Source: Deltaproteobacteria bacterium (lineage in GTDB: Bacteria; Desulfobacterota; Syntrophorhabdia; Syntrophorhabdales; Syntrophorhabdaceae). From it: DNA of 59,235 nt. Location of the stretch: the NCBI GenBank assembly GCA_022711595.1, contig JAKLET010000025.1:1-59235 (forward strand). Direction: 5' to 3'. Both the position numbers and the translations under genes were made by a program. Positions within the stretch are counted from its first letter, which is position 1. Each line of letters opens with the position of its first letter. Positions 1 to 59,235 of the stretch are shown piece after piece. The notes beneath the pieces are model-generated. The model was not told the origin of the DNA. It made no database searches and saw nothing but the letters and a program-made list of their open reading frames with translations.

Positions 1-988
1 CGGCCTTGAGGGCTATCTTCTCCGTCTGGTGGGCGTTGTCGGCGTTCTGCTTTATGTTGGAGGACATCTCCTCCATGGAGGAGGAGACCTCTTCCGCGGA
101 GGCCGCCTGCATGGTGGCGCCCTCGGACATCTGCTGGGAGGCCGAGCTCATCTGCTGGCTCCCGGATGCCACGTTCTGCGCCGCCATATTGACGTCCTGA
201 ACGACATTCTTCAGGTTGTCCACCATGTTCTTCATGGCTAAGAGGAGCTGACCGGTCTCGTCCTTGGACCTCACGTCCACGCTGAGGGTCAGATCGCCCT
301 TTGCGAGCCTGTCGGAGATGTGCACCGCCTCGGAGAGCGGCTTCGTTATGCTGCGGGTCATGAAGAAGGCGACGCCTATCCCGAGGGCAACGGCGATGAG
401 CCCGATGACGATAAGGACCATCCTCGTCGACGCGTAGGTCTTCATGGAGTCATTGTACCTGGCCATGGCCTGGTCTTCCTGGTACTTCACAAGGTTTATA
501 AAAGCGGCCGTCACCTTCTCGGCCCCGGACCGCACCTCGGACGCATAGACCTGCATGGCCTCCTGCATCTTGCCCGCGGCCGCAAGCTGGAGGATCTTGT
601 TGTTTGCCGCGCCGGCGGGCTTTAGCTCGGTTCTTACCGTTTCCAGCAGCTTTTTTCCCTCTTCCGATGTGTCCATCTTTTCAAGGCCATCCACGCACTC
701 CTTATAGGTCTTCCTCGCCGCGCCTATCTCGTTTTTCACCTCGGCGCGGACCTTCTCGTCGTTCACTGACGCGAGGACAACGACTCTTAGCGTAATATCG
801 TCAATGGCCTTCATGGCATCACGGGCAAGCTTGGTCCTGACATTGCTTTCTTTGACGATGCCTTCCATCACACCATTGATGGATTGCATGCTCCTTATCC
901 CCATGAACGTCAGGACCGCGAGCAGCACCATCATGATGCCGAACCCTACACCGAGCCGCATGCCGATCTTCATGTTCTTGAAGCTCAT
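1..988 (-). CDS. Methyl-accepting chemotaxis protein, 3' end outside window
   Basis: Transmembrane chemoreceptor that passes ligand signals to CheA/CheW. The ATG at 988 has a strong GGAGG 8 nt or so upstream. About 329 codons are visible: a short cytoplasmic N-terminus, TM1 (about residues 8-28), a helical periplasmic domain of the four-helix-bundle type, TM2 near residues 185-205, a HAMP domain, and the first part of the signalling coiled coil ([28 protein letters not shown]). The conserved hairpin tip and C-terminus lie beyond base 1. Positions 3-136 are identical base for base to 37564-37697 in the second chemoreceptor, while the sensor halves are unrelated. Family assignment is secure; the ligand is unknown. 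Confidence 0.93.
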   Translation of the reverse strand, partial: MSFKNMKIGMRLGVGFGIMMVLLAVLTFMGIRSMQSINGVMEGIVKESNVRTKLARDAMKAIDDITLRVVVLASVNDEKVRAEVKNEIGAARKTYKECVDGLEKMDTSEEGKKLLETVRTELKPAGAANNKILQLAAAGKMQEAMQVYASEVRSGAEKVTAAFINLVKYQEDQAMARYNDSMKTYASTRMVLIVIGLIAVALGIGVAFFMTRSITKPLSEAVHISDRLAKGDLTLSVDVRSKDETGQLLLAMKNMVDNLKNVVQDVNMAAQNVASGSQQMSSASQQMSEGATMQAASAEEVSSSMEEMSSNIKQNADNAHQTEKIALKA

Positions 989-1370
989 CTTAATACCTCC
1001 TGCAATGTTTTATAGTTCTACCGATAATTACTGGCAATATATGACCTCTGCCGTTCACGGCCCACCGATACCGGGCCTCGTGCAACAACCTGTCTGAATA
1101 CCGTTTTGAATCGCCTTTTATGGTTATTTACCGCAGAGCGTGGGAAGTCTGTTATTAACTTGCTTCTTCTGTTTTTACACATTGCGGCGTTTCCATTGTG
1201 AAAGGTACGTCTTCAGTTTACAGTATCCGGGCCGCTGTATCTTTTGTACAAATATATAATCGGTCAAACAGAGAGGAACTTAAAAAATAAAATAAAAGAT
1301 GGGCCGATGGAAAGAATGATCCTAACCTTTTAACAGCCTGTTGAAAAAGATGGAACGGTTGAAGCCGTGT
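989..1370. other. Intergenic region, no gene seen
   Basis: About 380 bases between two leftward genes. It holds the chemoreceptor leader with its ribosome-binding site (about 995-1003) and a rightward TATAAT-like box at 1255-1260 without a convincing -35 or a gene behind it. No sigma-28 element with correct spacing was found for the chemoreceptor, unlike the paralogue at 37050. Confidence 0.5.
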
Positions 1371-1763
1371 TCAGTGTATCCTGCTGTATACACGGCCTTC
1401 CCTTATCGTGCCCTCATCGGAAAGTTCGTAGACATCGGCGCAGTCGAACTCGAAGTGTTCCCCTTTTTTGTATGGCTTTCCAAAGAAATCCCCGTTCTGG
1501 ACAAAGTCCATGCGGATGCGGACCTCGAGAAAAACGATGTTGTCGCCAAACACGACATTCCGCGGCGGACCAAGCGTCTCTTCTATGGAACCGTGGTAAG
1601 TCGTCCAATAACCCCTGATCTCGCCGATGCTTTCCAGGCGTTTTTCCGAGGCATTCCAGACGCAGTCATCGCTCATATATTGAAATACACCTTCCCAGTC
1701 GCGCCGGTTGAAGGCATCGAAAAAATTCTCTATGTCCTTTGATGAACGCAATGCCTTTTTCAA
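1371..1763 (-). CDS. SnoaL-like / NTF2-fold small protein
   Basis: About 130 residues with the SnoaL/NTF2-like cone-fold pattern: FFDAFNRRDWEGVFQYMSDD near the N-terminus, then a central IRGYW and a C-terminal strand region ending in EGRVYSRIH. Members of this fold are polyketide cyclases, isomerases or ligand-binding proteins; the exact role cannot be read here. An in-frame frame extends to a TTG at 1832, but I prefer the TTG at 1763. It overlaps the TGA of the upstream MmgE/PrpD gene (TTGA) and sits 8 nt behind a strong GGAGG inside that gene, so translation is probably coupled. The two genes likely act on the same small-molecule pathway (inference). Confidence 0.72.
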   Translation of the reverse strand: MKKALRSSKDIENFFDAFNRRDWEGVFQYMSDDCVWNASEKRLESIGEIRGYWTTYHGSIEETLGPPRNVVFGDNIVFLEVRIRMDFVQNGDFFGKPYKKGEHFEFDCADVYELSDEGTIREGRVYSRIH

Positions 1764-3160
1764 AACCGTTTCCTCCTCCTTTGCCGCGGCATCGAGGGCA
1801 GTCTTTTCCTTTTCAATGGATCTGTGAGCCAATCAATGCTCTGTTCTTCCTCCATATGCCATATACGGTCAATTATCTTCACCGCTTCGCGGCCGGGCAT
1901 TACCCTGGGCAGGTAGGTCAGCGCCTTCTCTTCGATCTCTTCATCGCTCAGCGGATCGCCCGGGTCGCCATGGGGATAATCCAGGCTGTGCGCGACGCTC
2001 TTGCCGTCTTTCATGGTGACCGTGATCCTGCACGGAGATGATCCGGGGTAAGAACCCGTCATGACCGGGTCTTCGGAGACTGATACCTTCGCGGCCACAT
2101 CATCTATCCCCCTGTTGTTCTCTATGTACTCATCTTCGAAGCAGGCGATGTCGATGGTCCCCTTCAACAGCGCGACGGCAACACAATAATGCATGGAATG
2201 GGTGCGGCCGGCCCTTGATGCAGGATAAAGGGCCCCCTCTGAAACTGCGGCCTCCTCAATGGCCTTCCGGTATGTTTCCACATGGACGCGTTCGATCACC
2301 CTGTGATCATCGATCATTCCCGAGAGGGCGATGGCCGTATCAATGGGGGTTTGTATAAACACCAGGGCGGGCCATCTTTTGAATATGATCCGTTTCAGGT
2401 CCGGTGCGGGGTCCAGGAACTCTCCCGCGCTCTTCATGAACGTGCCCGCGCCCGCTTCGCCTTCATATATATCGACGGGCCCTGAAAAACCTGCCAGCGC
2501 CATGTTCGCCGATATCATCGCCCGCATGGCGCAGGCGGCATAGGTACAGTGCTTCCAGTCCGTGACCTCTCCCAGGGCTGCCTGGTTCATCGCCAGACCC
2601 ATGGAGCCAGCGATCCTCTGCGCCTCCACCAGTTGATCGACGGACAACCCGAACATGTATCCGACAACAAGGGCCGTGTAGAAAACCGCGAGGGCGTCGT
2701 GGTCCAATCGGCCACTTTCGGGGTCGAAATGGTCGGCGAAGGCGCACGAAAGCATGAAGGCAGCATATGCCGCAGTCAGCAGGTCTTTTCCTGCGGCATT
2801 CTGCAGATCTCCGACAGACAGGACGAGAGAGATATTGTCGGACGGGTGCGCTCCTCCCGTGCTGTTCGGAGAGATATAGGTATTTAGAAGATCGCTGCGC
2901 CGGCTGAGGATAGTGTTCATGAAAAGTGCCTCGCTGACGTGCGAGTGCTTTCCGGTCCCCCAGACAACCATGCCGCGGCTGTCCGGCAGCGACGATGCAA
3001 GCGCCTCAAACCTCCTGACCATCTGCACGTCAAGCAATGAAGCGCATATCCCGGCATACGCGTCAAGGACGTTGCGCTTCATAAGGTGGAGCGTGTCTTT
3101 GCTGATATCATCAAAGACGATCGCCGAAACATAGCGGGCTATTTTTTCTTCGAGCATCAT
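1760..3160 (-). CDS. MmgE/PrpD family protein
   Basis: 466 residues, close to the usual length of the MmgE/PrpD family (2-methylcitrate dehydratase, iminodisuccinate epimerase, cis-aconitate decarboxylase). Visible family features are the helical N-terminal half with NVLDAYAGICASL and STGGAHPSDNISLVLSVGD, and the second domain with RAGRTHSMHYCVAVALLKG followed by DPVMTGSYPG. ATG at 3160 follows GAGGG at a spacing of about 6. The C-terminus is strongly basic (RQRRRKRF), partly because it encodes the ribosome-binding site of the next gene. Substrate unknown: neighbours lack other methylcitrate-cycle genes, so a dehydratase or epimerase role on another acid is as likely. Confidence 0.88.
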   Translation of the reverse strand: MMLEEKIARYVSAIVFDDISKDTLHLMKRNVLDAYAGICASLLDVQMVRRFEALASSLPDSRGMVVWGTGKHSHVSEALFMNTILSRRSDLLNTYISPNSTGGAHPSDNISLVLSVGDLQNAAGKDLLTAAYAAFMLSCAFADHFDPESGRLDHDALAVFYTALVVGYMFGLSVDQLVEAQRIAGSMGLAMNQAALGEVTDWKHCTYAACAMRAMISANMALAGFSGPVDIYEGEAGAGTFMKSAGEFLDPAPDLKRIIFKRWPALVFIQTPIDTAIALSGMIDDHRVIERVHVETYRKAIEEAAVSEGALYPASRAGRTHSMHYCVAVALLKGTIDIACFEDEYIENNRGIDDVAAKVSVSEDPVMTGSYPGSSPCRITVTMKDGKSVAHSLDYPHGDPGDPLSDEEIEEKALTYLPRVMPGREAVKIIDRIWHMEEEQSIDWLTDPLKRKRLPSMPRQRRRKRF

Positions 3161-3370
3161 TCAGCACCCTCATTTTTAATGATATACCGGAAAAGTATAC
3201 ACCGCCGGGAAATGGTTTCAAGCTTTAAAAACAGTCTCCGCCGTTCAATCGTGTCCAAGGCGGGATCTTTTTTTCACGCAAGACGGACGAGCATGGGAAG
3301 GCTTTCTTGGCAGGATATGAGACAAAATCGATGATAAAAAAGGGTCTTGCCTTTCACGCCGCAACAGTCT

Positions 3371-3991
3371 TCAGATGGCCAGACGGTCCCGGACCATCTT
3401 CAGGATCACGACGGACTCCCGTTCCCTTTCCTCCAGGGACCCTGTTATGTAGTCGATCGTTTCCCGGTAGTCCGGCATGAATATCTTGGAGAGGGCATTG
3501 CAGCGCCGCTGGGTCTTTCGAAGTTCCTTTGCCAGCCGCAGCACGGCATTTTCCAACTCCGCCAGTTCCGCAAGCAGCGGGAGCAGCTCAACAAAATAGC
3601 TCATGGCCGCGTCGGTGTTCGCCGAAGTCCCGCCCACACCGAACCGGGTGCCAACCGGCTCCATCCTTACCTTCACACCGGGAATATTCATGCCCATCAG
3701 GCGCTGCTGCGAGATCTCCACGCTGTGGTCCATCTTCACGGCAAGAGCGGCCTTGTCGACTTCTCCGGACCCTATGTCCAGCCGGGCCTCACGAAGGGCG
3801 TCGAAGGCCCGCTCGAGCCCTTCGGTCACAGCCCTCTGGGCATCACGTGTCCGCTTCAGGCGGCTCATCAACTCGAAGATGAGGATCTGGCGCTTTTGTT
3901 CGAGCAGGTCGTAGCCCTCTTCGGCAAAAGCAAGCTGACGCTTAAGTTCCAGAAGGTTCGACTTTGTCGGTGCGACATCCAGCTTTCCCAT
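3371..3991 (-). CDS. ntpD: V-type ATPase subunit D
   Basis: 206 residues. Subunit D is the long antiparallel coiled coil that forms the central rotor shaft between the A3B3 head and the membrane ring. The start MGKLDVAPTKSNLLELKRQL matches the conserved N-terminal helix of the family, and the C-terminal helix (LRKTQRRCNALSKIFMP) is typical. ATG at 3991 is preceded by GGGAGGGG. It is the last gene of the ATPase operon, 9 nt after subunit B. Only a weak hairpin with a T-run lies downstream (about 3337-3358). Confidence 0.95.
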   Translation of the reverse strand: MGKLDVAPTKSNLLELKRQLAFAEEGYDLLEQKRQILIFELMSRLKRTRDAQRAVTEGLERAFDALREARLDIGSGEVDKAALAVKMDHSVEISQQRLMGMNIPGVKVRMEPVGTRFGVGGTSANTDAAMSYFVELLPLLAELAELENAVLRLAKELRKTQRRCNALSKIFMPDYRETIDYITGSLEERERESVVILKMVRDRLAI

Positions 3992-4000
3992 GACCCCTCC

Positions 4001-5443
4001 CTACCCGGATGCGCCTCCGGCGGGCACGCAAACCATCCCTTCCTCACTCTCGCGATAGTATTTATTCAAAAGCGAATCGCTCACGCGGTGCAGTTCGTCC
4101 CTGGGCAATGTCGACAACACTTCCCAGCCGAGTTCGAGCGTCTCCTCTATGGAGCGGTTCTCGTACTCCCCCTGGTTAAGAAAACGTGTTTCGAAGGCCT
4201 CGCCGAATCTCAGGTATTGCTTGTCCAGCGTGCTCAATTCCTCTTCCCCGATGACATCGGCAAGCCCGCGTACCCGCTTGACGTATGCATAGCACGCGAA
4301 CAGCTGGCTCGCGAGGATCGGATGGTCTTCCCTGGTGTAGCCTTCACCCACACCGTCCTTCATCAGCCGGGACAGGCTCGGCAGACCGGCAATGGGAGGA
4401 TAGACACCGCGCTGGAAAAGGTCGCGGTCCAGTACAACCTGCCCCTCGGTGATGTAGCCCGTAAGGTCGGGGACCGGGTGGCTGATATCGTCGGCCGGCA
4501 TGGTAAGGATGGCCATCTGCGTGATCGAACCGGGCGAACCTTCGATGCGGCCGGCACGCTCGTATATGCTCGCAAGGTCGGAGTAGAGATAGCCCGGATA
4601 TCCTTTGCGGCCCGGGATCTCGCCCCGGGCCGTTCCTACCTCCCTGAGGCTCTCGCAGTAATTGGTCATGTCCGTCAAAAGAACCAGCACATGCTGCCCG
4701 CAGTCAAATGCGAGGTGCTCCGCCAGCGTCAGGGCGACCCGCGGAGTAAGCAGGCGCTCCACGCTGGGCGCGTCCGCCAGGGAAAAGAACATGACCGCGC
4801 GCGCGAGGGCACCGGAATCCCGGAAGTTGCGTATAAAAAACTCGGCCACGTCATGCTTCACACCCATGGCGGCAAAGACGATCGAGAACTGGACCTCCTC
4901 CTCCAGCAGGCGCGCCTGGCGGACGATCTGGGCGGAGACGCGGTCATGCGGCAGACCGTTGCCGGAAAAGATGGGCAGCTTCTGCCCGCGGACCAGCGCG
5001 TTCATTCCGTCTATGGCCGACAGCCCCGTCTGTATGAACTCCCTTGGATAGCGCCGCGCGTAAGGATTGATGGGCATTCCGTTGACATCGTTCCGGTCGG
5101 CGCAGAGCGCGGGCGGACCTCCGTCGGCGGGACGGCCGAGACCGTCGAAGACGCGGCCCAGCATCTCATGCGAAACGGGCAGGCGGAAACTTTCCCCCAA
5201 AAAGCGTGTCCGCATGGCCTTGTTTGAAAGACCCGTCGTTCCCTCGAGGACCTGCACCACGGCCTGTGTCTCGGAGACATCAAGGACACGGCCGAGACGG
5301 GAATGGCCGGTCGGGTCGATTATCTCCACTATCTCATCATAGCCCGCGTCAAGCACCTTCTCAACAACGACAAGCGGCCCCTCGATGCGCGAGGAACCGA
5401 CATACTGCAATCCCCGGTCCTCTATTTCGAAATCGGTGTGCAT
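4001..5443 (-). CDS. ntpB: V-type ATPase subunit B
   Basis: 480 residues, the non-catalytic partner of A in the A3B3 head. It has the N-terminal beta-barrel, the conserved [22 protein letters not shown] segment in place of a Walker A loop, and [22 protein letters not shown]. The start codon lies inside the end of subunit A (22-nt overlap) with GGAGG 9 nt upstream, so A and B synthesis are probably coupled. Nothing abnormal in length or motifs. Confidence 0.97.
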
Positions 5444-7233
5444 ATCAGGTCTGCCTCCTTGATGTACTCTTTTGCCAACGCGTCCATTTCCTCGTTCACC
5501 ATTTTATCCAGTTCCGCCATCTTTTCGAGTTCTTTGTTGCCGAAGGCCGCCTTTGCCCGCAATATTTTCGGTACGCACTCAAGGGAGCGGATCCGGTACA
5601 GCGGGACGCCTTTCTGGATCAGTTCGTGGCCCCTGTCATGCAAGGCAAGCATGGTGCGCAGGAGAGCAACCTGCTTTTCGGGTGTGCAATACATGTCATT
5701 CTCGTCGAAGGCGCTCTGCGCAAGAAAACCGTCCTTCATGATCTCCGCTATGAAAAGGATCAGGCGCTGCGAGTCGGGCAGGACATCCGGCCCGACGAGC
5801 TTTACGATCTGCTGGAGACGTTCCTCCTTCTGGAGTATGGTCAGTGCCTGGGTCCTGAGTTCGGTCCAGTTGGGGGCCTCCTTCTTCCACCAGTGCCCGA
5901 CATCCTCCACGTATTCCGAATAAGAGTGCAGCCAGTGGATGGAAGGGTAATGCCGCGCGTTGGCCAGTTCCGTATCGAGGGCCCAGAAACAGCGTATGAA
6001 CCGCCTTGTGTGCTGAGTGACAGGCTCGGAAAAATCACCGCCGGGCGGACTGACCGCGCCCACGATGCTCACCGATGCCTGCTTGCCGGCCAGGGTGGTA
6101 ACAGCGCCGCCCCGCTCATAGAACTGCGCCAGCCGTGTGGGAAGTGAAGCTGGAAAGCCTTCTTCCGCGGGCATCTCTTCGAGCCGCGCGGCCAGTTCCC
6201 TCAGGGCCTCCGCCCATCGGCTGGTGGAGTCGGCGAACACCGCCACGCTCAGGCCCATGTCCCTGTAATATTCGGCCAGGGTGATGCCTGTATAGATGGA
6301 AACTTCCCTCGCCGCCACGGGCATATTGGAAGTATTGGCAATGAGGATGGTCCGCTCCATCAATGGTCTGCCGCTTCGGGGATCTTTAAGCTCGGGGAAT
6401 TCGCGGAGCACCTCGGTCATCTCGTTGCCCCTCTCCCCGCAGCCGATGAAGACTATGATGTCCGCGTCCGACCATTTCGCGAGCTGGTGCTGGGTGATCG
6501 TCTTCCCGGTGCCGAACCCGCCGGGAATGGCAGCGGCACCTCCCTTGCCGATGGGAAAAAAGGTATCTATGATCCGCTGCCCGGTGATAAGCGGCTCCGT
6601 TATGCGCAGCCTCTCAAGTATTGGGCGGGGTTCCCGGACAGGCCACCTCTGGAGCATGGTGACCTCACGCGGGCCGGCCGAAGTTTCCACAACGGCCAGG
6701 GTATCGAGAAGCCCGTACTCACCTTTTCCCACAATCGATCTCAATATGCCTTCAATGTCAGGCGGGGTCATTACCAGGTGATTGACAAGCGGCGTTTCGA
6801 CGACATGTCCTATTGCCTGGCCTGCCGAGACTGTTTCTCCGACCCTGGCGTCCGGCTCAAAGGTCCACAACCTTTCCTTGTCGAGGGAATCCACCTTTTC
6901 GCCGCGGCGGATCCAGGCGCCGCTGCGTGCCTGAATACCCGGCAGCGGTCTCTGTATGCCGTCGTAAATATTGCCGATCAATCCTGGGCCCAGCCACACG
7001 GACAACGGCGCTCCGGTTCGAAGGACCGGCGCTCCGGGCTTGACCATGGTGGTGTCTTCGTACACCTGGATGGTGGCACGATCCCCTATGAGCCTCACCA
7101 CTTCTCCCACAAGACCCAGATCGCCCACCTGCACGACCTCATACATCTGCGCCTCGTGCATGCCCACCGCGGTGACTATGGGGCCGCTGATACGGGTGAC
7201 CACCGGTTTGACTGTTTTTTCAGAGGTTGTCAT
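5422..7233 (-). CDS. ntpA: V-type ATPase catalytic subunit A
   Basis: 603 residues from the ATG at 7233, which overlaps the TGA of subunit E as ATGA. Upstream in-frame codons lie inside the E gene and are not homologous to the family. Walker A is GGFGTGKT (Lys near 244), followed by the catalytic-glutamate segment GCGERGNE and the [18 protein letters not shown] region. The non-homologous insert typical of V-type A subunits (about 115-200) is present, which separates it from F-type beta. ATP hydrolysis or synthesis takes place here at the A/B interface. Confidence 0.97.
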
Positions 7234-7880
7234 GAGCCATCTCCTCCCGGCCTTGTTCCCCGGACAAACCCGGCCTGCATGGCTATCTGCCGCCTCATCT
7301 CCGGCCACAATCTCTCCAGTCTTTTCACAAAGCGGTTGTCCCACACCTGGCGTGCCTCTTTGTCCTCGACAACAACACCTTCCTCCGCATTGTCAGGATT
7401 GCCGATGACGGTAACGCTCACCTGCCGCCCGACACGGCCGGCGATCTCCCCGGCCAGCGCGTCGTCACCGAAAGCCTGCCCGGCCCCCGACAGTTTTACG
7501 ACAAATTCATCACCCGTCATTCGGCCGATGGCGTCGGAAGCGAGGGCGATCACGACCTCGCGGTATTCGAAACCTTCCCGGGCCAGCAGCTGCCGTCGGG
7601 CCTCCTCTCGTACAGATTCCAGCAGTTCCTCTATCCGCGCCGCCCGCCTTCGCCCTGTTTCCACGGGAACCGTGGCAAGGACCAGTTCACTCTGCAGGCC
7701 GGCTTCTTTCTTGGCCTGCTCGAGCCGCTCCTGCCGAAGCTGCTCCGCTTCGGCGGCGGCACTGTCCAGCAGGCCTTTCGCATCCAGCTGCGCCCGCATA
7801 ACTATCTCTTTGGCCTCTTCCCTGGCCTGTGAAAGGATCTCTTCACGCATCTTTTCAGCAGATCTTTGGTCCGTGGTCAT
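7230..7880 (-). CDS. ntpE: V-type ATPase subunit E (peripheral stalk)
   Basis: 216 residues: a charged N-terminal coiled coil (REEILSQAREEAKEIVMRAQ) followed by a globular C-terminal domain that binds the top of the A3B3 head. It pairs with the small coiled-coil protein encoded at 11730 to form the stator stalks. ATG at 7880 has AAAGGGGG upstream. The 4-nt ATGA overlap with subunit A implies coupling. Sequence conservation in this family is low, so assignment leans on the operon position and the fold pattern. Confidence 0.92.
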   Translation of the reverse strand: MTTDQRSAEKMREEILSQAREEAKEIVMRAQLDAKGLLDSAAAEAEQLRQERLEQAKKEAGLQSELVLATVPVETGRRRAARIEELLESVREEARRQLLAREGFEYREVVIALASDAIGRMTGDEFVVKLSGAGQAFGDDALAGEIAGRVGRQVSVTVIGNPDNAEEGVVVEDKEARQVWDNRFVKRLERLWPEMRRQIAMQAGFVRGTRPGGDGS

Positions 7881-7893
7881 TTAAAAGCCCCCT

Positions 7894-8202
7894 TTAACAC
7901 ACACTCACACCCACAGCACTCTCCACCAGTTCCCTGAGGCTCCTGCGCCCCGGCGTCTGCGCTTCCGGCCCCGGTATCTCGACGATCAGGGGGTGTTCCC
8001 TTTCCATGCGGATCATCTCCACCTGGGGCCGCACCCAGTCCGCTATCCTCTCGGTGATGATGATGATACCGCTGTCGGGAAGCGCCGCGATATTATCGAT
8101 CGCGTCCCTTGCCTGCTGCGGTTCCTCCACGACATATGTCCCGATGCCCGCCAGCCGGAAACCGCGCGCCGTTTCTTCGTCGGCAATACAGAAAAACTTC
8201 AT
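7894..8202 (-). CDS. ntpG: V-type ATPase subunit F
   Basis: 102 residues, the small Rossmann-like rotor subunit that binds D. The start MKFFCIADEETARGFRLAGI and the central GIIIITERIADWV match the family (GxxxGF and ITE signatures). It lies between K and E in the standard V-type gene order, with short gaps on both sides. In Enterococcus nomenclature this is NtpG. Confidence 0.93.
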   Translation of the reverse strand: MKFFCIADEETARGFRLAGIGTYVVEEPQQARDAIDNIAALPDSGIIIITERIADWVRPQVEMIRMEREHPLIVEIPGPEAQTPGRRSLRELVESAVGVSVC

Positions 8203-8213
8203 TCGCCGGTCCC

Positions 8214-8558
8214 TTATATCTTTTGTATCAGTATCATGGCGATGGCAAAACCGAGCACCGCCAACCCTTCCGCCAGTGCCACAAAAAGGATGCTGCGCGT
8301 CAGCAGCTCGGGCTTCTCGGCAGCCGCTCCCAGTGCCGCCGACCCGATCCTCCCCACCGCGTAGCCCGCGCCCAGAACACTCACCGCGATGGCAAAAGCG
8401 GCGGCGACGCCAAGGCCTATGGCCTTGTACGCAGCCAGCATATCCATCGGCGCCTTAACGCCTGCGGCCTCTTCAGCCAACGCCGCAACTCTCAACAGGA
8501 AGATCCCTCCCAGCATTGCTCCGATAGACCTGATCCACCGGAATCGAACTTTCATCAT
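8214..8558 (-). CDS. ntpK: V-type ATPase ring subunit K (c/L-like), single-hairpin type
   Basis: 114 residues. An N-terminal basic plus hydrophobic stretch ending in LLRVAALAEEA looks like a cleavable signal or an extra helix. It is followed by one helical hairpin: helix 1 GLGVAAAFAIAVSVLGAGYA, polar loop, helix 2 FVALAEGLAVLGFAIAMIL with the ion-binding Glu97. It is about half the length of the duplicated four-helix NtpK, resembling the short Thermus-type L subunit. The residue after Glu97 is Gly and no Gln is present in helix 1, so the usual sodium-site residues are not seen; proton coupling is more likely (inference). Confidence 0.9.
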   Translation of the reverse strand: MMKVRFRWIRSIGAMLGGIFLLRVAALAEEAAGVKAPMDMLAAYKAIGLGVAAAFAIAVSVLGAGYAVGRIGSAALGAAAEKPELLTRSILFVALAEGLAVLGFAIAMILIQKI

Positions 8559-8672
8559 GTGACACCTCCGGTCACCTGGACCGTGAAACGGCCCGTCCTC
8601 GCCTCACACACGATCGCCGCCTCAACGTTCTGTCTTTTCGCGATCTGCCCCATAACACCCGCTTCGGGCCCG

Positions 8673-10649
8673 TCATGACGGCGGACCCTCATCGTCCGCG
8701 GCCAGACGGAACGGTTCGAAAGGCTGGCCGCTGCCTGAAAAGAACTTCCCGAAAAACTCGTAATACTCAAGACGTAAAGCCTGCACGGAGGCGATGATCC
8801 CCTCCAGGACGATCGCCACCAGGTTGCCGATTATAATGACCAGCACTGCCCAAACGCCGCCCCCGAACGGGATCTGTCTGACCAGCTCGGCCAGCATGAA
8901 AGAAGCGAACAACAGCGCCGCGTGGCTCATGGCATATGCCGCGAGACGGACAAAGCTGATGGTGTTCGCGAGATAGCTCAGGACCGCCTCAAAGGCCTCA
9001 ACGAACGATTCCAGGATGGCGCCTATCGGACCGATGTTCGCCCCGCTGGACTCGTGCTCTTCACGATGCATAAAGAACGATATGGGCCCCCTGAAGGCCC
9101 AGCAGGCAATGGGAGCCACAAAGAACACAATGAAGCACACGGTCATGAGCCCCCGCGACCTGATCGCCTCGGCGCCTATCATTATAGCCAGCGTGCCCCA
9201 GTAGAACAAAAGACCGGCAAGACCGAACTTGTCGAGGATGCCGCCTATCATGTCACCCTTGAGAAAGCGGTTGATCACGTTGAATATGATGCCGAAGCTG
9301 ATCATGACCACGCCTATCCCGACCGTGCCGTACATCAGCCGCATGGGGTCGCCTTCAAGGGGATCGTGCCAGATCGCGTACTTCTTGAATGCTTCGATGC
9401 CGAAATAGCTCCCGTACACCATACCGAAAACAATACTGGACATACCCGCGAAAATAAGGAGTATACCGAAATCCCGCACCTTTTGGGACTTGCCGGCAAA
9501 CAGGGCCGCAAGGCCGCACAGAGCGAGTACAAGTCCATGCCCCGCGTCACCGAACATCAGACCGAACATCAGCACGTAGCTGATCGCGACGAACAGCGTG
9601 GGCTCCAGTTCACGGTAGTCCGGCAGGCCATAGGTCGAAACAAGCATCTCGAAGGGGCGGAGCAGCCGGGAGTGCCTGAGCAGAACCGGCACCTGCTGCT
9701 GTGCTGAAACCTCCGGAAGGGCCGTCTCGAGCACGTAACTGCCGCCGGTGATCTCTCCCATGCGCCGCTCCACGGTCTCAGCATCCTCCGCGGGAACCCA
9801 TCCTTCGATCAACACCGCGGCGCCGGTGCGGGGAAATGTCCGGCCCGCGTCCAGGAGCCTGTGCTCTGTGTCCACGAATGCCCCGATCCTGCCGAGGGCG
9901 GGAACAAACTCGGCAGCCAGCCCGCCCAGCCTTTCGTTCAGTTCTTCCATCTGCGTTGTGAGCTGCTGCTGCTCCTTCTGTCCCTCTTCGTACAAACCGT
10001 CCACCGTCTTGCCTTCGACCACAGGGAGTGCTTCGTGCTGAAACTCGGCCTCCCGCAGCACTTTCTCAAGTTCGGGCCGGCCCCGAAGGGTTGTGACGGC
10101 CATGAGCGACTGCCAGCCTCCCTGCCGGGAAAGCGGTATTACGGCCGCGTTATCGCCGATATCCCTTCCAAGGTTTCCGAGATTCCTCTCCGGCATCCTC
10201 CCCGTAACAAAGTGGAGAAACGAAAACTTCCCGGGATCGTCAAGCGGCACATCAGACCCGTAATAAGACGATAACTGCTCGCGGAGGGCGGCCAGGTCCT
10301 TCAGCTGCTGCGCGACGCCGCGGCGAAGGTTCAGCAGATCTGAACTGCGTTCTTCCATGTCCCTCAGGTCCTCTTCCGCCTGTTCCAATGTCATTTCAGC
10401 CCTCAGGGGGCCTCCGGAAAAAGCGGGGATTTCCAGCGACTGGTACAGTTCCTGAAGGCGGGCGCGAATGCCCTCGTAGCGCTCCATTTCCCCGGCGGGA
10501 TCCGTGGTGGCCAGAGGCTGGGCGTCACCTTCGGGGTGATTGTGCACAAGCTGCACCGCTCCCAGCCGGCCAAGTCCCTTAAGCACGGCGCGCTCGTCCC
10601 TGGCAAGTATGACCGCGCTGATACGTGTCATGGGCACCGCTCTAAACAT
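8673..10649 (-). CDS. ntpI: V-type ATPase subunit I (a subunit)
   Basis: About 658 residues. The N-terminal half is a soluble stator domain with coiled coils (residues about 60-120 and 210-240). The C-terminal half has seven or eight hydrophobic helices, starting around TLFVAISYVLMFGLMFGDAGHG and including SFVRLAAYAMSHAALLF with the conserved arginine of the ion half-channels. I chose the ATG at 10649 because GAGGGG sits 5 nt upstream; an ATG at 10661 lacks a site and one at 10631 has a weaker one. The start overlaps the end of subunit C. About 114 nt without a clear gene separate it from K. Confidence 0.95.
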   Translation of the reverse strand: MFRAVPMTRISAVILARDERAVLKGLGRLGAVQLVHNHPEGDAQPLATTDPAGEMERYEGIRARLQELYQSLEIPAFSGGPLRAEMTLEQAEEDLRDMEERSSDLLNLRRGVAQQLKDLAALREQLSSYYGSDVPLDDPGKFSFLHFVTGRMPERNLGNLGRDIGDNAAVIPLSRQGGWQSLMAVTTLRGRPELEKVLREAEFQHEALPVVEGKTVDGLYEEGQKEQQQLTTQMEELNERLGGLAAEFVPALGRIGAFVDTEHRLLDAGRTFPRTGAAVLIEGWVPAEDAETVERRMGEITGGSYVLETALPEVSAQQQVPVLLRHSRLLRPFEMLVSTYGLPDYRELEPTLFVAISYVLMFGLMFGDAGHGLVLALCGLAALFAGKSQKVRDFGILLIFAGMSSIVFGMVYGSYFGIEAFKKYAIWHDPLEGDPMRLMYGTVGIGVVMISFGIIFNVINRFLKGDMIGGILDKFGLAGLLFYWGTLAIMIGAEAIRSRGLMTVCFIVFFVAPIACWAFRGPISFFMHREEHESSGANIGPIGAILESFVEAFEAVLSYLANTISFVRLAAYAMSHAALLFASFMLAELVRQIPFGGGVWAVLVIIIGNLVAIVLEGIIASVQALRLEYYEFFGKFFSGSGQPFEPFRLAADDEGPPS

Positions 10650-11751
10650 ATAACCCCTCAACTTCGGTCAGCAGGACCATGCGCCCGCGGATCTTCTCGA
10701 CAGCCATTCCTCCTCGGATCCCCTCCGAGATCGTGATGAGGTTGGCCGCCTCCACGCGGCGCAGACCCGCGTAGCCTATGATCGTCCCAAGGCCCATGTG
10801 GCTGCGGTGAAAAGCATGATTTGCCAGACGAACATACCGCTGCCACGCGAGCTTCTCCAGGGGCGAGATGCCGGCTGCGGCCGCTGCTTCGTTCGCGCTG
10901 CGGTCAACGAACTCTTCATCGATCACGCGCAGCCCGGTGAGCCCCACCACCGTCTGGAGGTCCGCTCCTTTGAGCATGTCTTCGAAACGTGACCGGATTA
11001 TCCTGCCTCCCTTGGCATGCAGCGGCAGCATCATATCCGGTGCCACATCGTAACGGAACCTTCCCCGGAGAACGAGCATCAGGTTGAAGATATCCGCTTC
11101 CTGGCATATCATCGGCTGAATGAGCCTGTGGGCATCACGGGGGAGCAACTCCATGGCAGCGAGGAGCCCTTGAAAATACCCGCGGTCCAGCGCCGCTTCA
11201 AAGAAGAAAGGCCCCGGGCTGTCATGATATATTTCAACAGCCTTCATCAGGCTCTTCCTGAGAAACCCTCTCGGGACCAGCGGGACAATATCTTCCACGG
11301 ACCCGGCCGCGGCCAGCCTCCGCACATCAAGGGCCAGTTCCCGCGGGAGGGGGACAAGACTGCCATACAGATCCTCCAGGGAAGATTTGGTCATGCATAC
11401 CCGGATAAACATTTTCAGATCTTCAACCTGGAACCTGACGAGCATCCGATCGATAAGGTCTGCGCCCGGGCCTGCAACAAAATATCTCAGGCCCGATATG
11501 TCTTCTATGAGCCCCTGGATAATCGTGCGCTGGAAATCAAGGACCCCGCTGAACTCTGACCCGGGAAAGATCTCCTGAAAATATTCCTGAAGGTCCCTGA
11601 TCCGGCACAGGGCGTCAAGTCTCGGCCCTTCGGCCATGCGGCTCCGGCGGGCATGAAGGCGTGCCGAGAGATGTTCAGGATCGTCTGCTATCCGCCTGGC
11701 CGACGCAGAGGCCAGAACGCTGGGACCGTCTATGGCCGTCTGCATACGCAC
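10642..11751 (-). CDS. ntpC: V-type ATPase subunit C (d/AhaC-like)
   Basis: About 369 residues of the V-type C/d family, the funnel that links rotor shaft D/F to the membrane ring. All-helical pattern with conserved LPRELALDVRRLA and a terminal GTIIGYAGLRRVEAANLITI segment typical of AhaC/NtpC. The GTG at 11751 and the ATG at 11745 are both possible starts; both overlap the end of the small stalk gene. Short overlaps on both sides fit a translationally coupled operon. Confidence 0.9.
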   Translation of the reverse strand: MRMQTAIDGPSVLASASARRIADDPEHLSARLHARRSRMAEGPRLDALCRIRDLQEYFQEIFPGSEFSGVLDFQRTIIQGLIEDISGLRYFVAGPGADLIDRMLVRFQVEDLKMFIRVCMTKSSLEDLYGSLVPLPRELALDVRRLAAAGSVEDIVPLVPRGFLRKSLMKAVEIYHDSPGPFFFEAALDRGYFQGLLAAMELLPRDAHRLIQPMICQEADIFNLMLVLRGRFRYDVAPDMMLPLHAKGGRIIRSRFEDMLKGADLQTVVGLTGLRVIDEEFVDRSANEAAAAAGISPLEKLAWQRYVRLANHAFHRSHMGLGTIIGYAGLRRVEAANLITISEGIRGGMAVEKIRGRMVLLTEVEGLYV

Positions 11752-12044
11752 CCGACGATCCCTTCAACGGCAAGCTCCCTGACCGCCGCATCCAGCTGGA
11801 TCTCACTTTCGATCCTTGCTGAGGCATCGGCCAGACGGATCTGCTTCTCACGCTCGGCCGCTTTTATCGAGTCCTCCACAATCTTTTCTGTCTCGACAAG
11901 CACCTCCTGGCGGGCTTTTTCAACCAGGTCGCGCGCCTTTTCCCGGGCCTGTGACAGGATGCCCTCCGCCTCGGCCACAGCCGCTTCAACTACAAGCTTC
12001 GCCTCGCCCTCGGTCTCGATGATCTTTTGGACCACATCGCGCAT
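11730..12044 (-). CDS. ntpF: V-type ATPase small stalk subunit (G/H, NtpF-like)
   Basis: 104 residues, almost entirely a heptad-rich, Ala/Glu/Lys-rich helix (EAEGILSQAREKARDLVEKARQ), the signature of the peripheral-stalk partner of subunit E. First ATPase gene of the operon, with GGGGGAGG before the ATG at 12044. It ends in an odd Cys-containing tail (GCVCRRP) that overlaps the next gene, so the tail may be a consequence of the overlap. Coiled-coil nature is directly visible; the name rests on position. Confidence 0.85.
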   Translation of the reverse strand: MRDVVQKIIETEGEAKLVVEAAVAEAEGILSQAREKARDLVEKARQEVLVETEKIVEDSIKAAEREKQIRLADASARIESEIQLDAAVRELAVEGIVGCVCRRP

Positions 12045-12080
12045 AGTAAGCGCCTCCCCCGAAAGACAGTGCTTTTCCGC

Positions 12081-12824
12081 CTAAGGCAGAAAGCTGCTGC
12101 TTCCAGCAACTTTTAAAGGAATGTTCAGATTAAAACGCCGGATCACTTCGTCGCCGATCAACCTTGCGGTTTCGTCGAACTGGATCAGGTCCGTATTGAT
12201 GATCAGATGGTAGAGCAGGGGATCATCGATGTCCTTGTCGAAGTTGTCCTTAATATAGCGCCTGCGTCCTTCATCTTTTTTCTTGATATAATTGGCGGCT
12301 GTTTTTTTATCATATCCGAAGACCTTCTGCGCGTGCTCGACCCTTCTCTCGAACGACCCGACCAGGCGCACATGGAAGACGGTTTCCATCTCTCTTGTTA
12401 CGATATTGCCCCCCCGGCCCACCAGGATGACGTTCCCGAGCTGCGCAAGGCGCAATATGGTCGCGTTCGTCCGCTGCACAAGGGTCCATGTGGACGGGTG
12501 GAGACCGAGGAACTCTTCGATCGCGTCAGACACCGTACCCTTGTGGTCCTCCTTCATGAAATCACCGACGCGCCTCTTGAGGTTGAACTCCTCTATCACT
12601 TCCATCACGAGCTTCTGGTCAAAAATGATCCACTCCTCATGGGTTGGGATACGCTTTTGCAGGTAGCCGGCCAGTTCCGAGGAAACTGTCAGTCCGCCCG
12701 CTCCTTCAGCTCGCGAAATTGTTATTGCAGGTTTTAATGGTTTTTCGGATGTGTCCTTGCCTTTCAGGCCAAAGTGACGTTCGATGTAAGATTCACACTT
12801 ATCTGAGCTGATGTTCTCCCACAT
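12081..12824 (-). CDS. Cytidylate kinase-like family protein
   Basis: 247 residues of the cytidylate-kinase-like family (P-loop nucleotide monophosphate kinase fold). The P-loop region is degenerate (ISRAEGAGG near residues 36-44, where Cmk has GPAGSGKS-like sequence). It is followed by IIFDQKLV, a central GNVILVGRGGNIV segment, and a C-terminal LLYHLIINTDLIQFDETARLI. Proteins of this family are common beside bioenergetic genes but their substrate is not known. It is 36 nt upstream of the ATPase genes and downstream of a good promoter, so it leads the operon. A role in regulating the ATPase is speculation. Confidence 0.82.
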   Translation of the reverse strand: MWENISSDKCESYIERHFGLKGKDTSEKPLKPAITISRAEGAGGLTVSSELAGYLQKRIPTHEEWIIFDQKLVMEVIEEFNLKRRVGDFMKEDHKGTVSDAIEEFLGLHPSTWTLVQRTNATILRLAQLGNVILVGRGGNIVTREMETVFHVRLVGSFERRVEHAQKVFGYDKKTAANYIKKKDEGRRRYIKDNFDKDIDDPLLYHLIINTDLIQFDETARLIGDEVIRRFNLNIPLKVAGSSSFLP

Positions 12825-12912
12825 ATTCAGGCCCTCCTGCTTCTTTAATTACTCACAGTTGACAACCCGCATGTGGACTCTTTCGCCCTTGCCGCTTACA
12901 TCCTTTCTTTAA

Positions 12913-12941
12913 CGTATAGCCTACCATTCCAGGTTTGTCAA
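12913..12941 (-). promoter_or_regulatory. Sigma-70-type promoter of the kinase/V-ATPase operon
   Basis: On the minus strand TTGACA (12941-12936) and TATACG (12918-12913) are separated by exactly 17 bases. The implied leader before the ATG at 12824 is about 80 nt. Confidence 0.7.
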
Positions 12942-13039
12942 TACACCAAATAAAGATAGTTCCAATGTTCCATTGTTTGAATGCAGGAATGTTATAAATG
13001 CTATAATATCCGTATGTTTGGATGTGGCTGAAACTTTTT

Positions 13040-13489
13040 TTATTCGTTGTCTTTCAGGAGCTTGTCCAGTTTTTCTTTAAGCGAGTTCTTTTCGGCGTAT
13101 TCATCCCTGATGTCCAGGGCCGCTTTGTATCTCTTTGCGGCAAGCGCCTTATCTCCTGCGGCGAGATTGATATCACCGAGGAATTCGAGGATATGGGATT
13201 TCTTGTTCAGACCCGGCCCAAGCCGCATGGCCTTGTCCAATTCGGAAACGGCCTCCCCCAGTTCCTTCGAGGACACGGCCGTATCGCCTTTGTCAATGGC
13301 TGCCTTTGCGCGGGAAAAATGGCCGCGCGCGGCCGTTTCGTGAATGCCTATCTGCTGATATTTTTTTCTTGCCTCCATCTGGGGGATGTATATTGCCAGC
13401 AGTATGACGGCGATGATGAAAGCGATGACAGACCAGAAGAGCAGCTTCCATATGATCTTCCAGGTCTTCTTTGCGCGGTCATTTTTCAC
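13040..13489 (-). CDS. Membrane-anchored TPR-like protein
   Basis: 149 residues. A basic start is followed by one transmembrane helix (about 13-34, LLFWSVIAFIIAVILLAIYI). A helical repeat region holds TPR-like helices (ARGHFSRAKAAIDKGDTAVSSKELGEAV and GDINLAAGDKALAAKRYKAALDI). Probably a type II single-pass protein with a periplasmic protein-interaction domain. No enzyme motif. It lies 36 nt after the gene at 13525 in the same direction, so the two may be co-transcribed. Function unknown. Confidence 0.7.
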   Translation of the reverse strand: MKNDRAKKTWKIIWKLLFWSVIAFIIAVILLAIYIPQMEARKKYQQIGIHETAARGHFSRAKAAIDKGDTAVSSKELGEAVSELDKAMRLGPGLNKKSHILEFLGDINLAAGDKALAAKRYKAALDIRDEYAEKNSLKEKLDKLLKDNE

Positions 13490-13524
13490 GACGGTCTCCC
13501 GGATGAGATTGTCGGTTAAGCGGA

Positions 13525-14016
13525 TCAGGTTTCACAGTCGCACGAGTGCTTCCCCGCCTCCATGACGGCCTTTGCGACATCGTAGCATTCGTTTATATGG
13601 CGGCGGATTATAAGGCTCATGGCGGCGAAGCTGATAACGGCGGACACTGCCTGGCCCGCCAGGGGAACATACTTTGCGGCCTGTTTCGCGGTCAGGCGTA
13701 TCCCCAGCTTTTTCAAGAGCTCCATGGCAAACTCCCCGGTGATGTATCTGCCCACGATCTTCCCGCCAAGCTTCCTGGAGATCTCGTAAACAAAAATTGC
13801 CAGCCCGGGATCGTACTCGTCGATCTGCTCTTTCGACAATCCGAATTTCCTGCTGATCCCGGGTATGGCCTCTTTTAAAATGGCAACGTCCGTCGCGATA
13901 TCCGTCAAAGGAACGGGGATAACGGACGCGGCCGCCGAGAGGAACGCCCTTTTAAGGGACATGCGCGAGCATTCTTTCCTGATCCTGTCCAGTTCCGCTG
14001 TGCTTACGGGCAGCAT
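13525..14016 (-). CDS. Hydrophobic helical protein, DUF697-like
   Basis: About 163 residues from the ATG at 14016. The pattern of Pro-containing hydrophobic segments (AAASVIPVPLTDIATDVAIL, then KYVPLAGQAVSAVISFAAMSLII) resembles the C-terminal membrane-associated module of DUF697/EcsC-like proteins; I cannot confirm it. An upstream TTG at 14055 is possible but falls within a probable -35 box. No ribosome-binding site precedes the ATG, which lies only 6-9 nt after a -10-like box, so the mRNA may be leaderless. The C-terminal CDCET tail may bind metal. Confidence 0.6.
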   Translation of the reverse strand: MLPVSTAELDRIRKECSRMSLKRAFLSAAASVIPVPLTDIATDVAILKEAIPGISRKFGLSKEQIDEYDPGLAIFVYEISRKLGGKIVGRYITGEFAMELLKKLGIRLTAKQAAKYVPLAGQAVSAVISFAAMSLIIRRHINECYDVAKAVMEAGKHSCDCET

Positions 14017-14025
14017 AATTACATT

Positions 14026-14055
14026 ATAATACTTCAAGAGGGCACTGCATGACAA
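14026..14055 (-). promoter_or_regulatory. Possible promoter of the DUF697-like gene
   Basis: On the minus strand TTGTCA (14055-14050) is followed after 18 bases by TATTAT (14031-14026), which overlaps a perfect TATAAT shifted by three bases. Expected transcription starts fall within a few bases of the ATG at 14016. Confidence 0.35.
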
Positions 14056-14102
14056 AGGATAATTTTACAATCTGTGCCGAAAAAGGCTATAAGGATATGG
14101 AT

Positions 14103-14486
14103 ATGGAAAGAGCGGGAATACCGGTTTTGATCATTCTCCTGGCCCTGTGTATTTCCGGTTGCCGTCATTCTGACAGTGCGGTCATGGGCGGGCCCAAAAC
14201 GGTGACCTCCGTTTCCCTCTACAAAGGAAAGGTCGTCAGCGGCGTCTTTGTCAACAAGGTGGGCAGGGAAAACCCGAAGATCATCGACCTCTATTTCGAA
14301 ATTGAAGGGGAAGAATATTTCATCAAATTCATTGACAGCAAGGTCAAGAGAAATGAAATGTTGGAGCATGCTGATAAGGAGCTGAATGTAAGGGCCTCCC
14401 TCCACACCGGCCTATGGGACACGAACGACCCCAACACCCAGAGCAGGGTCGGGAAGTATATCGTCATATACGAGATCGTCCAATAG
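14103..14486 (+). CDS. Small lipoprotein
   Basis: About 127 residues from the ATG at 14103, chosen because AAGGA lies 7 nt upstream; in-frame ATGs at 14049 and 14097 are less well placed. The N-terminus MERAGIPVLIILLALCISGC is a lipoprotein signal with lipobox I-S-G-C, so Cys20 should be lipidated. The mature part is a small beta-rich domain (TSVSLYKGKVVSGVFVNKVG, VGKYIVIYEIVQ) of no recognised family. It is divergent from the DUF697-like gene and followed by a convergent HAD gene. Confidence 0.72.
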   Translation: MERAGIPVLIILLALCISGCRHSDSAVMGGPKTVTSVSLYKGKVVSGVFVNKVGRENPKIIDLYFEIEGEEYFIKFIDSKVKRNEMLEHADKELNVRASLHTGLWDTNDPNTQSRVGKYIVIYEIVQ

Positions 14487-14515
14487 GCCCCGCTTCGCCG
14501 CCCGCTGAAACTGTT

Positions 14516-15202
14516 TCATCCAAGGATCCCGAGCATGTCCGCGGGATGGGCCAGCAGGTGCTCCGCACCGTTCGACAGCAATTCCTCTTTTTCCCGGAAA
14601 CCCCATAGGACCCCCACGGCACACATCCCCGCGTTCTTCGCGGTCTTCATGTCAATGTCGGAATCGCCGGCGTAGATGATGTCCCCGGGGTCGATCCCCA
14701 TCTGCCGGCTTATCGCCAGGGCGCCCGATGGGTTGGGCTTCTCGGGATACCCCGCACCCGATCCGACCAGCGCCTCGAACCTCCAATTCCACAGCAGGGC
14801 CTCCGCGACCTTCTTTGTCAGCTCATCGGATTTGTTTGAGAATACCGCCATCCTGATCCCGCGGGCAGCAAGCCCGCCGAGCATGTCCGCTATCCCGTCA
14901 TAGGGCCTCGTCTTGTTCGTGCAGTTGCGGCCGTATTCCTCCAGCATCAATCCGTGACTCAGGGTGATCATCTCTTCCCCGGCCCCGGGCGGCAGCGCCC
15001 TTGAGACGAGGTTTCTCATTCCGCGGCCGATGAACCTCTTGTACGTTCCAAGGTCATGCGTCGGGAAGCCGTGTCTTTCGAGGATGCCGTTCATGGAATC
15101 CGCAAGGTCCTCGAGGGAATCGACGAGAGTCCCGTCGAGATCGAAGATCACCCCCTTGAACCTCGCGGGCGGCCGTTGTGTTGTGGTTCCCGGGCAAGCC
15201 AT
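14516..15202 (-). CDS. HAD-family phosphatase, phosphoglycolate phosphatase-like
   Basis: 228 residues with all HAD motifs: motif I IFDLDGTLVDS (nucleophile Asp21, acid Asp23), motif II VFSNKSD, Lys of motif III near YPEKPNPS, and motif IV YAGDSDIDMKTAKNAG. The cap helix segment suits the Gph/PhnX subgroup. Likely substrate is 2-phosphoglycolate or another small phosphate ester; many close relatives are annotated Gph, but specificity cannot be proven from sequence. Confidence 0.88.
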   Translation of the reverse strand: MACPGTTTQRPPARFKGVIFDLDGTLVDSLEDLADSMNGILERHGFPTHDLGTYKRFIGRGMRNLVSRALPPGAGEEMITLSHGLMLEEYGRNCTNKTRPYDGIADMLGGLAARGIRMAVFSNKSDELTKKVAEALLWNWRFEALVGSGAGYPEKPNPSGALAISRQMGIDPGDIIYAGDSDIDMKTAKNAGMCAVGVLWGFREKEELLSNGAEHLLAHPADMLGILG

Positions 15203-15340
15203 GGCTAATACATTACAGTCCGCGGGGAAGAAATGAAAGCACTTTTTTGTTTGCCCCGTTTATCTGGCTTATTTTGCCCCGCTGGTTTATAACTAACAAA
15301 AGAAACCGGGGAACCGGGCAAAGGAAAGAAGCCCAACAGC

Positions 15341-16054
15341 TTGAAGAGACTCTATATCATAAAAGCGGGAACCACGTATCCGGTAATAAAAGAGCGGTTC
15401 GGCGACTTCGACACATGGACGCTGCAGGGGCTGGGGAAAACAAAGACGGAGGCACGCGTCCTTGATGCCGTATCCGGCGCCGCCCTGCCGATAGCTGCTG
15501 ACTGCGCCGGCGTCATTTTGACCGGGTCGCATTCAATGGTGACGGACGATCTCCCGTGGAGCGTGGAGCTTGAGGAATGGATCCCATCGGTGGTGGAGGC
15601 AGGTGTCCCTTTCCTTGGCATTTGCTACGGGCACCAGCTCCTTGCGCGGGCCGCCGGCGGCGAGGTAGGTTTTCACCCTCGCGGCATGGAGATCGGCACC
15701 GTCGAGATAGGCCTCCTCCCTGATTGCGCCGGTGATCCTCTTTTCCGGTCGCTTCCTCAGCAATTCTCAGTTCATGCCGCGCATTCGCAAACTGTGCTGC
15801 GCCTGCCCCGGCGGGCCGTGCGCCTGGCGGTGGGCGGCCATGAGCCGAACCACGCCTTTCGCATTGGCGGGAATGCCTGGGGGATCCAGTTCCATCCGGA
15901 ATATGACGCGGCCATCATGAGATCGTATATCGCAAAGCTGGCAGACGAACTCGTATCGGCAGGGTTTGATGTCCGTGAACTCCTGGACGCGGTCGCTGAA
16001 ACACCGCTCGCGGCACGGACGCTCAGGAACTTTGCCCGCATAGTTGAGAACTGA
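15341..16054 (+). CDS. Class I glutamine amidotransferase-like protein
   Basis: 237 residues from a TTG start. The catalytic triad is intact: nucleophile Cys95 in GICYGHQ, His185 and Glu187 in GIQFHPEYD. An oxyanion-type loop TGSHSMVTD precedes it. Stand-alone proteins of this type are called GMP synthase-like and may hydrolyse glutamine or gamma-glutamyl compounds for an unknown partner. Purine-rich AAGGAA is about 14 nt upstream, rather far, so the start is not certain. The next gene follows at 65 nt in the same direction. Confidence 0.85.
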   Translation: MKRLYIIKAGTTYPVIKERFGDFDTWTLQGLGKTKTEARVLDAVSGAALPIAADCAGVILTGSHSMVTDDLPWSVELEEWIPSVVEAGVPFLGICYGHQLLARAAGGEVGFHPRGMEIGTVEIGLLPDCAGDPLFRSLPQQFSVHAAHSQTVLRLPRRAVRLAVGGHEPNHAFRIGGNAWGIQFHPEYDAAIMRSYIAKLADELVSAGFDVRELLDAVAETPLAARTLRNFARIVEN

Positions 16055-16118
16055 TCTTCACCTCTTCCCTTTTTTTCTTAGACAGTGTAGAGTTTCGAGA
16101 AGGAGCATTGGCCCCCGG

Positions 16119-16946
16119 GTGAACAGGACGGACAGATACCCTTACTCACTGAAATCGGCGCTGCAGGAAAGCCGTTTTGAAAATATTCTTGACGCAAACA
16201 TGTTCACTGCCTATATCCCCAGGGACATGGACATCCCCCGCTTCACAGACCCCCGCAGGACCGGGACGCTGAACGTTGGAACATACCGTCAACCTGGCCA
16301 CATAAATTCCACGCACATCAACCAGGTCTTCAGCTGCATCGGCTATATCAAACGCATCCAGAACCTGGACCATCTGAAATACCTGCCCCTGCTGTATGAA
16401 GAACTCGGCAGGTTCCTCCTTGTCATGGAAGACATCACTTACAGCCTTGACATCTGGCTATCGCTGGAGATCTACGAGGCACACAAGCGGGGTTTCGAAA
16501 GCTTCTTCAACACCTATCACGCGCAGCGGGACCAGGATATCGAATGGATCGACAAGATCCGCAAGCACCAGCTCCTCTACCTGGAAAAGATCGATACGCT
16601 CATCGAAACACTGAAGGCACGCGGCAACGTCTTCGACTATAGCGGAGAGCCCCTGTATTCAAAGATCATATCAGCCTGCCGGGAACTCACGGAAGGCGGC
16701 GCGGCAGGGTCACACACCGCCAACGACACGGGTTGCCGCTTTGTTGCCAACTGCTGCACAAAGGCATCGCTGGACGGGCAATCCAAGGTGGTCTGGTCCG
16801 GGGACACGCACATGCTGAAGCTCCTGAGGCATATCTATGCCATCCCCGAGATCCACAGCGCCTTTCCCCAGATCTATCTGCGCTCCAGCTACGACCCCAT
16901 GAATTTCGCGGAGCTGTTCCCGAAGTGGCATGGAAAGGCGGCGTAA
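16119..16946 (+). CDS. PIN-like domain protein (putative)
   Basis: About 275 residues from a GTG at 16119, which has AAGGAG 13 nt upstream; an open frame continues to 16044 but overlaps the amidotransferase stop. I read a PIN-domain layout: motif I ILDANMF near the N-terminus, a long helical middle (about 60-190), and C-terminal acidic motifs NDTGCRFVANCC and VVWSGDTHMLKLL where PIN nucleases have their third and fourth acids. If right, it is a metal-dependent RNase-like protein. It is large for a toxin, and no antitoxin is beside it. Family call is an inference from spacing of acids. Confidence 0.55.
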   Translation: MNRTDRYPYSLKSALQESRFENILDANMFTAYIPRDMDIPRFTDPRRTGTLNVGTYRQPGHINSTHINQVFSCIGYIKRIQNLDHLKYLPLLYEELGRFLLVMEDITYSLDIWLSLEIYEAHKRGFESFFNTYHAQRDQDIEWIDKIRKHQLLYLEKIDTLIETLKARGNVFDYSGEPLYSKIISACRELTEGGAAGSHTANDTGCRFVANCCTKASLDGQSKVVWSGDTHMLKLLRHIYAIPEIHSAFPQIYLRSSYDPMNFAELFPKWHGKAA

Positions 16947-16968
16947 ACCGTTTTTCATGAAGCCGCCA

Positions 16969-16986
16969 TGCCGGCGAAGGCCGGCA
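16969..16986. terminator. Hairpin between convergent genes
   Basis: Perfect 7-bp inverted repeat TGCCGGC / GCCGGCA with a GAAG tetraloop, placed between the stops of two convergent genes. No strong T-run follows, so it may be a REP-like hairpin or a bidirectional 3'-end stabiliser. Confidence 0.5.
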
Positions 16987-16995
16987 CCCAAGGGT

Positions 16996-17397
16996 TTATT
17001 TGATGATTTCGGCAAGTTTTGAAACTTCATCTTTTATCGCATTGGCGCATTCCAGGTATGTCTCCGAATCGTCCCCCCAGGGGTCCCCTATCATCCACGT
17101 GATAAGCTTGCCTTCGGGAAGATCTGGTATCTGCCTCGCGATCCCCGGCGCCATTGCGATGACATAGTCGAAGGCATCGAGCTTTACGCTGTCTATTCCT
17201 TTCGGCACATGGCCGGAGGCATCGATGTCAAAATATTTTTGCAGGGTATCTATGGCCATGTCCGAGTCCTCGGCGTCCTGCGGGCTCAGGCCCGCTGAAT
17301 GAACCTCGGCATCTTCCTTGAACCTGTCCCGTGCGATGGCCTCGGCCATAACGCTCCGGCACGTGTTCCCGTGACAAACGAACAGGATGCGCAGCAT
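16996..17397 (-). CDS. Low-molecular-weight protein-tyrosine phosphatase / arsenate reductase-like
   Basis: 133 residues from the ATG at 17397, where AAGGAGAG sits 5-6 nt upstream; the open frame before it is not conserved. The P-loop is C-H-G-N-T-C-R-S (C-X5-R, Cys8 and Arg14) and the general acid is Asp105 in GDPWGD. The second cysteine in the P-loop is common to LMW-PTP and ArsC. The typical ArsC redox cysteines near residues 80-90 are absent, so phosphatase is more likely. No ars genes are nearby. Confidence 0.82.
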   Translation of the reverse strand: MLRILFVCHGNTCRSVMAEAIARDRFKEDAEVHSAGLSPQDAEDSDMAIDTLQKYFDIDASGHVPKGIDSVKLDAFDYVIAMAPGIARQIPDLPEGKLITWMIGDPWGDDSETYLECANAIKDEVSKLAEIIK

Positions 17398-17630
17398 TGC
17401 TTCTCTCCTTATTGGTTTTCCCCCGTTCCATGGCGTAAAGGGAACGAACAGGTTGAACTCGGGGCCCATTAGCACCTGCCCACGCGGTCCCTTTCGCGAT
17501 CTCAGCGCACATTATGATTTGTCAGAGTTGAACAGAAAAATAATTACACTTTTTTCCGGACAAAACAAGAAAATATTGAAAACAAATTCAAACAATAAAG
17601 GATGTTTTTTGTTATTATTTTTTGACGCGC
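17398..17630. other. AT-rich intergenic stretch
   Basis: No gene seen. Much more AT-rich than the surroundings, with A- and T-tracts (about 17540-17630), ending directly at the HigBA fossil. Confidence 0.4.
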
Positions 17631-17697
17631 CCGACAGCGCTGCGGGCAGATCAGGGGCAAGGCGTGAACAAGGAGATCACTGAATCTTCAGGCAAGG
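17631..17697 (+). pseudogene. Fossil of a HigB/HigA junction
   Basis: About 67 bases align without gaps and with roughly 80% identity by eye to 23643-23710 at the intact HigBA-like locus. They cover the last codons of the toxin (CAGCGCTnCGGGCAGATC) and the first codons of the antitoxin, reading VNKEITESSGK against MNKDFTESSGN. The start ATG is GTG here and the toxin frame is lost. Nothing of either gene remains beyond this junction, and the sequence runs on into GCGTNAR-type repeats. Confidence 0.65.
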
Positions 17698-17789
17698 CGG
17701 GCGTGAGGCAGGTCTTTTCAGTATTCTTTACACCTCACGCTTTACGCCTCCGCTCCTTACGCTTGGGCACTTTACGCTCTCACACCTGT

Positions 17790-19238
17790 TCATTTCCCCA
17801 GGGTCCATGACATTCCACCCGTTACCTGCCCCTGGCCGGGATCGATACCAAGGTCCCGGATCAGCGCTGACAGCGCCTGGGGTTCGCGGTAATACCCCGA
17901 TTCCTGCAGTTCCTCCAGGGCATCTTCCCGGGAAACAAGCCCGAAATAAACTCCCGCGCCAAGTTCGACAATGGCCTGGGGGAAAAAGGCGGCACCCGCG
18001 CCCTGGAAGCGTTTGAACTGGCAATAGTCCTTGACCTTTTCGATGCGGCAGCTGGTGTGCAGGAGCCCTTTTTGTCCCGGCGGCATCTGCCAGTCCATTT
18101 CCTGCTTGATAAGTTCGACGGCCTTTGCCCATGAACCATAGGCGGCGTTGGACTTCAGACGGCGCAAAATGGGAACTGGCATGTTCGGATCATTCTCCGC
18201 TCTGGTCAGAATATCATCGAGGGGTCTGAAAACAGGGGCCAGGAGGTCCCTGACGGAGGACATATGCTGCAGCAGGTTGGCGTTCACGGAATAAGGCTGC
18301 TGGGGTTCAGCGGCTTTCGTGATCATCCGCAGAAAGTTCAATGTATCGGCGCGGTGATCGGGGGCCCGTTCCTTGTGCGGCTGTCCGGACCTGATCTCGG
18401 TCATCACGTAGTTCATGACCGCCAGCTGCACCTCTTCGACCCCGTGCATGATCATGGGAATATTTTCCTGCACTGCAAGAGGATAAAATAGCGCGTGGGC
18501 CACCGTCGGGCAAAGACAGGGGTGGCCGACACGTTCGAACTGGTCATGCATGGCCTGCCTGACCATGCTCCAGGGCAGGGTGTGTTCGACGAATTCCACA
18601 TTCGGGAGTATGCGCATCGCCCGACGCATGTTCTCCCTGCACGTGTCGTTCGTGTAGGGCATATTCCATGAGCCGACGATGACACGGAGCCCGAGTTTTT
18701 TGGCCAGATACCAGAGCAGGTACGTGGAATCCTTGCCGCCGGTGTACAGGACCATGACGTCAAAGCGTGAACCGGTGTTCTCGGAGGAGATCCGGATGAG
18801 GTCCTCATCCGTGATGCCGTCCTGTAACACCAGTCCCTGTCCTGACCTTTCCGCCAATTCGTAGCACTGGCAAAAGGCGCACAGCCCGTTCGCGTCAAAT
18901 TCCAGCCCGGGCAGAACATAGTCGTTGGTGACGCAGCGAACGCACTGTTGGAAGTTGTCCCTGGAGGACGGCTGACGGACCTCGCGCGCCTCCACTATGA
19001 TGCCTTCCGCGATCAATTGGGTGTACATTTCATGACCGGTGAGGTCTGACGGCAGATCGTCGACAGCAGTCCTGCCGTCAAGCAATTGCAGACGGTCCGC
19101 CAATTCGCGGGGCAAAGGGATGATGCTCCTTGTATGATTTGGCGGGTTGCGCAAACCGAAATAGACAAGCTGCGCCCCCGCGTTCGTTTCCTTGACCTGC
19201 CATCGGTACTGCAGGACCGGTTGCTGAAGTGCTCTCAT
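17790..19238 (-). CDS. PP-loop ATPase / N-acetyl sugar amidotransferase-like, with winged-helix-like N-terminus
   Basis: 482 residues. The core is an adenine nucleotide alpha-hydrolase: a PP-loop YTGGKDS at about 165-171, preceded by a four-cysteine zinc-ribbon-like element (Cys99, Cys102, Cys120, Cys123; CVRC and CAFC). This is the layout of WbpG/PseA-type amidotransferases and of some tRNA-modifying enzymes. Residues about 37-85 (RSIIPLPRELADRLQLLDGRT, then LIAEGIIVE) have the helix-LDG-helix-wing pattern of PqqD/RRE-like winged helices. AAGGAGTG precedes the ATG at 19238. Substrate unknown: no sugar-nucleotide genes or partner amidotransferase subunit are adjacent, and a peptide or RNA substrate is possible. 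Confidence 0.75.
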   Translation of the reverse strand: MRALQQPVLQYRWQVKETNAGAQLVYFGLRNPPNHTRSIIPLPRELADRLQLLDGRTAVDDLPSDLTGHEMYTQLIAEGIIVEAREVRQPSSRDNFQQCVRCVTNDYVLPGLEFDANGLCAFCQCYELAERSGQGLVLQDGITDEDLIRISSENTGSRFDVMVLYTGGKDSTYLLWYLAKKLGLRVIVGSWNMPYTNDTCRENMRRAMRILPNVEFVEHTLPWSMVRQAMHDQFERVGHPCLCPTVAHALFYPLAVQENIPMIMHGVEEVQLAVMNYVMTEIRSGQPHKERAPDHRADTLNFLRMITKAAEPQQPYSVNANLLQHMSSVRDLLAPVFRPLDDILTRAENDPNMPVPILRRLKSNAAYGSWAKAVELIKQEMDWQMPPGQKGLLHTSCRIEKVKDYCQFKRFQGAGAAFFPQAIVELGAGVYFGLVSREDALEELQESGYYREPQALSALIRDLGIDPGQGQVTGGMSWTLGK

Positions 19239-19241
19239 GTT

Positions 19242-19435
19242 TCACTCCTTGTCGTGTTGACGTTCATATCCGTGGTCATCAACCATCTTCGCACGCATGG
19301 GGTTCAGGGCGACATACCTCACGAGCTCGAGGAGGTGGCTGCCCCTTCCGTTCCTGAATATCCCCTGCTTCGCGTTCCCCCTCGATGTGACGTGATAGGA
19401 GACACCGGGATACTCTATACGCAGGGGGCGGCCAT
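19242..19435 (-). pseudogene. REP-associated tyrosine transposase (RAYT, Y1/HUH), internally deleted remnant
   Basis: In one frame the minus strand reads GRPLRIEYPGVSYHVTSRGN then AKQGIFRNGRG, the conserved RAYT N-terminus. It then jumps directly to SHLLELVRYVALNPMRAKMV, the conserved C-terminal segment, and ends YERQHDKE-stop at 19242. About two thirds of the protein, including the HUH motif region, is missing. The ATG at 19435 is out of frame with the homologous sequence (bases missing after ATGGCC), so the N-terminus is also frameshifted. The remnant stop overlaps the ribosome-binding site of the PP-loop gene. A REP-like motif lies 31-46 bp upstream. Confidence 0.82.
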
Positions 19436-19465
19436 GGAGGGATCATATCACGGGATATGTATGAT

Positions 19466-19481
19466 TGCAAGACCTGACCCC
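19466..19481. repeat. REP-like motif (GCAAGACCTGACCCC)
   Basis: Same core as the copies near 21714, 35957, 39768 and 39900. Its position just upstream of the RAYT remnant is the usual arrangement of a RAYT with its cognate REP. Confidence 0.65.
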
Positions 19482-19611
19482 AAGGAATGATCAGGTTTGT
19501 CTGGTTGATACGGTTTGTCTGGTTTGTCTGGTTCGGACAACCAAAAAAGACAAGCTGTCACCTCCCCCCCCTGGAACCTTGAACCTGGAACCTGGAACTT
19601 TTTTTACCCCT
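19482..19611. repeat. Short degenerate repeats
   Basis: GGTTTGTCT-type nonamers (about 19494-19545) followed by TGGAACC-type heptamers (19566-19600) fill the gap down to the glycosylase stop. No gene seen. Confidence 0.6.
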
Positions 19612-20493
19612 TCACCACTCCATGGCAGAGATGTCCGTGTTGTTTCTATGCCAGTGTTTTGTGATGTCAAACCAGAAGGCTATGGGGGCATGCACCCCGA
19701 ACACCTTGTACCTCTTCGCCAGGAATGATGGTATCTCCGCCGGTGAGATGCCCCAGATCTCGGCGCAGCGCCTCACCACGTAGGAATCGATGTTGAAGCC
19801 CTTCGGCTTCCAGTAGACGAGGGATAGATAGTTTGCCGATGCCGGGCCTATCCCCTTGCTCGCGGTCAGCATATCGTAGAAAGGACCGTTCTCGAGTACC
19901 CTCCACCCCTTCCCCAGGAACAGCTCCGGTTCAGACAGTGTCCTTTCTGCAACGCCCAGGATGTACTTCGCCCTGAAACCGCAGCCGGTCTCGGCCTTCA
20001 GCACCGCCTCGCCCGCTTTTAAGAGCGCCCCCGGTTCGGGGAAGGCATGGTGCCTGCCGACCCTCGCTCCGAACTTGTCGACCATCCTTTCGACCATCGT
20101 TTCCGTCCTGTCAAAGGTGGTGTTCGTCGAGCATATCACCTTGCAGCAGTCCTCGAACAGGGTGGGCGACCGCAGGAACCTCCCCATGTTGTTGGCTGCC
20201 AGCCATCCCCACTTCTTCCCGGCAGGCTTGTATAGCGCCTCCGGTGACACGTCAAGCGACAGGCAATTCTGTGCGGCATCGGAACAATCCTCGGGCTTTC
20301 CATGAACGGCCTTCAACTCGCAGCACCCGTCCTTCACGGACACCTCGAACACCCCCTTCCCGCCAGGAAGAACGTATGGCACTCTCAGGCGAGGCGGGTC
20401 CATCCCGACAGAAAAAGGTTTCAGGGAGAACCACCCGTGGGAGAGGATGATCGCCCTGAACTGCGCGGGGTTAAGGTCCAGAACTTCGGTCAT
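19612..20493 (-). CDS. HhH-GPD DNA glycosylase (AlkA/OGG1-like)
   Basis: About 293 residues from the ATG at 20493; the open frame further upstream is not conserved and runs into the divergent brnT. Features are an N-terminal beta domain (MTEVLDLNPAQFRAIILSHGWF), the central SPTLFEDCCKVICSTNTTFDRT, the helix-hairpin-helix TASKGIGPASANYLSLVYW and the catalytic-Asp region GFNIDSYVVRR. It excises damaged bases (alkylated purines or 8-oxoguanine; specificity open). No ribosome-binding site; TATAAT (20506-20501) ends 7 nt before the ATG, so the mRNA may be leaderless. Confidence 0.85.
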   Translation of the reverse strand: MTEVLDLNPAQFRAIILSHGWFSLKPFSVGMDPPRLRVPYVLPGGKGVFEVSVKDGCCELKAVHGKPEDCSDAAQNCLSLDVSPEALYKPAGKKWGWLAANNMGRFLRSPTLFEDCCKVICSTNTTFDRTETMVERMVDKFGARVGRHHAFPEPGALLKAGEAVLKAETGCGFRAKYILGVAERTLSEPELFLGKGWRVLENGPFYDMLTASKGIGPASANYLSLVYWKPKGFNIDSYVVRRCAEIWGISPAEIPSFLAKRYKVFGVHAPIAFWFDITKHWHRNNTDISAMEW

Positions 20494-20536
20494 GGGAGAT
20501 ATTATACCGGCCGTTGCCTTTTTCTCCAAAAGCATT

Positions 20537-20564
20537 TTGACATGATGAGTAATAATGATATACT
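20537..20564 (+). promoter_or_regulatory. Promoter of brnTA
   Basis: TTGACA (20537-20542), 16-base spacer, TATACT (20559-20564), 12 bases before the ATG of brnT. BrnTA operons are typically autorepressed by BrnA at this position. It lies back to back with the glycosylase promoter. Confidence 0.7.
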
Positions 20565-20576
20565 TTTTATACCTAA

Positions 20577-20846
20577 ATGGAATTTGAGTTCGACAGGCGC
20601 AAGAGCACCAGGAACAAAGAAAAGCATGGTATTGATTTTGTTGAAGCCCAATTGATATGGGACGATCCGGAAAGAATTGAGATCCCGGCAAGGACGGAGG
20701 ATGAAGAGCGATACCTGGTTATAGGGAAGATAGGAAACCGTCACTGGTCCGTTGTCATCACATACAGGGACGGGAGGATACGAGTGATTTCAGCGCGCAG
20801 AGCGCGTAAAGAGGAGAAGGGGATCTATGAAAGCCAGAGAATTTGA
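20577..20846 (+). CDS. brnT: BrnT-family ribonuclease toxin
   Basis: 89 residues, the usual BrnT size, with the RelE-like fold signature: FEFDRRKSTRNKEKHGIDFVEA, then DDPERIEI, RYLVIGKIGNRHWSVV and the basic C-terminal RVISARRARKEEKGIY that carries catalytic residues. BrnT cleaves RNA and is neutralised by BrnA. The gene overlaps brnA by 20 nt in the usual toxin-first order. Appears intact. Confidence 0.92.
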   Translation: MEFEFDRRKSTRNKEKHGIDFVEAQLIWDDPERIEIPARTEDEERYLVIGKIGNRHWSVVITYRDGRIRVISARRARKEEKGIYESQRI

Positions 20847-21051
20847 AAAGAAGTTCGACAAGGGAGAGGACATATCGGAACATCTTGACCTTTCAAAGGC
20901 AAAAAGGCCCGGTCGGACCCAGAAGAGGATCAACGTTGACCTCCCCGAGTGGATGGTCAGATCTCTCGATGAGGAAGCAAGGCGCCTTGGCGTGACAAGG
21001 CAATCCATAATCAAGGTATGGATAGCGGAAATGCTGAAGAAAGCATCTTAA
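20827..21051 (+). CDS. brnA: BrnA-family antitoxin
   Basis: 74 residues: a disordered toxin-binding N-terminus (FEKKFDKGEDISEHLD) and a C-terminal ribbon-helix-helix (RINVDLPEWMVRSLDEEARRLGVTRQSIIKVWI). AGGAGAAGGGG lies inside the end of brnT just upstream of the ATG. Intact partner of the preceding toxin and likely repressor of the promoter at 20537. Confidence 0.9.
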   Translation: MKAREFEKKFDKGEDISEHLDLSKAKRPGRTQKRINVDLPEWMVRSLDEEARRLGVTRQSIIKVWIAEMLKKAS

Positions 21052-21100
21052 AGATAAGGCGGTTTGAATGTTTGAGAGGCGTTTGACAGTTTGAATGTTT

Positions 21101-21366
21101 GTGAGGCGTCAGGCGTAAAGCGTAAGAAAAAGATTAAAAGACTTGTCTCACGCCCGTTCCCCCGCATGAAGCGGGGTCACTGGGGGCAGGGGAGCATAAG
21201 GAGAAAGATTGTGCGCCGCATGGATAGAGAATACCATCCATACGCCGCAGCCCGGATCCCGCCCTGCGGGATGGTAAAGAGACCCTTACCAGCACATAAT
21301 ACCTGACGGATACATGGTAGGAGTGTTATCCACGATCGTTTTATTATCGCCCATTCTGGGGCGATC
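21101..21366 (+). repeat. Long repeat, left copy (inverted relative to 33632-33900)
   Basis: About 265 bases. Landmarks in order are GCGTCAGGCGTAAAGCG, GACTTGTCTCACGCCCGTTC, CCGCATGAAGCGGGGTCACT, AGCATAAGGAGAAAGAT, GCGCCGCATGG, a CGGGATCCCGC-type hairpin, ACCTGACGGATACA, ACGATCGTTTTATTATCGCCC and a terminal CGCCC/GGGCG hairpin. The reverse complement of 33632-33900 follows the same order at roughly 85-90% identity by eye. No coding potential seen. Confidence 0.8.
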
Positions 21367-21630
21367 GGACTGCGGACCGATCTTGGTCTTCTCTAAGATC
21401 TGTCCGCATGTTTTTAAGGTTTCCTCCCCAAGCTCCGTTGCCTCCAGTGAGGAACGAACGTGACGAACGGGCGTGAGATAAGTCTTTTGTCTTCCCCCCG
21501 GAACCTGGAACTGTCTTTCCCATGACCCATTACCCCGAGCCTATTACCTGTTTTATTGAGATATTGGAATATTTTAGGGCGTCCGTGAGATCGAGTTACT
21601 TGTTTTCTTGGCAACGTCCCCTACCTGCCC
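21367..21630. repeat. Mixed short repeats, no gene
   Basis: Contains a second partial copy of the ACGGGCGTGAGA-type element (about 21440-21485), TGGAACC heptamers, and at 21552-21600 a segment (TATTGAGATATTGGAATATT...) repeated almost exactly at 24301-24350. Confidence 0.6.
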
Positions 21631-21697
21631 TTGATTTTCTTATCCCCTGTTCCCCGTGACGGGAGATAATGTCAATAATAAAGATATGACCCCGGAT
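21631..21697 (+). repeat. REP-like element, copy 1
   Basis: Begins TTGATTTTCTTATCCCCTGT, has a palindromic TTATCcCC...GGGaGATAA core, and ends AAAGATATGACCCCGG. Similar copies: 22638-22700, 24488-24530 (partial) and 24901-24981, all in the same orientation. Confidence 0.7.
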
Positions 21698-21748
21698 CTA
21701 CTCCCCGCTTAAGAAAATGATCAAATGCAAGACCTCTGTTTAAATCGA

Positions 21749-21777
21749 TTGACGGTTAAGCACATTATGGTTAAAAT
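21749..21777 (+). promoter_or_regulatory. Promoter of mntA-hepT
   Basis: TTGACG (21749-21754), 17-base spacer, TAAAAT (21772-21777), 20 bases before the GTG start. It directly follows a REP-like motif (ATGATCAAATGCAAGACC, about 21717-21734). Confidence 0.55.
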
Positions 21778-21797
21778 TGACCTGTAAGGGATAAGAA

Positions 21798-22100
21798 GTG
21801 GCACTTAGAGACGACACTATCAAAAAGATCAGAGGGCAATACGACTACCTTTCCTCCGAGTTCGGCGTCAAGAGGATCGGGCTCTTTGGTTCCGTTTCTA
21901 CCGGAACAGAAACAGCAAAAAGTGATATTGATCTTTTTGTCGAATTCAATCGTCCGGTGGGACTTCGTTTTGTAAATTTGGTGGATTACCTGGAAACTAT
22001 GCTTGGAAGAAAAGTTGATGTCGTAACAAAAGACGGATTGGAAAACATCAGGGTAAAGAAGGTTGCCGATGATATCCGCAAGACCTTGATCTATGTCTAA
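21798..22100 (+). CDS. mntA: MntA-type nucleotidyltransferase antitoxin
   Basis: 100 residues from a GTG with AAGGG 8 nt upstream. Minimal nucleotidyltransferase with the signature GSX10DXD: Gly31-Ser32, then Asp43 and Asp45 in KSDIDLFVEF. Such proteins AMPylate a tyrosine of the partner HEPN toxin and so neutralise it. Overlaps hepT by 8 nt. Complete and apparently functional. Confidence 0.9.
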   Translation: MALRDDTIKKIRGQYDYLSSEFGVKRIGLFGSVSTGTETAKSDIDLFVEFNRPVGLRFVNLVDYLETMLGRKVDVVTKDGLENIRVKKVADDIRKTLIYV

Positions 22101-22443
22101 ACGAGACGATACCGAACTCCTCCAGGACATCCTTGAATGCGCAAGCCGCATTGTGACATACATCGATAACATAGATTATGAGACCTTCCGGCATGATCTA
22201 AAAACCCAGGATGCGGTGATAAGGAACCTTGAGATCATCGGGGAAGCTGTGAAGCTTGTCTCTGGCCAGACAAAAAAGAACCATATGGACGTCCCCTGGA
22301 AGGAGATCGCCGGAACCAGGGACAAGTTGATACACGACTACTTCGGGGTGAATATAGATGTTGTATGGAATGTAATAAAAGACGATCTGCCAGTTTTAAT
22401 GACAAAGTTGAGAAACATCAAAACGATCAAACACAAGACCTGA
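22093..22443 (+). CDS. hepT: HepT-type HEPN ribonuclease toxin
   Basis: 116 residues, all-helical. The HEPN motif R-X4-H-X-Y is present as Arg76, His81, Tyr83 (RDKLIHDYF), the site that MntA AMPylates on tyrosine. The last codons (IKTIKHKT and the TGA) lie inside a REP-like sequence (ACGATCAAACACAAGACCTGA), so the C-terminus and stop codon appear to have been supplied by a repeat. The catalytic core is untouched. Confidence 0.9.
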   Translation: MSKRDDTELLQDILECASRIVTYIDNIDYETFRHDLKTQDAVIRNLEIIGEAVKLVSGQTKKNHMDVPWKEIAGTRDKLIHDYFGVNIDVVWNVIKDDLPVLMTKLRNIKTIKHKT

Positions 22444-22637
22444 GAAACTAAAGAAACTGAACAAACCTTTTTCCACCGCGGATAAACGCTGATAATTTCC
22501 GATGATATGATCTTCACCATCGGAACAGTCCATCCCGAAATATCTTCTCCCCCCCTGGAACCTTGAACATGGAACCTGGAACTGTCTTTACCCCTGGAAC
22601 CTGGAACTGTTAAAAATCACAAGAAGGGTGGATATTT
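22444..22637. repeat. Repeat-filled spacer
   Basis: TGGAACC-type heptamers (about 22553-22612) and AT-rich sequence. No gene seen. Confidence 0.5.
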
Positions 22638-22700
22638 CTTGATTTTCTTATCCCCTGTTCACCGTGACGGGAGATAATGTCAATAATAAAGATTTGGCCA
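22638..22700 (+). repeat. REP-like element, copy 2
   Basis: Near-identical to 21631-21697 and 24901-24981. Its right end abuts the truncated DUF1016 gene, so it marks a breakpoint. Confidence 0.7.
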
Positions 22701-22925
22701 CGGAACCTTACGCGGAACCTTACGGGAATGCGGGGGTTTTCGGTACAGAACCTCTGGCATATGAGGCAGTTTTACCTCAAATACAGCGCTAATCTAAAAC
22801 TCCAACCACTGGTTGGAGAAATTAGCTGGTCAAAAAATCTTATTGTCATGTCCCGCTGCAGAGATGATCTTGAACATGATTTTTACATCCGCATGGCCAC
22901 CGGAATGGTTGAAGCCATCATTTAA
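22701..22925 (+). pseudogene. DUF1016 (YhcG-like) N-terminal fragment
   Basis: Reads GFSVQNLWHMRQFYLKYS, LQPLVGEISWSKNLIVMS and RDDLEHDFYIRMA, the hallmark central part of the DUF1016 N-terminal domain of YhcG-like PDDEXK proteins. The N-terminus is replaced by REP-like sequence. The frame is lost after IRMA, with a stop at 22925, though the +1 frame continues with WPPEWLKP-like residues. The C-terminal nuclease is absent, so this is a fragment. Confidence 0.75.
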
Positions 22926-22985
22926 ATTGGATTACGTTTTAAGAAAAATGATATACTTACAAAAATTGCGTTGCGAGGTTGGCCT

Positions 22986-23186
22986 ATGCTCAGTACTATT
23001 AAGATAGAAATGAATCGCAGGGAATTAATAAAAGCGATCAAAGCAATGAAGAAAAAAGAAAGGGATGCCTTTCTTGAAGATCTTCTTGCGGCCACCTCCC
23101 CGGAATACCTGGCAAGCATTAAAGAGGCAAGGGCAGATCATAAGGCCGGCAGGGTCAAAACGCATGCAGAGGTATTCGGAGGTTGA
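22986..23186 (+). CDS. Small antitoxin-like protein (orphaned)
   Basis: 66 residues from the ATG at 22986. Helical start (MNRRELIKAIKAMKKKERDAFLEDLLA) and a C-terminal SIKEARADHKAGRVKTHAEVFGG. The latter is the toxin-binding tail style (EAR.D...G.V..HEEVF) of RelB/Phd-type antitoxins. Its TGA overlaps a TTG that opens a truncated RelE-like reading frame. The antitoxin therefore appears intact but without its toxin. Confidence 0.7.
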   Translation: MLSTIKIEMNRRELIKAIKAMKKKERDAFLEDLLAATSPEYLASIKEARADHKAGRVKTHAEVFGG

Positions 23187-23251
23187 AATACCGCCTGGTC
23201 TATACCCTTTTTTCAGATCGTTTCACAAACCCTGAAACATTCAAACACTGA
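23183..23251 (+). pseudogene. Truncated RelE/ParE-type toxin start
   Basis: A TTG overlapping the antitoxin stop begins MKYRLVYT, the standard first strand of RelE/ParE toxins. After eight or so codons the frame runs into TTCAAACNN-type repeat sequence and stops at 23251. The rest of the toxin is missing, replaced by repeats that extend to about 23300. Confidence 0.65.
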
Positions 23252-23323
23252 AACTTTTAAACTGTCTTTATCTCACGCCTGAAACGCAAGGCGTTAAGCG
23301 TAAGGTGTATAATAGTTTTTTTG

Positions 23324-23353
23324 ACTTGCTAATTATACAAGTTCTTATATAAT
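23324..23353 (+). promoter_or_regulatory. Promoter and possible operator of the HigBA-like locus
   Basis: TTGCTA (23325-23330), 17-base spacer, TATAAT (23348-23353). A perfect inverted repeat ACTTG-N9-CAAGT (23324-23328 / 23338-23342) covers the -35 and spacer, where the XRE antitoxin would be expected to bind. Confidence 0.55.
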
Positions 23354-23364
23354 ATATCGTAACG

Positions 23365-23685
23365 ATGAAATCCCTGATATTTGCGGGATCAAGCCTTGAC
23401 GATCTTCGTAATTTTCCGGATGAAGCCCGGCGTGCCGCCGGTTTTGAGCTCCGTGCGATCCAAAACGGACTTGACCCGAGCGACTGGAAACCTGTGCAGA
23501 CTATCGGAAAAGGTGTGAAGGAGATCAGGATCCATGTGCTTGGTGAATGGCGTGTCATCTACATAGCCAGGTTTAGAGAAGCAGTATACGTGCTCCACGC
23601 TTTTCAAAAAAAGAGCCGTAAAACAAGCCGGCAGGATATTGAACTTGCCCGGCAGCGCTACGGGCAGATCGGAGGTAAACCATGA
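23365..23685 (+). CDS. RelE/HigB-like toxin (phage Gp49-like)
   Basis: 106 residues of the Gp49/HigB-like RelE superfamily: SSLDDLRNFPDEARRAAGFELRAIQNG, then KGVKEIRIHVLGEWRVIYIARF and VYVLHAFQKKSRKTSRQDIELARQRY. The last two segments are diagnostic. Toxin precedes antitoxin with a 4-nt overlap. Complete; likely a ribosome-dependent mRNA interferase. Confidence 0.9.
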   Translation: MKSLIFAGSSLDDLRNFPDEARRAAGFELRAIQNGLDPSDWKPVQTIGKGVKEIRIHVLGEWRVIYIARFREAVYVLHAFQKKSRKTSRQDIELARQRYGQIGGKP

Positions 23686-23966
23686 ACAAAGACTTCACTG
23701 AATCTTCAGGCAATGTATTTACTGACCTCGGTTTTTCCCCGGAAGAAGCCGCGATACTTCAAATGCGCGCCGACCTCATGGCCAATCTCAGCAAATTCAT
23801 CAAGGCAAGAAAACTTACCCAGGCAAAAGCGGCAGAGATCTTCGGGGTCAGCCAATCCAGAGTTTCAGACCTCACGCGGGGCAAGTGGGAAAAATTCAGC
23901 CTGGAGATGCTCATCACCCTGGCAACAAAAGCAGGGATGCGAGTAAGCCTTAAAACAGCAGCTTAA
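23682..23966 (+). CDS. XRE-family antitoxin (HigA-like)
   Basis: 94 residues with a helix-turn-helix LTQAKAAEIFGVSQSRVSDLTRG (about 46-68) and a following LEMLITLATKAGMRV. It neutralises the preceding toxin and probably represses the promoter at 23325. GGAGG precedes the ATG inside the toxin gene. The first ~30 bases of this gene have a fossil copy at 17665-17697. Confidence 0.9.
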   Translation: MNKDFTESSGNVFTDLGFSPEEAAILQMRADLMANLSKFIKARKLTQAKAAEIFGVSQSRVSDLTRGKWEKFSLEMLITLATKAGMRVSLKTAA

Positions 23967-24445
23967 GAACCATTTCAGCGTTCAATGCAAACAAGATGTC
24001 AATGACCTTGGAACTCCCCCGTTGTATGAAGACCGTTTTTATCTCACGCCCGTTCAACCAAGACCGTGAGGCGTCAGGCGTAAAGCGTGAGGCGTTTAGA
24101 AAAAATAAGACCAAAAGACTTGTCTCACGCCCGTTCGTCGATGCTCTCCTCACTTGAGGCCGCAGAGTACGCGGAGGAAGATTAAAGGCTTCCCCCGTAC
24201 ATTCCGAGACATCGGGAATGTACGGGGACTTCCGATCCCGCAAGCGGGATGGAAAAAATGCTTTACCTTACCTGATGTCCAGATAAAACTTGAAACTATG
24301 TTTTATTGAGATATTGGAATATTTTAGGGCGTCCGTGAGATCGGGTTACTATGGAAAGTGCGAAAGATTCTTGACACTATCGTTCATTACTTTCTTTATT
24401 GAGATATTGGAATAATTAAGTACGTCCCTATCCCCCATAACAGGG
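23967..24445. repeat. Repeat-rich spacer with hairpins
   Basis: No gene. It holds GCGTNAR heptamers (24068-24090), a piece of the long repeat (GACTTGTCTCACGCCCGTTC, 24118-24137) and a 13-bp perfect hairpin CCCCGTACATTCC / GGAATGTACGGGG (24193-24205 / 24215-24227). An ATCCCGC/GCGGGAT hairpin lies near 24235, and there are two copies of a TATTGAGATATTGGAAT element, one of them (24301-24350) nearly identical to 21552-21600. Confidence 0.7.
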
Positions 24446-24483
24446 GTGGGTCATTTTTGCGTGATCACAGTGGGTCATTTTTG
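24446..24483. mobile_element. Possible IS21-type terminal repeat remnant
   Basis: Two direct copies of GTGGGTCATTTTTG about 24 bases apart, separated by GTGATCACA. Multiple short direct repeats of this kind occur at the ends of IS21-family elements. No istA/istB gene is present, so at most a solo end remains. Confidence 0.4.
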
Positions 24484-24837
24484 GGTTGTCATTACGAGAA
24501 GATAATGTCGACAATAAAGATTTGACCCCGGCGGAACGTTCCTGCCAGACCCGGCAAGCCTTATCACCTTATCGATCACATCCGCCAGCGCTTCCCTTCC
24601 CGGTGCCGCGTAATCTTCGACCGGCAGCGACACCACTTCGAAGCCTTTTTCTTTGTAGAGCAGGTGGAGGTCCCTGCCCGCCTTCTCAATGCATTCTTCG
24701 ACGCTCGCGAGGGGAACGACAACTGAAATGCCGTTCTCAAAGTATTCCCCCAGCACCTCGCCTTCCGGGTCGTACGTCCCGAAGGGCATGGCACTTCTGA
24801 ATATCCTGCCTTTCAGGTTAAAAGGGATCTCGGTCAT
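24475..24837 (-). pseudogene. Dual-specificity phosphatase-like protein, truncated before its active site
   Basis: From the ATG at 24837 the product starts FNLKGRIFRSAMPFGTYDP and continues with ISVVVPLASVEECIEKAG and VVSLPVEDYAAPG, the N-terminal half of a small tyrosine/dual-specificity phosphatase. At RLAGSGRNV (about 24533), where the catalytic HCxxGxGR loop should follow within a few residues, sequence switches to a REP-like element (GGGTCAAATCTTTATTGTC). The frame continues with an unrelated tail to 24475. The protein cannot be catalytic. Confidence 0.7.
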
Positions 24838-24900
24838 AACCATAAGAATAGTTCCATCCGTTCCAACAGTTCCAGCCGTTTCATTGTTGCATTGATGTAA

Positions 24901-24981
24901 AAAGAAGGGCTGATATTTATTAATTTTCATATCCCCTGTTCACCGTAACGGGAGATAATACCGAGAATAAAGATTTGAGCC
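24901..24981 (+). repeat. REP-like element, copy 3
   Basis: Longest copy of the 21631/22638 family, shared with copy 2 from AAGAAGGG onward and ending AAAGATTTGAGCC, 11 bases from the stop of the restriction island's last gene. Confidence 0.7.
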
Positions 24982-24992
24982 TTAATCCTCAA

Positions 24993-26015
24993 TCACGCCA
25001 AATGGCCGGTCCCATCTGAAAATGATCTGGCGATTCGTAAATGATTGAAGGTATTAAGGTTGATTTCATATTCCACTCTTTCAATTCCCGAGGGTACTCC
25101 TGCATGGAATTGTTCTTCAGTCAATCGGGGGAAATTGTCCCTGACAACATATAAACCTTCCTCTACGACACGCAAATGCATTTTTGAATATGCCTCATCA
25201 TGTACGCTAGAATATCCTGCCTGAACAAGCCCAGTCTCAAAACGACTTAATGTGTCCGCTTCTGAACCCAACTGTTGAGAAACCGCATTTATAATAGACG
25301 AGAGAGTATTTGTTGCGCCGGCTTCTTCATGCAAAGATAAACTGAATAAAAGAAGTTCGCCCCCTTCGGGTGGTAATAATTGATCAATACCGTTAATTCT
25401 ATGGATATGCCCTCTCGAAGATGTTGTGGCTTTTGCTTCCACTGATTTTCCTGCCCATTGAAAATCGTGCCGGGCTCCAAAAGGGCCTTGCCATCTCCTT
25501 ACAGCCTCTGCAAGACCAACTGCCGGGTAAAGCCAGACCAAGAGAAACCAAAGTTCTCCGAATAATCCCAGCTGTTCTTCTCTTGTGAGAAGAGCACTGG
25601 GCAACTGGCCCCAAAATCTTCGCCATCTACCAAGTATGCGCCTGACTGATTCTTCCGGAGTGGCATTGGCACGTGACAATTCTGTCACCAGTTCCCCACC
25701 TATAAGATCAAATGCTTCATGCCCAGCAATATCGACGCATTGTACGTCGAGATAGCGAGCAACAGGCGCGCCACGAACAACGAGATCCCGGGTCACGACA
25801 ACTAACCCTCTGCTTTGAGTATCGCGAAGATGATGTTCGTCCATATGCAACTCAATCAAGAAATGTCGGTGTCCTTCAGAATCAATAGCACACTGCAGGC
25901 GAGTCGGCGAATTTGACAGTGCGGAACGCGCTGTCAAATTATCACCAGTTGGTATTGATCGTTCTAGGTGTGCCCATACTTCGGAAGCAATTCGTGTCAC
26001 TCCACAGGCCTCCAT
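24993..26015 (-). CDS. PD-(D/E)XK protein of the Z1 island (DUF4420-like)
   Basis: 340 residues. The nuclease core is visible as EEQLGLFGELWFL (acid in helix 1), HDFQWAGKSVEAKAT with Asp184 and Glu193-X-Lys195, and a later lysine-free helix. This matches the DUF4420 group of PD-(D/E)XK proteins found next to Z1 ATPases and MORC-like GHKL ATPases. Probably the DNA-cutting component. It overlaps the Z1 gene by 19 nt and is the last gene of the six-gene operon. ATG at 26015 follows AAGGAAC. Confidence 0.82.
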   Translation of the reverse strand: MEACGVTRIASEVWAHLERSIPTGDNLTARSALSNSPTRLQCAIDSEGHRHFLIELHMDEHHLRDTQSRGLVVVTRDLVVRGAPVARYLDVQCVDIAGHEAFDLIGGELVTELSRANATPEESVRRILGRWRRFWGQLPSALLTREEQLGLFGELWFLLVWLYPAVGLAEAVRRWQGPFGARHDFQWAGKSVEAKATTSSRGHIHRINGIDQLLPPEGGELLLFSLSLHEEAGATNTLSSIINAVSQQLGSEADTLSRFETGLVQAGYSSVHDEAYSKMHLRVVEEGLYVVRDNFPRLTEEQFHAGVPSGIERVEYEINLNTFNHLRIARSFSDGTGHLA

Positions 26016-28621
26016 CCTACTGTTCCTTCCAGATACGCTTCTACTGGATGCATATTTGACGATTGAGGAAATGAGATTGCTAAGCCTATAAGGTCTCGAG
26101 AAAGCGGATCGTTTGGATTGTCATAAAGCGGTCGGCGAATTCCACCGGGTTGCAAATCATAGCCAGAAAATCTGCTAATTGGGTACAACATAAGAAGACC
26201 TTCCTGCGGTAACCGAGCACGCCGCGCTGCAAGGTTTTCAGTTAGACCCTGCTCTCGGTAACGCAGCATTCTATCCTCCGCGTCAGGTGAGAGACCAACC
26301 CTCTCATCTCCGGGGCTAGTAATTACACCGACTGAATCGGTATCTCTGAGACGCGTACGAGAGATTTGCCAAATATGTCCGCCTGAAATTCTCCAAGGTG
26401 CTTCACCCATAATTGTGTCTTGGTTTTGTCTGCCCCGCACCGCGACTGTCCAGCGAGTGAGTTCACCCACTTCAACCTGACGTTCAATATATGCACAAAC
26501 TAAGGAGGGTGAAATACTCCTCGCTTGTTCATCAACGCTATAGCCTCTAAGGAAAGTGAGGATACTATTGGAAAGTATTCCTGACCACACAGGTCCTTTC
26601 TCTTCCCACTGGGGCACACCCAAACCGCCAAGGAAATTCTGAACAGTCAAAAGATTCTGTTCCGCCTGAATTACCAAAGCATCCGGACGACTCAAAGGGA
26701 ACTTGAATGTCTGCTCTAGTTGTCCTGAATAGGACTGTGATATTGTTGTGGCTGAAGCAAACCGGCGCTTAAGTGGGCTTGTCACCTGCATTGTTGGATG
26801 TTGCCATATCCGCATTCCTACTTGGTAGGGCGTTAAACCCTGATTCTCATAAATCTCCAGATCTTCACGGAGTCGATGTTCTACAAAAGCCAAGTCATTA
26901 AACCAACCGGCCAATTCGGCAGTTGTGTATATACGCGTGAGATCATCATAACCGCTCCGGTAACCAAACCATCGGCCCATTTGCATAAGAGTGTCGTAGG
27001 CAACACTTCGGCGGACGAAATAGCTAATCAAAAGCCCTTCCAGAGTAAGCCCACGCGAAAGCCTGTTTCCTCCCACAGCAATTGCCTTCAATGCAGGTTC
27101 ATTCTCATAGTCAAGTACTTCACCAGTTGCACTATTTATCGCCTTCACTTGCACGGCTTCAAAAAAAGGACCTATATGTGACTCGACTTGTTCAAAAACA
27201 ACGTCCCGTTCCAGATGGCTTGCTCTCGTTACTGGGCGAAATTCAGTCTCCCATCGCATCTGAAGACGGTCTCGTATACCATGTCTTCTCTGGTATCGCC
27301 ATTCGTCTCTAAGTTCTGATAATCGCTGCCATACCAAGGTTGCAACCCTCTGCTGTTCAACAACCAGATGAGATATATGTAGAAGCATGGTGGCTGGCAA
27401 ACTTCCGTGTCCGCGTTGCGATCTGGCTGCACCTGCCAGAACAAAATCAATCATAGCATTTTCAATCGATGGAGGTAATTCTCCTTGTTCTAGCGAGTGC
27501 ATATCCTCATCTGGAACATCCCTGATAACATCCAGACCGACAACATGTTCGTCATGTATGGGATCAAAACGCCCAAATAATTCCTCAGTACCGAAATAAC
27601 CCTCTGGTTTCCCCAAATCCATGATAAAATCTTTAGGATACAAATCATTCTCGACCTGTGGGTCAAATGTATCGTGGGGAATAAGTATGTTTGCAAACGG
27701 GGTCGCCGTATAAGCAACATAGACACTCCTCTGAAACCGTCGTAGGAGATCACGAATTAGACTGTTTATAACTGAAGGAGCCTCGTAGTCATCCGGCAAC
27801 GTCTCATCTTCTATTTGATAAGTTCCCCGTGTATCCACACTCGCTTGGTCAGCCTCGTCATCTATTAGGAGCAGAGGTATCATCCGACGTACTTCTTCAG
27901 GTGCTTCATCCAACCACCTAAGTAATCGGCGAAGTACCGGTCCGTTTTTCTTTACAACAAGTAGCACTGGTTGTGAACCTTGAAGTGCGGCGTGATTTGC
28001 ATAACCGGGTCGGAAATCGCCACCGATTTCCTCACGAGTGAATTCATGCCACTGATGGCCGAGTGGAGGTAAACGGACTGAGCCTGACCGGTTATCCACG
28101 TAACCACTTAATTCACGCTTTAAACGAATTTGAGTCTGTCGGCGAAGTCCATTGTCAATTCCTGACAAAACTACCACCAAGCGATAACCCACATCCGCTG
28201 CTTTTGCAATGAGTGCCGTATAATTTGCCGTTTTGCCGCTCTGGACGTAACCTAACACCAAACCCCGAATGTCAAATTGGTCTGTTTCTGTTCGCGCCAA
28301 TTGTCCAAGTATACGGTCGGTTGCTTCATCGAGTAAACGAACGTCGATTATTGACCATCCCTTTACACCAAGAAGGTATTCCCGAAGTGTGGGCCAATAA
28401 TACCAGTCAGATCTGTCAACGTGCCTAAGCCATTCGTCCCGTGGTTGCCCAGAGACAAGCATGCGCACGGGTTCTAATGTAATATTCTCTTCCTGTATAA
28501 TAATCTCACGAATTTGCGCTCTGAATTCTCCTGGTATGACTTGATTTTCGATCGCAGTCTCACGGGAAATCCCGCGATCAATCATCAGTCTAACTATTCC
28601 AAGCGCCTCGTTCAATGTCAT
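25997..28621 (-). CDS. Z1-domain superfamily II-type ATPase
   Basis: 874 residues. Walker A GYVQSGKT (Lys130), Walker B LLLIDDEADQ (254-258), and the Z1 domain with GGNRLSRGLTLEGLLISYFVRR followed by DTLMQMGRWFGYR. Z1 proteins resemble DNA translocases/helicases and occur in restriction-like operons with a GHKL ATPase, methyltransferase and PD-(D/E)XK nuclease (described by Aravind and colleagues in work on MORC origins). It probably couples ATP hydrolysis to DNA remodelling for the nuclease at 24993. Its start overlaps the GHKL stop as ATGA. Confidence 0.92.
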   Translation of the reverse strand: MTLNEALGIVRLMIDRGISRETAIENQVIPGEFRAQIREIIIQEENITLEPVRMLVSGQPRDEWLRHVDRSDWYYWPTLREYLLGVKGWSIIDVRLLDEATDRILGQLARTETDQFDIRGLVLGYVQSGKTANYTALIAKAADVGYRLVVVLSGIDNGLRRQTQIRLKRELSGYVDNRSGSVRLPPLGHQWHEFTREEIGGDFRPGYANHAALQGSQPVLLVVKKNGPVLRRLLRWLDEAPEEVRRMIPLLLIDDEADQASVDTRGTYQIEDETLPDDYEAPSVINSLIRDLLRRFQRSVYVAYTATPFANILIPHDTFDPQVENDLYPKDFIMDLGKPEGYFGTEELFGRFDPIHDEHVVGLDVIRDVPDEDMHSLEQGELPPSIENAMIDFVLAGAARSQRGHGSLPATMLLHISHLVVEQQRVATLVWQRLSELRDEWRYQRRHGIRDRLQMRWETEFRPVTRASHLERDVVFEQVESHIGPFFEAVQVKAINSATGEVLDYENEPALKAIAVGGNRLSRGLTLEGLLISYFVRRSVAYDTLMQMGRWFGYRSGYDDLTRIYTTAELAGWFNDLAFVEHRLREDLEIYENQGLTPYQVGMRIWQHPTMQVTSPLKRRFASATTISQSYSGQLEQTFKFPLSRPDALVIQAEQNLLTVQNFLGGLGVPQWEEKGPVWSGILSNSILTFLRGYSVDEQARSISPSLVCAYIERQVEVGELTRWTVAVRGRQNQDTIMGEAPWRISGGHIWQISRTRLRDTDSVGVITSPGDERVGLSPDAEDRMLRYREQGLTENLAARRARLPQEGLLMLYPISRFSGYDLQPGGIRRPLYDNPNDPLSRDLIGLAISFPQSSNMHPVEAYLEGTVGWRPVE

Positions 28622-29994
28622 TCAATTTCTCCTTTTTTCTTCAAGCATTGGCGGAAACGATTAAAAATTCTGGAAACGATCGGCTTTTCTTCATCATTCG
28701 CCAAATCTATTAAACGGGAATACAGTTCTTCAATGGTCCAAACTCGTTGCGCTCCTAGAAATCCACAATCCTTCTGTTCGGGTACAGTTGACGATTTAGA
28801 TTTTGTCTGCAACACTTGCCCCGATATTACGGAGGAAGAAGCAGGCGTCGTTTGCTCCGTAATTGGCCGATTCGAACACGTTAAGACAGGTCGACTCGAC
28901 GGTCGGTTGTACACCTCTCTTGCAATTTTAACTACCGTTTTAGTCTCATGCTCTGCCTGTTCCCGAATTTGCAGAGGTAATTGGACTCGCATTTTTGCTA
29001 CATTAATCTTGAACGCTTCATCCAGCATCGGAGAAAAGCTAAGCGCAATTCGAGCAAGCTTAGTGTGTTCATCCAAGGTGCGAAGTCTGCACCACCCACC
29101 GCTTTGAATAAGCCGATCCGCACGATAGATATAAAAACCTTGCTGCTGATTCCAATTTGCGGGGCCACTAGAACGCTTGAAGGCGTCAGGGGAACTAAAA
29201 TCGTTCTGATGCGGCAATACATAAGGGTCTAATTTGACTTCACCCACTACTCCTTCGTGTTCAAGGGTTATGACAACTGGTTGCAAAGCTTTCGTCTTTT
29301 TTTCTTGTCGCGCAAACGGGTCCCAAGGTTCTATAGTGTTCCCATTAAGCATTATCTTGAGTTTCCTCTTAGACACTTCGCCAGATAAGAATCGATGAAA
29401 CACCATTCCCAAATGTTCTTCCACTTCCCTGCACATGGTCAAAAGCCTTTTACGGGCCATCTCTCCGTAAGGCTGTTTGTACCCAAGAATCCTGTCAAGC
29501 CGTTGCCACAGAATCACCGTTCCCCTAGTTTTTTTAAGTGGTCTCCGTATCGTTGGACTAAGGCCTTTTTTCTTAAGCGCAATAATTTCCCAGCGATCTG
29601 ATTTTGAAATATGTTCCAAATCCCAACAGTAGGCGGTAATATCTGCACGTTCGGTATTCGTTCTACTCGCTACAATAAGTCGTTGGCATTGGCTCAGTGA
29701 AGCAGTCTTCAATCCTAAGCCAAATTTACCCAAATCTTCTTCTTCGTAGTTTCGATCTGACCCATATCTCATGGCCTCCTTTAACTCTACAGGAGTCATC
29801 CCTTTCCCGTTATCCGCGATTCGAACCCACGAGTCATCACCATCGAACTCAATATCTATTGATACGAGCGAAGCACTTGCCTCTATGGAATTGTCTACGA
29901 GGTCTGCGATAGCGGACGAGAAATCATAGCCCATATCTCGAAGTGATTTAATAAGACGTCTTGCAGAAGGGATTACTTCATTTTTCTTCGCCAT
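28618..29994 (-). CDS. GHKL (HSP90/MutL/MORC-like) ATPase
   Basis: 458 residues from the ATG at 29994, which has AAGGGA about 7 nt upstream; a TTG six codons earlier is less likely. Bergerat-fold motifs: N-box ADLVDNSIEA (with Asp31 where many relatives have Glu), G1 DNGKGM, G2 GKFGLGLKTASLS. An S5-like domain follows (FYIYRADRLIQSGGW), then a Ser/Thr-rich linker and a short C-terminal helical part. Bacterial relatives are the proposed ancestors of eukaryotic MORC ATPases; they are thought to clamp DNA in restriction systems. Confidence 0.9.
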   Translation of the reverse strand: MAKKNEVIPSARRLIKSLRDMGYDFSSAIADLVDNSIEASASLVSIDIEFDGDDSWVRIADNGKGMTPVELKEAMRYGSDRNYEEEDLGKFGLGLKTASLSQCQRLIVASRTNTERADITAYCWDLEHISKSDRWEIIALKKKGLSPTIRRPLKKTRGTVILWQRLDRILGYKQPYGEMARKRLLTMCREVEEHLGMVFHRFLSGEVSKRKLKIMLNGNTIEPWDPFARQEKKTKALQPVVITLEHEGVVGEVKLDPYVLPHQNDFSSPDAFKRSSGPANWNQQQGFYIYRADRLIQSGGWCRLRTLDEHTKLARIALSFSPMLDEAFKINVAKMRVQLPLQIREQAEHETKTVVKIAREVYNRPSSRPVLTCSNRPITEQTTPASSSVISGQVLQTKSKSSTVPEQKDCGFLGAQRVWTIEELYSRLIDLANDEEKPIVSRIFNRFRQCLKKKGEIE

Positions 29995-30016
29995 CAGTAT
30001 TTCCCTTTTCAAATAA

Positions 30017-31264
30017 CTATTTCATTAGATATTCTAGAATCTTCTCTGCGATCTTTTCCATCATAAGAGGTGGTACAGCATTACCTATTTGTCTAAACGC
30101 ACTTGTTCTATTATGTCCTTCTTTTAAACCTTCAAAATAATAATTGTCTGGGAAAGATTGCAGTCTTGCAGCTTCTCTGACGGTTATCGAGCGGTTTTGT
30201 TGTATTTCTGGATGAATGTAATAGTGACCATCTTTCGCAATGTGCGCGACTACCGTTTGAGAATATGGCAAATCATCAGCCACAACCTTAAACCGATCTG
30301 TAAATGCATTCCGATTGTTGTGGGTTTTCAGTCTTTCTGGCAAATCATTGTAGTCTAACCGTTTCCCACAGGTTTGCCACTGCTCAACAGCGATTCTATA
30401 GATCTCCCTGTCCTTTTCAGTGTGTGGTCTGGCCACATGCTGTGTCAGAATTTCCGTCTCTTGTCTGATTTTGGAAGAGCGAAGATACTCATTGAGTGGC
30501 TGTGTATACAATGAGCATTTATCTTTTCCCTCTCCTGCCTTCAACTTCGGAAGGTCTTCAAACACTGCTTTCACTTTGTAAGCGTAAGTGAGATTGTCAC
30601 AGGATAGATCAAGTGAGAAATCCATGCCCTTCTGCCATCCAACAACAATGAGTCTCCTTCTATTCTGGAGTACCCCAAACTCCTTTGCGTTGACCTCGCA
30701 AGCCTGGATTTCATATCCGATTCGTTTGAAATACTTATTGAGATTCGAAAAATGACTTCCGTTTTGTGCAGACAACAAGCCTATTACATTCTCAAAAACA
30801 AACGCTTTTGGTTTGTACCGCTTTAAGAATCTTCCATATTGCACATAAAGATAATTCCTTGGATCTCCCGACATTCCATTTTTATCGCGTGCTCGTCCAA
30901 CCAATGAATATGCTTGGCATGGAGGACCTCCAACGATTATATCAATGCTTTTTTCACCTTTTAGCTCATCTATAGCGTGAAATATATTTTTATTATCTTC
31001 TTGGCCAATTGTTTGGTTTATCACTGAATTAAGAGCATTGTCCGGTATTAAAGAATAAAGCTGATCTCTTGTAATTTCGCCTTTTAGATATTGATTATAA
31101 AAATCGATCTTGTTATTCTTTATAAGATAATGATAGGCAAGTCTTGTTTTTAAAGTGAAACAAGCAGCAACATCATTTTCTATATGCGCTATAGGTTCAA
31201 AACCTGCCCTAATAAAACCTTCTGAAAAACCACCTGCTCCTGCAAATAAATCTATATATTTCAT
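30017..31264 (-). CDS. DNA cytosine-5 methyltransferase
   Basis: 415 residues with the complete motif series: I DLFAGAGGFSEGF, IV GGPPCQAYS (nucleophile Cys116), VI FENV, VIII LQNRRRLIVVGW, IX REAARLQSFPD, X QIGNAVPP. The target-recognition region between VIII and IX (about 215-350) is short to medium. It presumably protects host DNA from the endonuclease and Z1 complex. The neighbouring Vsr repairs T:G mismatches that arise when 5-methylcytosine deaminates. ATG at 31264. AT-richer than the chromosome backbone, in keeping with transfer. Confidence 0.95.
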   Translation of the reverse strand: MKYIDLFAGAGGFSEGFIRAGFEPIAHIENDVAACFTLKTRLAYHYLIKNNKIDFYNQYLKGEITRDQLYSLIPDNALNSVINQTIGQEDNKNIFHAIDELKGEKSIDIIVGGPPCQAYSLVGRARDKNGMSGDPRNYLYVQYGRFLKRYKPKAFVFENVIGLLSAQNGSHFSNLNKYFKRIGYEIQACEVNAKEFGVLQNRRRLIVVGWQKGMDFSLDLSCDNLTYAYKVKAVFEDLPKLKAGEGKDKCSLYTQPLNEYLRSSKIRQETEILTQHVARPHTEKDREIYRIAVEQWQTCGKRLDYNDLPERLKTHNNRNAFTDRFKVVADDLPYSQTVVAHIAKDGHYYIHPEIQQNRSITVREAARLQSFPDNYYFEGLKEGHNRTSAFRQIGNAVPPLMMEKIAEKILEYLMK

Positions 31265-31279
31265 TCTGAAAAACCCTAA

Positions 31280-32470
31280 TTAGTTTTTATTATAGCCCTC
31301 TATGTCACCTTCGGTCATCAACAAATCATCAACTTTTATTCCATTTTCATCCAGCATTTTTGCTTCGTAAAAAAAGTCGTAAAGATCGGCTCCTGATATC
31401 AGCCTAACTGGATAATTGTCTATAATTACTTCTTTTTGTGCGTCTGCTGTAAAATAGCTGGTTGTAAAGAAAAGACCATATTCTCCTCGGGTTAGTCGCG
31501 CAACCAATCTCGACACATCCCTTGGGCCTATTCCGGATTTATGCCGTTTTACCTCACCTTTAAAACCAATCGGATAATTAAAGGGCACTGGAAGTATAAA
31601 TTCCCCTTCCATATCAAACCCGCCATCTCTTACATTCCTGGTTCGGAGGACTTTATGCACGATTGTGTTATAGGACTCCAATAAATGGCATATTATCTTT
31701 TCAAATTCGAAAGGATTGATCAATTCCAATCTTTCTAACAAAGATTGGCCTGGGCCCGATGGGTCAGGTTGTTGCTGCTCTTTACTTCTTATTTTGGTAT
31801 TCCAAGCTGTTAATCTATCTTTGAACCCCGTCTTTATATATTGTTTCCAAACAGGGGGAATCAGCACATGATTAGGCTCTGAATTTCTATTTCTTGCCCT
31901 CTGACAAAGCCATTCAGAATCAACTTCCTCAATATTGAGAATTGCCAATTTGAATCTGTAATTCACCACTCTATTACCGTTATCGATAAACCAAGTTTTG
32001 TCCATACCGTCTAGAACGCACAGACCTTTAAATGTTACTGTTCCAGGTTTTTCTTTCATAAAATATAAAATTGGTGGATGTTTATCCCGATTACCCACCA
32101 AAACATTTTCATAAATGTTTTTTAAAATAAAATTGCCTGGCCATTGGTCTACATTCTTACCGGGTTCATATTTGGCATCGCCCCAATAAAAAATAGTGCC
32201 GGTAGTGTAATCAATAAAATCTTCCCAAGGGTTATGAAAAATATGGCCATACTGAGTGGTGATCAAGAATAATGCTGCAGGTGTTAAGCTTTTGTCTTTT
32301 CGATTTCCCATACCAGAACTAAGCGTTCTGATGCCGCCCGCATTTTTTATACCCCAATTTTGGTTTCTATCTAAACTTAGAGCAGACGCAAATTGATCGT
32401 CTGCAGAATATCCGTCATCTCGGATCTTTACACCGGAATCTACATATGTTTGATCAATTTTCCAAATCAA
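31280..32470 (-). CDS. AspBHI/Mrr-like restriction endonuclease
   Basis: 396 residues from a TTG directly after the vsr stop codon, with GGAGAT 8 nt upstream. The N-terminal half (NPWEDFIDYTTGTIFYWGDAK, GNFILKNIY) resembles the DNA-recognition domain of AspBHI-type modification-dependent enzymes. The C-terminal half is an Mrr-like PD-(D/E)XK domain: GGFDMEGE with Asp286, and FKGEVKRH with Glu306-X-Lys308. Either it cuts unmodified sites protected by the adjacent methyltransferase, or it targets foreign modified cytosine. The presence of a self C5-methyltransferase makes the second use potentially self-harmful unless site contexts differ. Confidence 0.78.
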   Translation of the reverse strand: MIWKIDQTYVDSGVKIRDDGYSADDQFASALSLDRNQNWGIKNAGGIRTLSSGMGNRKDKSLTPAALFLITTQYGHIFHNPWEDFIDYTTGTIFYWGDAKYEPGKNVDQWPGNFILKNIYENVLVGNRDKHPPILYFMKEKPGTVTFKGLCVLDGMDKTWFIDNGNRVVNYRFKLAILNIEEVDSEWLCQRARNRNSEPNHVLIPPVWKQYIKTGFKDRLTAWNTKIRSKEQQQPDPSGPGQSLLERLELINPFEFEKIICHLLESYNTIVHKVLRTRNVRDGGFDMEGEFILPVPFNYPIGFKGEVKRHKSGIGPRDVSRLVARLTRGEYGLFFTTSYFTADAQKEVIIDNYPVRLISGADLYDFFYEAKMLDENGIKVDDLLMTEGDIEGYNKN

Positions 32471-32896
32471 TTAAGTTTGATCTCCCTTTAATTGCCTGAC
32501 CAAGTTATGTAAAGTCTCTTTTTGTCGCTGGCTCATTAATTCACATTCAAAGATAGTAACCACCTTCCACCCCATCCTTGTTAGGTTTTCTGAGCTTTGC
32601 TCATCATTGTTCTTATTTCTATTTATTTTATCCATCCACCATTTCGTACGTGTTTTCGGTACCACAAAATATTTACAGCCATCATGCCCATGCCAGAAAC
32701 AACCATGGACAAAAATAACCGTTTTGTATCTTGGGAAAACCAAATCCGGGGTACCCGGCAACTTTTTGTCGTGAAGTTTATATCGAAAACCCTGAGAGAA
32801 AAGATATTTTCTAACGAGCAATTCTGGTTTTGTATTTTTACTTTTAATTTTTGACATATTGTAACTTCGGATTTTCTTATCGTGCACGTCTGTCAT
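32471..32896 (-). CDS. vsr: Very short patch repair endonuclease Vsr
   Basis: 141 residues with the Vsr signature MSKIKSKNTKPELLVRKYLF, LPGTPDLVFPRYKTVIFVHG and CFWHGHDGC. Asp51, His64 and His69 fall at the same positions as the E. coli catalytic residues, and zinc-ligand Cys residues are present. It nicks DNA at T:G mismatches made by deaminated 5-methylcytosine. First gene of the leftward operon; ATG at 32896. Confidence 0.95.
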   Translation of the reverse strand: MTDVHDKKIRSYNMSKIKSKNTKPELLVRKYLFSQGFRYKLHDKKLPGTPDLVFPRYKTVIFVHGCFWHGHDGCKYFVVPKTRTKWWMDKINRNKNNDEQSSENLTRMGWKVVTIFECELMSQRQKETLHNLVRQLKGDQT

Positions 32897-32949
32897 CTAA
32901 ATTCGCCTTATTATTTTTAGACAGCACTATAAACCGATATGCATGATAG

Positions 32950-32993
32950 GGTTCTTTTTCGCTCTCGTGTTGAAAAGGTTATTTAAAAGAACC
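32950..32993. promoter_or_regulatory. Inverted repeat upstream of the restriction operon
   Basis: Perfect 9-bp arms GGTTCTTTT (32950-32958) and AAAAGAACC (32985-32993) with a 26-base spacer, 54-97 bases upstream of vsr. Could be an operator or a leader hairpin. No controller (C) protein gene is evident in the operon. Confidence 0.4.
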
Positions 32994-33631
32994 ACATTGT
33001 CGCAATATCGAACAATTATCACGCTATAGCAGTGCTTCATTGGGATTCCCCTGTTAACCCCTTCTGAAGGCTCTGGATGCGTTAACTACGCTGAATTCAC
33101 TGGTGAGCTTTCTTTAAAACTGTTCCAAGTTCCAGGTTCCAAGTTCAACGTTAAGAACACCTTAAGGAAAAATATCTCTTAACTCAGAAACGCTTCATAA
33201 ACTCTCAAACCCTCAAACTGTCTCTATTACCCCAATACTACACAATCTTTTTACCCCTTTGGCCCTTAAAATTCAAGTTAAAAGGTTATGAAGACAGGTA
33301 ATAGGTAATTGGTCAGAGGCCATGGAAAAAACTTTTTTTCATTTTCCCTTTCGTTCAATATGCTTGAGCGGTTCAAGCGGTCTTTCTCTACTACTCCTCT
33401 TCCTTCCCTTCCCATGACCTATCACCTATCACCAATAACCTGTTTTTATGCATTATCGCATGGAAGGATGACAACAGTATGTCCTTGTAAAAACGGTTTC
33501 TTTTGTTTGTTTGGTTTATCTGGTTTGTCTGGTTAGGAAAAAATAAGAAAAACCATGTTTCACGCACTTATCGTCGTTTACACTCCTCACCCGGGCCGCA
33601 GATCCCGCAAGCAGGATAGAAAAGATTCTTT
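32994..33631. repeat. Repeat-filled region right of the restriction island
   Basis: No gene seen. Contains heptamers of the GTTCCAN type (33120-33150), TTCAAACNN nonamers (33190-33225), TTCAAGCGG (33355-33385) and GGTTTNTCT nonamers (33500-33535), in succession, then a weak piece of the long-repeat family. Confidence 0.6.
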
Positions 33632-33900
33632 ACTATCGCCCGTATCAGGGCGATAATAAAACGATCGTATACAGCACTCCTACCGTGTATCCGTCAGGTG
33701 TTATGTGTCAGCAAAGGTTTCTTTACCATCCCGCAAGGCGGGATCTGGACTGCGGCGTATGGGCGGTATTCTCCGGCCATGCGGCGCACGATCTTTCTCC
33801 TTATGCTCCCTTGCCTCCAGTGACCCCGCTTCATGCGGGGGAACGGGCGTGAGACAAGTCTTTTGGTCTTTTTCTTACGCTTTACGCCTGACGCTTCACG
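33632..33900 (-). repeat. Long repeat, right copy (inverted relative to 21101-21366)
   Basis: Starts with a CGCCC-GTATCA-GGGCG hairpin and ends GCTTTACGCCTGACGC. Read on the minus strand it follows 21101-21366 block by block. With that copy it brackets 12.3 kb containing the toxin-antitoxin loci, fossils and the restriction operon. Shorter same-family copies lie at 36034-36110, 36728-36856 and 36950-36988. Confidence 0.8.
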
Positions 33901-34159
33901 GTCTGGGTTAAGCGGGCGTGAGACAGAAAGACAGCTTGAACCGCTTGAGTGCTTGAACCGCTTGAACGGAAAAGATTATACTCTCTTTGTTTGTTAGAAC
34001 CGTAAAAACCATATAAACCGAACAAACCAAAGAAACCCTGAAGACAGCTTCAGAGTTTATGAAACGTTTTAGTGTTTGTGAAGCGTTTGAGGGAAAAGGA
34101 TTATTTTTTGTATCGCTTCATAAACTTTCAAACATTCAAACTCTCAAACTGTTTTTAGT
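33901..34159. repeat. Nonamer repeats with large imperfect hairpin
   Basis: TTGAACCGC/TTCAAGC-type nonamers (33935-33975), then GTTTATGAAACG...CGCTTCATAAAC arms (about 34055-34130). Ends in TTCAAACTC nonamers just before the stop of the next gene. No gene seen. Confidence 0.55.
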
Positions 34160-35278
34160 TCACCTGAACATCTCGTTGTACTTTTTTATCTTTTCCTTGT
34201 CCCACTGCATGCAGAAGGCGGGTTTTCCCTTCATGACGAGGTGCATGCAGGCATCGTTGCATGCGGGGTCGCAATGGACAATCTCGCTTTCCCGCCCTTC
34301 CTCGAGCTTCTTCGGCCACTCGGGGTCGGCCCAGAGGACCCTGGCGAGACCCAGCAGATCGGCCTTGCCTCTTTCCAGGATGTCCTCGGCGGTCTTTCCC
34401 GAGGATATCCTCCCCGCGGTTATGACCGGCACGTTGACGTTCATCCTGACGGTCCGGGCGAGATCGGCCATGTACCCCTCGATCTTCGATCTCGCTATGA
34501 CCTCGGGCAGGAAAAAGGATTCATAGGTGCCGCCCATCACGGAGATATAGGCAACGCCGGCATTCGACAGGGCCCTTGCAAACAGGGTGGATTCGTCCGG
34601 CTTGAGGCCGTCGGGGAGCCACTCGTCCGCGAGGAAGCGATAGCCCACGGGGAAATCCCCAACCGCGGCCCTGACATCGCGCACGACCTCCAGGGGGAAT
34701 TTTACACGGTTCTCCAGGCTGCCGCCGTAGGCGTCCTCTCTTTTGTTTGTCCTTGGTGAAACAAATTCCGACAGAAGATATCCCGTTCCGCCATGGAGCT
34801 CAACCATGTCGAAGCCGGCCCTTTTGACCCTTTGGGCGGCCTGCACGAATTTCTCGCGGACATGCTGAATATCATCGATGGTCATGGCCCGGGTCATCTT
34901 CCCGAACGTATCTATGGCAGACGGTGCCAGCGGGGCCTGCTCAATGGAAAACCTGCCCGCGTGGTTTATCTGAAGACAGGCCGCGGCCCCCTCTTTTTTG
35001 ATCACCGAGGCAAGCTCCGACAGCCCCTGCAGGTTATCGTCCGTATCAGCCCTCAGGGCCCGCCTGGTCCCGCTTCCCACAGGGTGGTCAACCGTCGCGT
35101 TCTCCACCACGACCATTGCCGCCCCGCCTCCGGCAATCGATCGGTAGTGTTCGATCATCAGCGGTGATACCCTTCCGCCTTCCGACGCGTAACCCAGGTA
35201 AAGGGGCGCCATGGTGACCCGGTTCTTCAATTCAATGCCTCCCACGCTGATGGGCAAAAAAATATGGGGATACATCAT
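34160..35278 (-). CDS. NADH:flavin oxidoreductase, Old Yellow Enzyme family
   Basis: 372 residues, the FMN-binding TIM barrel of the OYE/2,4-dienoyl-CoA-reductase group. Motifs: LKNRVTMAPL at the start, active-site region QINHAGR, VELHGGTGYLLSEFVSPRTNKREDAYGGSLENR (split here by FMN contacts), and late-barrel GRISSGKTAEDIL. The C-terminus has CDPACNDACM plus a further Cys, reminiscent of the Fe-S cluster of long members, but the flavin/NAD domains of those (about 650 aa) are missing. Reduces an activated C=C bond of unknown substrate. GGAGG 6 nt before ATG 35278. Confidence 0.9.
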   Translation of the reverse strand: MMYPHIFLPISVGGIELKNRVTMAPLYLGYASEGGRVSPLMIEHYRSIAGGGAAMVVVENATVDHPVGSGTRRALRADTDDNLQGLSELASVIKKEGAAACLQINHAGRFSIEQAPLAPSAIDTFGKMTRAMTIDDIQHVREKFVQAAQRVKRAGFDMVELHGGTGYLLSEFVSPRTNKREDAYGGSLENRVKFPLEVVRDVRAAVGDFPVGYRFLADEWLPDGLKPDESTLFARALSNAGVAYISVMGGTYESFFLPEVIARSKIEGYMADLARTVRMNVNVPVITAGRISSGKTAEDILERGKADLLGLARVLWADPEWPKKLEEGRESEIVHCDPACNDACMHLVMKGKPAFCMQWDKEKIKKYNEMFR

Positions 35279-35397
35279 CGCGCACCTCCCTTAAATATGT
35301 TGGAGATAATTCGGCTGAACGGCTCCAGGGGGCCTTATGTCCATATCTGACATTCTCCTCCATATCTCGGAGGACTTCAAGCATATCTGTCCAAAAT

Positions 35398-35865
35398 TCA
35401 GAGAAATATCCAGACCGCAATCGCGAACAAGGCAAGAATAATTATTCCGACACACAGCCGCAGTACTCTGTTCGAACCGGATTTTTTCCTTACTTCTTGA
35501 TAAAGCTCCGGGTACGTTGACTTGACCGCGGCCGCCATTTCACGGTTCGTGTACACCGCCATTGAGAAATAGTCGATCGCTTTCCGGGTCTCCCCGGCCT
35601 TAACAGCCAGAGAACCAAGCAGATACCACGTCGCGTAATCATTGGGCCTTTTTGTAACGATTTTGAAATAGAGGTCCATGGACTCCTGGCACCGGCCTGT
35701 ATTGTTGTATGCCTCCCCAAGAAGGATCTGGGCCCCGAGCTCTTCAGGATATTTTTCCAGCCACATCTCGCAATGCTTGATAAGCCCGGGCCAATTTCCG
35801 TTCGCTCTAAGCTCGTCTCCCTTCACGGCCCAGGAATAAGAATCAGCAAAGTCATCCATGATCAA
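35398..35865 (-). CDS. TPR protein with C-terminal membrane anchor
   Basis: 155 residues. TPR-like helices cover about 10-115 (GLIKHCEMWLEKYPEELGAQILLGEAYNNTGRCQESMDLYFKI, NDYATWYLLGSLAVKAGETRKAIDYFSMAV). A basic spacer (RKKSGSNR) follows, and the protein ends in a hydrophobic helix LCVGIIILALFAIAVWIFL. Tail-anchored topology with TPRs in the cytoplasm is likely. Protein-protein interaction role; no partner evident. Confidence 0.75.
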   Translation of the reverse strand: MIMDDFADSYSWAVKGDELRANGNWPGLIKHCEMWLEKYPEELGAQILLGEAYNNTGRCQESMDLYFKIVTKRPNDYATWYLLGSLAVKAGETRKAIDYFSMAVYTNREMAAAVKSTYPELYQEVRKKSGSNRVLRLCVGIIILALFAIAVWIFL

Positions 35866-36180
35866 TACCCCCTTTCCTGATCCTTATCTTACATGATATT
35901 TGATGGGGTTACCAAAGGTTATATGGAGACTAACAGGGGGCGCCTGCCAGCAGGCCCTGGGGTCAGGTCTTGTATTTGATCATTTCCCAAAACCGGGGGT
36001 TCTTTTTTGCCGCGGATGGACCCAAGGGAAAATACAAAAACCATGTTTCACACCCGTTTCCCCGCATGAAGCCGGATCACTGGAGGCAGGAAAGCATGAA
36101 GAGGAGGCGGTTTATTTTCCTTTTTTCCGGATTGTCTGGTACAATAACCGGACGATTTGCAAATAGAAACAGGGGGAAAC
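35866..36180. repeat. Intergenic region with REP-like motif and long-repeat fragment
   Basis: About 315 bases with no gene. A CTGGGGTCAGGTCTTG... REP-like motif (35957-35985) matches the arms at 39768 and 39900. A fragment of the long repeat (CGCATGAAGC...GGCAGGAAAGCATGAAG) occupies about 36034-36110. The leader of the next gene begins after 36120. Confidence 0.65.
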
Positions 36181-36621
36181 ATGAAGATCAACTTCACCAA
36201 AAAACAATATGAAGCACTTTTGAAAGCTGTGTACCTCGGGATCTGGGTCACCACTGCCAGCGAGGACGATCCTGAAAAAAGCGCCATTGACGAACTTGGA
36301 CGTTACCTTTTCGGTTTCGCGAAGGACTTCGGCCTTGAGAATTTTGTGGATTATGACAAAGAGAACAAGATCCACTACCCTTCCGCTTCCTTTGAAGAAG
36401 ATGAAGGTCTGAACGAACTCATCGACAAGTATGACGACAACGCGTTCCTGACGAAGCTCATCGAAAACCTGGCCGGGCGGGACATACTCAATAAATACGG
36501 GGAAGACGCTATCAGGAATATGACGGACGAAGATTTTATCAAGAAAGAAAAGCCTTTCCTGGAAAAATACGAGAATGAGTTCGCAAAGAACGGGCTGAAG
36601 AACCTCACCGTGGCAACTTAA
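36181..36621 (+). CDS. Hypothetical acidic protein
   Basis: 146 residues from the ATG at 36181 with GGGGGA directly upstream. Starts MKINFTKKQYEALLKAVYLGIWV and is helical and acidic throughout, with no signal peptide or membrane segment. No family recognised. The stop codon TAA is directly followed by AGACAGTTTGAGAG, the typical start of a repeat cassette in this genome. Confidence 0.75.
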   Translation: MKINFTKKQYEALLKAVYLGIWVTTASEDDPEKSAIDELGRYLFGFAKDFGLENFVDYDKENKIHYPSASFEEDEGLNELIDKYDDNAFLTKLIENLAGRDILNKYGEDAIRNMTDEDFIKKEKPFLEKYENEFAKNGLKNLTVAT

Positions 36622-37049
36622 AGACAGTTTGAGAGTTTGAATGTTTGAAAGTTTGTGAAGCGATACAAAAAAAACAATTCCTTCCCTTGAAACGATTAAT
36701 AAACATTCAAGCTTTCAAACTGTCTTTCCATCCCGCTTGCGGGATCTGGACTGCGGCGTATGGATCGTATTCTCTATCCATGCGGCGCACAATCTTTCTC
36801 CTTTTTGCTCCCCTGCCTCCAGTGACCCCGCTTCATGCGGGGGAACGGGCGTGAGATAAAAAAGGTTTATACGGTTTCTTTTGTTTCTCCTGTTTCTTTG
36901 GTTATTAGAACCATATAAACCGAACAAACCACATTTGACCCAAGGGCCTTTCATGACCCCGCTTTATGCGGGGGAACGGGCGTGAGACAGATCTTTTTGT
37001 GTTTTTACGCCTTGCACTTCACGCTTAACGCCTTACATTTCAGACGTGC
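36622..37049. repeat. Composite repeat region
   Basis: No gene. In order: an imperfect hairpin built of TTTGAGAG/TTTGAATG nonamers (36627-36724), a partial long-repeat copy in the right-hand orientation (36728-36856), GGTTTNTNT nonamers (36870-36935) and a short long-repeat piece (36950-36988). GCGTNAR-like sequence runs up to the chemoreceptor stop. Confidence 0.7.
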
Positions 37050-38582
37050 TTACAACTTAAAGTAACCTATGGCGGTCTTCAGGTTCTCGGCCTGAGATGA
37101 AAGCTCCTCTGAAGTTGACGCCATCTCCTCCGTGGCGGAGGCGTTCTGCTGGATGACCTGGTCGAGCTGCTGGATGGCCTTGTTTATCTGCTCCGCTCCG
37201 GTGTTCTGTTCGTTGCTGGCCGCGCTGATCTCCTGGACGAGCTCCGCGGTCTTCTGGATGTCCGGGACTATCCTGGTGAGCATCTCCCCTGCTTTCTCTG
37301 CGACCTCGACGCTCGAGGACGACAGTTTGCTGATCTCCGCCGCGGCGATCTGGCTGCGCTCCGCGAGCTTGCGGACCTCGGTTGCGACGACGGCGAACCC
37401 TTTGCCGTGCTCCCCTGCCCTTGCCGCCTCTATGGCGGCGTTGAGGGCCAGCAGGTTCGTCTGGCGGGCTATTTCCTCGATGATGGATATCTTCGTTGCG
37501 ATCTCCTTCATGGCGGAGACGGTCTCTGACACGGCCTGGCCGCCTTCAAGAGCGTCCTCGGCCGCCTTGAGGGCTATCTTCTCCGTCTGGTGGGCGTTGT
37601 CGGCGTTCTGCTTTATGTTGGAGGACATCTCCTCCATGGAGGAGGAGACCTCTTCCGCGGAGGCCGCCTGCATGGTGGCGCCCTCGGACATCTGCTGAGA
37701 GCTCGAGCTCATCTGCTGGCTCCCGGAGGCCACGTTCTGCGCCGCGGAATTGACGTCCTGCACTACACTCTTCAGGTTATCGACCATGTTCTTCATCGCC
37801 GAGAGGAGCTGGCCGGTCTCGTCGCTTCCACCGGTCTTGATATCAACCGCGAGGTCACCATCCGCCAGCCTCTGCGCCGCGCTTACGCACGCTTTCAGCG
37901 GTGTCGTGAGCCTTCGCACATACATATAGGTGAAGCCGCCCACCACGCAGACCAGTATGGCGGCGATGACGGCAATGAATGCGACTATGTGGTTGAATGA
38001 TGAAAAATAATCACTCTTCGGTATTCCCACGTAAAGAATGCCTACCACCTCTCCCGCGCTGTTCATTATGGGATCGTAGGCCACGAAAAAGGATTTTCCC
38101 AGTATATCAGCAGTGCCGCGGTAGGAAGATTTCTTCTCGAAGATGGTGTCATAAACGGGGCCACTCGCCAGCTTTGTACCGAGTGCGCGTTTGCCGTCGG
38201 CACTTTGAACGTTCGTAGAAACACGGGTGTCTTTCATAAAGACTGTCGCCGTGCCGCTGAAGATGTTCTTGACCTTGTCCACCAGCGCCGTATCTTCATT
38301 GAGCACATAGTCGCCGACCATGAGCTTGCCGCCGCTTATCCTGAAGTTGGCCTGTTTCTTGCGTGCTTCGATGCCGCCCGCTTCAATTGACGCGGCCGGA
38401 GACCTGGCGATCAGGATCTCCCAGAAGGCATTTATGCGTGAATCGAGTGTAATATTCGCCTGCTTGATGAGATCACTGCGTATTCCCCACAAACAGGTAA
38501 AAGCGGTTATCGCTATCGAAACGATCACTGCGGCCGACATCAGCAATATGAATTTTGTGCCGATCTTGAAATTTGCTCTCAT
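37050..38582 (-). CDS. Methyl-accepting chemotaxis protein with Cache sensor
   Basis: 510 residues. TM1 about 12-32; periplasmic single Cache-type domain (about 35-195) with [30 protein letters not shown] and ending [13 protein letters not shown]2 about 203-225; HAMP (226-280); signalling domain with the conserved tip [32 protein letters not shown] and helices to GYFKL. No CheR/CheB docking pentapeptide at the end. AGGAGGA precedes the ATG. A sigma-28-like promoter lies upstream, linking it to the flagellar regulon. It shares an exact 134-bp block with the receptor at 1-988. Confidence 0.95.
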
Positions 38583-38657
38583 ACTTCCTCCTATGTATAT
38601 CCGACGGCGAGGGCAACCGTACAGTTGATGCGCGCATACAGACAGCGTACAAAGAGA

Positions 38658-38684
38658 TTATCGGTACTTCCTTATAATACTTTA
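38658..38684 (-). promoter_or_regulatory. Sigma-28 (FliA)-type promoter of the chemoreceptor
   Basis: On the minus strand TAAA (38684-38681), 15 bases, ACCGATAA (38665-38658): seven of eight bases of the GCCGATAA element at the correct spacing, 75 bases upstream of the ATG. Confidence 0.7.
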
Positions 38685-38941
38685 GGCATTATCTTTGGTA
38701 CGGCTTAAGCATTCAGGCTGTCTTTAGGTTTTCGGTGAAGATGATAGAATATCCTCATATCGAGGGTGATGGTCGGAAGCAGCGGGTTTTGCTGCCGGGA
38801 TCGGAATGGTGTTTTCCACGAACAGTCCTTTTCCTTCGAACGTGGAACTTTGAACGTGGAATGGTCTTTGAAGGTCTTGCAAGAAACGACTGTTTGTGTC
38901 AGAATTGCTCAGATCGTCAGAATTTGTCCAAGGAGAAAAGC
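38685..38941. other. Intergenic region between divergent genes
   Basis: Contains a TTCAGGCTGTCTTTAGG junction-like motif (38710-38727) and a few GTGGAAC heptamers (38835-38860). Just before the hydrolase gene lies its AAGGAG ribosome-binding site (38930-38935). No gene seen. Confidence 0.45.
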
Positions 38942-39760
38942 ATGTCTTTTTTGGAAGCCAATGGTCTCAATATTTATTACGAGGTGCACGGTGAAGGGGA
39001 GGCTAAAACGGTCATTCTGTTGCACCACGGTTTCGGGTGCACCAGGATATGGCAGGACATATATCCGCGCTTTCTCGCGGCCGGATACAGGGTGGTAATG
39101 TACGACCGCCGGGGCTTCGGGCACTCGGATGACGGTGACGACTACTTTGATTTCTATGTGAGCGACCGGTACCGTCCGGACAGTGTAAAGGAATTGCGGG
39201 CGGTCAAGAAATACCTTGGCATAGGGCCCTGTTACCTTGTGGGTCAGTGCGAGGGAGGAGTTGTCGCAGTTGATTACGCTGCCGCTTACCCCGAAGATGT
39301 GACCGCCCTGACCGCCGCCAGTACTCAATGCTACAGCGAGGTTCCCATGACGCAGCTCAACAGGGAGAGACTGGTCGTGTCCTTCAACGACCTTGAACCA
39401 AAACTGCAGGCCAAGGTCCTGGACTGGCACGGCGAATCGGCACAGGCCAAGTACGACCAGTTCGCGAATTGCGGCGGCGAGTACGGCGTCGGCTACTTTG
39501 ACCTGCGGCCGAACCTGGCCAAAGTGACCTGTCCCGCCCTGGTGCTATACCCTGACCGCAGTTCCATCTTCTACGTGGAGCAGGCCACCGCTTTCTATCG
39601 CAGTCTCCAGAAGGGGGAACTTGCCGTGTTCCCGAAATGCGGTCACAACACCTACGAACAGCGCCCCGAAGATTACGCGCGCACGATCCTCGACTTCCTG
39701 AAACGCGTCGAGGGGAAGCAGGAGCGCATGGAAAAACCTTCCATGACATGCCTGGCCTAA
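38942..39760 (+). CDS. Alpha/beta hydrolase with cysteine nucleophile
   Basis: 272 residues from the ATG at 38942, with AAGGAGA 6 nt upstream; the open frame to 38735 before it is not homologous. Canonical fold: LLHHGFGCTRIWQ oxyanion strand, MYDRRGFGHSD, nucleophile elbow GQCEGG, acid Asp205 in LYPDRS, His235 in PKCGHNTYE. The elbow carries Cys103 where nearly all relatives have Ser, giving a Cys-His-Asp triad like dienelactone hydrolases. Substrate unknown. The stop is followed after a few bases by a REP pair. Confidence 0.88.
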   Translation: MSFLEANGLNIYYEVHGEGEAKTVILLHHGFGCTRIWQDIYPRFLAAGYRVVMYDRRGFGHSDDGDDYFDFYVSDRYRPDSVKELRAVKKYLGIGPCYLVGQCEGGVVAVDYAAAYPEDVTALTAASTQCYSEVPMTQLNRERLVVSFNDLEPKLQAKVLDWHGESAQAKYDQFANCGGEYGVGYFDLRPNLAKVTCPALVLYPDRSSIFYVEQATAFYRSLQKGELAVFPKCGHNTYEQRPEDYARTILDFLKRVEGKQERMEKPSMTCLA

Positions 39761-39767
39761 AAAGGTA

Positions 39768-39929
39768 CTGGGGTCAGGTCTTGTATTTGATCATTTTTCC
39801 TAAACCTTAGAGTTTTCAACTAAGAGTCTTTTTCCACCGCAGAGAGATCATGAAGGCGGATCCATCATTGAAATGTTCGAATGATCCGGTGGAAAGGCCA
39901 AAATGATCAAATACAAGACCTGACCCCAG
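39768..39929. repeat. REP doublet (perfect 30-bp inverted repeat)
   Basis: Arms 39768-39797 and 39900-39929 are perfect reverse complements over 30 bases; the left arm starts CTGGGGTCAGGTCTTGTATT. The 102-base interior has no gene. This is the form of a REPIN (paired REP sequences), the mobile unit driven by RAYT transposases. Confidence 0.85.
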
Positions 39930-40073
39930 GGGTTTTCTTTCAATGTTTGAAAGTTTATGAAACGTTAAAAGGGAAAGGATCAAATTTTCTATATCGCTTT
40001 TCAAACTTTCAAACATTCAAACTTTTAAACTGTTTTTTCTGGTTTGTTTTTTTTCGGGAGTGATGGTAGATAG
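39930..40073. repeat. Nonamer hairpin repeat
   Basis: GTTTGAAAGTTTATGAAACG ... CGCTTTTCAAACTTTCAAAC arms (39943-40018) followed by TTCAAACTT nonamers, as at 34055 and 36627. No gene. Confidence 0.5.
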
Positions 40074-40328
40074 ATGTACATGACGGACTTTATCGGCTAC
40101 GCGGCCGCGTGCTTTACCACATTCGCGCTTGTGCCGCAGATCATGCGGATATGGCGGCTGAAAGAGGCACGGGATGTCTCGATGTTCATGCCGGTCATGA
40201 TCGGCATCGGTTCCACGCTATGGACGATCTACGGTTTCCTCATCGCTTCCATACCCGTGGTGGCCGCGAACTCGGTGTCGCTTGTCGTGGCGCTCCTGAC
40301 CATCTCTTTTACCATGAAGTACAGGTAA
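40074..40328 (+). CDS. SemiSWEET sugar transporter
   Basis: 84 residues forming three transmembrane helices, the single PQ-loop/MtN3 unit that dimerises into a sugar uniporter. The conserved Pro-Gln is in FALVPQIMRIWRLKEARDVS; helix 2 FMPVMIGIGSTLWTIYGFLI and helix 3 SIPVVAANSVSLVVALLTI follow. The family call is firm; sugar specificity cannot be read. A second ATG at 40080 is possible. Confidence 0.92.
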   Translation: MYMTDFIGYAAACFTTFALVPQIMRIWRLKEARDVSMFMPVMIGIGSTLWTIYGFLIASIPVVAANSVSLVVALLTISFTMKYR

Positions 40329-40411
40329 GACTGCTTGAATGCCCAAGCTGTATTAACCGTTCCAACTGAACTATCTTCTTGGCGCTGCGCTATGTTACAA
40401 TAGTTGTTGCG

Positions 40412-41692
40412 ATGAAGGTACTGCTTATATCGGCGAACCGCACTGAGATCAACATGCGCACCATGCCCCTGGGCCTTGCCTGCGTGGCCCAGGCCGCCAC
40501 GGAAGGGGGGCACGCGGTGAATATGCTGGACCTGGTGCAGGTCGACGATATCTCCTCCGCGATAGGGGATGCGATCGATCGGTTCGCTCCCGATGTCATC
40601 GGCATCTCCATCAGGAACATCGATGATCAGACCATGGGCAACACCCGTTTCCTGTATGATGACGACAGGAAGGTCATCGCTCTTGTCAGAAAGTTCACCG
40701 ACCGCCCCATCGTACTTGGCGGAGCGGGATACAGTATGTTTCCCGAGGCGATCCTTGCCGACACGCAGGCGGACATAGGCATTGAGGGTGAAGGAGAGGC
40801 GGCCTTTGCCCTGGTACTGGATGCCATCCAGGCGGGGCGCGTTTTCGACGGACTGCCTGGCGTGCATGTCAAAGGCGGCGGCCCGGCGGCCGCAAGGGCC
40901 CTGATAAGGCAGCCGGACAATTTCCCGCTGCCCGCCCCCGCGTTCATGCTGGATGAGGCCGCGGTGAGAAATGACATATGGATGCCCGTCCAGACAAGAC
41001 GGGGGTGCCCGATGGACTGCAGCTATTGTTCAACGGCATCCATTGAAGGAAGGATACTCAGAAAGCGAACGATCGAAAACGTCGTGGATTGGATCGGCAG
41101 GCTCCGGCGCCTCGGGGTCCGCCAGTTCTATTTCGTCGACAACACCTTCAACCTGCCGCCGTCGTACGCCACAGCGCTCTGCAATACAATGGCGGAGGCA
41201 TCCCTTGATATCAAGTGGCGCTGCATCCTCTATCCCCATCGGGTCGATGAAGCGCTGGTTGCGGCCATGGCCGCGGCCGGGTGCTTCGAGGTGTCCATAG
41301 GGTCCGAAAGCGGCAGCGACGAAATACTGAAAAAATTCAACAAGCGCTTTCACCACAGCGACGTGGAACAGGCAAGCAAGCTCCTCAAGAAGCACAGGAT
41401 AAAACAGATGGGTTTCCTGATGCTGGGCGCACCGGGTGAAACAAGGTCATCAGTAGAGGAGAGTCTCGCCTTCGCTGACTCTCTCGGGTTTGATATGCTT
41501 AAGATCTCCATCGGAATAAGGATCTATCCGGGCACGGCCCTCGCCGGTGAGGCATTACGGGCCGGGATCATCAACCCCGGCGACAATCTGCTTGAACCCC
41601 GTTTCTACTTCACGCCCGGGCTCGACGAAGGATGGGCAAGAGAAACCGTAGCTCGATACTCCGCAACCCGCCCGAACTGTATCACCGGCTGA
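40412..41692 (+). CDS. B12-binding-domain radical SAM protein
   Basis: 426 residues from the ATG at 40412. The N-terminal about 130 residues form a B12-binding-like Rossmann domain (MKVLLISANRTEINMRTMPLGLA, DVIGISIRN, IVLGGAGYSM, GIEGEGEAAF) without a DxHxxG motif, as in many class B enzymes. The radical SAM barrel has CPMDCSYC (Cys199, Cys203, Cys206) for the 4Fe-4S cluster. Downstream are FYFVDNTFN and GSESGSDEIL. Related to methyltransferases and other anaerobic enzymes of unknown substrate. No obvious partner genes. Confidence 0.88.
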   Translation: MKVLLISANRTEINMRTMPLGLACVAQAATEGGHAVNMLDLVQVDDISSAIGDAIDRFAPDVIGISIRNIDDQTMGNTRFLYDDDRKVIALVRKFTDRPIVLGGAGYSMFPEAILADTQADIGIEGEGEAAFALVLDAIQAGRVFDGLPGVHVKGGGPAAARALIRQPDNFPLPAPAFMLDEAAVRNDIWMPVQTRRGCPMDCSYCSTASIEGRILRKRTIENVVDWIGRLRRLGVRQFYFVDNTFNLPPSYATALCNTMAEASLDIKWRCILYPHRVDEALVAAMAAAGCFEVSIGSESGSDEILKKFNKRFHHSDVEQASKLLKKHRIKQMGFLMLGAPGETRSSVEESLAFADSLGFDMLKISIGIRIYPGTALAGEALRAGIINPGDNLLEPRFYFTPGLDEGWARETVARYSATRPNCITG

Positions 41693-41884
41693 AGAACGGT
41701 TTATCCGGTTTGTTCGGTTTCTATGGTTTGTTTGGTTTTTTTGGTTTCTTCGGTTTCTCTTGTTTTCCCCATTCAAGCCGTTCTTCACTAAAATCCCTCC
41801 CAGCCTCCCTTTCCAAAGGGAGGGACAACCCGTCTTTTTTTAGTTTTTGTTTTTCACGTTCAAGCATTCAAGCTGCTCAAGCAT
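41693..41884. repeat. GGTTTNTNT nonamer tandem array and TTCAAGCNN nonamers
   Basis: Seven consecutive 9-base units each starting GGTTT (41698-41762), then, after a gap, TTCAAGC-type nonamers (41855-41895). The latter run into the end of the ADP-ribosylglycohydrolase gene, supplying its last codons. Confidence 0.75.
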
Positions 41885-42838
41885 TCAAGCCGTCTTTATT
41901 GTTTCCACGAATTTTTCGAAGAGGGCGCCTATGTCCTCTTTGCGGACTATCGTGTCGCGCCAGTCTTGTGGGACAGCGTCGAGGCCGTAGTGGACCCCGG
42001 CGAGGCCGCCGGTGACGATGGCCGTGGTGTCCGTGTCCCAGCCGAGGTTTACGGCCTTGAGCACCGCTTCACGGTACGAGCCCGTGTTGAGAAAACACCA
42101 CACGGCCGCTTCCAGGGTGTGGAGCACGTAGCCGTCGGAGGCTATGGCGTCTTCCGGCAGACTGTCGATGTCCCCCAACAGGAGACGGCCAAAGTTCGGC
42201 ACCTCTTCACGAAAGGGCTTCACGTTGTAATGCCTGCGGGCCTGTTCCATCGAGTATTGATATGCAACGCGAGGGGACCGGCCCTCCAGAAGGGCCCTGA
42301 TCATCAGGCAATAGATGCCGCAGGCCATCATGGCACGGGGATGGCGGTGGGTGATCGACGACGCTTCGCGGGCACATCGCAGCATCTCTTCTTCGGACAT
42401 CACTGAACCGTAAAGTGCAACGGGCAGGATGCGCATCAATGAGCCGTTGCCGTTGTTGCTCTCTTCATCGCCTCCCGCCATCCGTGCCGTTGTACCGGAC
42501 TGCATCCTCGATATCGCCTGCCGCGTACCCATTCCGATATCAAATGTGATCCCATGGGGCGTCCGGTAACCTTCTGCGAACCACCTGACGAAAAGCTTGC
42601 CAATTTGGTCCGCATCGAACCCCTCGAGAAGCCCCTCGGCCGTGCACAGCATGAGAGACGAATCGTCGGACCAGCTCCCCGGCGGCAGGCTGAACGTCCC
42701 GTATCCCCGCATGTCCGTGACCGGGTCTTCCGCGCGCGCGTCCCTGCCCTTGAACTCAACGGGAACACCAAGGGCGTCCCCGACAATGGCCCCCCACAGG
42801 CCGCCAAGCATCCTTCCCTTTTTCGATATGTCCCCCAT
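41885..42838 (-). CDS. ADP-ribosylglycohydrolase family protein
   Basis: About 317 residues from the ATG at 42838, with GGAG 7 nt upstream (an ATG at 42844 is too close to that site). Dimetal ADP-ribosylhydrolase motifs: GAIVGDALGVPVEF, SWSDDSSLML, NNGNGSLMRILP and GWDTDTTAIVTGGLAG with the metal-binding aspartates. Removes ADP-ribose from proteins or nucleic acids, or cleaves related N-glycosides. Last gene of a tight operon with ARPP-1 and DUF2779 proteins. The final residues IKTA are encoded by the repeat cassette that follows. Confidence 0.9.
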   Translation of the reverse strand: MGDISKKGRMLGGLWGAIVGDALGVPVEFKGRDARAEDPVTDMRGYGTFSLPPGSWSDDSSLMLCTAEGLLEGFDADQIGKLFVRWFAEGYRTPHGITFDIGMGTRQAISRMQSGTTARMAGGDEESNNGNGSLMRILPVALYGSVMSEEEMLRCAREASSITHRHPRAMMACGIYCLMIRALLEGRSPRVAYQYSMEQARRHYNVKPFREEVPNFGRLLLGDIDSLPEDAIASDGYVLHTLEAAVWCFLNTGSYREAVLKAVNLGWDTDTTAIVTGGLAGVHYGLDAVPQDWRDTIVRKEDIGALFEKFVETIKTA

Positions 42839-42866
42839 CGTCATTCTCCTTCATCAATTTGCCGAT

Positions 42867-44342
42867 TCACATGTTCTTCAGGACTTCGAGGAGCCTTACC
42901 ATGGCGAGCGTGTCCATCCTGCAATATTCGAGCATCGCCGCGCGGAGGCTTTCACGTTCCTCTCCATCCGCGGTCCCGCACATCCTGAAATAGGCATCCA
43001 TGGCCATCGAGCCGTTCTGCACCTCAAGGTTTTTGTAGCTCATTTCAGGCACCAGCGCGGGGAGGACGGCCTTCAGTGAATAGGAACCGCCGAACTGCCA
43101 GTGGTAGACGTCCCTTCTCCTGAACGGATCCGCCAGGTCCCTCGTGTTGGCAACGATGTTCCCGACCTTTCTCATCTGTGACGGGAACCATTCTGAAAGA
43201 CGCTGCAGGACACCGATCTCGAACCCGGCGTTATAGGCGAGGACGCATCCTTCATCGGGTATGTCACCGGCAAGTCTTTCCATGAGCGCTTCCCTCGGGT
43301 CCATATCGGGCCCGGCAAGAAATTCCGAGTGGTGCAACGGGCCGTCTTCATCGTCCTGCCAGTGGAGCGAATACTGGTAAGGCACCTGCTGGTAAGGCCT
43401 TGTGCCGTCGTACATTGGGATGGCCGTCATAAAGGTTTCGAAATCGAGGAAATAGAGCGGGTACCAGAGGGTGTCCAGAAATTCCCTGACGGCGCCCTTT
43501 GATACGTAGACATCCTGTTTCAGTGCTGCATCGACCTGCATCTGCTGTCTTGGAGAGAGAAAGGTGAAAGGTACATCCTGGAGACGCACTATCCCCTGGC
43601 TGAACAGCTTAAAGGGGAGCGCGCTGCTGCCCTTGATATCGAAGACGGACCCCTCGGGGATGTGCTTCCAGCAGTGGTCCATGAAATCGCATTCGTAAGG
43701 GCTGCTGCAGTGCGGGCCGATATCAATGACAGGTTCACTGCCGGCGAGCATGGCCCTCTGCCGCGTTACCTCCTCCCTGACCGTGTCCTGCCAGCCTTCC
43801 ACATCCGCGGTCACATCATTGACGGTAAAAAGCTTCAGAGGCTCTATCGCCCCCCGGCGCACATACCCGTTGTTGATGTGCACGAGGAAGGCCCGCGACA
43901 CACCGAGGCCCGAACCGCCAAGCACGTAGTACTGAACCGCGGCATCGGGAAAGTACACATCCTTCATGGAGGCGGAGCTTTTGACCTCGTAGATCTCCCA
44001 GCCGCCTGTGCCCCTTCTCAAAATGTCAACCTTCACGAAGACGCCGTCATAAATGAAGGCGGCCTCGTAGATGACCTCCGTGCCTTTTTCTATCTCCTGC
44101 CTCGTCATGGCTGTCTGTTCGCCATGGCTGAGGCCTTCGTAGGGGACAAGCACTCCTCCGGGAAAGAGCGCGCGGGCGACCTCCCCCACCTCTGAACCGC
44201 TGTCGTATATCGCCTGCCGCTCGGCCGTCACAACGCCGGCAAGTTCCGGCCGGTGAATATGGAGATAGAGGGCCTTATGGCATTGCAGCCCTTTTATGAA
44301 CTTCGATTTGCTGAGAGAAAGACCGTCAACCTTCTTTGTCAT
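42867..44342 (-). CDS. DUF2779 protein: Cas4-like nuclease plus exonuclease-like domain
   Basis: 491 residues from the ATG at 44342, preceded by GGAGGTGAA. The N-terminal half resembles RecB/Cas4-type PD-(D/E)XK nucleases: CHKALYL, EIYEVKSSASMKDVY with the Glu-X-Lys, then CSSPYECDFMDHC, which with the first Cys could hold a 4Fe-4S cluster. The C-terminal half is DnaQ/RNase H-like: YFLDFETFMTAIP, LAYNAGFEIGVL, YCRMDTLAMV. DUF2779 proteins are widespread and uncharacterised. Co-operonic with ARPP-1 and an ADP-ribosylglycohydrolase here. Confidence 0.85.
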   Translation of the reverse strand: MTKKVDGLSLSKSKFIKGLQCHKALYLHIHRPELAGVVTAERQAIYDSGSEVGEVARALFPGGVLVPYEGLSHGEQTAMTRQEIEKGTEVIYEAAFIYDGVFVKVDILRRGTGGWEIYEVKSSASMKDVYFPDAAVQYYVLGGSGLGVSRAFLVHINNGYVRRGAIEPLKLFTVNDVTADVEGWQDTVREEVTRQRAMLAGSEPVIDIGPHCSSPYECDFMDHCWKHIPEGSVFDIKGSSALPFKLFSQGIVRLQDVPFTFLSPRQQMQVDAALKQDVYVSKGAVREFLDTLWYPLYFLDFETFMTAIPMYDGTRPYQQVPYQYSLHWQDDEDGPLHHSEFLAGPDMDPREALMERLAGDIPDEGCVLAYNAGFEIGVLQRLSEWFPSQMRKVGNIVANTRDLADPFRRRDVYHWQFGGSYSLKAVLPALVPEMSYKNLEVQNGSMAMDAYFRMCGTADGEERESLRAAMLEYCRMDTLAMVRLLEVLKNM

Positions 44343-44359
44343 TTCACCTCCCTCACCCA

Positions 44360-44566
44360 TTATATATCCTCTTCCACTCCGGCAAAACAAAACTTTTCCA
44401 TGAACGGCAATTCGCCCGCACCCTCAACGTGGTTTTCCCTCGAATCCGCCTCAACACGTCTAAACCCGCGCAACATGGAAAGCACCCTTTCCACCTCGGC
44501 CATCTGGTCTTCGGTGAGATCTTCGATTCCTTTCGACATCCTTGCTGCCGCTGCTTGCCCTTTCAT
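44360..44566 (-). CDS. Small hypothetical protein
   Basis: 68 residues, or 59 from an internal ATG. Acidic and helical: MSKGIEDLTEDQMAEVERVLSML followed by a Phe/Glu-rich tail. GAGGAGAG lies before the ATG. Gaps of 24 nt upstream and 17 nt downstream fit an operon member. No family recognised; could be a small regulatory partner of the neighbouring nuclease. Confidence 0.6.
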   Translation of the reverse strand: MKGQAAAARMSKGIEDLTEDQMAEVERVLSMLRGFRRVEADSRENHVEGAGELPFMEKFCFAGVEEDI

Positions 44567-44590
44567 CTCTCCTCTATCCTCCCTTTCAAA

Positions 44591-45610
44591 TTATATCCTT
44601 TGTCGTATATCCTGTTGCCGCCTGGCGGTCCTGCCTGCCCTTTTTTGGCCTGGCCCGGACATCCCTGACGGCGGCCGCCCGGTCTGAAAAGTCCTGAAGA
44701 ATGCCATGTGAATGACCTTTCCGTAAGTGACAAGCGCCGACCCAACGGCGCGGCGCCCCTCGAAACGGTAGTCGGTCCCGTACCCGACAGACCTGTATTT
44801 CTCTTCCGCGCAGGAGAGGACCGCTTCAAAAAAATCCCTGCCCGCCTTGAGGTGGTCTTCCGCTTTCGTTGTTTCGCCTGCTTCAATGAAAGCGTCCATC
44901 GCGTAGCTCTTAACGAGCTTTTCGTGCAGGTCGGCATACGCGGGCACCAGGGAAACCACGTCGCAGCCCACCACGCTGCCGTCTATAAGGACGAGAAGGC
45001 CCTTCTGGCCATCGCGCAGCGGGAACGCGCGCGTGTACTCATCAAGGCCGGCCCCTTTCGATTCATAGACGTCACGCATGGCGCCGGTCTGTGACTCAAC
45101 TCCGGCACAGCGGGACATCCGGGCAATATCGTCCCACACCTGCCCCTGATCGGAACGAAACATCATCTCGCTGCGCAGGGAATCCGTGACCGTTCTTGCC
45201 TTATTGGCCCGCACTTTCCGGGCCATGATCACCTCCGAATCGCGGAACTCTTCAGTGCGGTACTGCCATCTCCCATGCTCCGTACAGCTCACCGGAATTA
45301 TTGTTTCGGACTTCTCCCTGAGCAGGATGGTCGTGTTGAGGACACGGTTCTGTTTCGCGCCGGCGAGCTCTTCACCGTCGATAAGCAGAACCGGGATGTC
45401 CGCGCTGTTCTTCGCGAGCAGCTCCGGCACCGAACCGCTGTCGCTGACCTCGGTGATGGTGAGCGTGCCCTGCCTGAGGGCCTCCTTAAGCGTCAGGTAC
45501 CGCGGTATATTGCTGACCGGCGCGAATAGCGGAATGAGGGCCATGTTCCTGCAGGCCTGCACATCTCCGAATTCGATCGCATTGATATATTCCGCTATGA
45601 CCTGTTCCAT
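44591..45610 (-). CDS. ARPP-1 domain protein (DUF6569-like)
   Basis: 339 residues. I recognise the ARPP-1 pattern: GDVQACRNMALIPLF near the start, ITEVSDSGSVPELLAKN, PVLLIDGEELAGAKQNRVLNTTILL, then IIPVSCTEHGRW. ARPP-1 was named for its association with ADP-ribosylglycohydrolases and rhodanese-phosphatase proteins in predicted nucleotide-centred conflict systems. An ADP-ribosylglycohydrolase lies three genes downstream. Its biochemical role is unknown. The C-terminus (about 310-339) is Arg/Gln-rich and low complexity. GGAGG 7 nt before ATG 45610. Confidence 0.8.
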   Translation of the reverse strand: MEQVIAEYINAIEFGDVQACRNMALIPLFAPVSNIPRYLTLKEALRQGTLTITEVSDSGSVPELLAKNSADIPVLLIDGEELAGAKQNRVLNTTILLREKSETIIPVSCTEHGRWQYRTEEFRDSEVIMARKVRANKARTVTDSLRSEMMFRSDQGQVWDDIARMSRCAGVESQTGAMRDVYESKGAGLDEYTRAFPLRDGQKGLLVLIDGSVVGCDVVSLVPAYADLHEKLVKSYAMDAFIEAGETTKAEDHLKAGRDFFEAVLSCAEEKYRSVGYGTDYRFEGRRAVGSALVTYGKVIHMAFFRTFQTGRPPSGMSGPGQKRAGRTARRQQDIRQRI

Positions 45611-45771
45611 GCGTTATCCTCCCCTTTTCAAAAAGAGTATAACGACCGGGAGTGACAGCAGTATGTCCGTGTAAAAAGGTTTATCTGGTTTATCTGGTTT
45701 ATCTGGTTTGCCTGGTTTGTCTGGTTTTTCCCGTTCAAGCGGTTCAAGCCGCTCAAGCATTCAAGCCATCT
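45611..45771. repeat. GGTTTATCT nonamer array followed by TTCAAGCNN nonamers
   Basis: Five exact-phase 9-base units from about 45680, then TTCAAGCGG-type nonamers ending GCCATCTTTA directly at the stop codon of the WYL gene. Confidence 0.75.
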
Positions 45772-46776
45772 TTACCTGTGCAGTTTGGCGGCTTCGGCGA
45801 GCTCCTGTTCCACGCGTTTTCGGAACCATCCCGGTTTGACGAACTCCACGTAGGGGAGCCAGGAATACGCCCAGTGCTTGAATTCCACGAAACCCGAGAT
45901 CTTGAAGGAGAGCTCCACGTCACCGTTGGGAAAGACCTTTCGCTTCTCCGAAGGGTGCCACTTCTCTTTTCTCAGGATGTAGTCGGCCACCTCGTACTTG
46001 AAACGGACCGTCACCTCCACTTCGTCACCGTCAACAACACCCCAGCTCTTTTCGAAATACTTCTCAAGGTCGAAATCGGGATCGCGCAGGAAATAACGTT
46101 CGCGGCCCACGGCTGTGATGATCCTGTCAAGGGCAAAGCTCCTGATCTCTTCCCTCAGCAGACACCTGCCGATCATGATCCAGATGCCGTCATTGAAAAC
46201 AAGGCCGTAAGGTTCAACGGTCCTTTTCGTAACCTTCTTCGAATGCTGCGCCCGGTATTCCAGGTCCACGCAGCGGCCCTCACTGGCGCATGTCGACAAC
46301 GTGCCGAAGTGTTCCTCGATATTCTTCGCCATCGCCGGCCCGGGCATCTTGATAAGGAAAGGCACCTTCTGCTTTGCCTTCGACTCTTCAGGAAGCGTGG
46401 CTATCCTGTGAAGCAGCCCCTGGAAGGTGCTCCCCAGATTGCCGCCGAGGCGCGACACGGCCTCTCCCGCGGTCAAAAGGGTTATGAGCTCGCTCCTTGT
46501 CAGCGAGAGCTTCTTCAGCCTGTCAACACCGGTGAACCGGTACCCCTTGTGATGATGATCGTATTCGACGTCGTCGATGCTCCGGATGACCTTGATATAC
46601 CGCTGGATGGTCCGTTTGGATGCCTTGTATTCCCCGGCCAGGGACTCTACGGATGGGTACAGATTCTGTGCGATCTTTTTGTAGATCTCGAGAAGGCGGA
46701 CGATCTTGTCAGATACTCCAGCCCCTTCACTTTTTTTCTTCTTTTTCCCCTTTGGATAGGCACTCACGCTTGTCAC
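45772..46776 (-). CDS. WYL-domain transcriptional regulator
   Basis: About 334 residues: a Lys-rich N-terminus, an HTH (about 20-80, YPSVESLAGEYKASKRTIQRYIKVIR), a WYL domain (about 155-225, VDLEYRAQHSKKVTKRTVEPYGLVFNDGIWIMIG) and a C-terminal WCX region. WYL regulators sense nucleotides or nucleic-acid ligands and often control defence genes. Start codon is GTG: 46776 abuts a -10 box, so the GTG at 46767 (leaderless) is equally likely. It is upstream of and co-directional with the ARPP-1/DUF2779/ADP-ribosylglycohydrolase operon. Confidence 0.9.
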   Translation of the reverse strand: MTSVSAYPKGKKKKKSEGAGVSDKIVRLLEIYKKIAQNLYPSVESLAGEYKASKRTIQRYIKVIRSIDDVEYDHHHKGYRFTGVDRLKKLSLTRSELITLLTAGEAVSRLGGNLGSTFQGLLHRIATLPEESKAKQKVPFLIKMPGPAMAKNIEEHFGTLSTCASEGRCVDLEYRAQHSKKVTKRTVEPYGLVFNDGIWIMIGRCLLREEIRSFALDRIITAVGRERYFLRDPDFDLEKYFEKSWGVVDGDEVEVTVRFKYEVADYILRKEKWHPSEKRKVFPNGDVELSFKISGFVEFKHWAYSWLPYVEFVKPGWFRKRVEQELAEAAKLHR

Positions 46777-46836
46777 AGTATATCAATTCCGCTTTTTTTG
46801 ACAACTTTATTTTTACACACTGACATAGTATTGTCA
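46777..46836 (-). promoter_or_regulatory. Promoter and probable operator of the WYL gene
   Basis: Minus strand TTGTCA (46804-46799), 16 bases, TATACT (46782-46777). A perfect inverted repeat TGACA-N6-TGTCA (46821-46825 / 46832-46836) lies upstream of the -35, and another TGTCA half-site overlaps the start (46771-46775), suggesting autoregulation. Confidence 0.6.
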
Positions 46837-47026
46837 CATGCTGTTGTTGCCATTGCCCATGACAATAATAATGGGGAGGGTATCCTGTGCAAAAAATACT
46901 GAAAACAGTGGGGCCGCGAAAAGATCGTTCTCGAGATAAAAGGACGCGTGGAGCGCTTTCCTTTGACACCGCCTCGATAATTGGATTATATAGAACAGAA
47001 CATATATTGCATCCACGGGAGGAGTT

Positions 47027-47680
47027 ATGAAAAAATTGATGTTATTCGGTATTTTCGCGACACTTTGCCTGACCCTGTCATTGGGGTCAGGTGTTGTCAT
47101 GGCACAGGCACTGCATGACAGGGCAGATGCCGACAAGGACGGTATCGTCACCAAGGCCGATATCATGAAGGCGCTCGAAGAGCGGTACAAGAGCGAAGAC
47201 GCCAACAAGGACGGTAATATGACCGTCGACGAATATCAGCAGGCCCGCAAGAAGAACTTCGATGATGCCGATACCAACAAGGACGGTGTGGTAGGGATCG
47301 AAGAGTGGGTCATCTACTGGTGCGGAACCGACAAGGACGCCGCAAAGGTAAAGAAACCGGTCAAGATGGGAAAGAAGGCGTCGAGGGCGAAACTGATGGA
47401 CGCCAACAAGGACGGCAAGATAAGCAAGAATGAATGCGTCGCGTTCTGGGGCGGCCGCTTCGTTGACCTCGACAGCAACAAGGACGGCAAGATGTCCCGC
47501 GATGAATACATGGAGAAAATGAAGGGAATGGCGAAGATGATGGACCTCAACGGGGACGGCGTCATTGTCATCGAAGAATACTATGTATCCTGGTTGGGAA
47601 AAGACAAGGTCACCATAAAGAACAAACCTGCGGGCAAGGCGAAGAAGCCCTCGGCGGAAAAAGCACCGGAAAAAAAGTAA
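47027..47680 (+). CDS. Secreted EF-hand calcium-binding protein with six loops
   Basis: 217 residues. Signal peptide of about 26 residues (MKKLMLFGIFATLCLTLSLG... ending MAQA). Six EF-hand loops follow: DADKDGIVTKAD, DANKDGNMTVDE, DTNKDGVVGIEE, DANKDGKISKNE, DSNKDGKMSRDE and DLNGDGVIVIEE, all with acidic position 12 or equivalent. Lys/Pro-rich tail. Periplasmic calcium buffer or sensor; partner unknown. GGGAGG precedes the ATG and a strong terminator follows. Confidence 0.9.
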   Translation: MKKLMLFGIFATLCLTLSLGSGVVMAQALHDRADADKDGIVTKADIMKALEERYKSEDANKDGNMTVDEYQQARKKNFDDADTNKDGVVGIEEWVIYWCGTDKDAAKVKKPVKMGKKASRAKLMDANKDGKISKNECVAFWGGRFVDLDSNKDGKMSRDEYMEKMKGMAKMMDLNGDGVIVIEEYYVSWLGKDKVTIKNKPAGKAKKPSAEKAPEKK

Positions 47681-47703
47681 CGACCGCAGGTAAACAGAAA
47701 CGA

Positions 47704-47738
47704 ATGGGGTGCCGCAGGCCGCGGTACCCCATTTTTTT
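47704..47738 (+). terminator. Rho-independent terminator
   Basis: Twelve-base stem ATGGGGTGCCGC / GCGGTACCCCAT with one mismatch, 5-base loop, followed by seven T's. Ends the EF-hand gene. Confidence 0.9.
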
Positions 47739-47873
47739 ACAGACGGGGTGCGCGGACATGACGCTCCATGACGCCGTGCCGCAAGGCCCGGGGGCGCTCC
47801 CCGGCGATATTCCCGTTGACGGCCTTCGAGACAGATACTAATATTATCCTGAGTAGAGAGAGAGCTTATAAAG

Positions 47874-48104
47874 ATGGACTTCCTGGATTGGGCATCACTG
47901 ATCATCGGCGCCTGTTTGATCCTGAGCGGGATGCGGGCCATCCGCAGGCGCCGTGTGAACACCCCTGAACCGCATGAAGGAAAAAGCGCCGTCGGCCTGG
48001 GATGGCTGTGTATCGGACTGGGGGCCCTCTTCATGCTGGCCGCGATATTCGACATAGCTTTTTTAAAGACATTTTTTCGCATCTTCCTGGAAGCGGCAAA
48101 TTGA
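47874..48104 (+). CDS. Small membrane protein, two helices
   Basis: 76 residues. Helix 1 ASLIIGACLILSGMRAI, a basic loop RRRR, and helix 2 GLGWLCIGLGALFMLAAIFDIAF. Hairpin topology with the Arg-rich loop in the cytoplasm. GAGAGAG upstream is a weak ribosome-binding site. No family recognised. Confidence 0.6.
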   Translation: MDFLDWASLIIGACLILSGMRAIRRRRVNTPEPHEGKSAVGLGWLCIGLGALFMLAAIFDIAFLKTFFRIFLEAAN

Positions 48105-48166
48105 CAAGAACGGACCAGCCCGGTTTCCCCGGTTTATTTCTTTCTCGTTAAAAGGTGCAAACTGTT

Positions 48167-48195
48167 TTTACATAAGCGTCCATCTTTGGTAGAAT
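48167..48195 (+). promoter_or_regulatory. Promoter of the Pif1-like gene (leaderless arrangement)
   Basis: TTTACA (48167-48172), 17 bases, TAGAAT (48190-48195), then only 7 bases to the GTG start; no ribosome-binding site is visible. Confidence 0.65.
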
Positions 48196-48202
48196 ACCGG
48201 CA

Positions 48203-49765
48203 GTGCGCAAATCGTTCATAGAGATCAATTCAGAGTTTCGCAGGGCCCTCGACATCATGGAAGACACTAACAGGCACGTCTTCATCACGGGCAAGGCCGG
48301 CACTGGAAAATCTACGCTCCTTGAATACTTCCGTCAGAACACAGACAAGGAGGTTGCCGTCCTGGCGCCGACTGGCGTCGCCGCGCTCAATGTCCACGGA
48401 CAGACCATCCATTCCTTCTTCGGCTTCAAACCGAGCATTACCCCGGAGAAGGTTAAAAAAATATCCGGTCCTGACGGCAAGATTTACACGGAGTTCGACA
48501 CCATTATCATCGACGAGGTCTCCATGGTTCGTGCCGACCTGCTTGACTGCGTTGAGAAGTTCATGCGCCTCAACGGCCCCTACCGGAAACAGTGGTTCGG
48601 CGGGGTCCAGATGATCTTCGTCGGAGACCTCTATCAGCTCCCTCCTGTGGTCACACCCGGTGAAAAGGAGATATTCACCCACCGCTACGAATCACCGTAT
48701 TTTTTTTCAGCCCAGGTCTTCAAGGAAAAGAGTTTCTCCATGGAGTTCGTCGAACTGGAGAAAGTATACCGCCAGACCGAAGAGGACTTTATCGAACTCC
48801 TCAACTCGATACGCAACCGCACATGCACCGATGACGATATCGAGAAGCTCAACAGGAACTGCCGGCCCGATCCCGACCCTGAAGAAGAAGGTTTTTATAT
48901 CACCCTGACCACCACCAACGATCTCGCCGCGAAGCGCAATATGGAGATGCTCGAATCACTCCCGGACCGTTCCTTCACACTGGCCGGCAAGACAAGCGGG
49001 GAATTCGACCGCTCCTCACTGCCCGCGGACGAAACACTTACGCTCAAACCGGGCGCACAGGTCATGCTTGTCAATAACGACAAGTTCGGCCGCTGGGTGA
49101 ACGGGACGCTTGGCATCGTCAAGAGACTTGAAAAGGTTGACGGTGAGGATGACCGCATACTCGTGATGCTCCGGGACGGCCAGATCGTCGAGGTCATGCC
49201 CAACATGTGGGAGCTCTTCGAGTACGAGTATGACAGGAAGACCAGGCATATCTCCACCAGGACAACAGGCACCTTCACCCAGTATCCGATCCGCCTCGCC
49301 TGGGCCGTTACAATCCACAAAAGCCAGGGGAAGACCTTCGACCGCGTCATCATCGACATGGGCCGCGGCGCATTTGCCCACGGGCAGGTCTATGTGGCCC
49401 TGAGCCGCTGCACGAACTTTGACGGCATCATCCTTACGAAAAAGATAAAGAAAGGCCACATCCGCATGGACTGGCGGGTGGCGAAATTCCTCACCATGTT
49501 CCAGTACCGCAAGGCCGACGAGCTCTCAAGCTACGATGAACGCAGCGCCATCATCATGGACGCCATCAGGCGCGACCTGAACATCGAGATCATCTACCTC
49601 AAACCCAACGATACCAAGTCCCGCAGAACGATCCGCCCGATGTCCATTGAACAGATGGAATACAAGGGCAAGTCTTTCGAAGGTTTGCGCGCCTACTGCT
49701 GCATGCGTGGCGAAGAGCGCAGCTTCCGCATCGACCGCATCCTGGAGATCAATTATACGACCTAA
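48203..49765 (+). CDS. Pif1/RecD-like SF1B helicase with C-terminal WYL-like domain
   Basis: 520 residues from a GTG. Helicase motifs: Walker A GKAGTGKST (Lys36), VLAPTGVAALNV, motif II IIIDEVSM, motif III FVGDLYQLPPV, later VTIHKSQGKTFDRVIID and YVALSRCTN. Residues about 455-520 read IIYLKPNDTKSRRTIRPMSIEQM and RAYCCMRGEERSFRIDRILEI, the pattern of a WYL domain. The GTG lies 7 nt after a -10 box, suggesting leaderless translation. Probably a DNA-repair or replication-fork helicase gated by a nucleic-acid ligand of the WYL part. Confidence 0.92.
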   Translation: MRKSFIEINSEFRRALDIMEDTNRHVFITGKAGTGKSTLLEYFRQNTDKEVAVLAPTGVAALNVHGQTIHSFFGFKPSITPEKVKKISGPDGKIYTEFDTIIIDEVSMVRADLLDCVEKFMRLNGPYRKQWFGGVQMIFVGDLYQLPPVVTPGEKEIFTHRYESPYFFSAQVFKEKSFSMEFVELEKVYRQTEEDFIELLNSIRNRTCTDDDIEKLNRNCRPDPDPEEEGFYITLTTTNDLAAKRNMEMLESLPDRSFTLAGKTSGEFDRSSLPADETLTLKPGAQVMLVNNDKFGRWVNGTLGIVKRLEKVDGEDDRILVMLRDGQIVEVMPNMWELFEYEYDRKTRHISTRTTGTFTQYPIRLAWAVTIHKSQGKTFDRVIIDMGRGAFAHGQVYVALSRCTNFDGIILTKKIKKGHIRMDWRVAKFLTMFQYRKADELSSYDERSAIIMDAIRRDLNIEIIYLKPNDTKSRRTIRPMSIEQMEYKGKSFEGLRAYCCMRGEERSFRIDRILEINYTT

Positions 49766-49894
49766 GAACCGTTCCACGTTCCACGTTCCAGGTTCCACGG
49801 AAAAGAAAATTCCCTTAAAAAATGTTTTTTGTTAAGGTTTTGTCTTTGAACCTGGAACATGGAACGTGGAACGGTCTTTACCCTTGAACGGTCT
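49766..49894. repeat. GTTCCAN heptamer cassette
   Basis: GTTCCAC/GTTCCAG heptamers directly after the helicase TAA, a central AT-rich gap, and complementary TGGAAC heptamers (49852-49875). They form a long imperfect hairpin that may act as a terminator. Confidence 0.65.
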
Positions 49895-50287
49895 TCAGTT
49901 TGTCTTGTATTTCATTCCTTTGTATGATGTTTTCTTCAGATACTTTATGAAACTATTTATCATTGCAGTAAGTTTTTTGAATTCATCTATCAGTTTTTCG
50001 CATTCTTCCTTTTCAACGTATCCGAGGTCGAGTGCTAAATATAGCTGAGACCGGACTTCACCCGATGACCCTTTGGCAACAGAAAGAAACTGCATGAGCT
50101 CTTGATTACCTCCACGTTCATAACCTTCTGCGATATTTGATCCTATCGATATAGATGCTCTTCTGATTTGATTGATGAGGCCAAAGTCATTAGCAAAAGT
50201 AGGTAGTTTTGTTACTTCGTATACACTATTCGTTAGCTTTCTTGCTTCTTGCCAGATTTGAAGGTCTTCAAAATTTTGAACTGTCAT
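49895..50287 (-). CDS. Four-helix bundle protein (23S rRNA intervening-sequence type)
   Basis: 130 residues from the ATG at 50287 (or 136 from 50305). Standard family pattern: FEDLQIWQEARKLTNSVYEVTKLP, INQIRRASISIGSNIAEGYERG, ELMQFLSVAKGSSGEVRSQLYLALDLGY. Such proteins are encoded in rRNA intervening sequences or as free-standing accessory genes; function unknown. No rRNA is nearby. AT-richer than its neighbours and flanked on both sides by heptamer repeat cassettes, so probably a recent arrival. Confidence 0.88.
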   Translation of the reverse strand: MTVQNFEDLQIWQEARKLTNSVYEVTKLPTFANDFGLINQIRRASISIGSNIAEGYERGGNQELMQFLSVAKGSSGEVRSQLYLALDLGYVEKEECEKLIDEFKKLTAMINSFIKYLKKTSYKGMKYKTN

Positions 50288-50305
50288 TCCCCCCCCTATG
50301 TCCAT

Positions 50306-50447
50306 ATTTTGTGTTTTTTGTCTTTACCCCTGGAACCTGGAACGGTATCACATAAAGTAATATTACTTTTCATTTCTATAAAATGACGGCCACAAATTTC
50401 TTTTTCCCTTGAACATGGAACCTGGAACCTGAAACCTGGAACTGTCT
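50306..50447. repeat. TGGAACC heptamer cassette
   Basis: Two blocks of TGGAAC-type heptamers (50330-50345 and 50409-50445) ending AACTGTCTTTA at the stop of the kinase gene. Confidence 0.6.
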
Positions 50448-53400
50448 TTAGGTTCTATCGAGAATTTCCCTGACGGTTTGGAGAAGCTTGACGGGAGAGA
50501 CGGGTTTGGGGAGGAAATCGAACTTGTCTTCTGCTATACCTTTGTCGAGGACCGTGTCTTTCGTGTGGCCGCTTATGAAAAGCACCCTGATGCCCGGGTC
50601 GAGCTTTTTTATCGCCTCGAGGGCCTCTCTGCCGTTCTTCCTGGGCATGACGGAATCGAGGATGACAAGGTCCACGTTCCGGTCCTGTTCGAATAACTCG
50701 ACCGCCTCCTGGCCGTCTTTGGCCTCCAGTGTATGGTATCCGTATTTGCGAAGGACATCCCTGATAAGGTCCTTTACCGCCGTGTTATCTTCCGCGATCA
50801 ATATCGTCTCCTTCCCTCCCCGGACAGCAGTTACCGGCAGTGCCCCTTCATCGGCCACTGGTCTGGCGGCGGGGAGATAGATACAGAAGGCGGTGCCTTT
50901 ACCCGGTTCGCTATGGACCGTGATATGACCGTTATGCTGTTTTACTATCCCGTAAACCGTTGCCAATCCGAGGCCTGTTCCCCTGCCAACCTCTTTTGTG
51001 GTGAAGAAAGGATCGAAGATCTTCTCTCTTGTCTGCTCGTCCATTCCGATGCCTGTATCGCTGACAGTGACAGCGATGTATCTGCCTGCCCTTTCGAACC
51101 CAAGGGCGTGTGCCCGGGCGCCATCCACATCGACATGCTCCGTTTTGATGGTAAGAGCGCCTCCATTGGTCATGGCATCACGCGCGTTGCTGGTCAGGTT
51201 GAAGAGTATCTGGTCCACCTGGGTAGCATCTGCGAGGGCGGTCGCGTCGCCGTCGGCAAGTGAGAGCCTGAGCTCGATATCCTCCGTGAGGAGCCGCTTG
51301 AGAAGCTTTTCCGCCCCCCTTACAGCTTCATTGACATTGAGCGGCTTCAAGGTTATCGATCTGCTCCTGCTGAAAGCGAGGAGGCTCTGGGTCAGGTTGG
51401 CCGCCTTCTGCGATGCAGAAAGTATCTGGTCCACGTACAGGCGCATACCGCTCTCCCTGTCAACTGTGTCCTGCAGCAGGCTTGCATATCCCATGATGGT
51501 CGTAAGGATATTATTAAAATCGTGAGCGATGCCGCCAGCCAGGCTGCCGATCGCTTCCATCTTCTGGGATTGCCTGAGCTGGTCCTCGAGGCGCCTGAGT
51601 CCCGTGATGTCCTCGCAGGTCATGAGGTAATCACCGGAGGCAAGCATGACGCTTATAAAGGTTATGGTCTTCTGTTTTCCGTCACGGCAGGTGACGGTAA
51701 AGGTCCTGGGTTTTCTCTCGCCAATGGTTGGGTCCCGGAAATCCTCGACCCATGCCGATATCGCCGCCGAGCGGTGCTCCCTGTCGGGATAGGCGGCCCG
51801 GAACCATGCCCTGCCGTTGGGAACATCAGCCGGGTCATAACCGAATATTTCCCTGAACCTGTTGTTTAAGTAAGTGAACCGGCCGTCTCCGCCGATGAGT
51901 ACCATGCCGAAGGGGGCATTTTCCGAGAGCAGCCGCAGCTTCTCCTTCTCGGCATACAAGGCTTCTTCCGCCCGGTTCCGTTCTGTCACATCCATGCCAA
52001 CGCCAAAAAAATAGCTGATCTTCCCCTGATTGTCCATGATCGCCCTGCCGTGCCATTCGACGAACAACTCGCGTCCGTCTTTTGCCAGAACATGGTTCTC
52101 GTTGACCGTCGATTCGTTCGAGACGACAAGACGGCTGAATATCTCCGCGACACCCTTCCTCTCCCACTGAGGCACAAAGTTCAAAAGGTAGTCTTTCCCC
52201 GCTACTTCTTCAATCGTGTACCCCAGGGTGTCGAGCATGGACTGGTTCATGAGAAAGACCTTGCCGTCGGGGTCCATGGCCACAAAGAATGCAGGCGATG
52301 CCTGAAGAAGCGTCCTGTTGAACTCCATCTCCTCCAGCAGCATGGTTTCGGCGGTCCTGCGTTCGGTTATGTCCTCAACGGTGCCTTCATAATAGAGCAA
52401 TTTCCCGCTGTCATCCTTTATACCGCGCGCATTGAGGGAAACCCATATCTCGCGGCCGTCCCGCCGGCGGTACTGGATCTCATAATTCTCTACGATCCCT
52501 CTCTCATCGATCATCATCCGGAACAGGTCCCGGTCCGCCGGGTCTGTATAGAGCTGACTTCCGATATCGGTTATTCCCTCTGCCATCTCCTGCGGTGAAT
52601 CGTACCCGCACATTTTGGCAAATGCCGGATTTACGCTGATAAAGCGCCCTTCGGGAGTTGACTGGAATATGCCCTCCACGGCGTTGTCAAAGATCGAACG
52701 GTATTTCTCCGCGCTCCGCACCAGGGCCTCCTCAACCTCCATGCGCTTCCTTGCTTCCTTCACTATCGTCCAGGACCTCACCGAGTAAAAGGAAAAGGCG
52801 AAGGCCCCGGCGATAAGAAGGGCAACTACCAGCAGCCAGCGGTTGCGAAAACCTTCCATGGAGGCAAGCGCCTCGTTCTCCGGCGTTGCCACCACGATGG
52901 ACCAGAAGGTATCGCCGATGATGACCGGCATATATACGGCATGCTTCGTGACCGTCCTTGTCTCCTTTTCCGCGATATAGTCATATATGTACGTGGTGGT
53001 GCCTTCCTTGCCGTTCATCATCTCTTTGGCCATGTCGATGACGCTGGGGAAACGTCCCGAGGTCTCATAAATTGACTTTCCGATATGACCGGGAACCGGG
53101 CAGTACACCTCTGTTCCCCTGCGGTTCAAGACCCAGGCATAACCTGTTTTCCCTATCCTTATGTCCTTTAAGAATCTCGTTGACAGGTCATCTATGGAAA
53201 CAACTATACCAATGGAACCGTCGAACCTGCCGTTCCTGAGAACGGGGTAATGGAACGCAATCGACCGTTCAACCCCCTTGACCGTTGTGATGATATCGCT
53301 CACCACCGGCTTGACGTCACTCTTCATGGTCTTAAAAAAATCCCTGTAGGAGATATCGGTCCCTTTGTACTTTTTGTTTTCCGGAACGGTATAAATGAAT

Positions 53401-53711
53401 CTGCCGGAGGCGTCGACCCGAACGATGGACCTTATATCGTCCTTGCTCAACTCATAAAACTCATCGACTGTTCGTCTTCCTTTTCCATCAAAACTGATGA
53501 TCTCGGGGTGGGATGCCATATGGCGCAGTATGTTCATGTACTGCCTGGTAAAACCTTCTATGCCGGCTTTGGCCAACCTGGCATGGGCCATCTGCTGGGT
53601 GTTCAATTCGCGGATGGCGTCCTTTTTCACCTGGTTGTAAGCGGCATACATGAGATAAAGACAAACCGTTGTAAAGACAAGAACGGACATTAGAATAAAC
53701 CGGCGTTTCAC
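50448..53711 (-). CDS. Hybrid sensor histidine kinase (dCache, three PAS, HisKA, HATPase, REC)
   Basis: 1087 residues. TM1 7-25; extracytoplasmic double-Cache domain about 37-300; TM2 about 303-322; three PAS domains (about 345-465, 470-595, 605-720); HisKA with phospho-acceptor His730 in GGIAHDFNN; HATPase with N-box [11 protein letters not shown] and [33 protein letters not shown]; receiver about 970-1085 with Asp1019 in LVILDSVMP. Senses a small periplasmic ligand and intracellular cues. No separate regulator gene is adjacent except the upstream PilZ protein in the same direction. Confidence 0.95.
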
Positions 53712-53885
53712 AGGGTCTTCCTTTTCAATTTAAACGGCACATTACATCAAAAAGCCTTCACATTGTGCCCGGCGTGTCCGCATGTCCTTCAGGAAGGACG
53801 AGATCGTAATGTAAGATTATAAATAAATTCCCCTAAAATAAAAACTTTTTAGCGAAATCCGGCGATCTTCCCGGGTTCCTTCTTG

Positions 53886-54557
53886 TCAGGGCCTGTCGAA
53901 CTTGCCTACGCCTTCGACGTATGCCTTGATCAATTGCAGCAGATTTTCGTCGGGGTCATTGAACTGGGCACCGATGGATGTCCTTTTGCTTACAGCCTTC
54001 ACATTCTTTATCGTCGCGTTAATGCTGCTGGCCTGCGGCGAACCGACGAACTGCACCGAGAAGGCAACCTCGTCGCCGACATAAAAACAGCCTGTCCCTT
54101 CCTCCGTGCCGGCACGATCGAAGAGAAAACTGCATCCTCCCAGGCTCACATCGGTCATGACACCCCGGTAAGATGTTCCATCCATTGATAATTGGGCCGG
54201 GAGAAGACACGTCGTGCGCTCGTGTTTTCGCAGGTTCACTATCTCGATCTTCTCCGGGTAGGAGAGAAAGGCCAGCCGGAAAGGCTCTTCCATGGTACCT
54301 ACAAGCGTGGAATAGAACCCGTACACCTTTCCCCTGTAAAGATAACGGACAATAATATGGTTCTCCTGATGGAGCTTTACCCAGAGCCCGGGAATGTGCG
54401 GTATGCTTGCAATGAGATAATTCCCCCTGACCATGCCGATAAGGGTGCTTTTCCAGACATCCCTGGCCCCGCGAAGCTGGAGCTTAAGAGTTACCTCAAG
54501 CTCAATGCCGAGATTTTCACCCTTGTTTCCCATTAATTCTGTGTCAATTTTATCCAT
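53886..54557 (-). CDS. PilZ-domain c-di-GMP receptor (YcgR-like)
   Basis: 223 residues from the ATG at 54557; an open frame reaches 54647 but its first 30 residues look non-conserved. N-terminal YcgR-N-like beta domain (about 1-110) and a PilZ domain with the c-di-GMP-binding motifs RKHER (RxxxR) and DVSLGG (DxSxxG). A c-di-GMP effector that could act on flagellar brake, adhesion or the surface protein starting at 55117 on the other strand (inference). Ribosome-binding site is weak. Confidence 0.88.
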   Translation of the reverse strand: MDKIDTELMGNKGENLGIELEVTLKLQLRGARDVWKSTLIGMVRGNYLIASIPHIPGLWVKLHQENHIIVRYLYRGKVYGFYSTLVGTMEEPFRLAFLSYPEKIEIVNLRKHERTTCLLPAQLSMDGTSYRGVMTDVSLGGCSFLFDRAGTEEGTGCFYVGDEVAFSVQFVGSPQASSINATIKNVKAVSKRTSIGAQFNDPDENLLQLIKAYVEGVGKFDRP

Positions 54558-55116
54558 AAACGGCTTACCCTGCTTCTGTCGCTTTGCCCCGAAGAAGCGG
54601 GCGTCTTGATAAGTTATTCGCCATTCAGTCGTTTTTATTAAGCTCAATGCGGATAAAAGTTCAGGCTGGAAACCCGAACTCCGGCCTGTCGATGAACTGG
54701 ATATATGTGTTGATGGACAAAGGCATACATGTTCGATTTAATAAATTATGTTGTTTTCATAATGCATATTTATTTTATTTTTTTATATTTATTTTGACAC
54801 TTATTATTAGATGTAATTATTATTATAATAGATTATATATGCTCTATGAATATGTAAATATCCTCATTTTAGAACACAATAGTTTCTTTGTTCATAACTT
54901 TATGCCTTCCATCTGATCGTCCCGGTGAGCCTTCATCCAAATAAATTTACATTTATTCCCGGTATCCGGGCAATCTGTAAGTAATCTGTGGGTATCCGCA
55001 ATGTATAATCTCTCAGATATTCATCTTTGACCAGCACAAGCCATATCAGTCCCTTATAAGACCGGCATCATGCTTTACGGCCGCACCATATTTCTTATCT
55101 AGAGGTGTAACTGCAG
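54558..55116. other. AT-rich divergent regulatory region
   Basis: About 560 bases. The part near the PilZ gene is GC-rich with a CCCG/CGGG hairpin and GCAAAGC sequence. The middle (54755-54870) is almost pure A/T with TTGACA at 54794-54799 and TATAAT about 54824-54829, though their spacing is too long. The right part carries AGAGGTG (55101-55107) before the large surface-protein gene. Likely regulatory DNA for that gene; no ORF with coding character. Confidence 0.5.
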
Positions 55117-58100
55117 ATGAAAAGGATCAGATCCATATCGCGCCCACACCCGAATTGTGGGATTGGAAAAATAAAAACCTGTTTCCTCTGTTCGCCGCTT
55201 ATTATGATTATGGCGGCGTCAGTCGTCGCCTTGATCTTTGCCGGTGCCGTCCATGGGGCCTGCGTTCCCGATGGGAGCGGTAATATGACCTGTACAGGTG
55301 ACGAGTCATCAGGGATCGATGTAACCGGTACCGGTTACGCTCCACCGGTGACAACACTTTATGTTCACGACCTCGATGGCCCCGTCAATCCCAATACGGG
55401 CGATCCGGGCATAAGCCTGACCAACGGGAGCTCGTTCGATTCCGCCGTGTACAGCGGCGGCGGGACCGGCGGCGATATCATTATCAACGTAAACGACAGC
55501 TTCGGTATCAGCGCGCAAAGCCAGGGCGGCGCCGGGACCGATGGTGAAGATGCCGTGGAAGGCGTTCACGGATCAACCGCGGGAGGCGACGGAACAGCCT
55601 CCGGCAATGTCACGGTCAGCACAATGGAGAGCGTCAATTCCCAGACGTCTATCACCACCGGGGCCGCGAACTCCTACGGCATTCTGGCAATAAGCCAGGG
55701 AGGCAGCGGGGGCAAAGGCGGCGACGGCGTGACCTTCGCAGGTTCCAGCCCCGGCGGCAGCGGCGGCTCCGGGGGCACAGTGAATGTCAACGGCAGCGGA
55801 TCGATCTCGACATCGGGCGCAAACTCCTACGGTATCCTCGCGATCAGCGCCGGCGGGAACGGAGGCGACGGCGGGAACGGGTTTTTCTGGACACCCGGGT
55901 CCGGAGGCGCCAACGGCGGCGCCGGGGGCAGCGTTACGGTCAATGGCACGTGGAATATATCAACACAGGGAGATAACGCCTACGGCATCTGGGCACAGAG
56001 TGCGGGAGGTAACGCAGGTTCAGGCGGCAGCGGCGGCTGGGGTTTCTGGTCAACCGGCGGCGGAGGCGGCACCGCGGCAGACGGCGGCACGGTGTCGGTC
56101 ACAAGCGGCGGAACGATCACGACCCTGGGCAAGGATGCCTACGGGATCCTGGCCCAGAGCACCGGTGGTTTCGGAGGCCAGGGAGGAGCAGCAAGCGGCA
56201 TTATCTACTCCAGGGGAGGAGACGCGAGCAGCGCCGGCAGCGGCGGGAACGTCTCTGTTGTAAATCAGGCAGGCGGCAATATTACCACGTACGGGGACGG
56301 TGCCTACGCCATACTTGCCCAGAGTGTTGGAGGCGGCGGCGGGGCAGGCGGCGGGGGCGGAGCGCTCATTGGCCTGGGAGGATCTGGCGGCAGCGGCGGC
56401 AACAGCGGTACCGTGACCGTCACGAACAGTGCCCAAATTCAGACCTGGGGCCAATCCGCGCATGGCATCTTCGCCCAGAGCGTCGGCGGGGGCGGCGGCA
56501 GCGCCGGCAGTGAGGTTGGCGTCGTCAGTATCGGCGCATCGGGTGACGGCGGCGGCAAAAGCAGCGCCGTAACAGTTGACAACAGCGGCAGCATCAATGT
56601 CTCAGGTGCGTATTCCCAGGGGATCTATGTCCAGAGCATCGGCGGGGGCGGCGGTGACGGCGGTCAATCGACGGGGCTCATTTCCATCGGCGGCAGCGCC
56701 GGCATGGCCAGTGACGGCGGCGGCGTAACTATCACGAACAGCGGAGCGATCGTGAGCGCCGCAAATGCCATTTTCGCCCAGAGCGTGGGCGGAGGAGGAG
56801 GCAGCGGCGGCACGTCGGGCGGGCTGGCAGCCATCGGCGGTTCAGGTGGAGGAGGGGGAAACGCCTCAGCGGTCACGGTCACGAACAGCGGTACTCTTTC
56901 CACTACCGAGATAAATGCCAGCGCTATCTTCGCCCAGAGCGTGGGCGGGGGCGGCGGTGACGGCGGCGGGGCGGCATCCGGCGGTTTTCAGGGAAGCGTG
57001 GCCATCGGCGGATCGGGCGGCAGTGGTGGTGACGGCGACGATGTCACTGTCACCAACAACTCCGGAGGGACAATAACATCTTCCGGAAACAGTTCTCATG
57101 GCATACTCGCCCAGAGCGTCGGCGGAGGAGGAGGCAGCGGCGGTTTTGCGACGACCGTGACGCTGGCGGGCACCGTTGCCTCGGCGTCGGTGGCCATCGG
57201 CGGATCGGGAGGCGGCGGCGGTGACGGCGGTACCGTGAGCGTCAACAACTCCGAGGACATAACGACGCAGGGCTCCGATTCCCATGGCATCTTCGCCCAG
57301 AGCGTCGGCGGGGGCGGCGGCGCGGGAGGCTTCAGTGTTGCGGACATCGCCGGTTCGGTAGGCAATTCATACCAGATATCCGTGGCAGTGGGCGGCGGAG
57401 GCGGCGGGGGCGGCGGGGGCGGTACGGTAACCGTTTCCTCCGGTACCGGCACCATCGCGACCACGGGGGACCGCTCCTACGGCATCCTTGCCCAGAGCGT
57501 GGGCGGCGGAGGCGGTGACGGCGGTTACAGTGTCACCGCCAATACGGCCATCGCGGGATCCCTGGCGGTGGATTTTGCACTGGGTGGATCCGGCGGCACC
57601 GGCGGCGTCGGCGATAACGTATCGGTGACGAACGGGAGCACCATCATCACCCAGGGGGAAAACTCCTACGGCATCCTTGCCCAGAGCGTGGGCGGAGGCG
57701 GCGGCGCGGGAGGAGTGGCTGTGTCCGGCGCTATCGCTCTCGCTAATGCAGCGGTCGTCCTGGGCGGCAGCGGCGGCAGCGGCGGTGCCGGAGGCGAGGC
57801 CGACGTGGTCAATACCGGAAATATCGCTACTTCAGGGAAGAACGCCGCAGCCATCCTTGCCCAGAGCGTGGGCGGAGGCGGCGGCGCGGGAGGCTTCAGC
57901 AGCGCTGTGGCGCTTACCGGCAATATTACGCCGACGGTGGCGGTGGGCGGCTCCGGCGGCTCCGGCGGCGTGGGCGATGAGGTTTCGGTGACGAACAGCG
58001 CTATAATTGGCACCCAGGGGGAGAACTCCCAGGGCATCCTTGCCCAGAGCGTGGGCGGCGGCGGCGGCAGCGGCGGTTTCAGCATCTCCGCCAGCGTTGG

Positions 58101-59235
58101 AGTTGTCTCGGTTGCTGTAAGCGTTGGCGGATCGGGCGGTACCGGCGGCAGCGGCGGTACCGTCACCGTTGATAATACGAGTGCCATCACCACGCAGGGC
58201 GACGCATCTCAAGCCATCCTGGCCCAGAGCGTGGGCGGCGGAGGCGGCTCAGGGGGCTTCAGCGTTGCCGGTGCCCTCGATATCGGCGGGTCCGCATCGG
58301 TCAGCGTGGGCGGCAGCGGGGGCAGCGGCGGCTCGGGAGGCGGCGTGAGCGTCAACACCTCCGGCGAGATCAACACCTCCGGGGATAATGCCGCGGGCAT
58401 CCTTGCCCAGAGCGTGGGCGGCGGAGGCGGCTCGGGAGGCTTCAGCGTCGGGGCCAGCGCGAGCGTTATTGCCAGTCTTGGCGTAAGCGTGGGCGGCAGC
58501 GGCGGTACCGGCGGCTCGGGAGGCGATGTAGGCGTCACGAGCAACAGCAGCGTTCTTACCTCGGGGTCGCTGTCGGACGGCATCTTCGCCCAGAGCGTGG
58601 GCGGAGGCGGAGGCAGCGGCGGTTTCAGCGTTGCCGGCTCCGTTGCCCTCGGTCTCATTCCACAGATCCCCGTCAGTGCCGCCGTGGCGGTCAGCGTGGG
58701 CGGCTCCGGCGGCACAGGCGGAACTTCGGGCAATGTATCCGTAACGAGCAATGGGGCGTTGATCTTCACTACAGGAGTTTATTCGAGGGGCATCCTTGCC
58801 CAGAGCGTGGGCGGCGGCGGCGGCAGCGGCGGTTTCAGCGGTGCTCTTGCCTTTGCCGTGGACCAAAAGCTTCCCGTTTCGCTGGCAGTTTCCGTGGGCG
58901 GCAGCGGGGGCAGCGGCAATACCGCCGGTACCGTGGATGTACAGAGCAGCAGCAATATCATCACGCAAGGGGATTACTCCCAGGGCATCTTCGCCCAGAG
59001 CGTTGGGGGCGGCGGCGGCAACGGTGCTTTTTCTGCGGCAGTGGATATTTCAACAGGCACCAAAGATATCCTCGGCATATCAAACATCAGTCTGTCCGTG
59101 GGAGGCAACGGCGGCACAGGCGGGAACAGCCTGAACGACCCCTCCACCGGCGTGGCGGTCCATGTCAACTCCACCGGGTCATGGATCAGCACGTCAGGCG
59201 TCGGTTCCACCGGCATCTTTGCCCAGAGCGTCGGC
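55117..59235 (+). CDS. Giant Gly/Ser-rich repeat surface protein (autotransporter-type), 3' end outside window
   Basis: At least 1373 residues, open to the window end. ATG at 55117 has AGAGGTG 9 nt upstream. A long basic N-terminus and hydrophobic core (LIMIMAASVVALIFAGAVHGA) form an extended signal peptide ending about residue 48. The rest is tandem units of about 55-70 residues, each with a turn such as SYGILAQSVGGGGG, then GG-rich loops, a short VSVGGSGG strand and a VTVTNSG.I.T.G strand. About 19 AQS-type units (IxAQSVGG) are visible. This is the beta-helix passenger style of type V autotransporters; the barrel should lie beyond the window. Likely an adhesin or biofilm protein. Confidence 0.85.
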   Translation, partial: MKRIRSISRPHPNCGIGKIKTCFLCSPLIMIMAASVVALIFAGAVHGACVPDGSGNMTCTGDESSGIDVTGTGYAPPVTTLYVHDLDGPVNPNTGDPGISLTNGSSFDSAVYSGGGTGGDIIINVNDSFGISAQSQGGAGTDGEDAVEGVHGSTAGGDGTASGNVTVSTMESVNSQTSITTGAANSYGILAISQGGSGGKGGDGVTFAGSSPGGSGGSGGTVNVNGSGSISTSGANSYGILAISAGGNGGDGGNGFFWTPGSGGANGGAGGSVTVNGTWNISTQGDNAYGIWAQSAGGNAGSGGSGGWGFWSTGGGGGTAADGGTVSVTSGGTITTLGKDAYGILAQSTGGFGGQGGAASGIIYSRGGDASSAGSGGNVSVVNQAGGNITTYGDGAYAILAQSVGGGGGAGGGGGALIGLGGSGGSGGNSGTVTVTNSAQIQTWGQSAHGIFAQSVGGGGGSAGSEVGVVSIGASGDGGGKSSAVTVDNSGSINVSGAYSQGIYVQSIGGGGGDGGQSTGLISIGGSAGMASDGGGVTITNSGAIVSAANAIFAQSVGGGGGSGGTSGGLAAIGGSGGGGGNASAVTVTNSGTLSTTEINASAIFAQSVGGGGGDGGGAASGGFQGSVAIGGSGGSGGDGDDVTVTNNSGGTITSSGNSSHGILAQSVGGGGGSGGFATTVTLAGTVASASVAIGGSGGGGGDGGTVSVNNSEDITTQGSDSHGIFAQSVGGGGGAGGFSVADIAGSVGNSYQISVAVGGGGGGGGGGGTVTVSSGTGTIATTGDRSYGILAQSVGGGGGDGGYSVTANTAIAGSLAVDFALGGSGGTGGVGDNVSVTNGSTIITQGENSYGILAQSVGGGGGAGGVAVSGAIALANAAVVLGGSGGSGGAGGEADVVNTGNIATSGKNAAAILAQSVGGGGGAGGFSSAVALTGNITPTVAVGGSGGSGGVGDEVSVTNSAIIGTQGENSQGILAQSVGGGGGSGGFSISASVGVVSVAVSVGGSGGTGGSGGTVTVDNTSAITTQGDASQAILAQSVGGGGGSGGFSVAGALDIGGSASVSVGGSGGSGGSGGGVSVNTSGEINTSGDNAAGILAQSVGGGGGSGGFSVGASASVIASLGVSVGGSGGTGGSGGDVGVTSNSSVLTSGSLSDGIFAQSVGGGGGSGGFSVAGSVALGLIPQIPVSAAVAVSVGGSGGTGGTSGNVSVTSNGALIFTTGVYSRGILAQSVGGGGGSGGFSGALAFAVDQKLPVSLAVSVGGSGGSGNTAGTVDVQSSSNIITQGDYSQGIFAQSVGGGGGNGAFSAAVDISTGTKDILGISNISLSVGGNGGTGGNSLNDPSTGVAVHVNSTGSWISTSGVGSTGIFAQSVG

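Follow-up and report, generated by a model that had tools for sequence, protein, structure and literature searches.

An ARPP-1, DUF2779 and ADP-ribosylglycohydrolase conflict module in Syntrophorhabdaceae and its possible activation by a WYL protein through a palindromic promoter

Described systems and the layout of the operon

The WYL regulators described for defence genes are mostly repressors acting locally on a single island, and PafBC and DriD are known as activators of damage responses. Conflict systems centred on an ADP-ribosylglycohydrolase (ARG), with WYL regulators, ARPP and nucleases, were predicted by Iyer, Burroughs, Anantharaman and Aravind in 2022, in section 3.8 of their paper (PMC9503650). 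According to the part of that paper dealing with these systems, a phosphatase partner occurs in a little over 55% of them and is not obligatory.

The window analysed here is a stretch of 59,235 nucleotides from a member of the Syntrophorhabdaceae (contig JAKLET010000025.1). A preliminary description, made from the sequence alone, had reported five co-directional genes at 41885-46836, the last four separated by short gaps. These genes are present, all on the minus strand, and are listed here with their surroundings:

45772-46776, minus strand: WYL-WCX regulator (wHTH-WYL-WCX, PafBC/DriD-like), from Pfam and the nearest PDB sequences; the start codon position is uncertain
44591-45610, minus strand: ARPP-1, 339 aa, from Pfam and conserved residues in 16 homologues
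44360-44566, minus strand: 68-aa acidic protein (pI 4.7), from its codon score, without a family match
42867-44342, minus strand: DUF2779 protein, from Pfam and a fold model; best start ATG at 44342, with GGAGGT close upstream
41885-42844, minus strand: ARG (ARG/DraG family), from Pfam; motifs SDDS (59-62) and DTDT (270-273)
48203-49765, plus strand: PIF1-like helicase with a C-terminal WYL domain, a genus core gene and the sole other WYL domain in the genome
41693-48202, unstranded: segment without a counterpart at the same site in congeners, holding the module, an EF-hand gene and a small ORF

The gaps from ARPP-1 through the 68-aa ORF and DUF2779 to ARG are 24, 17 and 22 nt, and the 161 nt between the WYL and ARPP-1 genes contain a promoter. 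In congeners a radical-SAM gene adjoins the PIF1-WYL gene; in the window genome these two are separated by the inserted module, a feature that the preliminary description had missed. A transposon marked by direct repeats flanking the operon was considered and rejected, because the 9-nt arrays in question are scattered across the genome and are thus not specific.

The operon shares with the ARG-centred systems an ARG without a coupled ADP-ribosyltransferase, a WYL factor, an ARPP, a nuclease partner and variable add-ons. Scanned against Pfam, the five genes and their near neighbours include one ARG and no ADP-ribosyltransferase (ART) or sirtuin, and the WYL factor and ARPP/REase-fold effector of such systems are both there. 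It differs in having no R-P phosphatase (no phosphatase was found in the operon by Pfam scan), whereas these systems often have one, and in its nuclease, which is the DUF2779 protein, a family that section 3.8 of PMC9503650 does not name. The class is therefore not new, since that paper predicted systems of ARG, WYL, ARPP and nuclease, and the idea that this arrangement is of an undescribed kind is not supported. The DUF2779 version is a variant of the class, and its novelty lies in its control: the window regulator resembles activators that respond to ssDNA and would control a wide regulon, whereas the proposal for the class is a local repressor that senses ADP-ribose.

Recurrence of the module and its proteins

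The order WYL-ARPP-DUF2779-ARG was found in three genomes of the family, with another genus represented. A fourth has ARPP-DUF2779-ARG on a contig that begins at ARPP, two congeners carry all four genes rearranged, and ARPP, DUF2779 and ARG are also found together in one genome of another family. All ten DUF2779 genes in the family that have upstream context adjoin WYL, ARPP or the S65 small gene, and an R-P phosphatase lies next to ARG in congeners and in other families. The five genes are a real and recurring bacterial conflict module, patchy in distribution and mosaic in origin. The conflict-type character proposed earlier is supported, and the gene pairings do recur in other genomes, an outcome whose absence had been named beforehand as refuting the proposal. 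Across the phylum, co-occurrence of ARPP and DUF2779 in genomes is close to chance (6 observed vs 6.4 expected), and we rejected a universal pairing of the two in favour of linkage within one family plus one case outside it.

The assignment of ARPP-1 was confirmed by profile search (Pfam, 2.6e-99), and 16 homologues show invariant C109, Q87, E80/E81, K86, R89, E111 and R114. Structure prediction, suggested along with that assignment, did yield a model (pLDDT 87), but its comparison with the PDB and with viral models gave no convincing fold match, the best scores being a Foldseek E of 0.02 and a VIA-align Z of 4.9 over 73 residues. A PDB sequence search with ARPP-1 found nothing, as did a PDB search with the DUF2779 profile. 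The DUF2779 protein (Pfam PF11074, 1.3e-40) had been described as carrying two nuclease domains, and its fold model bears this out. The N-terminal domain matches Cas4 (8d3l, E 1e-5; 7mi4, Z 14.5 over 187 residues) and the C-terminal domain matches the exonuclease-like domain of Pol alpha (Z 16 over 172 residues), with invariant C21, C212, C218 and C224 as well as D300/E302/D477. As modelled, it is a Cas4-like PD-(D/E)XK domain with four invariant cysteines joined to a DEDD-type 3'-5' exonuclease-like domain of the RNase H-like kind. Our literature search found little on ARPP-1 and DUF2779 by name, and no enzyme activity or phage resistance for either. The ARG matches ADP_ribosyl_GH in Pfam (2.4e-83), and its closest solved relative is the Listeria ADP-ribosylglycohydrolase Lmo0067 (PDB 8za7, E 2e-83).

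The codon score of the 68-aa ORF is 0.165, inside the coding range but only slightly higher than the 99th percentile for non-coding frames (0.158), which makes the ORF a probable gene. It has no Pfam family match, and phmmer found no relative of the protein among the loci compared. It weakly resembles a 72-aa protein of another WYL-palindrome operon (shuffle Z about 9, over 29 residues only), a resemblance that BLASTP with the 72-aa protein did not detect. A 55-aa gene at the same position in another genus was rejected as a homologue.

The palindromic promoter and its regulator

The promoter ahead of ARPP-1 consists of a palindrome with the consensus TGACA-N6-TGTCA, placed 11 nt before a -10 box. 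The copies in the window, with the island near the third, are:

45653-45668, minus strand: palindrome GGACATACTGCTGTCA ahead of ARPP-1, with TATACT 11 nt on (45641-45636)
46821-46836, minus strand: palindrome TGACAATACTATGTCA ahead of the WYL gene, with TAAAGT 11 nt on (46809-46804)
33469-33484, minus strand: third copy GGACATACTGTTGTCA, with GATAAT 11 nt on
24993-32896, minus strand: defence island of Vsr, an AspBHI/Mrr-type REase, a C5-cytosine MTase and MzaB-, MzaC- and MzaD-like proteins

The third copy lies about 0.57 kb upstream of vsr and the island, and its -10 box (GATAAT) is shifted. The preliminary description had noted neither the shared palindrome nor the further copy upstream of the R-M/Mza island.

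Apart from the window, 11 of the 13 ARPP loci tested in the family have the palindrome upstream, and in the remaining two it is degenerate or half; outside the family it is found at 2 of 91. A motif scan of 60 genomes gave 52 copies, all in Syntrophorhabdaceae and none outside the family, compared to 2 for the reversed control. TAnnnT stands at exactly +11 in 36 of 51 distinct sites, a spacing equal to that of the mycobacterial PafBC promoter, tTGTCRgtg-8-TAnnnT (PMC5656591). The WYL gene's own site, TGTCAGTG-N8-TAAAGT, fits this consensus.

LexA typically has palindromic sites ahead of repair genes, and the correlation of motif and WYL genes is imperfect, so the palindrome could be the operator of LexA or some other factor, with the WYL genes merely co-inherited. 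We regard this as very unlikely given the fixed 11-nt spacing to the -10 box, the site ahead of the WYL gene itself and the match to the promoter of a known WYL factor. Additionally, the strict motif has only two matches in the window genome, both on the same contig, ahead of ARPP-1 and the R-M island, and therefore marks no genome-wide SOS set.

The WYL protein (Pfam WYL, 2e-19, and WCX) is the only wHTH-WYL regulator in the window genome, and its nearest solved relatives among PDB sequences are PafBC and DriD. BrxR and CapW are not among the nearest; they too are WYL proteins beside defence genes, but they repress locally and use long inverted repeats. With the mycobacterial activator PafBC it has in common the wHTH-WYL-WCX architecture and the promoter form TTGTCR-N11-TAnnnT. 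Four of the five ssDNA-contact arginines checked are kept, as R181, R204, R208 and R214 of PafB align with conserved R185, R208, R212 and R218, while R211 is replaced by Ala and Y196 by Ile. PafBC, from a different phylum, is a heterodimer made from pafB and pafC, whereas the window has a single gene and a full palindrome, for which a homodimer is expected, and the targets of the window-type regulon are largely defence genes. The Caulobacter activator DriD has, as in the window, a homodimer-type palindrome with GAC...GTC half sites over the -35 region at a fixed distance to the -10 box. Its site is GAC-N7-GTC within a longer consensus, compared to GAC-N8-GTC here, and its targets are a few repair and toxin genes.

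We infer from these likenesses that this WYL protein would be the regulator of the palindrome, with ssDNA as its ligand and activation rather than repression as its mode. The earlier suggestion that WYL or ARPP-1 senses an NAD-derived or ADP-ribose signal is not supported, since the promoter architecture and the kinship to PafBC and DriD point to ssDNA as the WYL ligand. In the corresponding model, which Iyer et al. proposed for the class, the WYL protein would repress transcription and sense nucleosides or ADP-ribose set free from host molecules that had been ADP-ribosylated. The operon would then defend against ADP-ribosylation, with its own product as the inducer. The joint presence of ARG, ARPP and WYL with no ADP-ribosyltransferase among them, the R-P phosphatase adjoining ARG in congeners and other families, and the prediction itself in the relevant part of PMC9503650 speak for that model. 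We nevertheless consider it unlikely, as the palindrome stands in for the -35 box at fixed spacing as at activator promoters, the closest solved relatives are ssDNA-triggered activators, and the same promoter is found on CRISPR, BREX, R-M and repair genes unrelated to ADP-ribose.

A family regulon and the proposed mechanism

The reading we favour, and hold to be fairly probable, is that ARPP-1-S68-DUF2779-ARG is a conflict module activated through the palindrome promoter by the adjacent ssDNA-triggered WYL-WCX protein, and that it is one of several outputs of a defence/damage regulon. The ssDNA that arises when phage attack or DNA is damaged would bind the WYL domain, most likely as in homodimeric DriD and heterodimeric PafBC. 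The WYL protein would then bind TGACA-N6-TGTCA, which stands in for the -35 box, and bring the housekeeping RNA polymerase to the -10 box 11 nt downstream. Among the products, ARG probably strips ADP-ribose off host molecules, for example after the action of a phage ADP-ribosyltransferase, ARPP-1 may act on or hold the sugar product at a site formed by its invariant Cys, Gln and Glu, and foreign or damaged nucleic acid may be broken down by the DUF2779 protein. We infer all enzyme substrates in the module; the gene families, recurrence, promoter and regulon membership are established at the level of sequence.

That the module belongs to a wider regulon follows from the same promoter being found on other genes in relatives. 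Downstream of the sites are CRISPR-Cas genes of type I-E (Cas3e/Cas8e) and type I-C (Cas3c/Cas8c), BrxF/BrxC/PglX of BREX, type I and IIG R-M, repair and helicase genes (SNF2, SLFN helicases, AddAB-like, ERCC4 nucleases, UDG), Bro-N/YhcG, ARG, DUF2779 and, in the window, the Vsr/R-M/Mza island. For about ten of the sites no target could be recognised, which counts against our reading. A defence/damage regulon common to the family, with the operon as one target, is well supported by these comparisons of sequence, and suggests that a single regulator switches on defences of many unrelated kinds upon DNA damage or invasion.

The operon could instead serve to repair DNA that is ADP-ribosylated or damaged in another way and not act against phage, the defence genes merely sharing a damage promoter. 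PafBC and DriD both govern damage responses (PMC11804915, PMC12340889), the promoter is found on AddAB-like, ERCC4 and UDG genes, and DUF2779 combines Cas4-like and exonuclease domains. However, many dedicated phage defence systems also have the promoter, and the module is patchy in distribution and mosaic in origin, which makes a pure repair role rather unlikely.

Going beyond the induced conflict module that we favour, we see an even chance that one ssDNA-triggered WYL activator is the master switch for much of the defences of Syntrophorhabdaceae. Its palindromic promoter, lacking a -35 box, would jointly induce CRISPR-Cas I-E and I-C, BREX, several R-M systems, repair nucleases and ARPP-1/DUF2779/ARG, and new defence systems would join by gaining this promoter. 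If true, such a family-wide promoter would give unrelated defences and repair nucleases a common WYL activator of the damage type, joining the two fields, and would show how separately acquired defences come under joint induction. Additionally, ssDNA, the palindrome and a reporter provide a directly testable context for ARPP-1 and DUF2779, families without a known function.

The co-occurrence of motif and WYL genes across genomes is 19/3/4/11 (p = 4e-4), with three genomes having the motif without a strong WYL match and four having WYL without the strict motif. Both the WYL-A and the WYL-B subfamilies are found with the motif.

Palindromic promoter and its candidate regulator

The result that we judge to be more important than the module itself is a regulon linked to a palindrome, which appears to be undescribed so far; no earlier description was found in the literature searched. 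GACA-N6-TGTC palindromes lie upstream of both ARPP-1 and the WYL gene in the window, and a similar one precedes ARPP in 11 of the 13 other Syntrophorhabdaceae (family) loci, the remaining two having a degenerate site (L036) and a half site (L023). Outside the family it was found upstream of ARPP at 2 of 91 loci. A strict pattern (GACANMCTGYTGTCA), built from some of these same loci with the -10 hexamer left out, gave 52 matches across 60 genomes, all within 22 genomes of the family, compared to 2 for the reversed pattern used as a control. There are 51 distinct sites with context; in 36 of them TAnnnT lies exactly 11 nt past TGTCA, and in 47 the second position of that hexamer is A. This spacing is that of the mycobacterial motif, tTGTCRgtg-8 nt-TAnnnT (PMC5656591). 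The WYL gene's own site is TGTCAGTG-N8-TAAAGT.

A single wHTH-WYL gene occurs in the window genome, whose other WYL domain, 3.2 kb from the regulator's, is C-terminal on a PIF1 helicase:

48203-49765: PIF1 helicase-WYL fusion, one of the core genes of the genus, at 81-86% identity

Among the family genomes 19 have both the motif and a strong WYL match, 3 the motif only, 4 WYL only and 11 neither (p = 4e-4, inflated by kinship among the genomes), and all 11 genomes with a window-type WYL carry the motif. The solved sequences nearest to the window WYL protein are PafBC and DriD, both activated by ssDNA (PMC11804915 and PMC12340889). The target of DriD is a palindrome of GAC/GTC half-sites that overlaps the -35 at a fixed distance to the -10, and the family's sites share this arrangement. 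From these relatives and this layout we infer that the operon is probably switched on by ssDNA-triggered activation. Upon an ssDNA trigger, and going by their families, ARG would then remove ADP-ribose, the DUF2779 protein would degrade nucleic acid, and ARPP-1 would use its invariant Cys/Gln/Glu/Lys/Arg cluster, which would suit the sugar chemistry that PMC9503650 proposed.

Genes downstream of the palindrome

Targets were assigned by reading site contexts together with profile matches.

ARPP operons: ten sites
ARG or phosphatase-ARG: two sites
S65 (small acidic proteins) with or without DUF2779: three sites
Recognised or candidate defence genes: eleven sites, given in the next eight lines
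I-E CRISPR: G002, G026
I-C CRISPR: G006, G025, G029
BREX with BrxF/BrxC/PglX: G009
Type I R-M: G036
Helicase and type IIG: G027
UDG and HmaA/DrmD-like helicase: G036
SLFN-type helicase: G008
Vsr/R-M/Mza island: window
AddAB-like or ERCC4 nucleases: three sites
Small proteins, site directly 3' of a WYL gene: about six sites

About ten sites have no assigned target or are chance matches. Approximately half of all sites are at defence-type genes, which is a descriptive share rather than an enrichment over matched random promoters.

The window island (24993-32896) is low in GC and holds Vsr, a modification-dependent REase, a C5 MTase and proteins resembling MzaB/C/D; a WYL-type palindrome lies 0.57 kb upstream of it. 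A small CxxC...CxxC (zinc-ribbon-like) protein is the first gene past the palindrome in L033, L034, L035 (upstream of ARPP) and L270. Small exported proteins with YDRDWN/ELQAPE-type repeats lie directly 3' of it, often just after a WYL gene (L268, L271, L288, L293, L301), and DUF932 phage/plasmid-type proteins also occur 3' of it (L256, L263, L286).

The module as a variant of a predicted class

The five ORFs of the preliminary description, headed by WYL-WCX and all encoded by the minus strand, are present and their families were confirmed in Pfam, which assigned none to the 68-aa acidic ORF, whose codon use is coding-like. Distances between ARPP-1, this ORF, DUF2779 and ARG are 24, 17 and 22 nt. 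Section 3.8 of PMC9503650 names ARPP and predicts an ARG-centred class, which may carry WYL or Nudix regulators, phosphatases, chaperones, REase effectors and ARPP, and it also lists ARPP-WYL pairs; thus the module's kind was already known as a prediction, and the window module is a new variant of it.

PMC3985635 describes DUF2779 as a family of RNase H-like exonucleases that carry a DUF83 (PD-(D/E)XK-like) domain, in agreement with our model (pLDDT 93.6), which matches Cas4 and a DNA-polymerase exonuclease domain. Four cysteines are invariant, as in Cas4-type iron-sulfur nucleases, suggesting an iron-sulfur cluster.

The gene pairings recur in other genomes. The order WYL-ARPP-DUF2779-ARG is repeated in three family loci (L021, L026, L027), and L062 has ARPP-DUF2779-ARG on a contig that begins at ARPP. 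DUF2779, ARPP and WYL occur in differing orders in L033 and L034, and WYL, ARPP and ARG in L022, L024 and L030, the last also with the R-P phosphatase. Outside the family ARPP is mostly with WYL and sometimes with ARG or phosphatase, and only L204 joins it to DUF2779. Given this variety of combinations, the genes form a mix-and-match set. Unlinked DUF2779 genes of the family adjoin WYL or S65 wherever the contig includes the upstream side.

S65 proteins are 60-65 aa, very acidic, and adjoin ARPP, ARG or DUF2779 with a palindrome promoter directly upstream (L036:4609-4788, L035:8517-8813, L123:6196-6384, L248, L276). A conserved 55-aa acidic, cysteine-containing ORF, C55, overlaps the DUF2779 start (L021:8801-8968, L026:8484-8651, L027, L062). 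It takes the same place in the operon as the window 68-aa gene, but the two are unrelated.

Origin of the window locus

Congeners have the radical-SAM gene next to the PIF1-WYL helicase (gaps about 167-235 nt: L238, L244, L245), whereas 6.5 kb separates the two in the window. The ARG of congeners, with 67-70% identity to the window's in most of them, is at a different site, often with the phosphatase. The window operon is a mosaic, because in the trees its ARG (SH-aLRT 99) and ARPP (100) group with congeners, while its WYL (99) and DUF2779 (96) group with other genera.

Two similar 9-nt repeat arrays, of GGTTTATCT and TTCAAGCCG types, lie directly 3' of stop codons, and one core form of the repeat has 17 copies in the genome:

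41698-41898: array after the ARG stop
45678-45774: array after the WYL stop

At 55000-59235 the window reaches 68% GC, with a GC skew inverted relative to the rest and odd-looking gene content.
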